Part shown: piece by piece, positions 1-64,000 of the stretch | Numbering within the stretch: the first letter of the stretch is position 1 | How the letters are laid out: each line of letters starts with the position of its first letter | Origin: Buxus sempervirens | Taxonomy: Eukaryota; Streptophyta; Magnoliopsida; Buxales; Buxaceae | DNA: 64,000 nucleotides | Assembly (NCBI GenBank): GCA_947561395.2 | Contig: OX387185.1 | Coordinates: 46,448,602 to 46,512,601, forward strand | Direction: 5' to 3' | Translations under genes and position numbers: made by a program | Notes under the pieces: generated by a model | The model's database searches: none | What the model saw: only the letters and a program-made list of their open reading frames with translations | Told to the model about the DNA's origin: nothing

Positions 1-590
1 TAACCTAAACCACACCTCAGCACAAAGTTGCAGCCCTAGCTAAATTTGAATTGCCACCAACAAGTTTTTGGCAATACCAAATCCTAAATATTAGAGGCGG
101 TTCATGTTATGATAGTGAAAGGGCAAATGTTTTTTTAATGGTTGTAAATGTTGTGTGGGGCCCACTCGAAAAAATTATGATCATAAAATGCTCCACATGA
201 CAAAATCTCACTGTCAAAGCAGAAAGCAATACAGTAAAGTATTGCAGAGGATTTCAATCCCTTTTGTACAGATGGACTATTCAACAAGATATTTTAAACT
301 TCATTAGCAGGTGACATGCGGTGATGCACATGTGTGATTAAAAATGAGATGAGTAATTGTCTGGGATGTTTAAGAAGACAAATCGTTTGCACCCAATCTT
401 ATATATTAATCCGTGTGGGGGTGGCATCTGACGCGGTAGGCTCGCGTTGCTCCAGGGCTGATGTGGCAGGTTTGGCAACTTGCTTTGGTTTGGAAACCTC
501 GGGCTTACGAACCTACCGCAACTCTTGGCTCATCTGCTAAAAGTAATTTGCATTCATTTTTGTTTTTTAATAATCAACGGACCAACCTTT
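1..590. other. intergenic, nothing recognised
   Basis: No coding exon, RNA gene or terminal-repeat structure could be recognised here. Short open frames exist on the + strand but show no family motif. Confidence 0.5.
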
Positions 591-591
591 A

Positions 592-950
592 TTAAGAAAC
601 ATAACGCACCGAGCTCTGCCCCCTCGCATCATCTAACAGAAACAGAGAGAGAAAAGGGGGAGGACGCAGCCAAACACAAGAGTATGAATCGAGGGCAAAG
701 TTCGCCAAACAATTGGCCACTTGATTGCCATCCTTGAAAGTATGCACAGACAAAATGCATTCAAAAGAGTTACAGAGCAGCAGTATTTGGTTTATAATGG
801 GCCTAATTCTCCATGGGGCCGATGAGGAGGGAGTTGAAAGTATGTCAATGAGAATTTTTGAGTCTCCTTCCAGAATGAGGTTGAAATCAGTCGTTTCTTT
901 TTCCATAAGCAAGCTTGCAGGGCTGAGGTGGCACGCTCACAAGGCTTCGG
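592..950 (-). mobile_element. LINE RNase H-like domain remnant
   Basis: The - strand reads an RNase H-like (RVT_3) C-terminal half: an EGDSK motif followed about 50 residues later by a GNQVANCLANFAL motif. These are the conserved acidic and Asp/Asn-rich segments of the RNase H domain found at the 3' end of many plant L1-type LINEs. No reverse transcriptase is visible upstream, so this is a short relic or an RNase H-like domesticated fragment. It is not a complete gene. Confidence 0.6.
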
Positions 951-999
951 GTTAATTCTTTGATATTAAAAACCAGTGACCCATCACCCGTGTCGCTTA

Positions 1000-1718
1000 G
1001 GCTGTGTTTGGAGCCTTGGATTTGGGGAGAAAAGAAAAGAAAGCTAAAAAAGAAAAGAAAAGAAAAATACTTATTTTCTTTTCTTTTCTGATGTTTGGAT
1101 GAGAGGAGAAATGAAAAGAAAAGAAAATATATTTTAATAATATGATGGGTTGGGGTGGTGGGCGGTGGTGCCAGATGGCGGTGGGTGGTAGTGGCAGTTG
1201 GTGGTAGCAAGTGATAGTGGGTGGTGGTGGCGGCGGTTAGTGGTGGTGGTGGTGGCAGCTGGTTGGTGCTGGGTGGTGATGGGTGGTGGTGGCGGCTAGT
1301 GGTGGTGGTGGTGGTGGTAGGTGGTGGGTTGTGTGGTGGTGGTGGCGGGCAACAGTGGGTGGTGATGGTGGCAGTGACTAGTGGTGGTGGTGGCGGCTGG
1401 TCAGTGGTGGTGGGTGGTGGTGGCGGCTAGTGGTGGTAGTGGTGGGTGGTGATTGGCAATGGTGGGTGGTTGTAGTAGTAGTGGATGGTGCTAGTGATGG
1501 GATAGGTAGGCGGTGTAAATAGTGATAAGTGATAGTGAATTTTCATTTCTTTCAAAATTCCTACGTTTTTTGAGAGAAAATTTTTTATATTGGAGAGAAA
1601 GATGGAGAGAAAATTTGGAGAAAAAATCTCATTTTTCTTCATCTAAACCAAACAAGAAAAAAGAAAATGTTTGCATTTTCTTTTCTTTTATCCCAAATCC
1701 AGGGTTCCAAGCATAGCC
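1000..1718. mobile_element. PIF/Harbinger-like MITE expanded by a GGT array
   Basis: The ends form an imperfect inverted repeat (GGCTGTGTTTGGAGCCTTGG at the left; the right end reads as its reverse complement with few differences). They are flanked by TTA at 997-999 and 1719-1721, the 3-bp target typical of PIF/Harbinger elements. The interior is an A/G-rich arm, a long GGT-rich minisatellite and a second A/G-rich arm. No transposase is present, so it is non-autonomous. Confidence 0.7.
1150..1500 (+). repeat. GGT/GGC-rich minisatellite
   Basis: This is a degenerate array of GGTGGTGGTGGC-like units interrupted by short AGT, TGA and GGCTGG variants. It lies wholly inside the Harbinger-like MITE, and its open frames on both strands are low-complexity artefacts. 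Confidence 0.85.
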
Positions 1719-1899
1719 TTAAAAAATGAAAACCCGAGAGCTTCTGGCATGGCACGTCAAATGAGACCGCGGGTCTTCGTGCTACTTTTACAATTTTTTT
1801 TTCTTTTACATTTCAGATACGATCATCTAATTATTTGAAATTAGAAATCAGTGATATTATTATAAAATAATTGAAAATGAATGCCAACGTCAAATCACA

Positions 1900-2303
1900 C
1901 GGTTCTCTTTGATTCTTAATCATACTTTTTGAAAACAATTTAGGTGTGATCATTTAATTCTTTGTAAAAACCGGTGATACTTTTAAATAATAATTGAGAA
2001 TGAGTATCATTTTAATACTCATAAAGATTTCTTAAAAAATGCCCTCAAAAAGACTTCTTAATTTCGACCATTAAAAGGATATTGACAAATAATTTGATTT
2101 ACGAGTCATTTGATTAATTTTGATCATTAAAAGGATATTGACAAATAATTTGATTTATAAGTCATTTGAGGGTATTTTTGAAAGAATAAATTGACACTCA
2201 TTCTCAATTATTTTAAAGAAAATATCACGGATTTCCAATTTTTAAGAATTAGATGATTGAATCTAGATTGTTTAAAAAAAAATCACTAAAAACCAATTTC
2301 GCT
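1900..2303. repeat. long stem-loop MITE, copy 1
   Basis: The two halves are inverted copies of each other. Each arm contains an AATAATTGAGAATGAG-like block, an AAATGCCCTCAAA block and a block near ATCATCTAATTCTT, in mirrored order. The arms are about 170 bp. A related copy lies near 57600-57900. The exact ends and the target duplication were not resolved. Confidence 0.55.
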
Positions 2304-2435
2304 GTATCAAGGGAGACGGGTGTTGGAGTTATGTGGCATGTGAAGAAAAGCTTTCATAAAATTGGTAATGCACGGAGTTATAGGTCTTGGAGTTACGTGG
2401 CATGCATGGGATTCCAAGAAATGATGCATCTCAGT

Positions 2436-3600
2436 AAAGGCAAAATCTTTCGTTATAGTCTTTTACCAACTATAATCTACTCCAGTAAAAAATTAATACC
2501 TATTTTCTTTCCATAAACCATATTGAATTGTAATTATATAATAGGAAAAAATTGGCAGTTATCATGAAAGATAATATAACTTCATTACCGTTATACAATT
2601 AAGGGTAAATTACACTTACCTCCCTTGAGGTATGATATAATTACACTTACCTCCCTTGAGGTTTCTGAAATAACACTTTCCCCCCTTGAGATTTGTGTAT
2701 GGGTCACAATAACACTCTTTCATTGAAGTTTTTGTCAAAACAGTAGTGATAGTTAGTAAAATAATTTTAACTGGACAAAATTACCCTCATTTAAGTTAAA
2801 TGATAGTTATGCCCTAGACCATTAAAATTTTTGTTCTCATTTTTATGAAGGCGAAATCTTGTCCAGTTAAAATTATTTTCTGAAATAACACTTGAGAGGA
2901 AAGTGTTATTTTAGAAACCTCAAGGGAGGTAAGTGTAATTATAGCATACCTCAAGGGAGGTAAGTGTAATTTACCCTACAAATAATTATCTTTTCCTTAT
3001 TAATTTATAATTATCCTAATTATAAATTTATAATTAAATAATATTATAAGTTAACTATCTGAAAATTTTAATTAATTAACTTCATTATATTATTAGTAAA
3101 ATATAATGAAGTTATATTTAAAATTGAATATAAATAATTAAGTTATTGTAATTAATTTTATAAAATAATTAATTTCTAATCTAAAATTAATTATTTTTTC
3201 CCTATTAATTTATAATTGTTTTAGTAAGCAGAAGCTTTCGTAAAAATCTTTTACTAACTATAATCTACTCCAATAAAAGATTAATACCTATTATCCTAAC
3301 ATAAACCATATTGAATTGTAATTATATAATAGGGAAAAATTGGCAATTATCATCAAAGGTAATATCACTTCATTACCGTTATACAATTAATTATCTTTTC
3401 CTTATTAATTTATAAGTATCTTAATTATAAATTTATAATTAAATGATATTAAAAATTAACTATCGTTAAATTTAATATAATTAATTATAATATATTATCT
3501 TAATTAATTATAATGAATTTATGTATTATTTAATTAAATTATTATAATAATATAATTAAATTTATAATCTAAAGTTATTAACGTTTTCCCTATTCACTTA
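2436..3600 (+). repeat. tandem direct duplication of an AT-rich segment, first copy interrupted by a MITE
   Basis: The segment around 2460-2602 continuing at 2986-3225 is repeated at about 3247-3600, including shared stretches such as CTATAATCTACTCCA and TTCATTACCGTTATACAATT. The first copy carries the 374-bp MITE at 2603-2976; the second copy is uninterrupted. Confidence 0.75.
2603..2976. mobile_element. Mutator-type MITE with 9-bp target duplication
   Basis: The inverted termini begin GGGTAAATTACACTTACCTC and contain the block ACTTACCTCCCTTGAGG twice in each arm. The flanks are TACAATTAA (2594-2602) and TACAAATAA (2977-2985), a 9-bp duplication with one mismatch. The uninterrupted paralogous copy at 3382-3390 has a single TACAATTAA, which confirms the insertion. 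The terminal design resembles that of the Pack-MULE at 39829-41501 (GGGAAATTTGC then repeated CCCCTGAGG blocks), so the two may be distant relatives. Confidence 0.8.
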
Positions 3601-3623
3601 TCATCATAAGAAGTCCACATGTG

Positions 3624-3654
3624 ATGCCCGTGCATTGCACAGGCTGTTCGCTAG
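3624..3654 (+). mobile_element. Helitron 3' terminus
   Basis: A short hairpin (GCCCGTGCA-TTG-CACAGGC) is followed about 10 nt later by CTAG and then a T. That is the standard plant Helitron 3' end. No convincing matching 5' TC end was found upstream, so only the terminus is claimed. Confidence 0.55.
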
Positions 3655-4019
3655 TTTTTGGTGTACCTGTGCGCAAGTGAATTGTGATTGTCGCATCCGA
3701 TTCAAATTTCAAAATGATCATTTCTCTCTCTTCAATGAATTTTACTTGAATTGAATACACCAATCCCATCCCCCCGTGCACCAATCACAAATATTCACAA
3801 TGTGTGGTTGCATGGGCGGCGGCGCGGCGCGCACGATAGATTCGGTGCAGACGATATGCGCTCGATGTTTAAAGGCTTGGCAATGGTATGGTTGGAGGGT
3901 ATTTTTCAGAAAGTACTTGAAAAATTTCATGTAATAATTTTTTTTTTGATTATTTATGCGTTTGGAGCGTTATCTAACGAACTGTTTCATACAAAAAAAT
4001 AGATTTTGACAAAAGGTAG

Positions 4020-4351
4020 CTAAACCAGGTGGGATGGAGAAGAGGACGACTTGCGTATGAAGGGAAAGATTCCACCCTTATTCGGATCGCCTCGTCTATC
4101 CTCCCCGTCGGGAAAGCTTGTTTAGGGAATTCGCTGCCGCCATTGCTCTCCAGAGACGGTTCAGGGAATATCTAGTTCCCATTTCACTGGATCTCATTCC
4201 TCCGTGGTAGACGATAAAGAAGATCCAGTAGGAAACCAAGCCTTCGAGTTTGCTTCCACATCTTTGGCTTCTCGGTTTCCTGTATAGAGGTGTTTCTTTC
4301 TTTGAAGATTGAACGCGGTGCCTCATTCCGGTGCTTTGCTTTTAACGGGAG
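4020..4351 (+). other. 5' untranslated exon of the ZCCHC8-like gene (approximate start)
   Basis: A GC-richer stretch ends at a consensus donor (GGGAG|GTAAGTGC, exon end 4351). The next acceptor, at 4817 (CATGCAG), opens the exon carrying the start codon at 4878. The transcription start is not defined. The first exon is inferred to be non-coding because no ATG-led frame joins in phase. Confidence 0.55.
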
Positions 4352-4877
4352 GTAAGTGCTATTAGTCGAAACCCTAATTTCGGAGTCTTTTGAGTTTTGT
4401 TCAATTTATTTGCTCATATGTGTGTATTTTTGCCAGCGCGCCCCCTCGTGTGTGTGTGAGGATGAGAAATTCGTAATTTCTGTTGAGTCGAGGTTGTGGC
4501 TTCTTGATGTATGCCCAGTGTGATTGACTAATTTGCATGATTTGATTCGTTGCAGCTTTTTGTTTTTCAAAGGTTACAAGAATATTGGAAGTTTGTGTGG
4601 TTTTTTTATTTACTCAATTACATATGAGTTGAACGTATGGGGATTTTACTCTCTTTATCGTGTCAAGAACGATAGACATTATATTGGTATTTCTGTTTAA
4701 TAGTTACAGTTCGCTGAGTGAAGTCCTAGATGGGTGTAAACCTATTTTCCTCATTAATATGTGTTAACAGTGGTGCTGAATTTGCGTGGTCCACTAACAA
4801 GGGTCTGTTTCATGCAGGGTATTTTTAATTGTGTGGTTTGGACTTCGCGCAACAATAAATTGTTTCTTCTTGTAAAC

Positions 4878-7800
4878 ATGGACACAGAAGATTTTATTGG
4901 CCTCTTTGAATCTAGTGGTTCTGGTGGTATCAATGAGAACTTTGAGATGCATAAATCTGATTCTCAGCCCACTGAAGTTGAGTCTCAGCACAGTTATTCT
5001 GTGATTAAAGGCGAAATCTTTAACGGGGAGAACATGGTGCAGGACAAGAGTGAAGTAAATGAAGATGGCCGACATATGCAGGGAAATTATCTTGAGATGC
5101 ATAAATCTGATTCTCAGCCCACTGAAGTTGAGTCTCAGCACAGTTATTCTGTGATTAAAGGCGAAATCTTTAACGGGGAGAACATGGTGCAGGACAAGAG
5201 TGAAGTAAATGAAGATGGCCGACATATGCAGGGAAATTATCTTGAGATGGACCTAGTCGGCAAAGAGTCTATTTCTGGTGAGAACATCAAGTTGTCTGAA
5301 GCTACTGGTATGGAAGAGAAGATGAATTCCATCGATTCTGCAGTGCCTTCAGAAAATGGTTTCTTGACTGCCCAAAATGACAGCACCATTGACAACCACA
5401 ATAGAGATGGCACCTGTATCCTGTTTTTACCTGTGATCCCTCTACGTGATTTTCTTCTTCCTTATATTTTCTTAATTAGTAGCCAAGAATGGAGCAACCA
5501 CTATCAGGCATTTAAAATTGGTTATTATTTAGCAATCTGAGTATGTAGTATTCCCTCGATGCGCCAATCGTTTATTTGATTACACAAAATGAAATGTTTT
5601 ACATTCCTGGAATCAATCTTGAAGTCAGGACTAATTTGGCATTCATTTTCACTCGGGGGGAATGAGTTCCATGAACTCATTGTAAGAATGAGTTGGGAGT
5701 AACCCACTTTTCATTCTTGTAGAGTTTATAAATATTACAAGTTTGCCACTGTTCTAACTTTAAATAACTTTTCATAAATGATAAGTTTATTCTTGTCATG
5801 TAAAGAAATCTTTATAAAAAGTTTCAAAAATATCCTTCAGAGTTTTTTAATATTACAAGTTTGCTACTGCACTTTTGCAAAATGAGTTTTCAAAATCCAA
5901 AAACTGGTTCCGGTGATTCCTCTTTTCATTGCATATTTGAGAACTCATTCCCAAATTGCAACCAACCCATTTTTTGTTATAGGAACTCATTCTAAGCCCT
6001 AGAACTTGTTCTAAGCCATGAAATGAGTTCGCAAAATGAACGCCAAATGATGCCTTGGTTATTCAACATTTTATGTTGCCATTTGGTTTGATCCATTGAG
6101 TTCATTAATCAGTCATCAGCAATGCATTCTCCCAACAAGGTTTGGCCTCATAAGGATTTACCTGTCCAACCTATTAAAAAATATCAGAGGTCAAAATGTT
6201 GAGTTCCTGTAACAGAAGAAAAGAAAGAAACTAATCCCTTTTTTCCTATTTAAGCTATTTACCTCTTAATGGCAATCCTTTCCCCCTTTTTGTTTTTCAT
6301 TAATTCTTTGGCCTTGTAATTTAAAATTCTCTTCCACAATTAAATGTGAATGTTCATTACAAACAAGATCTTAATTGTCACTTACAGTTTGTGTTTTTGA
6401 CATTGCTAAAACTGAAATGTTCTGGTTGTATGTATTGGCTGATGCATATTTGATATGAGCTGAACTATGGAAAATCTGAGTGTATTATGAATTGTTCGTT
6501 AGATTATCTTGGGATAACTCCATATTTGTTGCATGTTTTTGACTCTTTCTTAGGTTTCCAAACCCCAACGCCTCTTGAAAGTTGTTGCTCATTTCTCTTT
6601 CAAATGTTTGTATTCACAATTGCAAAATGGTTTACCGTTCCAACTTAAGGATTGCTTCCTTCATCTTATTCCTATGAACAGGGCCAAAACCTCCACACAG
6701 CCTTTCATAGTTTCTACTGTTTCTCCTAAGTAACCATTTAAGTCCCTTGATATGGACATTTTCTCTCTAATTTGAATTTCTTCAATTAATGCATTCATTT
6801 TCTCCCAACAATTTTTTTTAATGTTTTCACTCAGTTCTACTTAAGAGTTCACTAACAGTAATTGTGTTAATTATCTGTCCCAGCAATATTTTGATTTGTA
6901 ACAACTATAAGTAATTCTTATAGTATCTGTAGTGCTATCTTCTAGTGCTTGGCTGGTACTGTTATTAGCCATTTCTGTCATTGACCTCTGATTGCAAGTA
7001 TTGAGTTTTTAGTCTTTCAATCTTTAACCTTACCTTTTTGCATTTGGGTCTCTGATAACTGCCTAAATCTCTTCTATTCTATTGCTTCTATCTACTCTCT
7101 TATCTTCCTTGTTGAAGTCCGAACATCCCAATTGGTTGATCCCAGCTTTCATGTGCTGGTTTCTTGAGCTCTTCCAGTTGGACATTAGGATTGTTTGTCG
7201 TTAAATGCCAAATTTTTTTAGAAATGCTTTGGTAGAGCTCAAGAGGACATTCAGGATAAAGGATGTACGAATATTTTTATTTTTATAGTGGCTTCTCAAC
7301 TTAGTACAATCATCCATTAGGGCTTGGGATTTTATAGTGACAATTGGCAGACATGTTTTCTTGTTCCATGTTTTCCATAATTTGGCATGCCAGCTATTGG
7401 CGTGAAGAGAGCTCGAGTGACTTATGATGAAGAGAGACCATTGGTGCATGTCATATATAATTCTTTAACAAGGTCAGGAGGGACTAATTTTTGTATTCTT
7501 AATAAATCAATGGCATATGTTTTGTTGCCTACACAAGATGTAATTTCGTAGAATCTGTTTTTTATATTTAACCATGGTAGGTGGATCATTTGTTTACACA
7601 TGTTGTGATGTTCCTTCCAGAGACAGTAAGAAGAAGCTTGGTGAACTCTTACAGCAGTGGTCGGAGTGGCATGCTCGGCAGAATTCTTCACCAAAAGTGG
7701 GCCTCATTTTCTTTTTCTTTAAATCAGATGATACGGCCTTTTGGCTTTATTTACTAGTTTGTTCAAATTCTTTTTAGACCAAAAAAAAGAAAAAAGGAAA

Positions 7801-10800
7801 TAATAACAATATTTTATGTGTTTTCTCTTGATATGTTGAGATAAATCAGTTTGCAGTAATAATAGATGTCTCTGTTTTGGCTGGTATCCATCCAGCATCC
7901 AGCTGTGGATTCTGATTTTTTGAAACTGTGTGGAAAAAGTAACTCAATTTTTTCACTTTTAGATTGCTGGCCTTTTATTTTTTGCATGATGTATCTTTTG
8001 CTTGTCCACCCCTTTTGAGACCCTGCTTTGTTGGGAGCCACACTGAGTTATGGTCTTTATATATCTGAGTGTATTATATAAGTAAAATCATTTTCTTAGC
8101 CGTGATAGTTTCTTTAATTAGTTACATAGTTACTGACACATTTCTGACATTCATTTCAGGACACAAATGAAGTATTGGAATCTGGGGAAGAAACTTACTT
8201 TCCTGCATTAAATATTGGTTTGGAGAAGACCACTGTGGTACTGGTCCTTCATTCTGTGTATATATATTCATGCATTCATGTATTCAAATTATGGTTTAGA
8301 CGAGTTTATCAATTGTATGATTGAGGGAAACATCTATGACCATAGTTAATTTTGGGCCCTAGCACATAATTCTTTGTTAGTTCTTATATTGTTTCTTTAG
8401 GAATATCACGTAGTGTGATGTCAAAATCCTTGGAAGCCACTTTGCATAAAAATTCAAAAGCTTAGGTCTGTTGCTAGTCTTTGCCTCTATGGGGACCTCG
8501 CTTTGAAAGGACCCACACTGTGTTATGGCTGTTTATGATCCTGTTCTTTTTTTTATCTTTTTATAATTCTCTTCTGTTTATGTTTATGTTTTTTTTTTTG
8601 GAATTGATAACATTGAATACTTATTAAAAAGATAAATGCAGACTGAATACAAGAATATGGCAACTAATACAAGAAGAAGAAAAGAAGTGTTTGATGTAAC
8701 ATTGAAAATATTGAACAATAAAGACTGGTCAGAAAAACAGAAGACAGCAGCAAAAAATGAAAACTAAAGAAAAAAGGGAAGAAATGACAAGAAAGAAATC
8801 AACTCAAAGGACTACTTGATCCTCTCCACAATATCTTAAGGCGGGATGCTTGGGAACATAGAACCTCTTCAAACCTCACTCGTTATCAACTGAGTTGGAA
8901 TACTGCTGGCTGATCTTGGCACCATTGAGGAGGAGATGTTCGTTGAAGAGGCCAACCAATGGAACAATATCATAGAATGCAACAATCTTGATGAGGAAGC
9001 CAATATATCCCATGCATAAGATAACACAAAACAGTCTAAGAATCCCTTTCCATACATGGGGCATAAAAGATCAAAGAAATTGCCTCCATGATCCCATAAA
9101 CACAGACACAAAAATCTTATGTGATTCTCCTAATATTTTTGTGTATAATTGTCATATGGTACTGCTTACATAATTATGGTAATAATGAAAGCTAAATTAT
9201 TTTCTTTCTTTTTACAAAGATAAAAAGGTATTAAACTATTGATCTTGAAACTTTTCAACTTAAATAATTTGTAAATCATGCAATCTTAAATGGCATAAAT
9301 TGTTCAAGTTGAAGATTTTAATTCTACAGTGAACTCTTTGAAAATTTAGGTCTCCTAGCTTTTTGGAATTTGAATAAATAGTTTAGAAATTCATCGATGG
9401 ATCACTATAGTGGTGCATTTACACACAATGTCATGATGTACAGCTTCACTTGCGGAACAATGGTTTCTTATCCTGTGTGGAAAGGCAACTTTTATTTGGT
9501 GCTGTTATCATCCCTAACATTTTTTATTCACCATCTTGGGCTGAACTTTTTGAGAAGGTAAGGAAAAGAAACACTACTTGGTTAAGTGATCCATGATTTT
9601 GGACATAAAAAAATAGACGTTCCAAGGAGATGATGAATTCCTTATTAGGTAATTGGTCAGAGTTGTTCTTTTATTTGATATGTAGTTCTTTCTGTATGGA
9701 ATTTAACTTGATTAGACCAAATCTTGGGCTCACTCTTGGTCTTTGTGACCAAACATTTGTGATGCTTAAGTTGAATTATTTAGATGTTAATCTTGTTTTC
9801 TATCAAGTGAGGTTTTGTGGAGGAAAAAGGGCTAGTCACATCCTTGTAATCAAGTATAAATATGGTGGTAAATGAAGCCTTTCCTCAAGGGATGTCACTT
9901 ATTTTATTCATTTATTAAATTTTTCTTTCATTGAATAATTTTTTGTATACTTATATAGAAGTTATGCTTTCTGAGGGAGAACCTATGTGTGCAACCACTT
10001 GCATTTAATTACAGGTGTTGGATTTTAGAAGCATTAGTAACCACTTCTGTTAACTTGGACCCCATTGCAATAGAGTTTAACCACCAAGTCTCAAGCAGGA
10101 GTGTTCTTAGGAGTCAATAATATATGAGGATCAGTATACTCGTGAATATGGGGATTTTGAGAAGGATGCTGCATATAGAATAGTGTTTGATAGCCTAAGT
10201 AGAGAGGTGCTTCTATGGTGTGTATTGTGATCAATATGTTCAAGTAAAACTAAACAACAAATTTTATAGAACAACTACTAGGTTTGATATCATGTGTACA
10301 GTATCATGTGGAGTAATAAAGAAGCAAAATATTCCTAGAAGAATGAGTGTTTGAGTGGAAGATGTTGAAAAAGTTGTATAGAAAGACTAGGGAAGGTAAA
10401 AGTAACGAACGAACATATTTGAAAGTATACACTTGTCCAAATAGGAGATTACAGAAAGTAGGTTAATATGGTTTGGTATATGATACAAAGACCTAGGGTG
10501 GGAGTTGGGACCAAGTTACAAGAGGCTTTCACAATGAATGATTGAACAAAGCAATCGGAGACCAAAATGGACCTTGATAGGGTTGATGAAAAGTTTAAAT
10601 GCATTCGATCTCTTTAAAGATAAGTGTTTATCTAACAATCGGTATTGTTCAACAGGAGATGTAATCCCAACTAGTTAGCTTAACACATTTTGTTTTGTTT
10701 ATTGTTCTGATAATATATAATTTGTAATAACTCCCTATATTGTTATCAGACTTGTGGCCATGTTACTGTGTTAGCTGTGAGGAACTTCTTTGTAAACTTT

Positions 10801-13800
10801 GTATTACATTCAACTGTTTTAGTTTGAACACTCAGATTCTCGGTTTTGTGTATTTAAGTAGTCACTGGTGTAAGTATACTCTTTCTTTGTAATTGGCAAC
10901 TCTAGTCATTAATCATTGTGATGGTTAATGATTACATGATGTCTATACTATTATTTCATCATTTCTTTTCTTGATTGGCCTTCTTGGACACATTTCCACA
11001 GATGTGTGAGACATATAAGTTCTTTATGTCTATATAACAACAGCAGCAATGAGATACCTATCACAACTAATTTTAGCTGTAGATATTTTCCTTATTATCT
11101 TTTCCTTACCTATGTTGCCTCATTCCACACATTGTCTATTATACATGCAATAGATTTTCTCTATAGTTGGATTTCACATTTCTAGACTTGAAAGTAGATT
11201 GCAAGAATTTTTTGTTGGACAATGTTGTAAATTTTATTCTTTACGTTCTTTTTTGCATGTAAGTCTTTTTGGATGGACAACCAATCAAGGAAACAGCAAA
11301 TAGAGTACATTCAATTTGATGGTGATTCTGTACCTATGTATGATCGTGGATATGCACTGGGTTTGACTTTGGTGGACGATTCAACCAATTTAGAGAGGTA
11401 AATACTTTGCATTTGCTATATAAATTCATATTAGGCACATCTATATGATGGGCCTTTTCAAATCGGAGAACTTTCTTTCCTGCATAAATGCATGATGGTA
11501 TAGCTCAGAGACTTAGAGCTACGTAATGGGTTATTTCAGCTCAGAGATGTTCATTTGTTATGTGAAGATACTTAAAAGATATGGAACTTAGCAATAAAAT
11601 ATTAAAGAAATAATGGGATAATCAACCATATAAGTGGTTTGAATTCCCTTATTGCATTGGTGTTTCTGATAAATGAGCCTAATGTATACGAAAATATATG
11701 TTAAGGCTAGCAATAAAAGCCACTGGCTGGGGAGCTATATAAGCCAAAAAAGAAAAAAAAAGGGTTTGCAATTTACAATCGTTGTACTGACTAATTGAGG
11801 AAAAAGAACATCCTTTAGACGCCATTCAATTAAAAGTTCAATGGAATGAGGGACAAGGTTCATAATCACATCTCTCTGACCTCTTTTCTAGATGATGAAA
11901 GATCCTTCCTTTTTTTTTCAGAGGGTAAGAGTGCACATGGTGAGCACCGGTGCTCGATCCCTGATTACCTAGCCTATTTTAAAGTACATCCCTGATACAA
12001 GAGACCTACTTCAACAAGTAAAACACAGACTCAAGCTTCAAACTTGCAATGAAATCGCTAGCATACATGTTGTCCTGAACCCCATCACCAGAATATCCAA
12101 AATGTAGCTGAACGTTCTGGATAATGTCATTAAATATATATACTTCTCTATAAGGTACACAATTCTGAAGATTATACTATTCCTTGCTTTCCAAACAAAG
12201 TACACTGTTAGCAATTGACAATCCTTGATCTTGCAATTAAACTATTGCCTTTGAAGTGGGAAAGATCCTTTGATTGCTCTTAACTAAACAACTGGCCCAA
12301 AAATTATGAACTCAATTTTTTGGATTAAAAATTATGACAAATCATTAAATATATGAAAGGTGCAATTACCTGTTTTCATTATCCAAAACTAGTTTGAAAT
12401 ACCCATTGATAAATGTTTCTATAGATTCTGTGCACTAATATAATACTTAATAGAAGGAAGAAGGGAAAAGTTATACATATACTTTTTTTGAAGATCCAAA
12501 ACTAGTCTGAACTACACATTCATAAATGGATCTATCATACTTTAGTAAAATATTTTGCTGAATGAAACAATGGAAAGAAGCTACCTCAAAATGCAATCTC
12601 TCCTTTGGGGCCATCCTTTACAGTCCGCTTAAATTGTATTTTTATTCCTCTTATGCTTCACTATTTAAGAGGGGAATGCAGAGCGGCCCCCTCGTTGATG
12701 TTCATAAGTTTTGGATGTCACTTGATATGGTATGTATTGCAAATGGGAGAAATATTGCTTTGTTTGCTTTCGTGTTAATACTATTTTTTTTGTTTCGTGT
12801 AAATACTATTGATTGTTTATTACATTTCAATGATAAGTATTGTATGCTGATGGTACTGACAGAACTTGAATGATACTAGGCTGGTTGATATCCTGTTGAA
12901 GAATACTTAATATCCATGTCAACAAATGTTTTGGGCCCTGTACAAACTACTATGTATTGTGTATAGGTTCATATTGGCTGATTTGAGGAATTAGAGTCAT
13001 GTGTTAAGCTATTATATTATTCACATAATTTATTTTTTGGATTAGCCCTTGTTGAAACCAAAATGCATCAGCAGATACTTTTCAGTTTAATCCAAAACTG
13101 GAAATCATGCTATAGAATCATAAAATATTTAGTACTGTGGCTCATTTTCAACTGGACCTCTACGATGTGTACGTATATCTTAGGACCAAAAGTTTAGAAC
13201 ATACCATGGATTGTAGAATTCAAGAAATCTATATGCGTCCTATGGTAAAGCCAGAATATCTCCCCCAACATGCAATCCTTGCTTGTGTATTCTTCATTCT
13301 TCTTGCTATTCTTTGGACACTGTTGTCATTGCCGTTGCTGGTTCAATCTAAAAGTTGGGTTTAGACATTTTCATATGTTTATGTTTCATTTTTTGTTAGG
13401 ATATCATAAATTGGTTATTTAAGCTGGTGTTTTTTTTCCCACTTTTTGAAGTTGTGAATCTTATTTTCTGCTTAAATCTTCTCTTTTAATGTCGATTTTG
13501 TTATATTCAATACATTGTTGTTACCTTTTCTCGGCTTATTGCAGCAGCTTGGAGAAAGCAGATGCCTCTCGTTGTTTTAACTGTGGTTCCTACAGCCATT
13601 CATTGAAGGAGTGTCCCAAGCCTCGTGATAATGTTGCGGTGAACAATGCTCGCAAACAACATCAGTCCAAACGAAACCAAACTGCGAGTTCTCGTAACCC
13701 AACTCGATATTATCAAAATTCACCAGGTGGAAAATATGATGGCTTGAGACCAGGTGTTTTGGGTGCCGAGACGAGAGAAGTTTTGGGCCTTCGGGTAATC

Positions 13801-15229
13801 TGGCTTGTTTTTTCAGTTAAAAGTTAAATGTGACTTTCTCTTCTATTTTCTTTGTTGGCATGCTCAAAATTATGATCATGGGAATGGTTAGATGCCTGGT
13901 ATGTTGCAATAATAACATATGAGAATGGTTAGATGCCTGGTTTGTTGCACTAATAACACACACCGGTTAGATGCAGTGTGTGTACCTGTAACTTCTGCAT
14001 GTTATCTTTATCTCTACATATTTAACACCATATACTTACTGATCAAAAAAATAATAACATATGAGATTTTTTAAGTTTTCAGTTTATGATTGTTGAAGCT
14101 TTTTGCATATGCAGGACCTTGATCCACCACCTTGGCTAAGTAGAATGCATGAAATGGGATATCCACCGGGATATCTAGGTAAATGGATCTATCTTGCATG
14201 AAATGTTATTGAATTAATTTCAATGTATGTTGCAAAGAGTCTTTTTTTTTTTTTTTTATCATTTTGGTAGTCACTTTGGATGTACTTTAATTTTCTGACT
14301 AGAAAGCTGGAAAATCAGATGGTGATTGGAAAATTTCAATCTGTATTAATTAATTTGTTGGTGCAAGTAATTTTCTGTTTCCATGATGCCCTCTGGGCCT
14401 TTCTTTTGCTTCTTACCTTGATTTCCTATCCCATATGAAAAAAAAAATTTCCTATCCCATATGAAAGAGGCTTTTGATTAATTTTCTTGTTTGCTCATAA
14501 TCTTTCAATTGTATAGGATATTAGTTATTTGAGATCAATCAATCTTTCCTGACACGTTGTTGGCATTTTTCAGATCCGGAAGATGAGGATCAACCTTCTG
14601 GGATTACAATATATGCTGATGAGGAAATTTGGGAAGAACAGGAAGATGGGGAAATCCTTGAAACAAATGATCCCGAGCAACAGAAAAGGATGAGTGTTGA
14701 ATTTCCGGGGATAAATGCCCCAATACCAGAGAATGCAGATGAAAGACGTTGGACAGCGTCACAAGGATCTTCAAGTTCTGATGGTTCTAGAAGCCGGTTG
14801 CACCACAGGTTGAGTCGTTCATCTGACAGCAGCAAAGATAACTCCCTTGATCGGAGGGGGTCTTGGGACTACAAGGACTCTGGAGCCAGTCCCGCCATGT
14901 GTGATTACAAGCCGAGGTTCAGTGGTTTTGATTCCAATCACAAAAGTGATTCTTGCAGTCCTCGAAGTAATATTCCAATACCAAGGAGTCCAATATTAGG
15001 AAGGTCTTTCTCCGATAAGGGAAGGAGTCCTTTGGTCCATGAAGGTTCTCCCAGTCATAGTCCCTATAGTCAATTACCATACTCTTCTCCAAACACACAG
15101 CAGTCGCCACAACATTATGGTGCCGGTTATGAGAGATGGGCATACGAGAGCCCGTATTTTTCAACATCTGATACATCATCGCGAAGTAAGGACAGGAATA
15201 ACCAGCCTCACCGTCATCATAGAAGGTGA
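4878..15229 (+). CDS. ZCCHC8: ZCCHC8-like zinc-knuckle/PSP protein, NEXT complex scaffold
   Basis: Eight coding exons: 4878-5415, 7394-7472, 7621-7696, 8160-8237, 11264-11397, 13545-13794, 14115-14178 and 14574-15229, about 624 residues. All joins keep frame with GT-AG borders. After an acidic, variable N-terminus (with an exact 50-residue duplication at residues 23-122) comes the conserved IGVKRARVTYDEERP segment. Next is a CX2CX4HX4C zinc knuckle at about 312-325 (CFNCGSYSHSLKEC), then a PSP domain from about 371 (GVLGAETREVLGL then DPPPWLSRM). The tail is Ser/Arg/Pro-rich. ZCCHC8 proteins scaffold HEN2/MTR4-type helicase with RBM7 in nuclear exosome targeting; that role is from family knowledge. 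The introns are large and hold transposon debris. The gene ends 482 bp before the target duplication of the big MULE. Confidence 0.88.
4944..5243 (+). repeat. exact 150-bp coding tandem duplication in ZCCHC8-like exon 2
   Basis: Positions 4944-5093 and 5094-5243 are identical over 150 bp by eye. Being 50 codons long, the duplication keeps frame. The repeated peptide starts EMHKSDSQPTEVE and ends HMQGNYL. It lies in the variable acidic N-terminal region. Confidence 0.9.
5416..7393 (+). other. intron 2 of the ZCCHC8-like gene
   Basis: Apart from the MITE at about 5636-6056, no other element or exon is recognised. The intron is AT-rich. Confidence 0.6.
5636..6056. mobile_element. MITE with ATGAGTT-rich arms, copy 1
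   Basis: The ends are inverted copies (left TTTGGCATTCATTTTCAC; right end reading TTTGGCGTTCATTTTG on the other strand), with repeated AATGAGTT and AACTCATT blocks inside each arm. A related element lies at about 48640-48985. The target duplication was not resolved, so the superfamily is open. Confidence 0.6.
8238..11263 (+). other. large intron of the ZCCHC8-like gene
   Basis: This 3.0-kb intron contains the retroposed fragment at 8590-9111. The remainder is AT-rich sequence without a recognised element. Next to it, the intron at 11398-13544 holds a possible LINE zf-RVT scrap near 11930-12330 on the - strand (a WKARN-like motif), which is too weak to list separately. Confidence 0.5.
8590..9111 (-). 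pseudogene. retroposed mRNA fragment, possibly SEC61-gamma-like
   Basis: On the - strand the sequence ends in a long poly(A) (the T-run at about 8590-8601), as expected for an LINE-mobilised transcript. The frame just upstream contains MGYIGFLIKIVAFYDIVPL followed by VG. This aligns plausibly with the single membrane helix of SEC61 gamma (MGFVGFFVKLIFIPINNII then VG), the small tail-anchored subunit of the ER translocon. The N-terminal half of the match is poor and lies in shifting frames, and there is no intron. I treat it as a processed pseudogene inside an intron of the ZCCHC8-like gene. The family assignment is tentative. Confidence 0.38.
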
Positions 15230-15711
15230 ATGACTTGCCATTGTGGATTCTATCAACTTTTGAAGTAAGCTGCAAAAGTCATTTTATAGTGTAGATAAAG
15301 CTGATTGCCTAGCAAGGTATTTGATGTAGCTTCATACGCCATCTCTCACTTCTTCCCCAGAAGGATCTCTTACGGTAGGGTTTCATTGTTGTGTGATAGC
15401 TGTAACATTTTTGTTCAATTAGGGTAGCTGGATGTTTTATGCTTAAGTTGGTATCATTGGTAAAGAGACAGGCTGACGTCCGCCCCTGTTGGTTTTGGAT
15501 GAGCATTGTAATTTTTCCCCTGTATACAACTTTGGTACCATTACCTGGTGACAGTCTTCCGTAAAAACTGACACTTGTTGCGGCGACATTTTAATGTTTG
15601 GGTTTGAATTCAGATGTCTGATTTTCCCTCTGGGGGCATTCGTTTCTTTTATTCCATTCTTGCGGTACTTCATAGCAGAGGAAGGAGGCAGATATTCTCA
15701 GAAATGAGGAA
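15230..15711 (+). other. 3' untranslated region of the ZCCHC8-like gene and short spacer
   Basis: After the TGA at 15227-15229 there is a non-coding, AT-moderate stretch up to the target duplication of the MULE. No clear poly(A) signal stood out, so the transcript end is not fixed. Confidence 0.5.
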
Positions 15712-15720
15712 GAATGATTG

Positions 15721-15880
15721 CAATATCTGCACTCGTTCGTGAACCCCGCATGGATGCGCGCTGTGTGTCCACAAAAAAAGGCGCCCAATACCTATGACGA
15801 AAACTAATCTCACGGTGAGCCCCCTTAACGGCATTTCACCATTTTCTCTCTCTTGTCGTTTTCACCACATTGCCTCTTTT
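15721..15880 (+). repeat. left terminal inverted repeat of the large MULE
   Basis: It starts CAATATCTGCACTCGTTCG. It is followed by three near-copies of a 27-32 bp unit (AAGCAGAACCTG... at 15933-16005), which lie just inside the repeat. It probably acts as the promoter of the rightward companion gene, as Mutator TIRs do. Confidence 0.85.
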
Positions 15881-17072
15881 CATTTCAGCTTCTTCCAAAA
15901 CCAAAAAGCATTTGTCTTCACCATTCTCTCCAAGCAGAACCTGTTTCGTCTTCCCTCCAAGCAGAACCCTGCTTCGTCTTTCCTCCAACTAGAACCTGCT
16001 TCGTTTTCTCCATTCGTCTCCGAACTCTGTGGCTAAGCTTTCGGCTGCACAAGGCAAGCCCCGTTAACGGCGTCATTTGTTGGGGATTTCTTTGTTCAAT
16101 CAAAACGGCCTCTTCACCAACTCTGTCGCTATAACCCAGGTTCGTGCTTCCCCTGCATTGCTTTGCTTTCTTTCTCTATTAATGCAGAGTTTCGACTATA
16201 TTATTCAAGTTTTCTCTTAAATGTAAGAGTTGCAAGCTATAGCATCCTTTTCATCAAAAAAAAATTTTTTTTTTCGATGCTTGGTTTTTTGAAATATCAA
16301 TAGGCTATACCCAAATGGTATATCTGAAATTTCAGTTAAAATGATAGAAATCCATGTGGATTTGTTATCAAATCTATGATTTTGGAACTTTCCCCAAAAT
16401 GTCTTGATCGATTGGTTGAAAAATTTCGTCTTCCCCAAAATGTTTTCTCTTTCAATGTTTCTGGGGGAAGAATGTCCTTGGCTACCTTGTATTTTTTATT
16501 TATTTGTCTATTTAATATTCATTGATTGGTTGCTAGGTTCCGAAATAGAGATTGATGATTTGGGGTTATCGATCCCTTCGTCGCTCCTTCTCACCCTGAG
16601 TTCCTGAGTTGTGTTGCTACTTGCTAAAGGTGTGTAAAGATTCTTTTTAGATTCCTTGTTTATAATCTTTTTATTTCTTTCAAGTTGTTAATCTCTTTGT
16701 TTACTGTTGCTTTTAATCGTTGTTTTGATGGGTTTTTGTTTCTATGTGGTGTTTATTCGTTGTTTCTGCTATCGTTGCTGGATGTCGGTTAGTGGGTTGT
16801 TGTCAATGATGGTTTTGGATGAATTGGGTGTTTGATTGTTCTTGTCTAACTGTTGCGATTATATGATTCGAGTTGTGATCATTGATCATTAATTTGGAAG
16901 AAGGTAGCTGGTTGACTTAGATTTTCTGCGTTTACTTGAAAATCTTGATTATTCCATGATCAGGGTTTCTAATTTTGTGGCTCTTCGTAGGTAAGGGTAC
17001 TTTGTCTGTTTGGATTCTTTCCATTTTGCTGATATTGATCTTGTGGGTGTATTTTTTTTCCCAGAATTTTAG

Positions 17073-17528
17073 TTGTTTTGTTTGTCGAAATATAACAATG
17101 TACTATGCCGATGTGGACGAAAGTGCATTATAAGAATATCCGAGACCTTAACTCATTCAAATAAGTTGTTTTATACATGTGCGAGGAAGGCCATGGTTAG
17201 TATCCTCCTTTGTAGTTTGAATTATATTTTTGTTAATTTATATATAATAACATATCAATTAATTGTTGATTTGCAACCTTCAGCTTCATCACTTGCGTGT
17301 GACTTTTTTCAATGGTGTCACCCCATTGCAACCACAACTGATGATGGCTCAAATGAAAATATTACTTCAGTGAGGATTCCGGAAATTAGTTCACGATTGA
17401 ACTATATTGAGGAGAAAGTGCACGAGCTTCAGGCTCTTCAGAAGCATGTCGATGAGTTAAACGTATTTCTAAGAGCAGCAGTTGTAGTGATTGTAGTTAT
17501 TGTTATTTCAAAAATTATGTCCTTTTAA
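17073..17528 (+). CDS. GRF-type zinc finger, coiled-coil, membrane-anchored MULE companion protein (first exon missing)
   Basis: The frame reads CRCGRKCIIRISE, then KLFYTCARKA, then CDFFQWC, the Cys spacing and aromatic FYxC / CxFFxW pattern of zf-GRF domains. It continues with a coiled-coil helix (about 30 residues, EEKVHELQALQKHVDELN) and ends with a C-terminal hydrophobic segment (AAVVVIVVIVISKIM). A phase-consistent intron can be drawn at 17200-17283 (A|GTATCC to TTCAG). The frame is also open through it, so retention would still give a protein. There is no ATG at the 5' end; an acceptor TTTTAG at 17072 implies an upstream exon that I could not place. The gene lies inside the MULE, convergent to the transposase. 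Function unknown; nucleic-acid binding is inferred. Confidence 0.6.
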   Translation: MFCLSKYNNVLCRCGRKCIIRISETLTHSNKLFYTCARKAMVSILLCSLNYIFVNLYIITYQLIVDLQPSASSLACDFFQWCHPIATTTDDGSNENITSVRIPEISSRLNYIEEKVHELQALQKHVDELNVFLRAAVVVIVVIVISKIMSF

Positions 17529-17963
17529 CCTGTATATCTATGTGATCACTATTGTTACAAGCCCGTCAGTTTGAGAATGTCCACTTATATTTGCTCTACT
17601 CTACTCCCCTCTCATATTGAATCCAGAGATTGTTGCAACTATTTTGTTCTTGAGTATGAGATACTAGCTCTAAAATTTGGTAATTTATAAATGCGTACTT
17701 AGAGTTAACATGTTACTTAACTCTATGGGTTTTCTGAGTAAACTCGAATTGGTAGGTCATTATGATTGTTGTATCTTTAGTTCCTGTTTTCTTGCTTCAT
17801 TGTATTGGATTCCTGCTTTTCTTGATTCTTACATGGAAGAATTTCCACATAAATGTGTTTTTTGTTTTCAAATTTGTTCTGTAATTGTGTGAATGCTTTT
17901 CCCATTTGGGGTTATTGATTAAGTTAATCAGTTTTTGCAGCCGGAATTACCACCATTAAATCA

Positions 17964-18047
17964 TTATTAACGAAGAAAAGAAGTATTCTTCGTTATTAAA
18001 ACATCTTATTAACGAAGAAAAGAAGTATTCTTCGTTATTAAAACATC
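17964..18047 (+). repeat. two tandem copies of a 42-bp hairpin-forming unit
   Basis: The 42-bp units 17964-18005 and 18006-18047 are identical. Each contains AACGAAGAA and TTCTTCGTT around a short loop, so each folds into a hairpin. They lie downstream of the GRF gene, between the two convergent genes of the MULE, where a transcription end would be expected. Confidence 0.85.
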
Positions 18048-18049
18048 TA

Positions 18050-20700
18050 TGTCAAATTGAATTCGCCTATAACATTACGTACTGGTGCATCATTTTACAC
18101 GGGGATTGATTCTACAAGGAATGACACATGCAATTTGATCCTTGCTACATCTACAGATCCCCCAAGTCTAATTCGTGGTTCTTACGTACAAGGTTCATTT
18201 GCTGTTGGCCTTGACCTTCCATAATTTGAATCTACTCTCATGGGACTTCATTGGTCATTTGGTTGACGAATGCAATTCCGCTCATCAAACGAAAGAACTT
18301 CACCATTCTCACTACTTTCTGTCTCGGAAAAGTACGAACTTTTAATACCTTGTACCTGTGTGAATGTCATGAATTATATATTTTTGAGAGGCTCGCTTTC
18401 TTGGTAAGACGCATCATGAGGAGAAAACCTAGTGAGAGATAATGGATGGTTTTACATAACGGCTTCTTTTGCAAATCCCACTTGCGGAATCTACTTCCAC
18501 TTAGGTTTTACTTCTCATATTATGTTGCAAACCCAAACAGATTGAAGGATTCTCTTTGACATTTTTATTTCTTGTCTGTATGTAAATAAAAGAAAAGCGA
18601 GAGAACGCTAATAAGGGAGTGCAAGACTAGGCTCGAGATCAATACGTGGCTTCTTACCAACTTTCTAATCTTAAATACTGTAATGTTTAATAAATTAATA
18701 CATTCGAAACTAGATCTATATAACTTAAAGCTAGTAGTTTGTAACCTGCCCTGCCAACTTGCTTGCATTTATATGATTAACAAAATCGATGAATGAAATA
18801 GTTTCAGACTTCGTACCACGACACGATTTAGCCGCGCTTGAGCATGGCATGGCATGTGCGCACCTGGTAAATTTAGCCATGCCTGAGCATGGCATCCTTG
18901 CTCCAACATGATGTTTCTAGTTTTTACATGCCAGTTAACCTTCAAACAGAAAGCGAGCCACGATCCCTGAAATGAATACAACATGAAAGACCAATCCATA
19001 CAGGAGTAGGTTGTACCGGCAAGCATTCTTTTAACATATTACTGGTGATGAACTGGTAATCAGAAATAAATGTGCAATTTTCTGTTCCGAGATTGTTTAA
19101 GGTTGAACCACATTTGACATCCTGAAATGAATTCAATCCATGATTTGAAACATTTATAAATTTAGCAAATTTAAGTAACATTCCAACAGTTAATGAGAAC
19201 CTACACACCATATTCAATAAACTTCCAGCACAACTAGAAGAAATCATATGTAAATAAGACATTGACAAATGCTACTCATACAATACCAATTAAGAGGACT
19301 TCAACTTGGTCTTTCTTCTTTCAATTATTATCAAAGAAAAATCAAAGAAATCTAATTAGTTCAGACCACCATATCATTTTTCTGAAATAAATCTAATGCT
19401 TTTGTGTGTTGCAAGATAATATAAATGAAAATTATCTCCTTTGTCCCACAGCTACAAAATACTGAAAATTATTCTGCACTTTCCCTGAAGTCAACTCATA
19501 TGAGCAACGCATGAAGAAAAATCACCTAAGGCAAGTCAGTTCAAGTAATAACATTAGTGTTTGCTTATACATCATAGAACCACTACTCCAAGAAAAACAT
19601 TGAACACTCATTCAACAGCTACATGGAATCAGGCACATGTAATATATATTTTTCCTACCATTCAGGTTTCTGAAATAGCGATATGGGCCGTTATATGGGA
19701 GAACCAAAACCTTAATCCAAGATGCATGGAAGAGAAAACCAACCATAAGATATATGGGTATGCCTATCCGTGTGTCTTCAATGATTAGGAACTTGAGCAA
19801 AAGTTCTGCAAAAATTCTTATATCCACACATTTAGTTTAAAATATTTGGTGTTTTTTTAGATCTCGGTACTTAGTTCTCTTGTTTATTCTAGGTATTCCT
19901 TATTTAAGTGTCATGGAGGACCTTTATTTAAGCACTTTTTAAAGTGCTTTGTGGTAGTGGGCACATACTGTTTTACAATCATTGCCTACCCGAACACAAA
20001 TGAGAGCAAAGCTGCATCTAATGCATTACTAATTTCTGCATTGAGAAGATAGGATACCTCCTAAGCATCTGGATAAAATGAATTCAAAAATATCAAAGTG
20101 GGAATATTATTTATGTTGATGATCACTATATTTCAAGAAAGCCTCCAATATCAATTTAACTTCAACCAAAAATAAATAAATCTGGTCAGCAGATTACCCC
20201 TTCAAAAATCCAACACTCTCAACTTGATGGAGTCGAGTTCTTTTAAGTGGCAAGAATGATGCACAAAGAGCCTTTGGGCCTAACTCATGAGTTCAAGAGT
20301 CCCAAGCTAGCAAGAAGATTCATCATGCAATCTACACCAAATCCTAATTAGAATTCTAGAAGCCTTTTAGAAATCTGGACGTGATTTGCATCAAAATGTT
20401 TTGGAAAAAAAAATACTTTCTCCCAGCCCATTAAAATGATCGTAAAGATGCATCCAGCCCATTAAATGTTTTAGAACCTAGGAAAACATTTTCAAAAAGG
20501 AAGCACCAGCAGCTTTCAATTATTTCAAGTATGAACATACAACTGAAACCTAATGCAAGCTTGATGTCTCAAAATTGGAAGTGGACTATTGTAAAAGTAC
20601 TCAATTGGCAATTGTTACCAACTGGAGCTAGAAAATTGGAAGTGGACTATTCAAAACAGTTCCTTTTTACAACGTAAAGACCAAGGTTAATAAACTACCA
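18050..20700. other. MULE interior without recognised genes
   Basis: This 2.6-kb stretch lies between the convergent gene ends. It contains a short imperfect direct repeat (GAGCATGGCATGG units near 18836-18894) and no coding match. It may hold further exons or untranslated sequence of either gene, or captured non-coding DNA. Confidence 0.5.
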
Positions 20701-20942
20701 AGTTCAAAGCATGTTCACGCATTTAGATAGCTATGTAAATAAATGAAAGCTAACTGGATGGCAGAATCAATACCATGATTATTGACACTACTCAAGCAAG
20801 TGGGTGCACACTGAGTACTAGTGATGTGGCCTTCCAAGGGAAGAATCTGCACAGATTGTAAGTATTGAAACTCATAAATCTTGACAAGCTCATTGAGAAC
20901 ACCGACATCAAGGCACAAGTATGCTAACTTCATAGCTCTTAC

Positions 20943-23860
20943 CTTTGAGACTTTGTGAACTAGGCCTAGCAGAAGATGGGGAGTAGTGATTGGACACCCC
21001 TGCTTCTTGAAGCATCTGCACCATACTAGGTGAACCTCTGTGCTGATTGGTACCAAGTAAAAAGGAATGCAAATGGTGTATAGGGACCTGTGTATGCAAA
21101 AAAACCAAAGGACAGTGTTAGACAAATTGGAGGAGGGTGGATGAATTACTAAAAAATATATGATTCATTAGACATACCAGTGGACTGTTATGATAAGGAA
21201 ACATGTGATAGGCTTCAGTTTGGGGATGAATGACTGGCATTAAAAATTGAGTAGGTGGCATGATATTCTTATCCCCACCACCTTCAATGTTTTGTGGAAC
21301 CTGTGAAGGAAAAAAACCGAAACATTCTATGAGTATTAAAATAGATCTGAGATGGTCAATAAATTACTAAAAGTGAGATATCAACTAGAAAACAAACCAT
21401 TTGACGATTAGGATCAGGAAATGTAGCACATGGTTCATTTGACGAAGAAAACATGCGTGCTGATGGAGGAATCGCAAGTGATCGAGATTGACTAGAGGGC
21501 ACCGTGTCCTTATCACCACTACTTTCATTATTTTTTTTTGGCCTTTTTTTCCGAATTGCTTGAGTCAAGGCATCCACTTTTCTACGAACACTCATACCCG
21601 CACGTTTGGATCTTTCCTTAACATTGACTCCTTTTGCATTCTCTAATCGTTTTTGAGACATAGAAACATCTTCACTAGTATTAATTGCATCAAACAGCTG
21701 TACCCCACTAATCTCCTGAGAGTCAAACATTTGCTCATTTTCACAACTACCAACCTCTTCTACCACATCAATATTTGCTGCATCATCAGTATACTCATCA
21801 ATGAGGGGTCGTCCTCCATCAAATACAGTCTCCTCATTTTCAAATGTTTCAGTGTTATGCTCATTGTCATTAACGGTTTCAACGTCCTTTGGAAGCTCTT
21901 GAAAAACAGTTTCTTTCACAATCTTCTCCACTTCATTCATTGTCTTTTCAGCTACTTGCATAACATAATCAGTTGCTTTTTGGCATACAGCTGATTTAGA
22001 TGCAAGCTGAACCAAGGTTGAACAAACACAGGAGTATCGATTAGAGATTTTACTGATCTCACTATTTGCACTTGAAGCATGTAGGGACGTGATGCCTTGT
22101 AATCCTTCTTTCGCATCTCTTCTCCACCTTTTAAGGATGTACTTTTCTGGGATTTTTTCAATATCCTTGTGATGGAAAATGAAGAAAATATGCCTACACA
22201 AAATTCCTGCAAACTCGAACTTCTTACAACTGCATTGCACATCCCCATTTCCACCATTATATGTAACAGTGTGCACCTGCTTGATTCTTTGAATCCTATT
22301 AACAACCTTAAATATCTCAACATCCCCAGTTTTTGAAGAGGCCTGAAGCTTGTACGACCAAATATCCGTTGCTTCTTTTTCAAGCTTGTTATAAACTGTA
22401 GGAGTGTACAACTTGCTTGCTTGTATAAACATTGGCTGGATTAGACGAGGTTCCTTCCTCCTTAACATCATATTTTTGTCACTTGCTAACTCGATATATC
22501 TATGCTTTGCCACAACAACATCAATTTGGGTCAAAAACCGCATCATACTCTTCTGCCTGTTCAAAGCATTTTTTATAGATGCATTCATGCTCTCTGATAC
22601 CTGGGTGCTAAGCATATCCGCACAAAAATGATGTCGCCCATACGCCAAGGACCACTTCTCCCTTTCCTTATATTTTCTATCCAACCACTCATTATCAGAA
22701 AGACCATAACTGTCAATCATGTTTTGCCATGCCTCCTCGAACTCAGAATCAGTTTCGTACGTGTATATGCAATCCCTGAATGCTTCTTTAAAACCCTTAA
22801 GAGTGCGAAACTGATTACTCAGATGCTTTACAGCATTTTGATAAAAATGCCATATGCAATTTCGGTGCACTGTTCGAGGCAATACTGCACATATGGCTTT
22901 CGCCATTGTCTGATCCTGATCTGTGATAATGGTTTGCGGCTCTTTCCCATGCATGCATTTCACAAAAGTCTTGAATAACCAAGAGAAGGCATCACAGCTT
23001 TCTTCGTACTGAAGAGCAGCACCAAAAATGACAGTCTGCTTATGATGATTTAATCCTACAAACAACGCAAGTGGCCGATTTTTTGTGTTAGTCTTGAATG
23101 TTGTATCAAAACTAACAACATCACCAAAGTAAAGATAGTCCGTAACCATCTGGCCATCTGCCCAAAAAATATTTGTTATCATATCATCCTCATCCATATC
23201 AATGGCATGGAAAAATGCCCGATCACTGCAAAGTTTATCCTGAAAATAAGATGCAAGAGCACCACTGTCTCCTTTTTGCATTTGTATCTTATTTCTCGTA
23301 CGCAAGTAGTTACCATAATCTTCACGTACTAATCCTACATTTTCAATCCCCCCAGCTTGTGTGTTCAACAGTTCCATACCAGCTTTTGGAGTTAATCCGT
23401 CACGATCAACAATATCAACATGAGCTGCTATAGAAGGTGTAATTCTTCTTTGTGACCTTAACCGATGACTCATGCTTGGGGGAAGCATCTCATGGTTATG
23501 ACTCTCATTAAAATCATGTATAAAGTACTTCCCATTTCCATCATTCAATCGAACTTTAATTAAAGCCTTGCATCCACACCTTGTTTGTGATGACAGCCTA
23601 CTTTGAATATCAGAAACCTTCTTCTTAATCCCTTCTTTCGAACATAAGTATAGTTTCCCAACTATCCCACCGCCAGCATCATGCTTCTCCTTACCTTTGC
23701 GTACGCTAAAACCAGCACTCTTACCATATGCATTGTAAAAATCATACACCTCATTTAATGAATCAAATTCCATCCCCACTTTAGGAATAAACACTGCGTC
23801 AACATTAGGAACAACTCTCACCTCAGCACCCACCTCATCGGTATTATTTTCAGTTGCCAT
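20943..23860 (-). CDS. FAR1-type MULE transposase
   Basis: Three exons on the - strand: 23860-21398, 21300-21178 and 21087-20943, with consistent phases. A further short terminal exon is likely (candidate acceptor at 20754), or read-through gives a stop soon after 20943. Residues about 41-128 form the FAR1 DNA-binding domain (C73, C95/C97, H121, H123). The MULE catalytic domain has D252 (FDTTF), D314 (ITDQD) and E423 (VSESMN), the expected DDE triad. A SWIM zinc finger follows (C543, C545, C555, H557). The acidic/basic tail resembles FHY3/FAR1-related proteins. Exon 1 is open for 821 codons. An acceptor at 23920-23922 (AATTCCAG) upstream of the ATG implies a spliced 5' leader. Placement inside TIRs shows this is a transposase and not a domesticated FRS gene. 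Confidence 0.88.
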
Positions 23861-24669
23861 ATTTTCTCAAAATGTCCTTAAGTACCCAAGTTAACTTCCT
23901 CTTCTTATATGCTTCCTCCCTGGAATTGACAAAGTGTAGATTTCCATTAATATCATATCGAACAAGGCAAATAACCCCTTCAATTAACCGAGGAACAAAT
24001 GAATTTCAAATTTAGAAAGCAATTGAAATCTACACATCTTTATTGTATCTCCTCCAATATTCCATCCTACCGATTCCAGATAAAAGGAAAGAGGAATTTG
24101 AAATGACTAACTTTGCAATTTTCTCATTCTGGTGGGAGGAATGTACCCCACTTTGTTCAAGTGTAGTTTTGTTAGCAAGATGAACTGGGTTGATTTCTAA
24201 TCTGTTTGGGCTGAAGTTAAACTAAAATCAGATGACCGAAATTTAACCGAGTGCAAATTGAACCTAAAACAATGAACTTGATCCTATCTGAAATTCAGTT
24301 TCATGGTTTACAAATGCCAAGTTATGCATATTTTATCTTAAAAAAAAAGGTTAGAGAGTTAGTTTCGTAGGTGAATTTTGTTCTAATAGTGACTCGGAGG
24401 AGAACATTCGAGAACAGAGATCTGGTATTAATTGAACGGAAGCAAGAGGTTAGAGGGTTAGTTTCCTAGGTGAATTTTGTTCCTTCGGAGGAGAACATTC
24501 AGTTTTGTTTTTGGTTTGAAATTTTAGCTTTCAATTCGGTTTGGTTCAGTTTTCAGTAACCGTAACCAACTGTATTTGGTTTGGTTTAGGTGTGAATAGT
24601 AAACCAAACTGAACCTAGTTAATTTATACCCCCTAGTAGAGATAAGACCAAAAGAAGTCAAAATTTCAC
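23861..24669 (-). other. leader region of the MULE transposase
   Basis: The stretch contains the candidate 5' leader exon end (23861-23919) and an imperfect direct repeat at about 24351-24500, with the GGTGAATTTTGTTC and CGGAGGAGAACATTC blocks each present twice. No coding match was found. Confidence 0.45.
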
Positions 24670-24942
24670 CTTGACTAAAGTCCCAACATACTCCAGAACC
24701 TGTGCTGCTAGCTTCCCAGAAGCTCTCATGCACTCAATCCCCTTCTCATCATGCACCTCAGGTCCACTTAAAATTCCAGGTGCTTGCTGAGAATCAACAT
24801 AAGAAGGTCTAGGTATATGATCTGGAACAGGTTGATGAGGAGACACTTTTCCTGGCTTTAGATGTTTCCGTTTAATATTTGGAAGGTCATCCTGAGATCT
24901 GTTAGTTTCAATAGATGTAAAAGTGGCCAAATTCACATGCAT
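24670..24942 (-). pseudogene. captured methionine aminopeptidase 1D-like exon fragment
   Basis: The - strand frame contains LKPGKVSPHQPVPDHIPRP, PGILSGPEVHDEKGIECMRA and SGKLAAQVLEY, then GTLVK. This closely follows the N-terminal part of plant organellar methionine aminopeptidases (MAP1C/1D type), just before the catalytic domain. It ends at AGTCAAG|GTGAAA, a usable splice donor at the position where the host gene has an exon end. No metal-binding residues are included. It lies inside the MULE on the same strand as, and upstream of, the transposase, so it could be part of a chimeric leader transcript. This is a captured fragment and not a working enzyme gene. Confidence 0.75.
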
Positions 24943-25129
24943 AGTCTCAACAATGTAAACAAGGTATGTACATGTGCAGGTATGACAACCTCAAATCCAA
25001 AGGTCTCAAAACCTACAATTACAAGCTTCTCATCCATGTTCCAAGACCAAACAGACCCGCAGAGGGCCACATGCATGGCTGAGTCACTGTGCCATCACAG
25101 ATACATGGTGCAAAGAACATAAGTTAAGG

Positions 25130-25990
25130 AACTAAACAGAAGCAAATAAAAAAGAAGTAAAAAGAAACTTGATGCAATAGATCTCTGAGATTATTTTCCA
25201 TGGTGATGATTACTATAACCTAAGTTAAAGTTTCTTTCGTGGTGCAACTGATCCAAGAATTCGACAAAAGGTTTCACAAATCATCATGCAAGACAAATAA
25301 GATGGACAATAACCTCTATGTCAAGTAATAATCTAAGAGAACAAATTAGTGCCTCTTTATCAGCCTTTCGGAGATGGATTAGGTTGCTCCTTTGTAGTAT
25401 ATGGTGCATATGGATGAGAGGAACAAAGAACATGTAAGAACATTATAATTTCCTGCGCCACTTATATACCTAAATATAGAAGTTACTTTTGAGCTCTTGC
25501 TTAAAGAAGTTTATTAGCATACCTTTTATTGAATAAGAGATCCGCTAATCCAGAAAATGTTCTAGCCAGCTACATTGATACATGTCTTGTTCCTACTTGG
25601 TAGAATTAAAACAGGTCAAAAATTGCAAAATATATACTGGGAGATGACAACAAAAGATAATATAAGATTTCATGGTATAGCCAAATTCAAAACTATTTAG
25701 GGAAAACCGTTCTTCGGATAGAAAAGAAGATATGAAAATTAAGAAACTCCAGGGCCATATCAATTGAGATCCCAACTGATGACATGGGAACTTCAAGCAA
25801 TTCCTGACATCTACATGGAAATTTTAGTCGTCAATCTGAGATTATATAGCCCTAACTTCAGATTCTACAATTTCATCAGTATATTCCAACCCACCGAAAA
25901 AGAAATCAATTTATTGTAAACAATGCTTGCAAATGACTCATTGTGCAGACGAATGCTTGCAGACAAATGACTCACCGAAAAAGAAACAAT
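25130..25990. other. MULE interior, nothing recognised
   Basis: AT-rich sequence without a coding match. Short repeats of GACGAATGCTTGCAGAC and AATGACTCACCGAAAAAG occur at 25895-26020, just before the polygalacturonase fragment. Confidence 0.5.
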
Positions 25991-25999
25991 GCTTGCAGA

Positions 26000-26252
26000 C
26001 GAATGCCTTGTGCAGACGAATGGTTTGGAGAAGACGAAGCAGGGCTTCGATAAAACTTTGAGAATCGATTGTTTCAGAGAAATCTCAGAAGCTCGGATCG
26101 CAACTCGCTCAAATCTGACTTATACGGAAGGGATCGAGTCCCTGATTCAACTCCCTCGATTTCCAGGGTTTAGAAACCGAGTCAACCCCAAAAGGGTTGT
26201 TTCTGTAGATGATTATGGGGCGGTAGGAGATGGTCTCAATGACGATACCCAG
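26000..26252 (+). pseudogene. captured polygalacturonase (GH28) first-exon fragment
   Basis: The + strand frame ends SLIQLPRFPGFRNRVNPKR then VVSVDDYGAVGDGLNDDTQ. The VDDYGAVGDGxxDDTQ motif marks the start of the mature pectin-lyase-like fold of plant polygalacturonases. The exon stops at ACCCAG|GTATGG, the position of an intron in that family. Only the N-terminal segment is present, without the catalytic Asp residues, so it cannot be an active enzyme. It sits immediately inside the right TIR, reading towards the end of the element. Confidence 0.7.
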
Positions 26253-26289
26253 GTATGGAGCTTAAGTCGAATGGTTTGGAGTAGTCGTA

Positions 26290-26444
26290 TGGTTTGGTGA
26301 AAACGAAGAGAGAGGGAGAACGGTCAAGACGCCGTTAACGGGAGATTAGTTTCGAGCATTCGTTTGGGCGCATTTTTTTTTTTGACACGCGGCGCGCATC
26401 CAAGCGAGGTTCACGAACGGAGTGAAGATATAGGAAGCGGGTTG
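26290..26444 (-). repeat. right terminal inverted repeat of the large MULE
   Basis: Read on the - strand it begins CAACCCGCTTCCTATATCTT and then follows the left TIR, with a poly(A/T) tract between the GCGTGTC and GCGCCCAA blocks. It probably carries the promoter of the transposase. The GAATGATTG duplication follows immediately. Confidence 0.85.
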
Positions 26445-26524
26445 GAATGATTGAACCCGAACCATCTTTGTTAAGAAGCCTTAAACATTTCTGAGAATCA
26501 ATACAAGGGAGAACAGTTTGAAAG

Positions 26525-26823
26525 CAAGGTTTACAATTTCGGCTGCCGCCGAAATTTCGGTACAGGGACCCCTGGCGATGCGTTTCGCCGGGGGAAATCG
26601 TTCTGGGTGCATCGCCAGCAACTCACCGAAATTTCGACGATTTGTCACCGGCACGGACGAAATAGAAAAAAAAATCAGTTTTTATGCATGAAACGGAGCG
26701 GCGTGCCGACGAAATTTCCACCGACACGGAAAAAAACCCGATTTTTGCCTTTTTAATTTTCCGCCGAAATTTCGTTTTGGCCGATGGGCGGCACACCCAC
26801 CGGCACCAAAACGTAGAACCTTG
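26525..26823. mobile_element. GC-rich MITE (CAAGGTTTACAATTTCGG family), copy 1
   Basis: The inverted termini CAAGGTTTACAATTTCGG and (reverse of the right end) CAAGGTTCTACGTTTTGG are flanked by GTTTGAAAG and GTTTGAAGT, an imperfect 8-9 bp duplication. The interior is rich in CCGAAATTTCG and CCGGCAC motifs. It is inserted only 72 bp beyond the MULE target duplication. Confidence 0.65.
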
Positions 26824-27179
26824 GTTTGAAGTACAATCAGCTTTTGACCTGAAATTATATTGTCAATATTTTGCTATATCTTACTAGTTTTATTTTTTTT
26901 ACTTTTATTGTGAAATCCTGGAAACCATCTTACTAGTTTCTTGAAAAGGTTATTTGGTCACAGTTCATACAAAAATGATTCAGTTTTTTATCCCGGATCG
27001 TTGGTAGTTCATCTCTGAATTAGTTGCTTTGGTATAGAATCAGTGATGTTGTCTATAAGTTATAAAATTATATGAAACTTCTTTATGTGTGCTTCATGGA
27101 TATATTTTACACCTAGTTTAGTCTATTATTTGATGAAGGATTGTATTGGAGTTGCTATTCCAATACAAAGTAGAAGTTA

Positions 27180-27920
27180 TTACAAAAGTACAAGGCTTCA
27201 TCAGTAAGATCTGCAATCTTCCACGGGGTGAATCCTTTTTGTGAGACAAGTCCACAATGGTTTTGGAGTCGCTCCCATTCTATTTCTAAGGAGTTCATTT
27301 GTTGCAATCCCATCCCTTTAAGCATTTCCATAAAAAGAATCCAATTTTTTGAGCAGAAGGTAAGTGCCATATGTTCAACCATTTTCCTTCTTCATTCCTA
27401 TTAACTCCCATGTTAGAAGTCTATAGGCTAACACAGAATACTCACCACTGTAATTTGCTCTCTATATAAAGCCTATCTTTAGTCCCAACTTTGTTGACAG
27501 GTATAGACCAAACGCTATTAGACTAAAAAGGCCAGATTTCCTTGAGAATACCCAAATTCCTACTCTTAGTTTTAGCATCAATGAGATCGTCATCAACTTT
27601 GCTGATGTTCAAACTTCTGATTCTAAAATTTTTCAGTCTCCTCAACTTTGCTGCTATTCAAACTTTTAATTTTGAGACCCATTTCGTGAAAATAAATTAT
27701 TCAGGATTTGTAGCAAGGGTCCAAGCAATTTTTGTGAACATTCTGTCTTTAATGTTGAGACCCCTATCACTTTCTGGTAGGCAAAGTTCAGCCAACAAAT
27801 ATTGTGGAATGCTAGCTTTTTCTTTATTTGTCCTATAAAAAAAAATTCTGGGACTCTTTGTCAATACGATCCATGATAATGGAGGGAACGCATTTCCTCT
27901 ACTGCTAACCGAAATCATCA
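27180..27920 (-). mobile_element. LINE remnant: reverse transcriptase C-terminus and zf-RVT
   Basis: On the - strand a frame at about 27910-27700 reads LPESDRGLNIKDRMFTKIAW then TLATNP. This follows the GGLGI...K..W.L..NP block at the end of plant L1-type reverse transcriptases. Below it, at about 27390-27190, another frame has the zf-RVT pattern (W..IWHLPSAQKIGFFLWK then a C..C run and HPVEDC). It is broken by several stops and frame changes and is an old fragment. Confidence 0.6.
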
Positions 27921-28060
27921 GTCATAACCATTATTGCTGTGTTTATCAAATTTAAGTCTCCCAGTCCAGTCTTAGGTTCAGAGTTTGGCCTTCCAGCCCC
28001 TTAGTTTTTTGCAAATTTCAACTGTGTTACCATGTCCATGTCTGCCCGTCAGTATTCTCC

Positions 28061-28270
28061 TTTTTTTTTTTTTGGTAACAAGGGTAAAGCATTTTATTAA
28101 GATAAGTGTCTAATACGTATTGGATTACATTACGAGCTTCTTCCAACAAAATATGACAAAGACCAGCAGGTGGATTTTTTAACCAAAAACAAGAAAATCT
28201 ATCAATACTAAAATTTGCCAAAAAATCTGCTGCTCCATTTCCTTTCCTGAAAATACGTCAGTGTTCTTCT
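28061..28270 (-). mobile_element. 5'-truncated LINE tail with poly(A)
   Basis: The - strand reads the end of an RNase H domain (GNGAADFLANF, then SIDRFSCFWLK, then DLCHILLEEA-like) and ends in a poly(A) (T-run 28061-28074). It is the same LINE family as the copy at 40168-40640, with which it shares the last 200 bp. Confidence 0.75.
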
Positions 28271-29102
28271 TTTTGAATCAGTCCTTTTGACATACGTCAT
28301 TTATGTGGAAGAGGTCGAATCTTGAGGTGCTTGCTTGGTCCCACATTAACTGAATAATGGGTGCATTTGCAGGTGTTGTAATTGTCTGGTCTCCCAAAAC
28401 CGTACCTGGGGATCTAGAGAGTGGTCACACTCAGCAAACACAGGCCTATCTGTAAATCAATCTGGAAATGATTTAAGTCCAAATTCTGAATCCAACAATT
28501 CCAACCCTGATGCAGAGAGAATGAAGGTATTCTCTGGTTATGTTGTCACTCTGTACAAAAATTCGGATGCAGTAAAAGGGCCACCCGAGTAAGGGACAAG
28601 AGTGATGGTAATGTTGGCTGGGTAGTGTTGGGGATGCACCTCATTGTTTCCAGTGCAAGTCAGATTAGGCAGTCAAGCATTTGCTTTCTCTCCCTACCCC
28701 ACAAGCCACAAGAAAAAGAAATATCAAGAACTTTGTCTCCTTAGATTCCATTATTCCGTTCCAGGAGTCTTTCTCCATCTCTCCATCCCCATTGAGCCTC
28801 ATCTTTCTTGTTCTTGTCTCTATTCTTTTTTCCATGTCTCTGTTCTTTTTACCCTTTTTTATGCAGTTTGGTGGGGCTGCTCAGCTTCCTTTTTTAAGTG
28901 GTCTTAGCAACATTTCTCAGGAGTCAGGACCATGGCAGGCTAAAAAGAAAAGACTAGGAGGAAAGAATAAACCAGATAATGAGTGAGAGAGAGCCCACAT
29001 ATCCACAAAAGAGACCAAGACACTAAGATAGAATCTCTTGATCTTTTGTATTCTTTTGACCCATCTTTAAGGAGTTCCAACAACGTCTCTTTACTTTCAC
29101 AG

Positions 29103-29834
29103 ATGAAGACATTCATGGTTAAGAACCCCCTTAACTCCTCCTCCAAGAGGCACTTCCACTGGAGAAGGAAACTTGAGGATGAAGAGGATGAGGAAGAGGT
29201 TCTAATGGCTAACTCTTCCTCACATGCGCCACCACCAATGGGTTCCTCATCGGTGCCAAAGAAAAAACTTCCCGTTGTAACAGTTTCTAAGTTCCGGTCT
29301 CTGCTGACCGCCATTGCCAGGCACCGAACACGCCTCTCATCTGGTCTTGGCACCAGAGTGGTGGGTACCCTTTTCGGGTACCGACGTGGGCATGTGCACT
29401 TCGCGTTTCAAGAGGACCCCAAGACGAATCCGTTCTTTCTGATCGAATTTGCCACCCCTACAAGCGGATTGGTTCGAGAAATGGCATCTGGGTTGGTTCG
29501 GATTACGTTGGAGTGTGATAAGAAGGTGGAGAAGAAAGGAGGAAAATTGTTCGAGGAGCCTCTTTGGAGAACATTCTGCAATGGTAAGAAGTATGGGTTC
29601 GCAATGAAGCGTGAATGCAGGCCTGAGGAGTGGAAGGTGTTGAAGGTTTTGGAACCAGTTTCAATGGGAGCTGGGGTGTTGCCAGGGAATGGAGCAGGGT
29701 CCGAGGGTGAGCTTATGTACATGAGAGCTAAGTTCGAGAGGATTGTGGGATCTAAAGACTCCGAGGCTTTGTACATGATGAATCCAGATGGTAATGGAGG
29801 ACCTGAGCTGAGCATTTATCTGCTTAGAGTTTGA
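29103..29834 (+). CDS. MIZU-KUSSEI1-like (DUF617) protein
   Basis: An intronless frame of 243 residues from the ATG at 29103, preceded by CTTTCACAG. An upstream in-frame extension has no ATG. After a variable, acidic N-terminus comes KLPVVTVSKFRSLL (about 55-68). The DUF617 domain follows to the C-terminus (GTRVVGTLFGYRRGHVHFAF, FFLIEFA, LVREMASGLVRITLEC, PLWRTFCNGKKYGFA, EGELMYMRAKFERIVGS, DSEALYMMNPDG, ELSIYLLRV). This is the full usual length. The Arabidopsis founder MIZ1 is needed for root hydrotropism and acts at the ER; which paralogue this is cannot be told from sequence alone. The upstream 400 bp is CT-rich (28640-28900), as in plant 5' leaders. Confidence 0.9.
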   Translation: MKTFMVKNPLNSSSKRHFHWRRKLEDEEDEEEVLMANSSSHAPPPMGSSSVPKKKLPVVTVSKFRSLLTAIARHRTRLSSGLGTRVVGTLFGYRRGHVHFAFQEDPKTNPFFLIEFATPTSGLVREMASGLVRITLECDKKVEKKGGKLFEEPLWRTFCNGKKYGFAMKRECRPEEWKVLKVLEPVSMGAGVLPGNGAGSEGELMYMRAKFERIVGSKDSEALYMMNPDGNGGPELSIYLLRV

Positions 29835-32589
29835 GCTTGATGGGGTGAGTCGTAGCTGCTTAGCTTTTCCTTGAGCTTAAGAGTAGTGTATTAGTACTTG
29901 TTTAACTCTTGAGCCATGGAAATGGAAAATTGGTTCTCTGTAGCTGTTTTTCTTTTCATCTTTTTCTCTCTTTTTAGGAGTAATTGGGATTTGGTTATAT
30001 GACCAGTAAGGTTATTTTTAATCTTGAGGTAGTTTGAGAGGAAGAGCATTGAGTGGTTGGTGGGGGGTATAGTTGTGTTGATGAAATGTATATGGCTTCA
30101 ATTTTCCTCTTCTTCTGAAAGCAACAGGCAACTGCCAAGTGCAAAACATCAATATCTTCCTGTTTTGATGCCATGTTAACAAAATTGCTCATGTTACCAT
30201 GAAATATCCTTACAGATTGTGGACTTTTCATGGTTGAAGTAGTAAAAATTTTCTGAAATTTTGGCTCTGTGGTATGAGCTGAAATCCTGAAAATTTTTCT
30301 GACACTTCCTCCTTTTTTCTAAAAAAAAAATTTGGGTAAGAAGGCTTTATAATAAATAAATGTCCATGGAGCAATTGAGTTGCTTATAATTTGATAAATA
30401 TTTTGTTAGAATTTTTACCATAAATTTTGCAAAATTTCAAGGATTGATACAAATGAGAAACAATCTAGTATGTCTGCAGACAATGATAATTCTTACATGA
30501 TTGGACATTGAAATGGGATTTTTCTTGTGGAGATGGTCTAAATCAATTACTCTCAGGTTAAAAGATGATTAGACTATAAAATATGGTAAGAGGAAAGGTG
30601 TAAAAAATCAATAAACCACCTTAAAACTTGATTAACACTGCCCCATCTGGTGTGCATGATTACTATTAATCATTTCCTCATCCGGTCACCATGCAATAGA
30701 TTAAACTCTGAAATCATTAGGTTGCTTTTGAACAATGATGTGCACTATGAGCAACCAGTTAATACAGGTACTAAGATGTTTTAATTCGGATTGAACTCTA
30801 GTGTTGGCTCTGTACATGTCCTCATGTGCCTCAACTGACATTGGCCATTGAAGCTTTACATCTTTCTCCTGGTTTCATGGCTTTGGCCTTACACTTTTCC
30901 CTGTTGATAATGGAAAAAGGCAGCACAGGAGGGTAATTAAGAGATTGCTATTTACAGCTGCTGCCTTTGATGGAACTTGTTTTTTTAAGTTTTCAAACAT
31001 TTAAAGCTGTATGGCCTAGAAAAAGCTTAGGTCATTTGGGTACTTTCAGCTATAATTGCTCCAATAAATGCTTGGGATTGGGGCCGTTGGGCAACTAAAT
31101 ATTGCAAGATAAATGATTGCCTCAACGAGCTTTTGAAGACCACTTCAATGAAGAATCTCTTTGGTTACCTATCCATGTTCAGATCACAAGGTTGATATAC
31201 TATTTATGTCAGAAAAAAAAATAATCTTGTTTGTTGATGGCAATGGGATGGAATTCTTGCAGCTCTTTTACCCAAAATTTAAATTGATTGCTTCAAAACA
31301 ACCACTCACTGTCATAAATCTTTTGACAAAATTGGGAAAAATAGTGGTTATTGTCCCAAAATATCATATTAGTTCAATATACTGGATGGTTTATTGGTGG
31401 GCCATTTTAGGTGTATTTGGGTCACAACTTTTTCTTTCTTTCTTTATTTAATTCTTTTTAGTAGTTTTATCCTCTCCATCTCAAAGCACATATGGAGCAC
31501 AAGTTTATCTGTTGAGTCATTAGATGAATTTTTAGGCTATGTTTCATACAAGCTTTTGTTGACCAGAAAAGAGTCTTCAAGAGGCTTTTGTTGTTTGTGA
31601 GTTTTCAAATTCCAATCTCTCTGTGGAAAAGTGCTTTATTTTATTTTGGTTTGAGCAAAAGTGCATCCTTGGTTTTTATTTTAGTGTTATATTGAATATG
31701 TAATTAAGGGGAAAGTCCCCAACAAAATGTGTGTGCCCATGCACATGGGAGTCCGTGACAATAACTAGTCCCTTTCAAGTCCATCCTGCCATGGCATGAA
31801 AAAAAAGTGGCTGACCTTACCCTTATTTTATATACTAGGTTAGTCATACCAGAGCTCCAGTGTATTTCCTCCAAGAACAGGCCAAGGGTAGCACTATTAC
31901 TTAACACATCCACAAGCTAAATTGAAGTTCATCAAGTGTTTCTCACATCCAATGTCTGAGCTATCATTAATAAGGAACCCCATTTGAGCTGGTAACTATT
32001 TCATACCAAAGGCCTGTTTCTATAAGAGATATTACACTTATATTCAATAAATCTGGAAGTCAGAACCCAGAACAGTACAGCTCAAACAAGATGGGGTATT
32101 GCAGCCAATCCCCAGAAAATCAGATATTGAAGTCAAGTTTCATCAACCTGTCAAAGACTAGAATCGATTGATTGGCTGGTGGGCTGAGATATTCACTGCC
32201 CAGTTCCATTCAGTGTCATGTTCATAGTGTGCTGGGGATGCTTAAATAGTCCATTTCTGGCTCCCCCTGGCTGAGCTATGATTTTCAAACTGTCAAATAA
32301 AATGATTTGATCATAAATTATATGAGAATGTGAATCACAAAGCTCTTTAACATGAAGGGACAGGCACACTTACCAGGAAAATAATGTATTTTAGTTTATT
32401 TAGCTGATATGTGCTGTGAACTAACAAGTCAAGTTCCTCCGAACAGGCACTAAGGGCTCATTGACTACAGATGTTAGGACGTTAAGTTTGCAAAGATGGA
32501 TGGCATGCAAATTTTGGCAGTTCCAGTTTGCTCAGCTAGCTAATTTATTCATTTGATTGGCACATAATGTTGTGTCGATTGCCGTGTGT
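29835..32589. other. intergenic, nothing recognised
   Basis: The 3' flank of the MIZ1-like gene followed by AT-rich DNA. No exon with family motifs or paired element ends was found. Confidence 0.5.
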
Positions 32590-33230
32590 TTGTAACAGGT
32601 TGAAAAATGCTGGCTCTCATAACTGCTGTTGGAAACCAGTATGATAATTGACTATAGGGACTATGACTACAGGAACCTTCATGGACTAAAGGACTCCTTC
32701 CCGTATCAGTCACAAGGTTTACAATGTTGTTTCAAACGACATTTCATTAGGTGTCACTAGCAAAATGTTGGCAAAATGTCGCAGAAATGAGGGAAAAATC
32801 GCTAGAATAGAAAAAAAAGCTAAAAAAATGTAAATTCCTGTCATTTCACGACATTTCACTAAATGTCATTGAAATTTCGCTAACATCAAGGAAAATCTAA
32901 AAAAATTTCCTTGATATTGCCGAAATGTTGCTGACATCATGAAAAATCTAAAAAATTTTCCCTGATATTGCCAAAATGTTGCTGACATCATGGAATCTTT
33001 GAAATTTCATTTTCCAAGCTAGTTTCTTGTCGCCACCTTGGAAAATAGCGAAATTTCACGACATTTCTGCGAAATGCTGAAATGTCGCGAAATTGTAAAC
33101 ATTGATCAATCATGGACCTTCTTCCTAAAATTGGACTTCTTGGCATTGGGACAGTACTTCTAGGAATGCAAGAATCACTTGTGTGATTGGAAATTTGGAA
33201 TCATAAACATTGAACCTCATTTTGTAATCA
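32590..33230 (-). pseudogene. decayed copy of the last exon of the ZCCHC8-like gene, split by a MITE
   Basis: The + strand at 32640-32707 (AATTGACTATAGGGACTATG, then CTTCATGGACTAAAGGACTC) is a close match to the antisense of exon 9 of the ZCCHC8-like gene around 15020-15085. The match resumes at about 33113-33230 (TTGGACTTCTTGGCATTGG, GCAAGAATCACTT, TGTGATTGGAA, TTGTAATCACA), corresponding to about 14905-15005. The gap at 32714-33110 is a MITE insertion. The copy has many substitutions and deletions and no open frame. No poly(A) or introns were seen, so whether it arose by retroposition or segmental duplication is undecided. Confidence 0.75.
32714..33110. mobile_element. MITE (CAAGGTTTACAAT family), copy 2
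   Basis: It is bounded by AAGGTTTACAATG at the left and GCGAAATTGTAAACATT at the right, an inverted pair. Internal GACATTTC, GCGAAAT and CTGATATTGCC blocks are repeated. It is related in its ends to the element at 26525-26823 and interrupts the ZCCHC8 exon relic. Confidence 0.6.
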
Positions 33231-33612
33231 CAAGGATTATCATTCACTATTCTTTGGTATTTTTGACTGGAGTGCAGCAAGCTAAATATATTTACCTTCC
33301 CTCTTGGGGTAATTGGATAACTTCTGTACACTCTTTTTTCTGTATATAAATTTATATCCTTCATTATTGATAAAAAAGAAAAATGCTTGAAAACATGGCT
33401 TTTCTCCATTTGAAAACAATTAGGATCTCTTGAGAGAGAGAGAATTCTGCATAGAAACCTGAAATCAATTATTCAACTCATGGAAGTGAATAGAATTGCA
33501 GAAGCAGTTCAAGGCATAGGACAATATCATTTTCTTAAAGAAGCCCAGCAGAACTACCTAAAACTTATGCTTCACTGCATGTATCTTATTGTGGAGTGAT
33601 GTTAATAGTAGG

Positions 33613-33912
33613 TGTAGAACACCATTCTTACTAAAAGCTCAAGCTAATAGTAAGGGGTGAACTTTATATATTTAATATATTCCTTAACACTCCCCCTCAC
33701 GTGTGGGCCGGACTCAAACCCTTTTTTTAGGGGACCCATTTTAGGGAGGCCCTACACGTGAAATATTTTTTTTCTCAACGGGTGGAGTGAAGGTTTGAAC
33801 CCAGGACCTGGCACTTGCCTAAGGCTCCGATACCATGTAGAACACCATTCTTACTAAAAGCTCAAGCTAATAGTAAGGGGTGAACTTTATATATTTAATA
33901 TATTCCTTAACA
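33613..33912 (-). mobile_element. TRIM (miniature LTR element), complete copy
   Basis: A 300-bp fossil LTR-type element in miniature. It has two 77-bp terminal repeats (33613-33689 and 33836-33912), a tRNA-Met-type primer site next to one repeat and a purine-rich tract next to the other, all read on the - strand. It is flanked by GTAGG on both sides (33608-33612 and 33913-33917). It carries no protein-coding genes, as usual for TRIMs. The two repeats look identical, so the insertion is young. Confidence 0.8.
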
Positions 33913-34470
33913 GTAGGCATGAGATTCTTATGCTCCACTGCATGTATCTTTATTGTGTAGTATGTTAATTTTAGCCATGAGATTCTTAACTCAAATCAAA
34001 AGCTATGAGATCATTGATCTTGAGGTGGTCAATCACGTTTTGTATAATATGTAGTTCTTTACCGAACTTCTGATTTCCCAAATAAATTTTAATGCTCCAG
34101 GATCACATTTCTTTATCAATAAACCAGTGTCCCAATATGTTACAAGATGCTTCTCAATTATTAATTTTTTTTTATAATAGTCAATAATGAGTTAATAAAA
34201 GATTAGCTCACATCATTTGCTTTGGACTGAAGTGAAGGTATAAAATTAGGAAATAAAAACATAACAAGGAACACAAATCATTTGTGGGGTCTGGTTGACT
34301 GTGACATAAGCAGTGACAGACAAGAACAACACCCACCACCTGGTATCTTCTTCTCTGTACAGACACGAGCTCAAGCAAAGAGAACAAGGAAGAAATACTA
34401 CAGAGGAAACCTGTCTTCCCATCTTCTATCTCCACCTTATACTTCTTTCTCTTGTCTTCTTGGTCTTCCA

Positions 34471-37400
34471 TCACTTTGAAGGTTCAGGCTTTTGACGAGC
34501 AAATCCTGGCTGGATGGCATAATTTATGATGTGTGGTCCAATCATTAACACAAACCAGAAACATGGATATGCAAGCTGCATCAGTTGCAGAAAAAAAAAA
34601 AGAAAAGAACTCACACAGATACATAAGAGAGGAAGAGGCAGAGAGAGTGAGACTGTGAGAGAATAAAAATAATTCTAGAGGGAATCAAAGAGCATTGAAG
34701 AGAAAGAATAAAAAATAAAAAACTCTGAGGGACCATCTAATTTTTTTTTTCTTAATTTTGATAATTCATGTAAAGAAATTTTATCTTTTTTTTTTTAAAA
34801 TTTTTCTTGAGCAAGTGGGCGAAAAAACAACACAACAATCTTGGCCACAGAGAAGAGAGGGAAAAATGAAATAAAGATGTATAATATTATTATTTTTGTT
34901 CTTAGTTGAGCCAGATTGGAGTGATGACTCTTCAGTAATAAAAATGCAATAGATTATCATGGAAATTGTAATGTTTCTAAGGTAGTGTTTAAGATAAGCT
35001 AGAGTCCTTTGGAACCATACCATTGCAACCTCTCATGCTAGTTCATAATCACAACCCTAAGCAACACCCCCCCCCCCCCCCCCCCCCCCCAAAAGCACAG
35101 ACACGCACACCACCCAACCCTCCCCAGCTGATGCTTCTAAGTTGTTATATCATCTTTTGAATCACTTTCATGCGGTGTAAATGAGATCTAGTTAGCATGT
35201 GCATTAATAATGGGTGGAAGATTTAAGCTTCAGTTTTACTTGAATGATGCATGAATACAAAAGGTAGATATGCAGTGGGCTATGACCCAAGTGCTTGATA
35301 GTTTGGCATTCTTTTCAACAATGAAAGAACACAATGAATCATGCACTAAAAGCCCATATATTGCATGTTTAGGGATCATTTGATATGGTTCACATTTGAA
35401 CCATATGATCTCATAGTTATGCTCCTTTATAGATGGGTTCTTGTCTATCATTCAAAAAATGGGGAGGGAAGGATGGCAATGAAGGGAAGTAAGTATACCT
35501 GGAGAAGCATTGAAGGAGCTGCTGCAGTTTCAGTTGTGGCATGGCTTCTAGTTTTTCTTCCATTCAACATTGTAACTGATGGGCTATTTGCAGTGGTTAT
35601 GTCCCAGAAGCTACGTTTTTTTGCCGCTGGTGCTGGTGACAAAAATCGATGACTTGGGCTTTTCAACTCACCCATGGTTGATGAGTCCTTTGGTCGCAAG
35701 CTTGCCCTTGTGACTACCCTCTTCACCCCTTGACCTACCATTCCTGATGGTTTTTCGCTCTTCCGTGTTAACTCGCGGATGAAATCATCCTTCTGCTTCA
35801 GCTGCAATGCATGCTCCTTCTTCATTCTTTCCATCTCTGCCTCTAATGCCTTCACAGTCTGTCGAAGCTCTCGGACAGTCTCCTCAGTTCCCCTCTTCTT
35901 GGGTTGTGGTGTGTTGAAACAATTCCCAACCAAGATAGATCTGGCACATCGTTTCTCACTTGCTTTCCCTGAGGCGGCTGGAGGAGACAAAAGAGAGGTG
36001 ACTGAGGAGGGGGTCGGAGAGGAATTTGCTGCCAATGATTGAGCTTGGACAGTTAGCAGCTTCTGTTGCTGTCGTGCTAGTTGTACACGCAGTTCACGAT
36101 TCTCTTTCTGTAATTCCACTAACAGCTTGGCCTGATCAGTCTCAGATTCTGGTATTTCTACCACGGCATCATTTGGTTGACATGCCTGCAATAGTATCAG
36201 TTGATAAGAAATTCTAATGCTTATTTTTAGGAAACAAGGGAAGTGGGAGATGAGATGATGAACCTTTGCTCGGATCTCCTTTGCTCGATCAGCCCAATGG
36301 AGGGTGTTTTGGGTCTCACCAAATGATATATTGCTGGGGCTGATATTAGCAATCATTACAGTGTTGCATGCTCCTCCTAGAGAGTCCTTGAGGAGTTGAG
36401 TGAGCTTGGAATTTCGGTATGGGATATGCTTCTTTCCCTCAACAAGAGCATTGATGCAGCTACTCAGTGCAAGTAGGGATCTGTTGATGTTGGCACCCTC
36501 AAGTGACCTCAATGTTCTCTGGTCAGTTGCAAGGGCTCTCTCTGAACCCGCAAGATCAATCAGTGATAGCTTTCCCACACGGTTCACGATATTCATGGAA
36601 GCATCTTTCACTCTGTATTCAACTGTTACCTGGTTGTTTTAAGGCAAAGGTTATGGAAATATATTAAAATTGAATATCTTTCGGCACAAACTTCAGTCTT
36701 CGGAATGTTTTTTTCACACTAATTTTCACAAGTTTTTTTTCTTTTCCTCTCTGAAATTAAACCAAAAGTCACCCAAGTCACTGGGCATGAGTAAAAAAAC
36801 CATTAGAACTATAGTGACAATAAAATGAGCTATGTATTATGTATACACAAGGCAGAGTAGCAATTACAGATAGAAACTGGAGAACTATCAAGGACATATA
36901 TCTTCTGTTAAACTACCTGCAGAATGGCATGAGAACGGGACGAAGTCTCATTGGCACGAGTTGGTTCAGTGGTCCTGTTTTGATTTCCTTGTTGCAGCAA
37001 TGCCATTACCTGTTGAAAGCCATAAAAACAACTCTCCTCATTCCTCTAAATTTTTCCCAATACCATATAATCAAATATATGAGAGAAAGAATTACTTCAT
37101 CTGTTGAATAAGCTCGGTATTGTGTAAGGCCTGCTGCCATAATCCCCTGAAATATTTGGACCATTATTAATCGCAGTTCATCAATTATTCAAAATTATAA
37201 ACATAAAAACAAGAAACAAGATCTGCTATTAGTCCAGATTTCTTCTTATTTGCTTGGTTTATCATTTCTAGTCATCAGCTACAATGTAAACCAAAATGAA
37301 GGTCCACTTGGGGGGTTTTAGCCTACTTGAGAACAATGTATTCTAATGGTTGAACTAATGAATGCGCCATTCAAATTAGAGAACCAACCTGTTTATCTTC

Positions 37401-38680
37401 TCTGAGAACCAGAGGCCTTCCAGGGGAGAGCAGATCCCTCACTGTTTCATTATAGACCTCAAGGTAGGATAGGTGAACCACATGGTTTCCATCACAACTC
37501 CTTTGCCTGATCTTGGCAAAGAGGTCCTTAATTGCCAACACCATCACCCCTGGATTCTCCACTGTACCCAGCATTGTATAGGTCTTTCCAGCCCCTGTGG
37601 CACCGTAGCAGAATACGGAACCGTTCCTTCCTTGCAAAACTGCTTCAACAAGCTCTGCTGTTCTGAAAATTCAGATAAGACCCTAACTTTCTTAAACATT
37701 TTTGGGTATAAAATTTAATTAGAATGCACAAAGGGCAAGTCCATTAGAAGAGCACAAGATTAAATTGGGAGAAATGGATACTTTTGAGAACACTAACAGC
37801 GGTTCCGAGAGAATCAAAAGAACCCCAAATGGATAATTTTGAGAAAGTTAGTTGCAGATAAAATGGAAAAAATTTCAAGAACTCACGTCGTAGTGTAGAC
37901 TTCTTGTTGGCTAGCAGTATCAGGGAATGCGGCGTCGAAGGTGAAATGGCGTCCTCTAAGCCTTTTCAGGCGGAGGTAGTCGTTTTCTGTTGCAAACTCT
38001 GTGAGATAAACGTCCTGCCGGTTCACAACCCGGACACAAGACCGTGATCCAGCTTCTTTCTCTTTCTTGGCCATTGGACGAAGCCTCACAAAAACAAGAA
38101 TTCGACTACCCACACCAGAATTCTCTGAAATGGTCTCCATTTCCTGTGTGGGTTTAGTCCCCACAAGGCCTCTTGGTTCAGACTGAGAAGCCAAACTTCC
38201 CATTGAGAGCTTCCTCGCCACAGTAGACGAGACCACCCCCTTCCTCGGGCACGAAAACCCCAGAATCCGATCGGCCCCAATCACGTTCTCTTTCGCATCA
38301 TCTGGGATCACTGAGCTTGGTTGTGGCAACACAAAAGTCCTTGTGACTGTAGAATTAGGCATTATGTTCTCCCTCATCACCAGTTTCGGTTCCCTCTCTC
38401 TCTCTTTCTCTTCCCTTTTACAGGGACTGTGAAGCTCCACACTTGGATGGGTAGAGAAACGCCGGTCATCGGGCCTCAAAGACTGGTTCTTGAGGGCAGC
38501 TGCAGCCTGCTTTTGTTGCTCGTACAATGCAGTCAGAGCTCTCATCTTCTCCTTCAACCCGTGATGCGGATTCCGCAGCGGAGAAGGACTCACCTCCTGA
38601 TCGGTCCTCGATCGTGTTCTAGGGTTTTTATTAGACTCATCTTGGCTTCCCAAGAACTGCGACCGAGTCGAAACTGGCAT
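34471..38680 (-). CDS. KIN8A: kinesin-8 motor protein (KIN-8A type)
   Basis: Seven coding exons on the - strand: 38680-37887, 37662-37389, 37146-37096, 37009-36917, 36629-36264, 36185-35499 and 34509-34471, about 767 residues, all in phase. The N-terminal extension carries HHGLKEKMRALTALYEQQKQ. The motor starts at about 193 (RILVFVRLRPM). The P-loop GATGAGKT is at 285-292, switch I NETSSRSH at 393-400 and switch II DLAGSE at 429-434. A neck (HWADRAKEIRAK) and coiled coil (ELQKENRELRVQLARQQQK) follow, then a basic tail with SFWDITTANSPS. The last exon adds PGFARQKPEPSK after a 990-bp intron; without it, read-through at 35498 gives a different 22-residue end. Kinesin-8s move along and shorten microtubules; the exact role of KIN-8A here is family-based inference. 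Confidence 0.92.
35067..35090 (+). repeat. poly(C) tract of 24 bases
   Basis: An uninterrupted run of C inside the last intron of the kinesin gene. On the transcribed strand it is poly(G). Its length is probably unstable or poorly sequenced. Confidence 0.9.
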
Positions 38681-38719
38681 TATAAGAAAACCAGAACAGA
38701 TAGTTAAAGAAAGGCTAAG

Positions 38720-39612
38720 AAACTCCGGCTATTCAAGCATGACCTGTGATCTCTTCTAAACCCTGTTGAAGAAACTGATCAAGACACCGGAAAATTCAAA
38801 AATGTAGCCTGAAGGAACACAAATCTCGCCGGAAAATCAATACAAGTCTTGTTCGGGGAAAATAAGAAATGATACAGTAGCAGTAGTCGTAGTAGCAGAA
38901 CAGAGGAAGATTGAGAGAGATCCGGGAATTATTTCAGGAAGATCTGATCCGTTGATTGGACGGCGAACGGACGGCAAGTAGTAAAGCGGGGGAAGAGGGT
39001 TTTTGAAATCCTTGAAAGCTGGTTATAACGGTCAAAATTTGTCAGGCCCAAACGGTCGGCTTTCGAGGTAGGTCCCATTTCAATTTTTTTTTTTTTTTTG
39101 CTTTTGAAAATATCCTCTCTATTGTTTATATCCTTCTGTAGAGGGACATTGATATGGTGGGTTTGAGGCGTACCATTCTAAAGGAATATTACCCCAACTA
39201 ACCTCATCGATTCAGAGGGCCCCACCAAATGGACGGTGAAGATCAAGCCACTCAAATTTGCCATTTTACAAGTGGACGCATCTAATGCAATGGAGGAGGA
39301 GTACCCGTTATCCCCATCTCCTCAATTGCCACGTGTACAACCTGGTGTATAACAAAAGGATTCGATACAGGTTAATTCTAACACGATTTTGGTGAAACCA
39401 AACATATCGTGCATTTTAATGGGTAATGTTTTTTTTTCTTTTATTCTGGTGGAATTCAATAGTAACAATTAGTCATAGATAGTTATTAATAGAGACATTA
39501 AAGACTTAAATGGGCAGCAAATGTGATTTGTTGTATCAAAATAATAACTTTCCCAACCAGGATTCAAAATCTTGTTTTATGGTTCTTGAATGTCGAAAAC
39601 TTGTGACATACA
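38720..39612. other. 5' flank of the kinesin gene and spacer
   Basis: 38681-38990 is the likely 5' untranslated region and promoter-proximal DNA of the - strand kinesin. The rest shows no element with paired ends and no coding match. Confidence 0.5.
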
Positions 39613-39818
39613 GGCTGCATTTGGATAACGAGAAATTGCATCTCATGACATAGTTTCTTTTAGTTTCAGACCTTTCGAGCCGGATGAAAAATAGGCTTAT
39701 TTTTTTACCTGGGATTTTCTTAGATGCAAAATTTTTTTTATCTTTCCCTGGAATCAAAACGCTCAATGTATGCAAGATCCGACATTTTCTTACAATTTCT
39801 CAGTATCCAAATAAAGCC
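39613..39818. mobile_element. short MITE with GGCT..TTTGGATA ends
   Basis: Left end GGCTGCATTTGGATAACGAG; right end, on the other strand, GGCTTTATTTGGATACTGAG, both followed by AAATTG. The target duplication was not resolved. It abuts the target duplication of the Pack-MULE at 39829. Confidence 0.6.
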
Positions 39819-40167
39819 ATAATAGTAAGGGAAATTTGCAGGAACACCCCCTGAGGTTTCTGACTAATACAGTCAGACCCCCTGAGGTTTGGAAACGATC
39901 ACTAACACCCCCTGAGGTTCGCGCATTGCGCACATACACCCCCTGCCGTCAATTTTATACTAACGGCGTCACATGACTTCCACGAAACCCGGTTTTTATT
40001 AAACCATGGTTGAACCTGGGTCCCTAAACCCGGTTCCTTTTTTCTCCCACTTCTTTCTCCTTCCCATGCCCTAAGCCCCTTCTTTATCCGGATCACAGAA
40101 GAAACCAAGCTATAGAATATATAACGGGAACAAACAATCAAAAGCAAAAGCTCTCGAACTCATAGTT

Positions 40168-40640
40168 CTTTTTTTTTTTGGTAAGCTCATAAAAGCAATT
40201 TTATTAAGATGTGTGTCTAAAACGGAGTACATTACAGGCTTCTTCCAACAAAATATGACAAAGATCCGCTGGTGGATGTTTTAACCAAAAACAAGAAAAT
40301 CTATCAATACAAAAATTTGCTAAGAAATCTGCTGCTCCATTGCCTTCCCTGTAAGTATGCTTGACTTCCACCACTTGAAATGAAGATAGGATATGGAAAA
40401 TAGCATCAAGTAACGGAGCAATTCGCCAAGTATATTGGTTGAAATTGTTGCTAAACCAGTCGACTTCTGAAGGAATCCAACCATTAACAGGGAGTCGCCT
40501 TCCAGAACCAGGTGAGTTACTTTGAGAAATTGAGCTAGTTTCACTGCCTCCAGGGTAGCGGTAGCCTCTGCCATTAAGGCGGAATACGCGTTGCATCTTG
40601 AAGCAATTGCAGCTAAACATCTTCCTTGACTAGAAATAAA
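40168..40640 (-). mobile_element. LINE tail (RNase H domain and poly(A)) nested in the Pack-MULE
   Basis: On the - strand it reads LMAEATATLEAVKLAQFLKV, then HLVLEGDSLLMVGFL, and in a neighbouring frame EVKHTYREGNGAADFLANFC. These are the RNase H core motifs, ending in a poly(A) (T-run at about 40170). It is 5'-truncated and frame-shifted. The last 200 bp match the copy at 28061-28270. Confidence 0.75.
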
Positions 40641-40689
40641 TAAATTAAAAATAAAAATCTCAGCTCCACTTTCTAGAATGACGTGGGGA

Positions 40690-41225
40690 GTTATGGAAAA
40701 GCCAAAAGGCCGAATTTTCTATAACTAGGGCAAAATGAAGAACGTTTTTAAATTTTCTCTTTGAAAGAAAAAGGAGAAGAAGATGAAGCCCTGAAATAGA
40801 GAAATATATATCTTTAAAACTCCCAACGGAATTATCTAAAAGACAAATGGAAGACGCCAACAAGAGAACAGATCCCACCTGAAACATGAGATGGGTCCTT
40901 GATTTCTTTCTAAGACCACCCCCAGAAGCAGCGGAATCCAAGCCAATTTCCCTGACGAGATAAACGTAAGCAAAACCCACCTTCTCCATGCTGCCTCACG
41001 ATTCTGAACCGATTACCATTGATCCGAACATCTCCACCGCCATTAAAAACATCATACAGAGCATTCAAACCCGAAAACGAGCAGCCCATCCTTGTCTGCT
41101 CCCTCTTTCTCCCCAAGACATCTTCAGCTTCTCATCTCACACACAAACACATGCTCAAATCAGGAGCCCCTTTCGATTTCGCTGCTTCTTCCAGAATTTC
41201 TCTCAGACCTTGACTATTGATGCCA
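40690..41225 (-). pseudogene. captured 5' end of an STK16-like protein kinase gene
   Basis: On the - strand, after an apparent 5' untranslated stretch, the ATG at 41089 begins MGCSFSGLNALYD, then NGGGDVRINGNRFRIVRQ, then GEGGF. This is the myristoylation/palmitoylation N-terminus and glycine-rich loop of plant serine/threonine kinases of the STK16 type. One extra T in the TTTGCTTAC region shifts the frame, after which AYVYLVREI and KDPSHVS follow the family. The exon ends at TTTCAG|GTGGGA (40879), and part of the donor-side intron follows. It lacks the catalytic domain. It was captured as genomic DNA, because intron sequence is present. Confidence 0.78.
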
Positions 41226-41510
41226 AATAAAAAAAGAAGGGGCGAAAGAAGGGACTTAGGGCGTGGGAAGGAGAAAGAAGTGGGAGAAAAAGGGAACCCG
41301 GTTTAGGGACCCCGGTTCAACCACGGTTCAATAAAAATCGGGTTTCGTGGAAGTCATGTGACGCCGTTAGCACAAAATTAACGGCAGGGGGTGTATGTGC
41401 GCAATGCGCGAACCTCAGGGGGTGTTAGTGATCGCTTCCAAACCTCAGGGTGTCTGACTGTATTAGTCAGAAACCTCAGGGGGTGTTCTTGCAAATTTCC
41501 CTAATAGTAA

Positions 41511-44508
41511 AGATTGAGCCCAAGATTCAGGATTTTGGGAATGTATATACTAGCAATTAACCTAATGTAACTATCAAAGATATAGATATAAAACAACATT
41601 AATGATAAGATGATTTTTTGGCCAAAATATATATATTCTTAAGGGATCTTCAAAAAAAATTGGTAAGCACTAACCTATTAACTAAAATGAAAAAAATATT
41701 GTAAACCATAATTACTATGTGTGTGCCACTTAGGTCATTGATGCTTCTTTCCATTTTAAATATAACTTTGACTACAATTGAAAATAAGGCGCTTAACTCT
41801 TTTGAAGGGAGACACATTATTATCCACAATGGTCATGATTAGGGTTTGATAGTTAAATATGAACAAAATGCTTTGATTGGACTCCATTTGAGTAATTAAA
41901 TTATGAGCATTCATGTACCCTAAGTAGCACCTAGTTTGCTCTTCACCCTTTTCCTTCATGATTTTTCTTTTCCTTAGCAAATTCTAGTCTCATTTATGAT
42001 AAAGACATTATAGTAGAAATTTCATTATGCAAAATTAGTCTAACAATCAACCTACTCGTGAGCTAAAGTAATTATCCACTTATTAAGCGGCTCACCATAA
42101 AATAGTACCACGCTATATTTATGTCTAAGCTATTTGTCTTTAGAGAACACGCTTATCACATAAATTTTTTTTTCCAAAACAAATTTATAATGCCCTTTTA
42201 AAATATATTCCTATGGGGTTAATTTGGTCTTTTTTATTTTTTTAATTTCCAAAAAATACTCCTTCACAAATTTTAAGCCCTTTGATGTGACTAGAAATCG
42301 GCTGGAGCCCCTCACTGGTCCAACGTTAACGGTGAGTGGGGTGTGTACATCAATAAATGACGCTGACGTCTACACAACCTTCATCGTTGGACCAATAGAT
42401 CTTTCAGCGTGGATTCCAGTTGATGTAGTTTCCTTTGATGTCCTGAAAAATTATTTTTATCTCCGTTTCAGTTGCATACATACGTGCAGTATTGCATGTG
42501 CGCCTCGCTAATCTTCTCTTTTTTATAATTTGTAAACATTGAAAGTACAGCAAAAGCTTCATACATCATAACATCTTACTAATTTTTTTAGCAATTCCAT
42601 TGACAGATCTTAATAATCTGGTGAAAGAAATGTTCATATTTAGTGCTAAAGTATTAGGTTATGAGAAATCGTTTATCCCCAAATTGATGTTTCTTGAAGG
42701 GAAAGCCAAAAAGTTTATTTGTTCAAATGGCTCACATGATGGACTTTTTGTTTGCATTTGGATCGTTCATCATTTTAAGCTCTTCGTTTCCAAAGCAAAT
42801 CTCAGGAAGAGTTGGCCTAAAAGTTTCTTTTTCGTTTGCTTTGATTTGTCCCGGGTTTCAAAGTGCATGCAAGTAAAGGCTAATGCAAATCACTAAAGAA
42901 AGGAGAGAGAATAAAAAGCAGTTCGTTTTGGTGCAACCCATCATTTAAGCCTGCAAAAATAGATTCTTTTGTGCTGAGAAGGTTGCATTAAAACGCGTTG
43001 CTTCTTTGCTCCTAGAAAAACACAATTTTTACAAATAGGTGTGACGCCATGTAACCACGTTCATGCTTGAAATTTAGTAATTGGGGTTGTGAGACTCAAC
43101 TATCATGATCCTTCTTACGTTCTCTTCCAAAACCAGTCAAATTGGTATATCTAAATGGGTCCTACTGTTTCGGCCCATGCCAATAACAACATCATTAATG
43201 GGTCCGGATTGTGTATGGTTCCGACCATGATTATTATTATTTTGTTTTTGGGTATTTGTTTACCCAGTAAGCTAGGTTTCAGAAGGTCCCACGTTCTCGT
43301 TAAGGTTTTTGAAACACCAGTTTATCACTTTGAGGTTTGGTGACTGTAACTTGAGATGGTAAAAGTACGAGTTTTGGTAAACAGGAACCCTCTTTAAGGG
43401 GATGAAATCGTATGCAATTTTTGATTGAATTGCAGGACTTTGAAATCTACAAGAGCATGGGCTGGAAGATCTGCCATAACCGACAGTTAAATATGAGTCC
43501 ACGTAGGTGTATGAAGCCGACCTGTATACATGCATTAATTACCGTTGGACCAACGGATTTTCTAGCAAGAGGCTCTAGGTGATATGGTCTCAAATTGCAA
43601 CCTATTGTTGGGGTTGGATGCTTACACATAAAGCATTTCACGTTTAATGTTTTTCTAGGTGGGTCCAACATAAAGCATTTACAAGAAGTGAAAAACACTA
43701 ATTGTGGGATTCTTTACATGGAAGCATCCCACCCCAACAGCAAGCTGCAATTTAGCTAAAAATTCCAGATGATTTGAGCTGCCTATAAGGGGCCGCCGGT
43801 TTGCCAATACCAAACTCTAATTTATCTATCGGGTTGGTAACAGGGAAGGGTTGACCTGGTTGCATAAAAAAATGTAAAAGAAAAAAAGGGAATATTTTTA
43901 AATAAAATATATTGAATAATGATATATTTATTCATTAAATATTAAAATATGTATTTAATTTTTATATATGATAATATTTAAATAATGTTTTAAATATGTC
44001 AAAATCATATTTTAATAGGCATGGGGTCAGGCAAGTTGGGCAAAACCAGAACCCATCCCTAACCCGATTTTGACAATGCCAAAATGGCAAAATCCTAACC
44101 CACCCCAATGCCGTTCCTATTTAATAAGTAAGAGTCTTTCCTTCCAGAGGTTTAATTTGACCATGGATTAAAATTTTAAACGTTTGTATTAGTAGTATAG
44201 ATATGGATAGATTTGGAAGGAATAAATGCTTCATGGATTTAGAATTTTTAATCAGAAAGAAGTTCTTTATTAGCTAGCCCCATCAAGAACACAATCATAA
44301 TTCTTTATCAGCTAACACATTCATACTTTCATGGTCATCTCTACGTACATCAAAATCAAAAACCCAGCCTCTTAATTATATTTAACTCCCTAGCTAGCAA
44401 ACCCTACATCAAGCATTAATCCCTGTTACATAACCCTAATCAACTAAGACATGCTTGGAACAAAAACAGAAAATTGAGGAAGACAAACTACTGACACTGC
44501 ACCTGAAG
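41511..44508. other. intergenic, mostly unassigned
   Basis: AT-rich DNA without a convincing gene. It contains an isolated Helitron 3' end at 42475-42511 and a GGGTTGGTAACAGGG-type repeat near 43830-44110 that may be a hAT-like MITE with unclear ends. Confidence 0.5.
42475..42511 (+). mobile_element. Helitron 3' terminus
   Basis: A hairpin-forming ACGTGCAGTATTGCATGTGC is followed by CTAA and T, a CTRR-T Helitron end. It shares the GCAGTATTGCA core with the terminus at 48418. The 5' end was not identified. Confidence 0.5.
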
Positions 44509-45138
44509 CTATATGAGGAGGATCCCAATCAAAGACATGATGAACTGCATGATAGTAATAGGAGCCATTTCAACTGCAACACTGGTATCAGGTGTACCAG
44601 CTGATGAACTGTTCTGATTGCTCGGAGGAGCCGCGTGTTCCGGTTCCAGCACTTTGATGATCATCTTCTGTCCCCTCTCGCAGTGCCCAGCCACTCCACC
44701 GATGAAATAGAACAACCCCGGATGGCCCAACTGGAAGATTGTGTCCCCATTGTTGGAGAAGAAGATGGGGTGAATGGAGTGGCATTTTTCATACTCAGCA
44801 TCTGTCACAACCAGCACTGAATCTTTCTTGTACTTGAAACCTGCAATTTTGAAGAACCGAAAGGATTCCATTAAATGATCTCTCTTCTACTCAAACAATA
44901 TTGAACAAACAAACAACAAAAGGCCACATACATGAAAGGAAATGTAATACTTACGAACGGTGTCGTTGATCTGAAATCTATTTTTGGATGCCCACCGATT
45001 GTAAATTTGCGGGTTCTTTGATGGGGGCGCAGCCCAGCCTTTGTCATCACCAACTTCGTGCTCAACTGAGTGCACAGCAAGGAGATGGAGCAGGAAGAAG
45101 AAGAAGGTTATGAGAAGTAAGAACCTGTGGGAACCCAT
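44509..45138 (-). CDS. early nodulin-like protein (phytocyanin, GPI-anchor type)
   Basis: Two exons on the - strand (45138-44955 and 44840-44509), joined in phase through CGT, giving 171 residues. A signal peptide (about 1-24, FLLLITFFFFLLHLLAV) is followed by the plastocyanin-like domain (VGDDKGW, YNRWASKNRFQINDTVRFKY, YEKC, LFYFIGGVAGHCERGQKM). A short Pro/Ser-rich linker and a hydrophobic C-terminus follow, as for a GPI signal. Cys81 and Cys115 fit the phytocyanin disulfide. The copper-binding Cys position is Gly109 and the first His is absent, so this is an early-nodulin-like protein without a blue copper site. Likely role: cell-surface or plasma-membrane glycoprotein in wall or reproductive signalling, known for the family only. 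A nested MITE pair lies 265 bp upstream of the start codon. Confidence 0.9.
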
Positions 45139-45402
45139 GAAGATAGAAGCCAAAAAAACTGGCTTCCTTTGAACCTGAGAGATCGTTTTTGAGTACTCTG
45201 TGTTGGACTTAAAAGTTGAATTTGGAGTGTGTGTATGTTGAGTTATGGGTTGGTTACTGATCAGAAGGAGAAGGGTATGGAGAAAGTGGATACGGAGTAC
45301 GAGAGAGCGGGATTGTTTCATGTAACTGTTTGCAAGAGGGTCGATCTTCTTGTTGACTTGGTCTTAACCGTTTCTCAAGCAATATGCGGGGATGGTTAAT
45401 GG

Positions 45403-46171
45403 GGGATGAAATCGTCTGCCGCATGGTTGCTGCGGCAGACATTGCAGCCACCTTGGATGCTGCCACCTGTAGCATCCAATGGTGGCTGTTATTTCAATGT
45501 CAAATGTCATTGAAGTGACATTTGACATTAAAAAATATGTAAAACAGCCACCGTTGGATGCTACACGTGAGGGGTGCAACTCGGTCCGGTTAAAACCGAA
45601 CCTGAACCGACTTCAATTCAGTTTTATAGTGGTTTGGTTCGGTTTTGGTCCAAAAATCCCTAAACCAAACTAAGTCGGTTCAGTTTTGGGTTGCATGTTC
45701 AGTTAAACCGCATTAAACCGAAACCAAACCGAATTCATGTATTTTCCTAAACTGAATCGAATTCATATATATTATAACATATAATCTATATTTTATATAT
45801 ATAAAAGATAATATATGTTAAACTTTCAAAGTTTACCTTTAAACTTTAAGGATATTACAAAAAAAAAACCCTTGTTTGAGCATAAGAATATATTGGTCTA
45901 ACCCGAACCAAACCGAACCGAATAGTTTTCATGTAGTTCGGTTTGATTCGGTTTGGATTTCGGTTTTTCTCTATATTTTCGGTTCATTTTTGGTTTAGTA
46001 GTTTTAGTTTTCAATTCGGTTCGGTTCGGTTTGATTATATATATTTTTGGTTTGGTCTTGGGTTAACTTCAACCCGAACCAAACCAACCCGAGTTGCACC
46101 CCTACATGTGGTAGCATCCAGGGTGGCTGCAGAGTCTACCGCAGCAACCCTGCAGTAGACGATATCATCTC
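45403..46171. mobile_element. Mutator-type MITE containing a nested hAT-like MITE
   Basis: Identical 9-bp GGTTAATGG copies (45394-45402 and 46172-46180) flank inverted termini (GGGATGAAATCGTCT at the left; GAGATGATATCGTCT reading in from the right). The shared inner blocks are GGTTGCTGCGG, CAGACnnTGCAGCCACC and TGGATGCT. The interior also has a second palindromic zone (TGTCAAATGTCA / TGACATTTGACA). It is interrupted by the element at 45570-46103. It lies upstream of the phytocyanin gene, so it could affect its promoter. Confidence 0.8.
45570..46103. mobile_element. hAT-like MITE rich in CCGAACC/GGTTCGG
   Basis: The inverted termini AGGGGTGCAACTCGG and CCGAGTTGCACCCCT enclose many GGTTCGGTTT and AAACCGAACC blocks. 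The flanks show an imperfect 7-8 bp duplication (ACACGTG / ACATGTG). It is inserted inside the Mutator-type MITE. Confidence 0.75.
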
Positions 46172-46885
46172 GGTTAATGGTAACTATATTCATCCTTTTT
46201 TTCTTTTTCAATTTTCTTTTTTGAAGAAATAAAATTTTTTCTTTGTTTAAGGCTCAACTAGCAGGGTGCACCTGCACGTGAGAAGGATATAGAGGAAATA
46301 GTTACAAAACTGCTTAAGTTTTAAATGAAGGGAATTGAGTTGTTATAACAATTACACTCCTTTTATTAATGATTCAGGTTCGTTCCCTTTGTGTTTTTGT
46401 ACATTTGATTCTCATTTGATCTAATTGTTTATTGCGGATGGTGCAGAAGCACGAATGAGTAAAGTGGATCCAATTGATTGTTATTGCTGGACTTTTTCCC
46501 AACTAATTTTCAGTACTAAGGCATGTAAAATAATTATCATCACATTTGGACAGCGGATGGCATATTGGGTAGCTATCAAATATGGATGCACTTCCATTAT
46601 CACTAATTTTTTTATATTAAATTTCTCAGCCATTGTCAGCTTCCACTAACGGTAGCTAAATTATCCACCCTTTTGAATTTCTATTCAATTTAAAAACATA
46701 AAAGTGTACCTAAAACCTAAACTACCAAGTATGTAAAAAGGGGGTATACAATGTCTCGAACACCTCTTGCTACTGTTCTTAACTGATATAATCCTTGTCA
46801 TTACATGTAGGGGAAGCTACAAGGTTCCATCAATGAAAAGGGTCTTTGCCTTGAAAGATGAGCCAAAGTTCATGCATGTTTGGTT

Positions 46886-47172
46886 TGTTAAGGAATATAT
46901 TAAATATATAAAAGTTCACCCCTACTATCAGCTTAAGCTTTTAGTAGGAACGGTGTTCTATATGGTATCAAAGCCTTAGGCAAACGCCAGGTCCTGGGTT
47001 CAAACCTCCACTCCACCCGTTGAAAAAAAAAAAAATATTCCACGTGTAGGGTCTCCCTAAAATGGGTTTGAGTCCAGCCCATACGTGAGGGGGAGTGTTA
47101 AGGAATATATTAAATATACAAAGTTCACCCCCAACTATCAGCTTGAGCTTTTAGTAGGAACGGTGTTCTATA
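46886..47172 (+). mobile_element. TRIM, + strand copy in a head-to-head cluster
   Basis: A miniature LTR fossil of the same family as 33613-33912: two terminal repeats of about 77 bp (46886-46962 and 47096-47172), a tRNA-Met-type primer site and a purine tract. The two repeats differ at a few positions, so it looks older than the 33613 copy. Confidence 0.75.
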
Positions 47173-47555
47173 CACTCCCCCTCACGTGTGGGCCGAACTC
47201 AAACCCATTTTTAGGGGATCCATTTTAGGGAGGCTCAACACATGGAATATTTTTTTTCTCAACGGGTGGAGTGGAGGTTTGAACCCAGGACCTGGCGTTT
47301 GCCTAAGGCTCTGATACCATGTAGAACACCGTTCCTTCTAAAAGCTCAAGCTGATAGTAGAAGTGAACTTTATGTATTTAATATATTCCTTAACACTCCC
47401 CCTCACGTGTGGGCCGGACTCAAACCCATTTTTTAGGGAGGCCCTACACGTGGAATATTTTTGCTTAACGGGTGGAGTGAAGGTTTGAACCCAGGACCTG
47501 GCACTTGCCTAAGGCTCCGATACCATGTAGAACACCATTCTTACTAAAAGCTCAA
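47173..47555 (-). mobile_element. tandem TRIM units sharing repeats, - strand, incomplete
   Basis: Immediately abutting the + strand copy there is internal sequence (47173-47319), a terminal repeat (47320-47395), a second internal sequence (47396-47525) and a partial terminal repeat (47526-47555), all in the opposite orientation. This is a broken fossil array produced by unequal recombination or nested insertion of TRIMs. Confidence 0.7.
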
Positions 47556-47894
47556 ATAGTGACTCACCTGCTTAGCAATGGCTGGAGTTTTGGGGACTTC
47601 TGCCTTAAGAATTTTGATTTGGAAGTAGGTGTTGCATTGGTTCATGGTACTGTTCTTAATCATCGAGTTACTTTAAAAGGCTCTGATGAAATTGTACCTA
47701 AAACTCCATCGATTGATAGAAAGTTGCCTGAGAGGAGCCAGTCTACAAAAAGTCATGCCGAGTACCGTATTTCAACTACAGGGGATGAGGAATGGTCAGC
47801 CCTTGAAGGTGTTACGAGGGTGAATAGCCTGCTAAACCTTCCCAGATTCTTAACCAATGATAACATAGCAAACAGCCGGAGAAAGTGGTTCTAA
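47556..47894 (+). pseudogene. unrecognised gene fragment or terminal exon
   Basis: An open frame starting right where the TRIM array stops reads VTHLLSNGWSFGDFCLKNFD, EVGVALVHGTVLNHRV, then VPKTPSIDRKLPERSQSTKS and ends NIANSRRKWF with a stop. Composition and codon use look like coding sequence, but I do not recognise the family, and there is no start codon context. It could be the last exon of a host gene interrupted by the TRIM array, or a fragment carried by the Helitron ending at 48442. Function unknown. Confidence 0.35.
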
Positions 47895-48417
47895 AACATC
47901 GAGCACCGTCAACTCCCATTTCTATGCTTAGGTTCCTTGCTCAGAGCAAAAACAATAGAATCCTGTGAGAATGAACAATTCATTGCCCCTTGGATGTAGC
48001 ACAAATATGTTGTAATGGCGAAGTTCCAAGCTGTAGAGAGTAGATGGATGTCATGCCTACTCCTATTGCTCATTTTTATGAAACCTTCATCAGCTAAAAT
48101 TCCTTATTGGGTTTGACGTCTAAATTGATGAAAGTGGAGAATGATATAAAATTCATATGACTCTGGTGCTTCTTCATGCCTTACAGGGTTGAGGACTATG
48201 TATTATAAATTATTTTGCTTTTGTTTGAAGTTATATAAAATAGTTTACTGATCAGTTGTTTAAGCAATTGACCAATGTGCCCGTGAATACCCTTAATCCT
48301 CAAGAATAACTACCATTTAATTCAATCTAGTTTTCATGTCTACATTGTTTGTTTACTAGGAGAGGTAGACTTATACTGTTGCAAAAGGATTTCACCCTCT
48401 TTCAAATTACGTATGTG

Positions 48418-48442
48418 CAGTATTGCACGTGCACTCCGCTAG
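48418..48442 (+). mobile_element. Helitron 3' terminus
   Basis: TGTGCAGTATTGCACGTGCA, which folds as a hairpin, is followed by CTCCG, CTAG and then T. This is a canonical Helitron 3' end. The corresponding 5' end upstream was not found, so the element length is unknown. Confidence 0.6.
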
Positions 48443-48639
48443 TCTTAATAATGTGAGGAATGGTTTTTTTGGAAAGTTGCACATTTTGCTTGGCACGCTT
48501 CCCAAGGGAATGCCTCTCAAATATAGGATAGGTTGACGGTTACCTCCCTTTTACTTGGTTATAAATATAACCTGTACGTGCACGTATGCATGCACTTGCG
48601 CGTGCAAACACACCCTCACACATGCGCCTAGCACAAACC

Positions 48640-48985
48640 AAGGCCTCGTTTGGTCTTCATTTTGAATTAAGAACTCATTGCAAGAATGAGTTGGGAGAGG
48701 GTTGGTTGGAAGTTTGGTTGAGCCCTTTCATTTTTGTTAAAGAATTAAATATTATAAATTTTCCACTGTTCTAATTTCTAAAATCTTTTTTTTTATAATT
48801 TTTTCTTTTTTTCTCAACGAAAATGTTTTATAGAAGATTCCAAATATGTCCTCTAATGGAAAAATTAACATTCATTGTAATTAAACCCATTTCTAATGTG
48901 CTAACCAAATCAACCATTGTTTTTCCCTTGGAATTCATTCCAAACCTTGAAATGCATTTCCAAAATGAACACTACACGAGGCATA
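48640..48985. mobile_element. MITE with ATGAGTT-rich arms, copy 2
   Basis: The ends are GCCTCGTTTGGTCTTCATTT and, from the right, GCCTCGTGTAGTGTTCATTT. Internal AACTCATTGCAAGAATGAGT matches the element at about 5636-6056. Target duplication unclear. Confidence 0.6.
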
Positions 48986-49738
48986 ATTTGCGTTAAGAAT
49001 GCGATTCCACCAATTTTGTTGTCAACTAAGGCTGTGTTTGGGGTTACTTAAAAAATGATTTAATAAGCCATAAGTTGAAATTAAGTGCTTAATCAAGCAA
49101 TCCCAAATGCCTAAAAGTCTTGATTTCACAGTAGAAGACTGAGAAAGTGAGCCAAACCACCCCAAATCCGGTCTCCATCAAAGGCATGCTGAATGATCTT
49201 ACATTTAGCTAGATCAATGCATGAAATATTACTAGAACCGGTCTTGTTTTAAAGCATTTAATTAAAGTCAATGGAAGAGAACTGAGTTAGATGATGGTCT
49301 TAGAGGTTGGTGGAAAATTGTCCAATACTCTAATAGAAAGTCAGATGTCATCAAATATTTAATTAGCGAAAAAAATAAGTGAAAGACCACAGCAATTTCT
49401 TGTGTAGAGCATTCAAAGTCATCAAAGGAAGAGAAATGGGTTAGATGATCTCCCAAAGGCTGGTGGAGAGTAGTGAGTTGTCTAATAATTAGATAGATGA
49501 AAATACTTCTGATTGCAATACTTGTCAAATTCATCATCAGAAATCATCAAAACTTAAAAGTTTAATTATATGTTCTTCATAACACGTAATAAAATCTGTA
49601 CAATATAGAAGAGAATCAAAAAGCCGACAAATCTGCTCCTTGTGGCTCAAATTGATCATCTTTTGCATCAGATAAATGATTGTTGCACCCTTTCAATCCA
49701 AATTAACAAACTCAAAAAGCAAATATACTTGTGTTCAT
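48986..49738. other. intergenic, nothing recognised
   Basis: It contains two partly similar segments near 49262-49320 and 49425-49480 (a GAGAGAACTGAGTTAGATGA-like block and a GGTTGGTGGA block). Otherwise nothing recognised; it includes the 3' flank of the - strand peptide gene. Confidence 0.45.
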
Positions 49739-50047
49739 TCAATTGTGAGGTATGGAGTCCACCAATGAATTTTGCCTCTTGGATGGACCAGAAGGAGGGA
49801 TTGGACTTCCTTTGGGGAGAAAGTTGAACACCCAGCCTCGAGATGGAAAACCCATTTCATGCTTTCGCCGATGAAGCTTCAAACGATCTGAGTTCTTCAA
49901 AAATCCGTCGGTGGCGACCACTGTACCTGCTGATCGAGTAGCTGTGCAGGACCCATTAAGAAAGAGGAGGACAACAAGGAGAAGGCAACATAAAAGATGA
50001 ACAGGCCTAGGATTAGAACATGAAGAAGCAAAGGGAGAAGAACCCAT
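49739..50047 (-). CDS. IDL: IDA-LIKE secreted signalling peptide precursor
   Basis: A 102-residue intronless frame on the - strand, ATG at 50047 and TGA at 49739-49741. A hydrophobic signal peptide core (HLLCCLLLVVLLFLNGSC, about 17-34) precedes a variable basic region. The conserved EPIP motif then lies at about 71-93: GWVFNFLPKG followed by SPIPPSGPSKRQN. Unlike IDA itself, nine residues follow the final Asn. IDA/IDL peptides are cut out, hydroxylated on Pro and perceived by HAESA/HSL receptor kinases with SERK co-receptors to drive abscission and related cell separation. Here the C-terminal His of the common KRHN is Gln. The function of this paralogue is inferred only from the family. Confidence 0.88.
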   Translation of the reverse strand: MGSSPFASSCSNPRPVHLLCCLLLVVLLFLNGSCTATRSAGTVVATDGFLKNSDRLKLHRRKHEMGFPSRGWVFNFLPKGSPIPPSGPSKRQNSLVDSIPHN

Positions 50048-50557
50048 ATAAGAGTTTGAAATTGTGGGAGTTTTTGAGTGCAGTGATCTTCTGAAGAGGA
50101 GGGGCTGTTATATCTTATATGTGCATGAGAAGAAGAAAAATGGGGTTTGTAAAAGAGAAAGAAGAGAAAAATAAAATGAAGGCTAACTACTATTGAAATT
50201 GGATATCATCGCCACATGTCAATGGTTGAAAAAGAGTCTTAACAGTCCATGTTGGCGTCGATCGCCTGATTTTCTTTTGAAGGTATTGCACTTCCTCACC
50301 AAAACAAATTTCTTTTGATAATACAGATTTCAGTTCCTGAAACCAGAGAGTTTGACCTTTTGGGCCAACATGGCCTTTAGACCCAAGTGATTGGTTTAAC
50401 GAGCCTGTCCAACCAACAGAGGAGTTGGTTCCAACAAAGGAGTTGGTTCAAAGGCTCTGCTGACTCTACTGGTTCACACAGGGTTGATGAGTTTTCTAGC
50501 TTTAAATGGCTTACCTGGGTTGATCCATTCCATGTTTAAGGTTGAATCTGATTTGAT
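50048..50557. other. 5' flank of the IDA-LIKE gene
   Basis: The likely promoter and leader of the peptide gene on the - strand (50048-50250), then DNA with no recognised element. Confidence 0.45.
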
Positions 50558-50920
50558 GTTTTGCGTGTGAAAGCTTCTATTCAAATCAATGGGGTCCATA
50601 TTAGAAGAAGATTTCTAAATTTGTTGCCAACCCCTAGATGACCTCTCAATGACGATGAACCGGGGCAAAGTGATGGAAGCTGTGAATCCTAGAGGAATAT
50701 TTTAGTCATGAAATGGATTGAAAATTTTTTAAATAAAAATAAAAATAGAACAGAAAAAATTATATTAATACATTAAACTGAAGATAAATAGTTATAGTAA
50801 GAAGGTATCGTGTATAAGAAGCTCAAAAAAGATTACTGTGAATTATTGGTAATAGTTGATATACAATTTATTATTTTATAAGCAAATAATTAATAGTACG
50901 TACGTCCAACATATAAATTA
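50558..50920 (+). repeat. dispersed repeat, copy 1 (pairs with 55101-55481)
   Basis: Starting GATGTTTTGCGTGTGAAAGC, it shares most of its length with 55101-55481 in the same orientation (ATTCAAATCAATGGGGTCCA, GTGATGGAAGCTGTGAATCC, CATTAAACTGAAGATAAATA). Both copies end at the 3' end of a mini-Helitron. Origin unknown; probably the remnant of a larger repeat. Confidence 0.75.
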
Positions 50921-51131
50921 CTAGCTCGTGGCATCTACAATACTGAACATAGCAAATTACAAAACACACTTTTGTGGGACCCACTTGGGAAGAACACTAC
51001 AGTAAATTACACGTTGTTCGGTTCTGTTGATGTGGCATAACAAATCAGTAAGATAGGGAGGTAAGTGGGGTATTTCGGGCATAGATTACCAAACCAGAAT
51101 CTTGACAATTCCCTTTATATATTAGTATAGA
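50921..51131 (-). mobile_element. complete mini-Helitron (211 bp)
   Basis: On the - strand it begins TCTATACTAATATATAAAGG (5' TC end at 51131) and ends TATGTTCAGTATTGTAGATG, then a few bases later CTAG (50921-50924). The flanks are A and T, as expected for insertion at AT without duplication. A hairpin precedes the 3' CTAG. It is non-autonomous and non-coding. Confidence 0.75.
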
Positions 51132-52337
51132 TAAACAAAAACTAAAAACCTTTAGTATGAAAATTTGTAGTTATTTTGTGTATAGTTGGAGGATGTATTA
51201 AGGTTAAAGAAATTTTGTAGTTATTTTGTGTGGTGGGGGGATGTATTAAGGTTTAAAAAAATTGCATTCAGCATACTGTTCACCAAAAAAGAGTAACTGG
51301 TTGTTGATATGTACCCTATTTTTTTATTTTTTTTTTCCAGTGTTGGCTTATTATTCTTCGTTTGCCAAACATCATGGACTATCAGAAGAACAAACTCAAA
51401 ACAGAGCAGGCCAGGAGACAGATGGTTGGAACAATTCAAGGAACCAAGAAAATGAAAGAGGAAATGGTTGCTTTGTTTTCATACATTTTCCTCGTTTGTT
51501 ATATTAAGTTTTTGTTGGGAAACTTCATGAAAATTAAGAAACCAAAAAGGTTGGTTATCAGTTTGAAATAATCAGTTTCGGTGCATTTTTCTATACAAAA
51601 TGAAGGTTAATTATTTCAAAGTCCACTAATAAATGAGTTAGAACAATGGAAGAGGTACCTGAACATTATAAAATTAAGCCTTACTGTATCACCATCCTTG
51701 AAAATTTGGCAATGCTTCGGTGGGCAGGACTTCTGAAATCGATTCCATTATCAATTTAAAAGTGGGATTTGTTTCTTAAATTGATTATTGAGGTCTATAT
51801 GATTACAGCGTATATGTAACCAATGTTCACTTTGCCTTGATAATTATGAAATAAGAAAATCAGAAAGGAGAAATCTAAGCAACAGCAGTAGCGACTGCGC
51901 AACAAAACCGTACTGAATTTTCAGCAGTGTTCCGGCGAGCGTTGGCCTTGATGCCGCTCCCATCAAAGGTGTTTCGCGGTAACCCTTTTGATCAACTGGA
52001 GTGCTTTGGAACGCAATCCATATGTGAGGGCTTTTAGAGGATACTCTTCTCCGCGGTAGGCTCCGGGAGTTGCTTGAGAGGGAGAAAGCAGAGGACGAAT
52101 GGGAGAGAAAATGAAGCCCAAATACCCATTTTATGCTGATGGGTGGATATACTGAATGTCTACGGAGATAACAAATTGCGATGTTGCTTGAGGGCTTTGA
52201 GAAGATGTGGAAATATTCTTTGATTCTAATTTCCTTTTTTTATTTTTTTCCAAACTTTGTCTTCCACAAATAAAACAATCCCAACATATAACCACCTTTC
52301 ACTTTTAAATTGAAACCCTACAGCTTTCCCTCTCATA
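51132..52337. other. intergenic, nothing recognised
   Basis: No exon with family motifs was found. 51180-51260 has a short tandem duplication (AAATTTTGTAGTTATTTTGT block). A GC-richer patch at 51880-52140 may be a fragment of a 5' leader or an exon relic. Confidence 0.45.
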
Positions 52338-52345
52338 CTTGCAGT

Positions 52346-53368
52346 TGGGGTTGCTAAACGGGCTGGCCCGGCACGGCCTAGGCTCGTTTAGCGCAGGTGT
52401 GGCCTGGCGGGCCGCGGCACGCCCGACCCGTTTTCTCTAAACCCCAGGCACGGTGAGCCTGGGTATTAAATTGTTTTTTTTTTAAAACCAAAGAAAATTA
52501 GAAAAAAATAGTAAAAAATCACAAAATTCTGAAAAATATGTTTATTATTCATAAAATTGTCTTACACATATTGGGATAGATTTTGCTAAAAAATATATAA
52601 ATAAATTAATTATTAAAAGTACAAGTATAACTTTGCAAATTGATTTTTTTTTTTAAAACCAAGGAAAATTAGAAAAAAATAGTAAAAAATCACAAAAAAA
52701 TTCTGAAAAATATTTTTATTATTCACAAAATTTTCTTATATATATTGAGATAGCTTTTGCTCAAAAAATATAAATAAATAAATTATTACAAGTACAACTT
52801 TGCAAATACAACATTAGTAACCTGATTTATAACTTTCTTAGAGTCTTGTTAAAATTTTGGCCAATGGTCGGCCTAGAGACCCCCCATGTAAGCACTCTAC
52901 CGAGTCTACCAGCCATTAGCCAAAACTTTGAACAAGACTCTAATAAAGTAAGAAGAGAAGAGTAAGAGATTATAGAAGAGGTGTGATTTGAAGTGGGAAG
53001 GGTTAGACATATTTATAGAAAGCCAAAAGTGGTTTTTTACCACCTCTATCCTCTAATATGACTGTTATTTGGCAGTTGGAAAGGTGGAAAGGTAATTTAT
53101 AGTCAATTACAACCCTACCCCCCTAATATGATTTTTATATAGTTGTTTGGGGGGGGGTGGGGGGCTAGCCCTCGACGTGCCGGGTAGGCCGACACTAGCG
53201 GGTCGACACGCAAGCAGCTTGCTTAGACGCTGGCCCGTGTCGCCCATGTGCCAGGCATGCACGGTCCGCCGGTCCGCGTGCCCTAGCAAGCCGTGCCTAA
53301 ACAGGCCGCATGCTCGGTTAGGTGGGGGCGGGGCGTACCAGGCCGGCACGGCCCAATAAGCATCCCTA
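52346..53368. mobile_element. non-autonomous hAT element, 1.0 kb
   Basis: Identical 8-bp CTTGCAGT copies (52338-52345 and 53369-53376) flank inverted ends of the form TGGGGTTGCTAAACGGGCTG and (from the right) TAGGGATGCTTATTGGGC. These are followed by GC-rich subterminal GGCCCGGCACGGC motifs on both sides. The middle has an internal direct duplication (about 52460-52630 and 52640-52800). No transposase. Confidence 0.82.
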
Positions 53369-53397
53369 CTTGCAGTTCTGCACATGCACCCTCCTAG
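53369..53397 (+). mobile_element. Helitron 3' terminus interrupted by the hAT element
   Basis: After removal of one CTTGCAGT copy, the sequence reads CATACTTGCAGTTCTGCACA, then TGCACCCTC, CTAG and T. TGCAGTTCTGCA is a perfect palindrome and CTAG-T is the Helitron end. The hAT element therefore landed in the terminal hairpin of an older Helitron lying to the left. The Helitron 5' end is not identified. Confidence 0.6.
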
Positions 53398-53758
53398 TTG
53401 GAGAAAATGTGAAGCAAAAGTGGGGTTTTGTACCGGAACTGAATGCTGAGAAGGAGGGCTTCTTCGGGAGATGGAGGATTCGCAGCAGAGGTTTTCTGAG
53501 AGAGAGGTTTGTATCATTCGTGAAGGGCTGCATTGTGAAGAAGACGAAGGGAAGGAGACGACGTGGAAGCTAGCAGTTGCAAAACGGAATGCTAGGTTGC
53601 AGAAGGCTTGAGGCTTTTTGACAATTATATCCCCGTTTTAATTAAACTTGGTGATACAGCATATGGGCGTTTATGGAATGATGAATATTTCACTTGGCAC
53701 TATTCCCAAGGGGCGGCTCGCTTTAAACATAGTACAAAGTATAATAGATCTGTAGATT

Positions 53759-53807
53759 GTCCCACATCGTCTGGGAACTTTCCGTTCCCAGCCTTTTCCC
53801 TATAAAA
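53759..53807 (+). promoter_or_regulatory. plant snRNA-type promoter: USE and TATA box
   Basis: GTCCCACATCG at 53759-53769 is an exact match to the plant upstream sequence element (RTCCCACATCG) of snRNA genes. TATAAAA starts at 53801, leaving 31 nt between them. This wider spacing is the RNA polymerase II type (U1, U2, U4, U5); the Pol III type (U6) is about 10 nt shorter. The expected start lies near 53825-53835. The sequence there does not begin like U1, U2, U4, U5, U6, U3, U11 or U12 as far as I can tell, so the transcript, if any, is unknown. Confidence 0.65.
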
Positions 53808-53829
53808 CTCGCACTTCTTTGTCCTTTTA

Positions 53830-54249
53830 AAGATTTTTAATTAATAAGATGGTTCGACCGCTTTAAACCATGTCTGGTTCAACCAAAGTAAATTTTGATT
53901 ATGTATTTTCAAAATTCGGTTAATTAACGACTTAACGTAAACTCTCCGTGCTAGATTTTTAATAACTTTGTCTATTCCTAGTTTCATTTAAATTCACGTT
54001 CTAGGGTTAATATCCAATAAGCGATATATTTTTTTTTCCTACAGATTCCGTTTTAGGGTAATGCACGGTGTTCTCGTCCAAACTCTCTCTCTCTACCTAG
54101 TCTTTCGTAACGAACGTGGAAGAGTCTCGCTTGGATCGCGCGCTCTCTTTGGAACAGGTGAGTGATCGAGCTCGAAGTTTGCTTAAAATCTTGAAAATTT
54201 TTGTTTAGAGATAATGTCCCCGGATGTCTTATATTTCATTACTCTTAAT
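53830..54249 (+). other. region downstream of the snRNA-type promoter
   Basis: No recognised RNA gene. A donor-like site GGAACAG|GTGAGTGATC at about 54157 follows a GC-richer stretch (54060-54156) that could be a non-coding first exon. No protein motif was seen. Confidence 0.4.
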
Positions 54250-55030
54250 GGTTTCTTGTATCTATGATCTTTGATTTCTCTTCAATCGCATTACGATTCT
54301 ATCGTTCAAGGATCCATAATAGTTTAATCTTCCAAGGGATAGACTCCATTGGCTTTCTTTTGTGGTTTAAAATTTTGGATTACTCTATCAAGGATCCATA
54401 ATAGTTTAATCTTCCAAGGGATAGACTCCATTGGCTTTCTTTTGTGGTTTAAAATTTTGGATTAGTGTATCTACGAAACTCGTAGCAGTGGTGTAATGCA
54501 GATGTCTTATATTTCACTAGTACTTAGTACCTAGTATTCATTGGGCCTTCTTGAATTTTTTGGGATACTATTAAGGATTGGTTTTTGTTTGTTAAGGTTT
54601 GGTGATGACCGCACAGTGCAGTTCCGTCTTGTTTTGAGATGGTGGAATTGTTCTTATCTTTTTCGGCCGTGGACGTAGGCTAAAAGCCAAACCACTTACA
54701 TCTTGCGTGTTTTTTTGTGTTTTGTGTTTCTGTTGTTTTTTTCTTTCATCTCGTTTGTCTATTTCCTAACAAGTGGGTTTTCTTTCTTCTCCTTAGTGAA
54801 ATTTATTGGCTGTTTGTCTGAATCTTGATGAGTTTAAATTATTGATCATCTAGGTATGTTCTTTGGCCTAAAATTATAATCAAAATGTATAATTGGATAA
54901 GTCTCAGCATCAGTGGAGACTGATAAAAAATGTGGCAGAGATATTTTATTTGATTCGTCATTGTATTGGTTGATGATTGGTTGATATGCATTGATTTGGA
55001 GGCAAGGTCTAAAATTAAAACTTTAAACAA
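54250..55030 (+). repeat. duplicated copy of HAC-like intron 1 sequence
   Basis: Much of this stretch matches 58130-58690 in the same orientation (TATCTATGATCTTTGATTTC, GATAGACTCCATTGGCTTTC, GGTATGTTCTTTGGCCTAAA, GCAGAGATATTTTAT, GGTTGATATGCATTGATT). It is a segmental duplication with a spacing of about 3.7-3.9 kb and internal indels. It lacks the coding first exon found at 58013. Confidence 0.75.
54306..54469 (+). repeat. 82-bp tandem duplication
   Basis: 54306-54387 and 54388-54469 are nearly identical (starting TCAAGGATCCATAATAGTTT). The corresponding segment near 58200-58390 has only one copy and further changes. Confidence 0.85.
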
Positions 55031-55100
55031 TGCCATGAAGCAAATTAATTGATGATCTTTAAGTTCTTTCCTTCCTTTAAAAGGTTTTTTATTAATAAGC

Positions 55101-55481
55101 AGATGTTTTGCGTGTAAAGCTTTATTCAAATCAATGGGGTCCATTTTAGAAGAAGATTCCTAAATTTGTTGTCGACCGACTCGACCCCTAAATGACCTCT
55201 CAATGGGGGCACAATGATGGAAGCTGTGAATTCTAAAGGAATATTTTAGTCATGAAATAGATTGAATATTTTGTAAACAAAAAACAAAAATAGAACAATA
55301 AGAAATATATTAATACATTAAACTGAAGATAAATAATTATGCTAAGAAGGTATTTATGTGTAAAAAATATATATACGAAGCTTAAAAAAGATTATTGTAG
55401 ATTATTTATAATAGTTTATGTAAAATTAAATATTTTTTATAAGCAAATAATTAGTAGTACATACGTCTGACTTATAAATTA
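55101..55481 (+). repeat. dispersed repeat, copy 2 (pairs with 50558-50920)
   Basis: It matches 50558-50920 along its length in the same orientation and again runs into the 3' end of a mini-Helitron. It follows directly on the duplicated HAC-like intron segment. Confidence 0.75.
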
Positions 55482-55722
55482 CTAGCTGGTGGCATGTGCA
55501 ATACTGAACATATGCAATTGAAAAGGAGATATGAGTAATTGCTTGCTTGGGGCATATAAGGGCTTAAAAATTGTTTAAGGGTAAAAAAACAAAAAAAAAA
55601 AACCATGTTACCTTATCTAGCTGGGCATTATAAGGTTGTTTTGGGAAAAAAATTTATGTGTTTGACACGTTCTCATAGTACCACTGATTCTAGGATCAAA
55701 GGAAATGTATTCATAATATAGA
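55482..55722 (-). mobile_element. complete mini-Helitron (241 bp)
   Basis: On the - strand it starts TCTATATTATGAATACATTT at 55722 and ends TATGTTCAGTATTGCACATG, then CCACCAG and CTAG (55482-55485). It is flanked by A and T. The 3' 35 nt resemble the element at 50921, but the bodies differ. Confidence 0.68.
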
Positions 55723-57599
55723 TATGCATAAATAAAGAGTTGAAACGAGTTAAATGGGTTAAGCATAGACTATCCAACACATTTATTTATCCATCATAAA
55801 TAGAAATGTAACTGGGCAGGTTTAAAAGACCCTAACCCACCCACTCCTATGAACTAGTTGTTTTATCCATGCTAAGCACGGGAACCTTTTTTTTTAAATA
55901 ATAATATATTAAAATAGCTACTATAGTGATCGTATATAGCATTGGGATGTTTTTATAATGGTAATGAAATGCAATTAAATCTTTTTATAGGTGCAATTTA
56001 CTCTTTTACTGGCTGTTTTTCGTTGTGTCTTATTTTTGTGTTGCCTTCTAGAGTGGCCATTCCCAAATAAAAGGAAAAGACTTCATGAGTAGGTTGAAAT
56101 TGATAAGGGTGGGTTCAATATATATTTTAAGAAATTATTGATTTTAATTAAATTATTTTAATGTGGGGCCCAAAAGGACCATTGGAGAAAGAATGGAATG
56201 TCCATTAGGTGTGCCGGTTTAGTATGCCGCCTATAGGCACATGCCATGTGGAGGAGAGAGTGTGTTAACACCCTCTTCCTTCCGCTGTTGGCACACAGTA
56301 CTGGCACACCTAATGGCATAGAAGATTCGTAGTAATTGGAGAAAAGGGCCATGTCCATGTGGAGGTAATATATATTTTAAGAAATTATTGATTTTAAATA
56401 AATTATTTTAATGTGAAACCTAAAAGGACCAATAGAGAAAGAAAGGGATGTCCACGTGGAGGAGAGAGAATGTGGTGTTTTAACTATACTTTACTCTATA
56501 TATATGATATCTAGCCACATTAAACTTGCTCCTAACTCTATTAGGTTGGTAACGGGCAAGTATGTTAACCCAACTATATCATAAAATATGGTAATATTAG
56601 TGCTTTTAAATTAAATATATAAATTAATTAATATATTTGGCTATAAAATATATACTTATATGGAATATATATGAAAAACATATATTTTAGTGGACAAATG
56701 TCAAGTTAATGGTTGGTTAGGGTCGGGTTGTACTAAACGATAAACTAGATTAGCAAATTTAGGGTTATTAACCACTAACCTCCCTTTACCATCCCTAGTT
56801 GTAAAGAGGTTGACCGTTGACCTGCCACGTATCCATTTGTATAAAGTTCAAAATATATAGGAAAAATTATTGAAAGGACCCCTTTTCCAAAGTATTTACA
56901 GAAACATTCTTTGAAAGAGTCAAATATTCAAAAAAGTGCAACTTTTCCCGTGTAATTGCATTTCAGTCTGAAATCACAGTAGCTTGATTAATCGCATAAT
57001 TTACGATTAATTAAAATCATTGTAACATTTTTCAAAGTTCAAAAATTGCCCTTCGATTAATTGTTTTCGTACGAATAATCGAAATTGAATGAATGTACGA
57101 ACATTGAATTGAGCTTTAATCGTGTGTTGATCACGTGTCCATGAATTTTGATCAATTTGATATCTTTCGATTAATCACAAAACAACAATTTAAAATTCCG
57201 GTTAATCGAAATTTCAAATCATTGAAGGATACATGTTAGATTTTCAAGGATATCAGATAAATCATCAACGAATACAAGTATGGTCTTCGTAAGATACATA
57301 CAATATTACGTTGACCATCATGGAAACAAGCATGATCATTGTAGAATACAAATTAAATCTTCAAAAGATACAAATTTAATAAACCACGGATACACGTTAG
57401 TTTATCGTGAATCTTTGATAATGGTCGCAACTTTTCCATTAATTGAAGATACCACTTGATTAATCGACAAATCTCAATGTTGATTGTTCGATTGGTGTAA
57501 TTGAATATTTTATCGATTAATTACAAAATTTGTGATTAATCAAGCTACACTGATTTCAGATTGAAATACAATTACGAGAGAAAAGTTACATAACCTTCG
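55723..57599. other. intergenic AT-rich DNA
   Basis: It holds the MITE-like element at 56543-56796 and a direct repeat of about 90 bp (56113-56215 and 56366-56460, sharing TATATTTTAAGAAATTATTG and GGAGAGAG). It also has an ATTAATCG-rich stretch at 56940-57560. No gene recognised. Confidence 0.5.
56543..56796. mobile_element. hAT-like MITE (tentative)
   Basis: Left end AGGTTGGTAACGGGC and right end, on the other strand, AGGGATGGTAAAGGG pair imperfectly. The interior is AT-rich. No clear target duplication was found. Confidence 0.4.
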
Positions 57600-57900
57600 A
57601 GTCTTCATTGACTTTTAGTAATACTTTTTAAAATAATTGAGAATCAATGTCATTTTACTGTTCATTAAGAGTTTTTTTTTAAAATGCCCTCAAAAGATTT
57701 TGAAAACCTTTTTTCTCATTTTGTTGGGAGTGAGGTTTACAAGTCTTTTAGAGGGCATTTTTGGAAGAAATTCTTAATAAACAGTAAAATAAAACCAATT
57801 CTTAATTCTTTTAAATATATCACTAATTCTTAGTTACCAAGAATTAGTCGACTGAAGATGAATTATGTTAAAAAAGTATCACTAAAAAACAATTTTCTCT
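57600..57900. repeat. long stem-loop MITE, copy 2
   Basis: Same mirrored order of AATAATTGAGAATCA, AATGCCCTCAAAAG, GAGGGCATTTTTGG and TTCTTAATTCTT blocks as at 1900-2303. It lies directly upstream of the presumed HAC-like promoter. Confidence 0.55.
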
Positions 57901-58012
57901 TTGTGTTTTCTTTTTTTTCCCCTCTATCCTATTGGACTCTATTTAAGCGTGGAGATCTTTTTGAATTGAAAGACTACCGCGAGACTTAACGTCGGGCGAT
58001 CTGGAAGCTCTC

Positions 58013-60343
58013 ATGGGTACGTTCTCCAACTTCCCTTTCCCGTGCCCTATAATCGGAGAGTTTCTCAAGAACCCTGAAGGACTTTTTCACTCAATCGGAG
58101 AGTTTCTCAAAAACCGCTACGTAGGTTTAGTGGTTTCTTATATCTATGATCTTTGATTTCTCCTCCATTGCATTACGATTTTATCGTTCAAGGCTCCATG
58201 ATAGTTTAGTAAAAACATGTAGACAAGTTTCTATTAGCTGGGCGTCTCTTCAAATATTTTTATATGAATTTGCGTTTTGACTAGGCTCTCGTGCATCAAG
58301 TGTTGTAGTAAAGCCTTGATTGCCTCAAGGGTCCGTCATCTTCGAAGGGATAGACTCCATTGGCTTTCTTTTGTGGTTTAAAATTTTCTTCTGCGAAACT
58401 CGTAGCAGTGGGTTTTCCTTATTCTCCTTTGTGGAATTTGGCTGTTTTTCTGAAGCTTGATGAGTTTAAATTATTGATCTAGGTATGTTCTTTGGCCTAA
58501 AATCAAGATCAAAATGTATAGTAGGATAAGTCTCAGCATCAGTGGAAACCGATCCAAAATGTGGCAGAGATATTTTATCTGATTCTTCATCGTATTGGCT
58601 GATGATTGGTTGATATGCATTGATTCTGGAGGCAAGGTCTAAAATAAAAACTTTAAACAATGGCACGCAGCAAATTAAGTAGATCAATTTAAACTGCGTA
58701 TGAAGCAATTGTTTCTTCATATCACCTCATGGATTTTCAAGATTCAGCATTTTCACATGGTCAAATTCATGTGTAGACCTTCTTTTTTTGCCCTTTATAA
58801 TCTGCTCTTTCTATTTCAAGAGTAAATTTTTTTTTTCATTTAGTCAAATATGGTTGTCTATGATGTTATGACAAAATCACCATCATCATGAAATAAGCAA
58901 CCTTGGCAATAATGAAATTCTAATGTGATGAATGCATTATTTACAGGTTAACATAAACAACCAGATAGACCCATTGGTGCAGATGTCCAGCCAGATACCA
59001 AACTATTGTATTCCAAACTTTCCTGGTCTCTTCCAACTGTTACAACTTGGAGATCTTCACAATAACTGGAGAGTGGAGCCAGGAATATCTTACCTACGCG
59101 AAATCATGAGGCTCAAAATGTAAGTTATGTACTTCACATTAAATCACGACTTCTGAAATTCAAGTCTCCAGAATCCAAATAGACTTTATTATGGGTGTTA
59201 ATTACTATTTACCTATCCTTTCACCTTCAACATGATGAAAAATATTTTTAAAAGATGTATCAAATTTCAGTCCAGTGCTCTATGTGACCATTTGAATGCT
59301 TTTGTAGTTGTGAACGTTTCTTGAAGGAACCAAAAGCTCCTAATTGGGGTGAGAGAATATTTGAAGATGTGACATCCCTGGAGACCATGTTATTTTATGC
59401 TGCTACTTCAAAGGTTTGTCCTTTCTAGAGCTATTTGAGTTATATGCTATTTTAATCTAAGCATTTTCGATTCAGCCAAGTCACCTCGAGGCAAAGCTAT
59501 AGGGCCGCCATACATATTAAATTTGGTCAAGTCAGTTGTAGAGTATTCTGGCTGTTGATAGAATAAATTGGAATGGCTTGGTTAAATCAATCGACTTTAA
59601 ATTGATTTACTTAGAAGGTTTTCTGAATTTAGCTCCAATTTTGCAATAAGTGGTAGAAAATTTAGATGCAATCTTTAACTCATGTGTTTGTATTTATTAA
59701 ATAGGAGGAATATATGGATCTACATACATTTGATGAACGGCTATTGACTGCAATCAGACAGTCCGTATGTGGTTGTGACAGCATTCGACCAAAATCAAGA
59801 CAGTCTATGTTGGGGAATGCAGCTTGTGACCATCAGCAAGATCTGCAGTTCTCTATGTGTGATGAGTCGAGGAATTCCGACCAGAAGTGCCATTATGATG
59901 CTTGTTCTGTTCTTGAATCTGATTCTCATCCTTTTGACCATGGATTAGGAAATCAAAAAATTCATACAAAAAGATCTTATGATAATAGAGAGACTAGTGA
60001 GCCTGCTAGTGATACTTTAGAGCTTTTTGTGAAACGTCTGAAAACGAAGCTTTCCCCCCCTCCATTTTTGCCTGAGAATGAAACCTCTCAGTTGCTGGCT
60101 TCTGCTATGGAACAACCCCATGCTTCCCAAGAACTTCCACAAATGCCGCAACAGCTTGATATGGTTGACTCCGTTCTATCTGAGTTCAAGCCAGCACTAA
60201 AACATGACATTTCTGCTCCAGAATCTGATAATATAGAAAGAGAAAAGTCACAGAAACAGAAATCAATGGTATCTTTGACTGAACTTTTCACTTCAGAGCA
60301 AATAGAGGCACACCTATTGAGTCTGATGGAGTGGCACAATCAG
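58013..60343 (+). CDS. p300/CBP-type histone acetyltransferase (HAC)-like, 5' part
   Basis: Exons 58013-58120, 58947-59119, 59308-59413 and 59705-60343 join in phase and give 342 codons before the window's last, very long intron. Exon 1 (MGTFSNFPFPCPIIGEFLKN..) is the best in-phase start; a TTTAAG motif lies about 65 bp upstream. Recognisable HAC features are RFLKEPKAPNWGERIFEDV, then LFYAATSKEEYMDLHTFDER (compare the KEEYMNL..TLE.RL segment of plant HACs) and SLTELFTSEQIEAHLLSLME (compare SLIELFTPEQV..HI..L). The segment just before the zinc-finger/HAT core is thus reached, but the catalytic core lies beyond 64000. The N-terminus is much shorter than in HAC1, so this may be a divergent or truncated paralogue. 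Confidence 0.72.
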
Positions 60344-62690
60344 GTAATGTACAGTAGTCCTTAATTACTGCTATTGATCAATCAACATATCATGTTTTTT
60401 TCCCTTCGAGTTGAATATCATTAGAATGATTTAGCTAATTAAGATTTGTAGAATTGTTTCTGATATCTGGGAGAAAGACAATATGTTAACCTTTTTAGTC
60501 CCATTACTGGTGATTACATGATAAATATATCTTAGTTGATGAGAAAATTTATGTGTTGATGAATTTGTTTGACTGTGTTTCTAAAGATTTTGTCACAGTA
60601 CAAGATTATTAGAGAGAGGAAAAAGAATGGTAAAATAGTTTGTAATGAATCATACCATATCAATCAAAAAATATATTGAACCCAAAATTTGAGTTAAATC
60701 TCTTATTCACTAATTGTCTCTGCAGACATGGCAAAAATACCATCTCCTTCTCTTATTTTTGATTGCAAAGCATAGACCAAAAATGAACTTCAGCTCCACA
60801 TACATGCTTTCTCTTACTACACCCATTTACAAACAAGTGTAGTGTATATTGGGGACAATGTATCAAATGCTTTCTTCATGGCAATTTATGTCCTATTTGC
60901 ATGCTTTTTCTCTGATACTTACATATGCAAGTAAATATAAATATTCTTATCTCGGGAGCCAATCTAGGTTTTAAATATTGGTCACTTTGTTAATTTTTCA
61001 TCATCTAGGCAATCACCAGGCCAGGTCATTGTTCCAAGTGCCTTAATTGGGGTCTAGGCAAGCAATAGAAAAAATAGTAGGTACTCCTGGTGCACTGCTT
61101 TACAAGGAAAATATTTACGTCACCATTTCTTTATAATTAGGTTAATGTATTTATTGGGGAGGAAGGTATAGGATGGTTTCTTAGTGACACTCTTCTTACA
61201 TGTTTTCCATTTTTCTTGTGCATACTATGATATTATATATTAACTCATGATATATGAAATATTATTATTGCTGTTACTTTAATAATTAAATCAAACAGTG
61301 ACAGCCCATGTGCTATTCAGGCTATGCCTAGGTTGTTTTGTTTACCGCAAAATGTAGCTAAGTTTCTTGTGTCCACCACAACCTGGACAATGGGCCAAAA
61401 TATAACTTTGTTACTTGCTATAGAGTCTCTTGGTTAAAGTTATATATGCCATAGTATATGTGCCTCACATGACTTAACTAATTGGGCACCTATTAAATTC
61501 TGGCTAATCTATATAAGACTAGTTGGAACACCTTAAAACCTTGATATATTGCAGAAGAGGTTATGCCTGCTCTTTCTTTTAATGGAGGAGGCATGTCAGC
61601 ATACTGAAATTGATCTTTTCTTTTGGTGAATCTAAATAAAGCTTAGTAGATACAAGGAGGAGGGCATATCTATTTTGGAAATTTGAAATTGATATAAGGA
61701 AACTGAAGCCAATCAGAGGCTGGAAATAATAGAATAACAGCTGCAAAGCCATCCAAAAGAAAAAGTTTTCTTCTGAAACCTCCCTTGTCTATGGAATCTG
61801 GTATCTAATTCACTGATTTTGGCACCAAGGAGAACTAGTTATTTGAAAGAGAGGCCACTTATAAATTTCAATAGAAAAAAATAAGACAATTATTAAAGAT
61901 AACAGGACATAGAGCTTCAAACCTGTTTATTATTCTAAATTATTAGTCTTTCATGATCCCTTTTTAGATGCTGGATGTCTCTTGGTTACACTTCCCCCAG
62001 AATTTCCATTTCATGTCCCATCTAAGACACAAAAGAAATCACCAAAATTACACCTTGGATTCTTAGGTTGAAGATGCCTAAGAAAGAGCTTATGAAACTC
62101 AGCTCAATTAACATTCATGAACGGTATGAATCATCTCACCTTCGTTGTACACCTTTCAGGAGAATATTTCAATTATTTCTCTAGGTATACCATTTAGAGT
62201 AAAAAGGCCTACCAGAAATAGACACTGTTTTCTAGCAAAGATTTCTTTCCATATTGGTCACTCACTTCCTTTGTTTCAGCATTGGTGATGCATGTGTAAT
62301 AACTCCACATATCTCAGCAACTTTTTTCCTGGAAACAATATAATTATTCAAAAGAACCTTAAAAAGTCATGATTTTTTTAATCTTTATGTGTTTTGCAGT
62401 AAAATTATATCTATTAGAAGGCTCCCACCAATATCTTTATAATAATATACATTTTCAATAAGTTTTAGTGAATTTATTGATTTTATTTTAAAACTGTTGA
62501 TAGAAGGATAAATACTAAAAAAATTTTTTTGAACAGAAATTGTTTGTTCTTAATATTTTTTAAACTAAAAATAAGAATTTTTTAACTTTTTTCTTAGTTA
62601 AACACGTGTAGGAGTACTATATGTGCCACCCTCTTGTATTTTCTAAGGAAAGAGGCCGTACAAATATTTTTTAGTTCCAAAGAATTATGA
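60344..62690 (+). other. intron of the HAC-like gene, first part
   Basis: AT-rich DNA after the donor CAATCAG|GTAATG. No further HAC exon (for example the Cys-rich segment expected next) was found in the window. A possible repeat fragment at 61620-61900 has no recognised family. Confidence 0.5.
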
Positions 62691-64000
62691 ACCTCCAGAT
62701 GATATTGTGTGGGAATTCATAAGAAAAAATTGGATGATAATCAAAAATAGCATTAGAGGTTTGAAACATCCCCTTTCTTATTATCAATAAATATTAGAAA
62801 TCTATAGTCTTATAAAGGAGATAAAAATCTTTATTTTCACATCTTTGGGGAATCTGAAAACCTCAAATATAAAGAGATGCTGGCCTTATTGGCACAATGG
62901 GGAAAGGATGGGCAACAGGGAGCTGAGTTTGGTAGGATATAAATTGCTATACCTTTGTAACAGGTCACTCTATGTAGGCATCGTAACTTAACACCCTAGA
63001 AATCCTCCCAAACTCCCAATGTTATATGTAATCACCTGATTAGAAACCATAGCTGATATAAGTGGAAAGATAACCAAAAATATATATTTCTAGGAGCAAC
63101 ATATTTTTTCTCTAAGACATAAAGATAGGGAGATGCACTTTCCCCATTCTTTTTTTTTTTATATAGTTAGTTTATTATAATTATGTAATCACTGGTCAAC
63201 TTTTATGCTGGCCAAAGGATTGGGGCTTCTTTTGGGCTTTAAGGTTGAAAATGATGAAATATATGTGGTTCAGTTGAAACTGCAGATGACACATTGATAC
63301 CTTTGTCAGACTCTCATAACCAACTTAGAGCATTTAGATGCATTCTTTGGTGCTTTGGGCAGTTTTCAAACATTGCATTAATTTATCGACAAATGAATTA
63401 ACCGCAGCGGGGAAGTTGATATGTATGAATGAGCTAGCAATCAATTTGTGATGTCTCTAGTGAAATCTTTACCTTTGAGGTGCCGGGGCATGCCCATGGG
63501 AGTTTCTTAGAAGAGGAATTGACATGGATAAAGTAGTTGAAAGATTCAAAAAATGAAAAATAAGATAATAAAAGAAAGCTATCACGATGGAAACAATTGT
63601 TCCTCACAAAAGGAGGTAATTTAGCACTTGGGTTTCGCAAAATAGTCTCTCTCCTTATTCACGATACCAGTGTCAATAGCAGAAAAATTGAAAGTATTAG
63701 AAGGGATTTTTATTGGCAGGGAAGGAGTGACAAATTTGAATTCCATGTGGTCAAATGGAGAAAGATCTATATACTTGAATTAGAGGGGTGGTCTTGGACT
63801 TCTGGGTTGCAGACTTGTATTCTAGTACACAAGTCATTGTTGGGGAAGTGACTGGCAGTTTTGGTGTGGAGAAAGATAGTCAATAGAGAAAGTAATTGCC
63901 GCAGTGTATGGTGAGGAGAACCGGTTGAGATAGAGAACAAGCAAAGTTGTGGAAAGGCACAGGGTGGGATTACCGAAAGGAATGGTCACGGTACAAGAAT
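62690..64000 (+). mobile_element. LINE fragment in the HAC-like intron, runs off the edge
   Basis: On the + strand, near 63230-63390, frames read LLGFKVENDEIYVVQL, then ADDTLIPLSDSHNQLRA, the FADDTL catalytic block of L1-type reverse transcriptase. Near 63680-63840 follow RKIESIRRDFYWQGRSDKFE and HVVKW, then the LLGK block, the usual end of the RT domain. It has several frame changes, so it is an inactive copy. The 5' boundary is approximate. It is in the same orientation as the HAC-like gene. Confidence 0.7.

Follow-up and report, generated by a model that had tools for sequence, protein, structure and literature searches.

A probable FAR1/Jittery-type Mutator-like element with captured host DNA and a facing GRF zinc-ribbon gene in Buxus sempervirens

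A stretch of 64,000 nucleotides from Buxus sempervirens, here called the window, contains what we read, at a rough probability of 0.6, as a single plant Mutator-like element (MULE) of ~10.7 kb (~15721–26444). Under this reading the element has FAR1/Jittery architecture, an intact-looking DDE transposase and captured host DNA, and its GRF gene is likelier to be cargo. MULEs in general follow a cycle of binding, cutting and reinsertion. Here, the transposase from the minus strand would bind the inverted repeats, cut the element out and reinsert it with a 9-bp duplication. The element would also have taken up host DNA: a methionine aminopeptidase exon and, towards its right end, probably one resembling pectin lyase. 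The GRF zinc-ribbon gene near the left end, which faces the transposase gene, would have been acquired by capture.

Element boundaries and inverted repeats

The features that delimit the element are as follows (all coordinates refer to the window).

15712–15720, plus strand: left 9-bp direct repeat GAATGATTG, putative target duplication (exact match; random 30-mer pairs)
15723–15867, plus strand: left terminal inverted repeat, outer arm, 145 bp (alignment against shuffles)
15964–16019, plus strand: left subterminal stretch, which matches the right end again (score 40 against a shuffle maximum of 31, n = 500)
25997–26048, minus strand: right subterminal stretch, which matches the left end again (same alignment, score 40)
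26295–26431, minus strand: right terminal inverted repeat, outer arm, 137 bp, 13 bp from the 9-bp repeat (alignment against shuffles)
26445–26453, plus strand: right 9-bp direct repeat, the same GAATGATTG (exact match; random 30-mer pairs)

An earlier note on this DNA had described terminal inverted repeats (TIRs) of about 150 bp, and these were recovered. Aligned with the reverse complement of the right outer arm, the left one scored 127, the best of 500 shuffles reaching 28, and 114 of the 133 ungapped aligned columns were identical (86%), with gaps in addition. Further inwards, similarity resumes in the two subterminal stretches. Positions 26060–26294 did not match the left end, since 472 shuffles in 500 scored equally well, and no inverted similarity was seen between 16140–17060 and 25000–25900, where 220 in 500 did. 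The non-matching segment 26060–26294 interrupts the right arm and contains a pectin-lyase-like fragment. A search of the window with the pattern of the repeat core, allowing up to three mismatches, returned two matches, which are the two arms themselves, and no second copy; the core also had 0 exact matches in a prokaryote contig collection, which says little about plants. Short motifs are mirrored near both ends: all four plus-strand copies of TTCGTCT in the window lie at 15945–16425, and four of the six copies of AGACGAA lie at 25947–26032. These could be candidate binding sites, the motif having been picked after the fact.

The perfect 9-bp duplication of the earlier note was confirmed as an exact repeat at both positions. 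It is rare by chance, as any exact 9-mer was common to ~0.4% of 20,000 random 30-mer pairs drawn from the window; GAATGATTG itself has one more plus-strand copy in the window, at 10536. The accompanying claim of a complete element was not borne out at the ends. The alignment of the inverted repeats breaks off before it reaches the 9-bp repeats, leaving 2 bp on the left and 13 bp on the right, so the ends given here for the element are approximate. CAA is read at both putative ends, and an 11-bp indel could, as a guess, align them. AGGAAG is present twice, at 15707 and 26432. A larger element bounded by a 13-bp inverted repeat in the flanks, ATTCTCAGAAATG (15694 and 26498), was considered and not adopted, because its score of 26 was no better than shuffles (maximum 31, n = 300).

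The transposase gene and its classification

The transposase gene is read from the minus strand, with the following exons.

21398–23860, minus strand: main exon, 821 codons, with FAR1, MULE and SWIM (open frame, Pfam)
21178–21300, minus strand: exon 2, modelled, phase 0 (splice sites)
20908–21087, minus strand: exon 3, modelled, with stop (splice sites)

The frame is free of stops for 836 codons, the longest in 100 base shuffles being 154, and this upholds the earlier description of an exon open for 821 codons, a figure counted from the ATG at 23860 to the modelled donor at 21398. The modelled exons 2 and 3 continue in frame to give a transposase of 921 aa. When splice donors were scored by weights, the first transposase donor was weak (5.3) and the donor at 20942 stronger (10.4). 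As such, further exons are possible and the modelled C-terminus is provisional.

Pfam recognised the MULE domain (PF10551; 100.8 bits, cut-off 27.6), an N-terminal FAR1 domain (PF03101; 72.7 bits, cut-off 28.1) and a C-terminal SWIM domain (PF04434; 25.7 bits, cut-off 19.6). The ZSWIM1-3 RNaseH-like (37.9 bits) and Transposase_mut (30.9 bits) families also exceeded their Pfam cut-offs, and DBD_Tnp_Mut was absent from the seven Pfam families obtained at E up to 1. In NCBIfam the transposase matched IS256 only, at 43.3 bits and below the cut-off of 150. The protein contains SFDTTF (residue 250), TDQDQ (313), CIWHF (335), SESMNAS (422) and CSCKK...CRHI (543), which we take to be the D/D/E, CxxH and SWIM residues. 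The earlier statement that all DDE and SWIM residues are present agrees with these five motifs and with the three domains above cut-off, given this reading of the residues. The transposase is apparently intact, and we infer that it would be expressed and active.

Other searches added little. A PDB sequence search with the transposase gave no match at E up to 1, and an AlphaFold prediction for 421 residues of its core, made without relatives, had a mean pLDDT of 34.5 and was discarded. Scanning for the transposase produced 20 pattern stretches in prokaryote contigs and three in viral contigs, none of which was confirmed by tblastn; this has little bearing on plants.

With a MULE-type DDE transposase and long terminal inverted repeats, the element fits the MULE superfamily. 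Members of this superfamily have target duplications of 8–11 bp that directly abut the inverted repeats; here the perfect 9-bp repeat stands 2 bp and 13 bp away from the aligned arms. Transposases of the mudrA type are not known to have a FAR1 domain. The Buxus transposase has FAR1 at its N-terminus and SWIM at its C-terminus, and a transposase with FAR1, MULE and SWIM is of Jittery rather than MuDR-type architecture; the element is therefore placed, by predicted domain architecture, with the FAR1/Jittery kind. The earlier description of it as MuDR-like holds for the layout, since a second frame (17073–17528) faces the transposase (20908–23860) inside one pair of TIRs, and fails for the transposase. 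That second frame, with its GRF domain, also departs from the single ORF tabulated for the Jittery group. The element has a captured host gene fragment between its TIRs as a Pack-MULE does, but its own transposase frame is intact.

The GRF gene and captured host DNA

The element and its surroundings contain 14 ORFs of 80 aa or more; ten were searched against Pfam, and the remaining four overlap the transposase exon. The regions of interest outside the transposase gene are listed below.

17073–17199, plus strand: GRF zinc-ribbon gene, first recognisable exon, opening after a TAG (frame, Pfam)
17200–17283, plus strand: GRF gene intron, modelled, 84 nt, GT..AG, in frame and stop-free (hand-chosen to keep the frame)
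17284–17528, plus strand: GRF gene last exon, with the second half of the domain, a coiled-coil-like stretch, a hydrophobic tail and the stop (Pfam, hydropathy)
24658–24942, minus strand: methionine aminopeptidase fragment, running to an exon end and then GTGAAA (PDB search, best E 4e-6)
26121–26252, plus strand: pectin-lyase/polygalacturonase-like fragment, weak, with a GT donor next to it (Pfam E 0.025, PDB)

Unspliced, 17073–17528 matched the GRF zinc ribbon at 24.4 bits, below the Pfam cut-off of 25.9. Removal of the 84-nt intron by hand raised the match (PF06839) to 31.6 bits over profile positions 1–42 of 45; DUF730, the next Pfam match for the spliced frame, reached 17.0 bits, below its own cut-off. 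By eye, the cysteines are kept and the name-giving Gly-Arg-Phe is replaced, with NKLF in its stead. The C-terminal tail may be a membrane anchor, as hydropathy averages up to 2.65 across 19 of its residues. Ahead of this tail, a stretch resembling a coiled coil can be seen by eye. The presence of both zinc-ribbon halves, a plausible intron, the tail and the stop argues for a whole gene over a random fragment.

The earlier note had read a second gene from the opposite TIR, and a plus-strand frame with a GRF domain does lie near the left end, but it has no in-frame ATG and is directly preceded by a TAG at 17070–17072. A hunt for an upstream first exon found 19 donors above the score threshold and 13 in-phase combinations of ATG and donor, none of them confirmed; one candidate first exon, 15794–15814, lies inside the left repeat, and the two strongest upstream donors (16630 and 16991) had no in-phase ATG combination. 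A PDB search with the GRF protein returned two insignificant coiled-coil matches (E 0.93 and 0.98) and no GRF structure. The same note had proposed that an unrelated protein took the place of mudrB. Since Pfam calls the second frame a GRF zinc ribbon, the protein is probably not mudrB; a functional replacement is made doubtful by the missing start codon, by the other captured exon material and by the recently mobile elements without a convergent gene that are reported for Abermu.

The aminopeptidase fragment had 28 matches among PDB sequences at E up to 10, and 27 of these are named methionine aminopeptidase; it had no Pfam or NCBIfam match. Its last letters are GTCAAG and the next ones GTGAAA, which makes an exon–intron border, and a fragment that reaches the exon end with its GT donor indicates that the element picked up genomic host DNA. 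The pectin-lyase-like fragment resembles the start of such enzymes with a Pfam match below cut-off. Among PDB sequences it matched a beta-1,3-glucanase most closely (E 3.7e-4), the polygalacturonase ADPG2 following at E 0.16, and NCBIfam gave nothing; judged from these similarities, this exon too was probably taken up near the right end. The GRF gene may have arrived by capture, like the aminopeptidase fragment. The earlier note made no mention of the captured host exon material present in the element.

Known relatives and rival readings

The literature is represented here by excerpts of the papers named. CitMule, a Jittery-related MULE of Citrus, has FAR1, MULE and SWIM in the large exon 1 of a five-exon model, a transposase of 795–805 aa and 9-bp target site duplications (TSDs) in three of four copies (PMC4334395). 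It shares with the Buxus element the transposase domains, the large first exon and the multi-exon gene, and its mostly 9-bp duplications resemble the putative one here; it is shorter (6.8–6.9 kb), and the excerpt of that paper mentions no second gene. The Jittery group of Dupeyron et al. 2019 (PMC6446971) is described with an N-terminal FAR1 domain, a C-terminal SWIM or CCHC domain and TIRs of 39–292 bp, and is tabulated with an ORF number of 1 and a TSD 'not indicated/8 bp'. The FAR1/SWIM architecture and TIRs within this length range are common to both, whereas the Buxus element adds a second frame and a putative duplication of 9 bp. Some Jittery-like families among the grapevine MULEs also break the one-ORF rule, as they carry captured coding sequence (ULP) beside the transposase gene in both orientations (PMC2528002). 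Like the Buxus element they have a captured second region, but it encodes a ULP protease and not a GRF zinc ribbon.

Two opposing genes (mudrA and mudrB) within one TIR pair are also found in maize MuDR, which differs in its MuDR-type transposase. In the excerpted descriptions MURB is apparently required for MuDR integration, and mudrB is without known biochemistry. PMD antisense ORFs occur in most of the MUDR group (Dupeyron et al., PMC6446971). Furthermore, Abermu of barley and other plants is a large MULE with TIRs of 138–145 bp, a 9-bp TSD and an 826-aa transposase, and its types I and II carry an oppositely facing ORFR that is unrelated to mudrB and of unclear function; Abermu elements without a convergent gene appear recently mobile and are reported to be polymorphic in rice, according to data that the authors do not show (PMC9168764). 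The likeness to the Buxus element extends to size, TIRs, the putative TSD, transposase length and an opposing gene that is probably not mudrB. However, Abermu was found through similarity to MURA, and FAR1 and GRF are not mentioned in the excerpt of that paper. With convergent non-mudrB genes published for Abermu, PMD and ULP, the two-gene layout is not new. None of the open-access papers among the literature matches listed pairs a GRF gene with a FAR1/Jittery element, and the pairing may be known elsewhere, for instance in Repbase.

These comparisons bear on what the GRF gene does. It could be a real second gene, kept since its product helps transposition or expression in the way that MURB apparently serves MuDR integration, and we hold this as a tentative possibility with some doubt. 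The GRF protein would then likely bind the single-stranded DNA of intermediates in excision or integration while its hydrophobic tail tethers it to a membrane. Such a role would suit the convergent position adjoining the other inverted repeat, the completeness of the zinc ribbon, tail and stop, and the apparent requirement for MURB in integration. It is countered by the frame without a start codon, the NKLF seen by eye in place of Gly-Arg-Phe, the PDB search that yielded no GRF structure and two insignificant matches, and the Abermu elements that appear recently mobile without a convergent gene (PMC9168764). The absent start codon, the other captured pieces and those polymorphic Abermu elements favour cargo, which we infer to be a more probable role for the gene than that of an indispensable helper.

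A composite locus, with ends from different elements or with the plus-strand gene in an insertion nested in the MULE, appears improbable. The inverted repeats are 86% identical in aligned columns only and fall short of the 9-bp repeats, and the two AGGAAG copies make another boundary conceivable; against this, the inverted-repeat match is far above shuffles, the 9-bp repeat, rare by chance, is at most 13 bp away from either arm, and the window has no further terminal-repeat copies. It is scarcely credible that the gene on the minus strand belongs to the host, as a domesticated FAR1-related (FRS) gene with repeats on either side by coincidence. The order FAR1-MULE-SWIM is indeed common to FRS proteins (PMC2528002), but this gene is enclosed by inverted repeats of some length and by the 9-bp direct repeat, and its catalytic motifs look intact. 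A single MULE with captured DNA remains the preferred reading.

The wider proposition, that a FAR1/Jittery MULE lineage carries a dedicated, tail-anchored GRF zinc-ribbon gene as an independent counterpart of mudrB, and that several MULE lineages recruited different convergent helpers, strikes us as rather unlikely. If true, some of the numerous small GRF-type proteins of plants would be transposon helpers. For the question of what MULE second genes do, a partner protein whose nucleic-acid-binding fold can be recognised would offer a testable guess. If the GRF gene is mere cargo, the locus would still be an autonomous-looking FAR1-type MULE carrying captured host exons.

Host genes lie nearby in the window: a DUF617 gene at 28983–29831 (235 bits), of a family that is presumably plant-specific, and a kinesin gene at 35451–38728.

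Motif clusters beside the inverted repeats

All four copies of TTCGTCT in the window are clustered at 15945-16425, adjoining the left inverted repeat of the Mutator-like element, and four of the six copies of AGACGAA in the window lie at 25947-26032, adjoining the right one. The two clusters form a mirror arrangement, and possibly serve as transposase-binding sites.

Element ends and flanks

The hexamer AGGAAG occurs both immediately left of the element (15707-15712) and straight after the right inverted-repeat arm (26432-26437), a pairing that could hint at an alternative element boundary. In the flanks beyond the 9-bp repeats (the putative target duplication), ATTCTCAGAAATG forms an exact 13-bp inverted repeat (15694-15706 and 26486-26498), which scored no higher than shuffles.

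Other repeats and fragments

Shortly 3' of the GRF (zinc-ribbon) gene, a 42-bp unit is perfectly duplicated in tandem (17964-18047), and each copy holds a hairpin with a 10-bp stem (z -4.86, computed as single-stranded DNA). A direct 39-bp pair with 92% identity (24345-24383 and 24444-24482) is positioned between the transposase start and the methionine aminopeptidase fragment. Elsewhere, direct and inverted copies with 80-91% identity, at 46886-47555 and 33612-33912, probably constitute a separate repeat family. The window also carries:

40323-40718, minus strand, RVT_3 (RNase H-like) fragment
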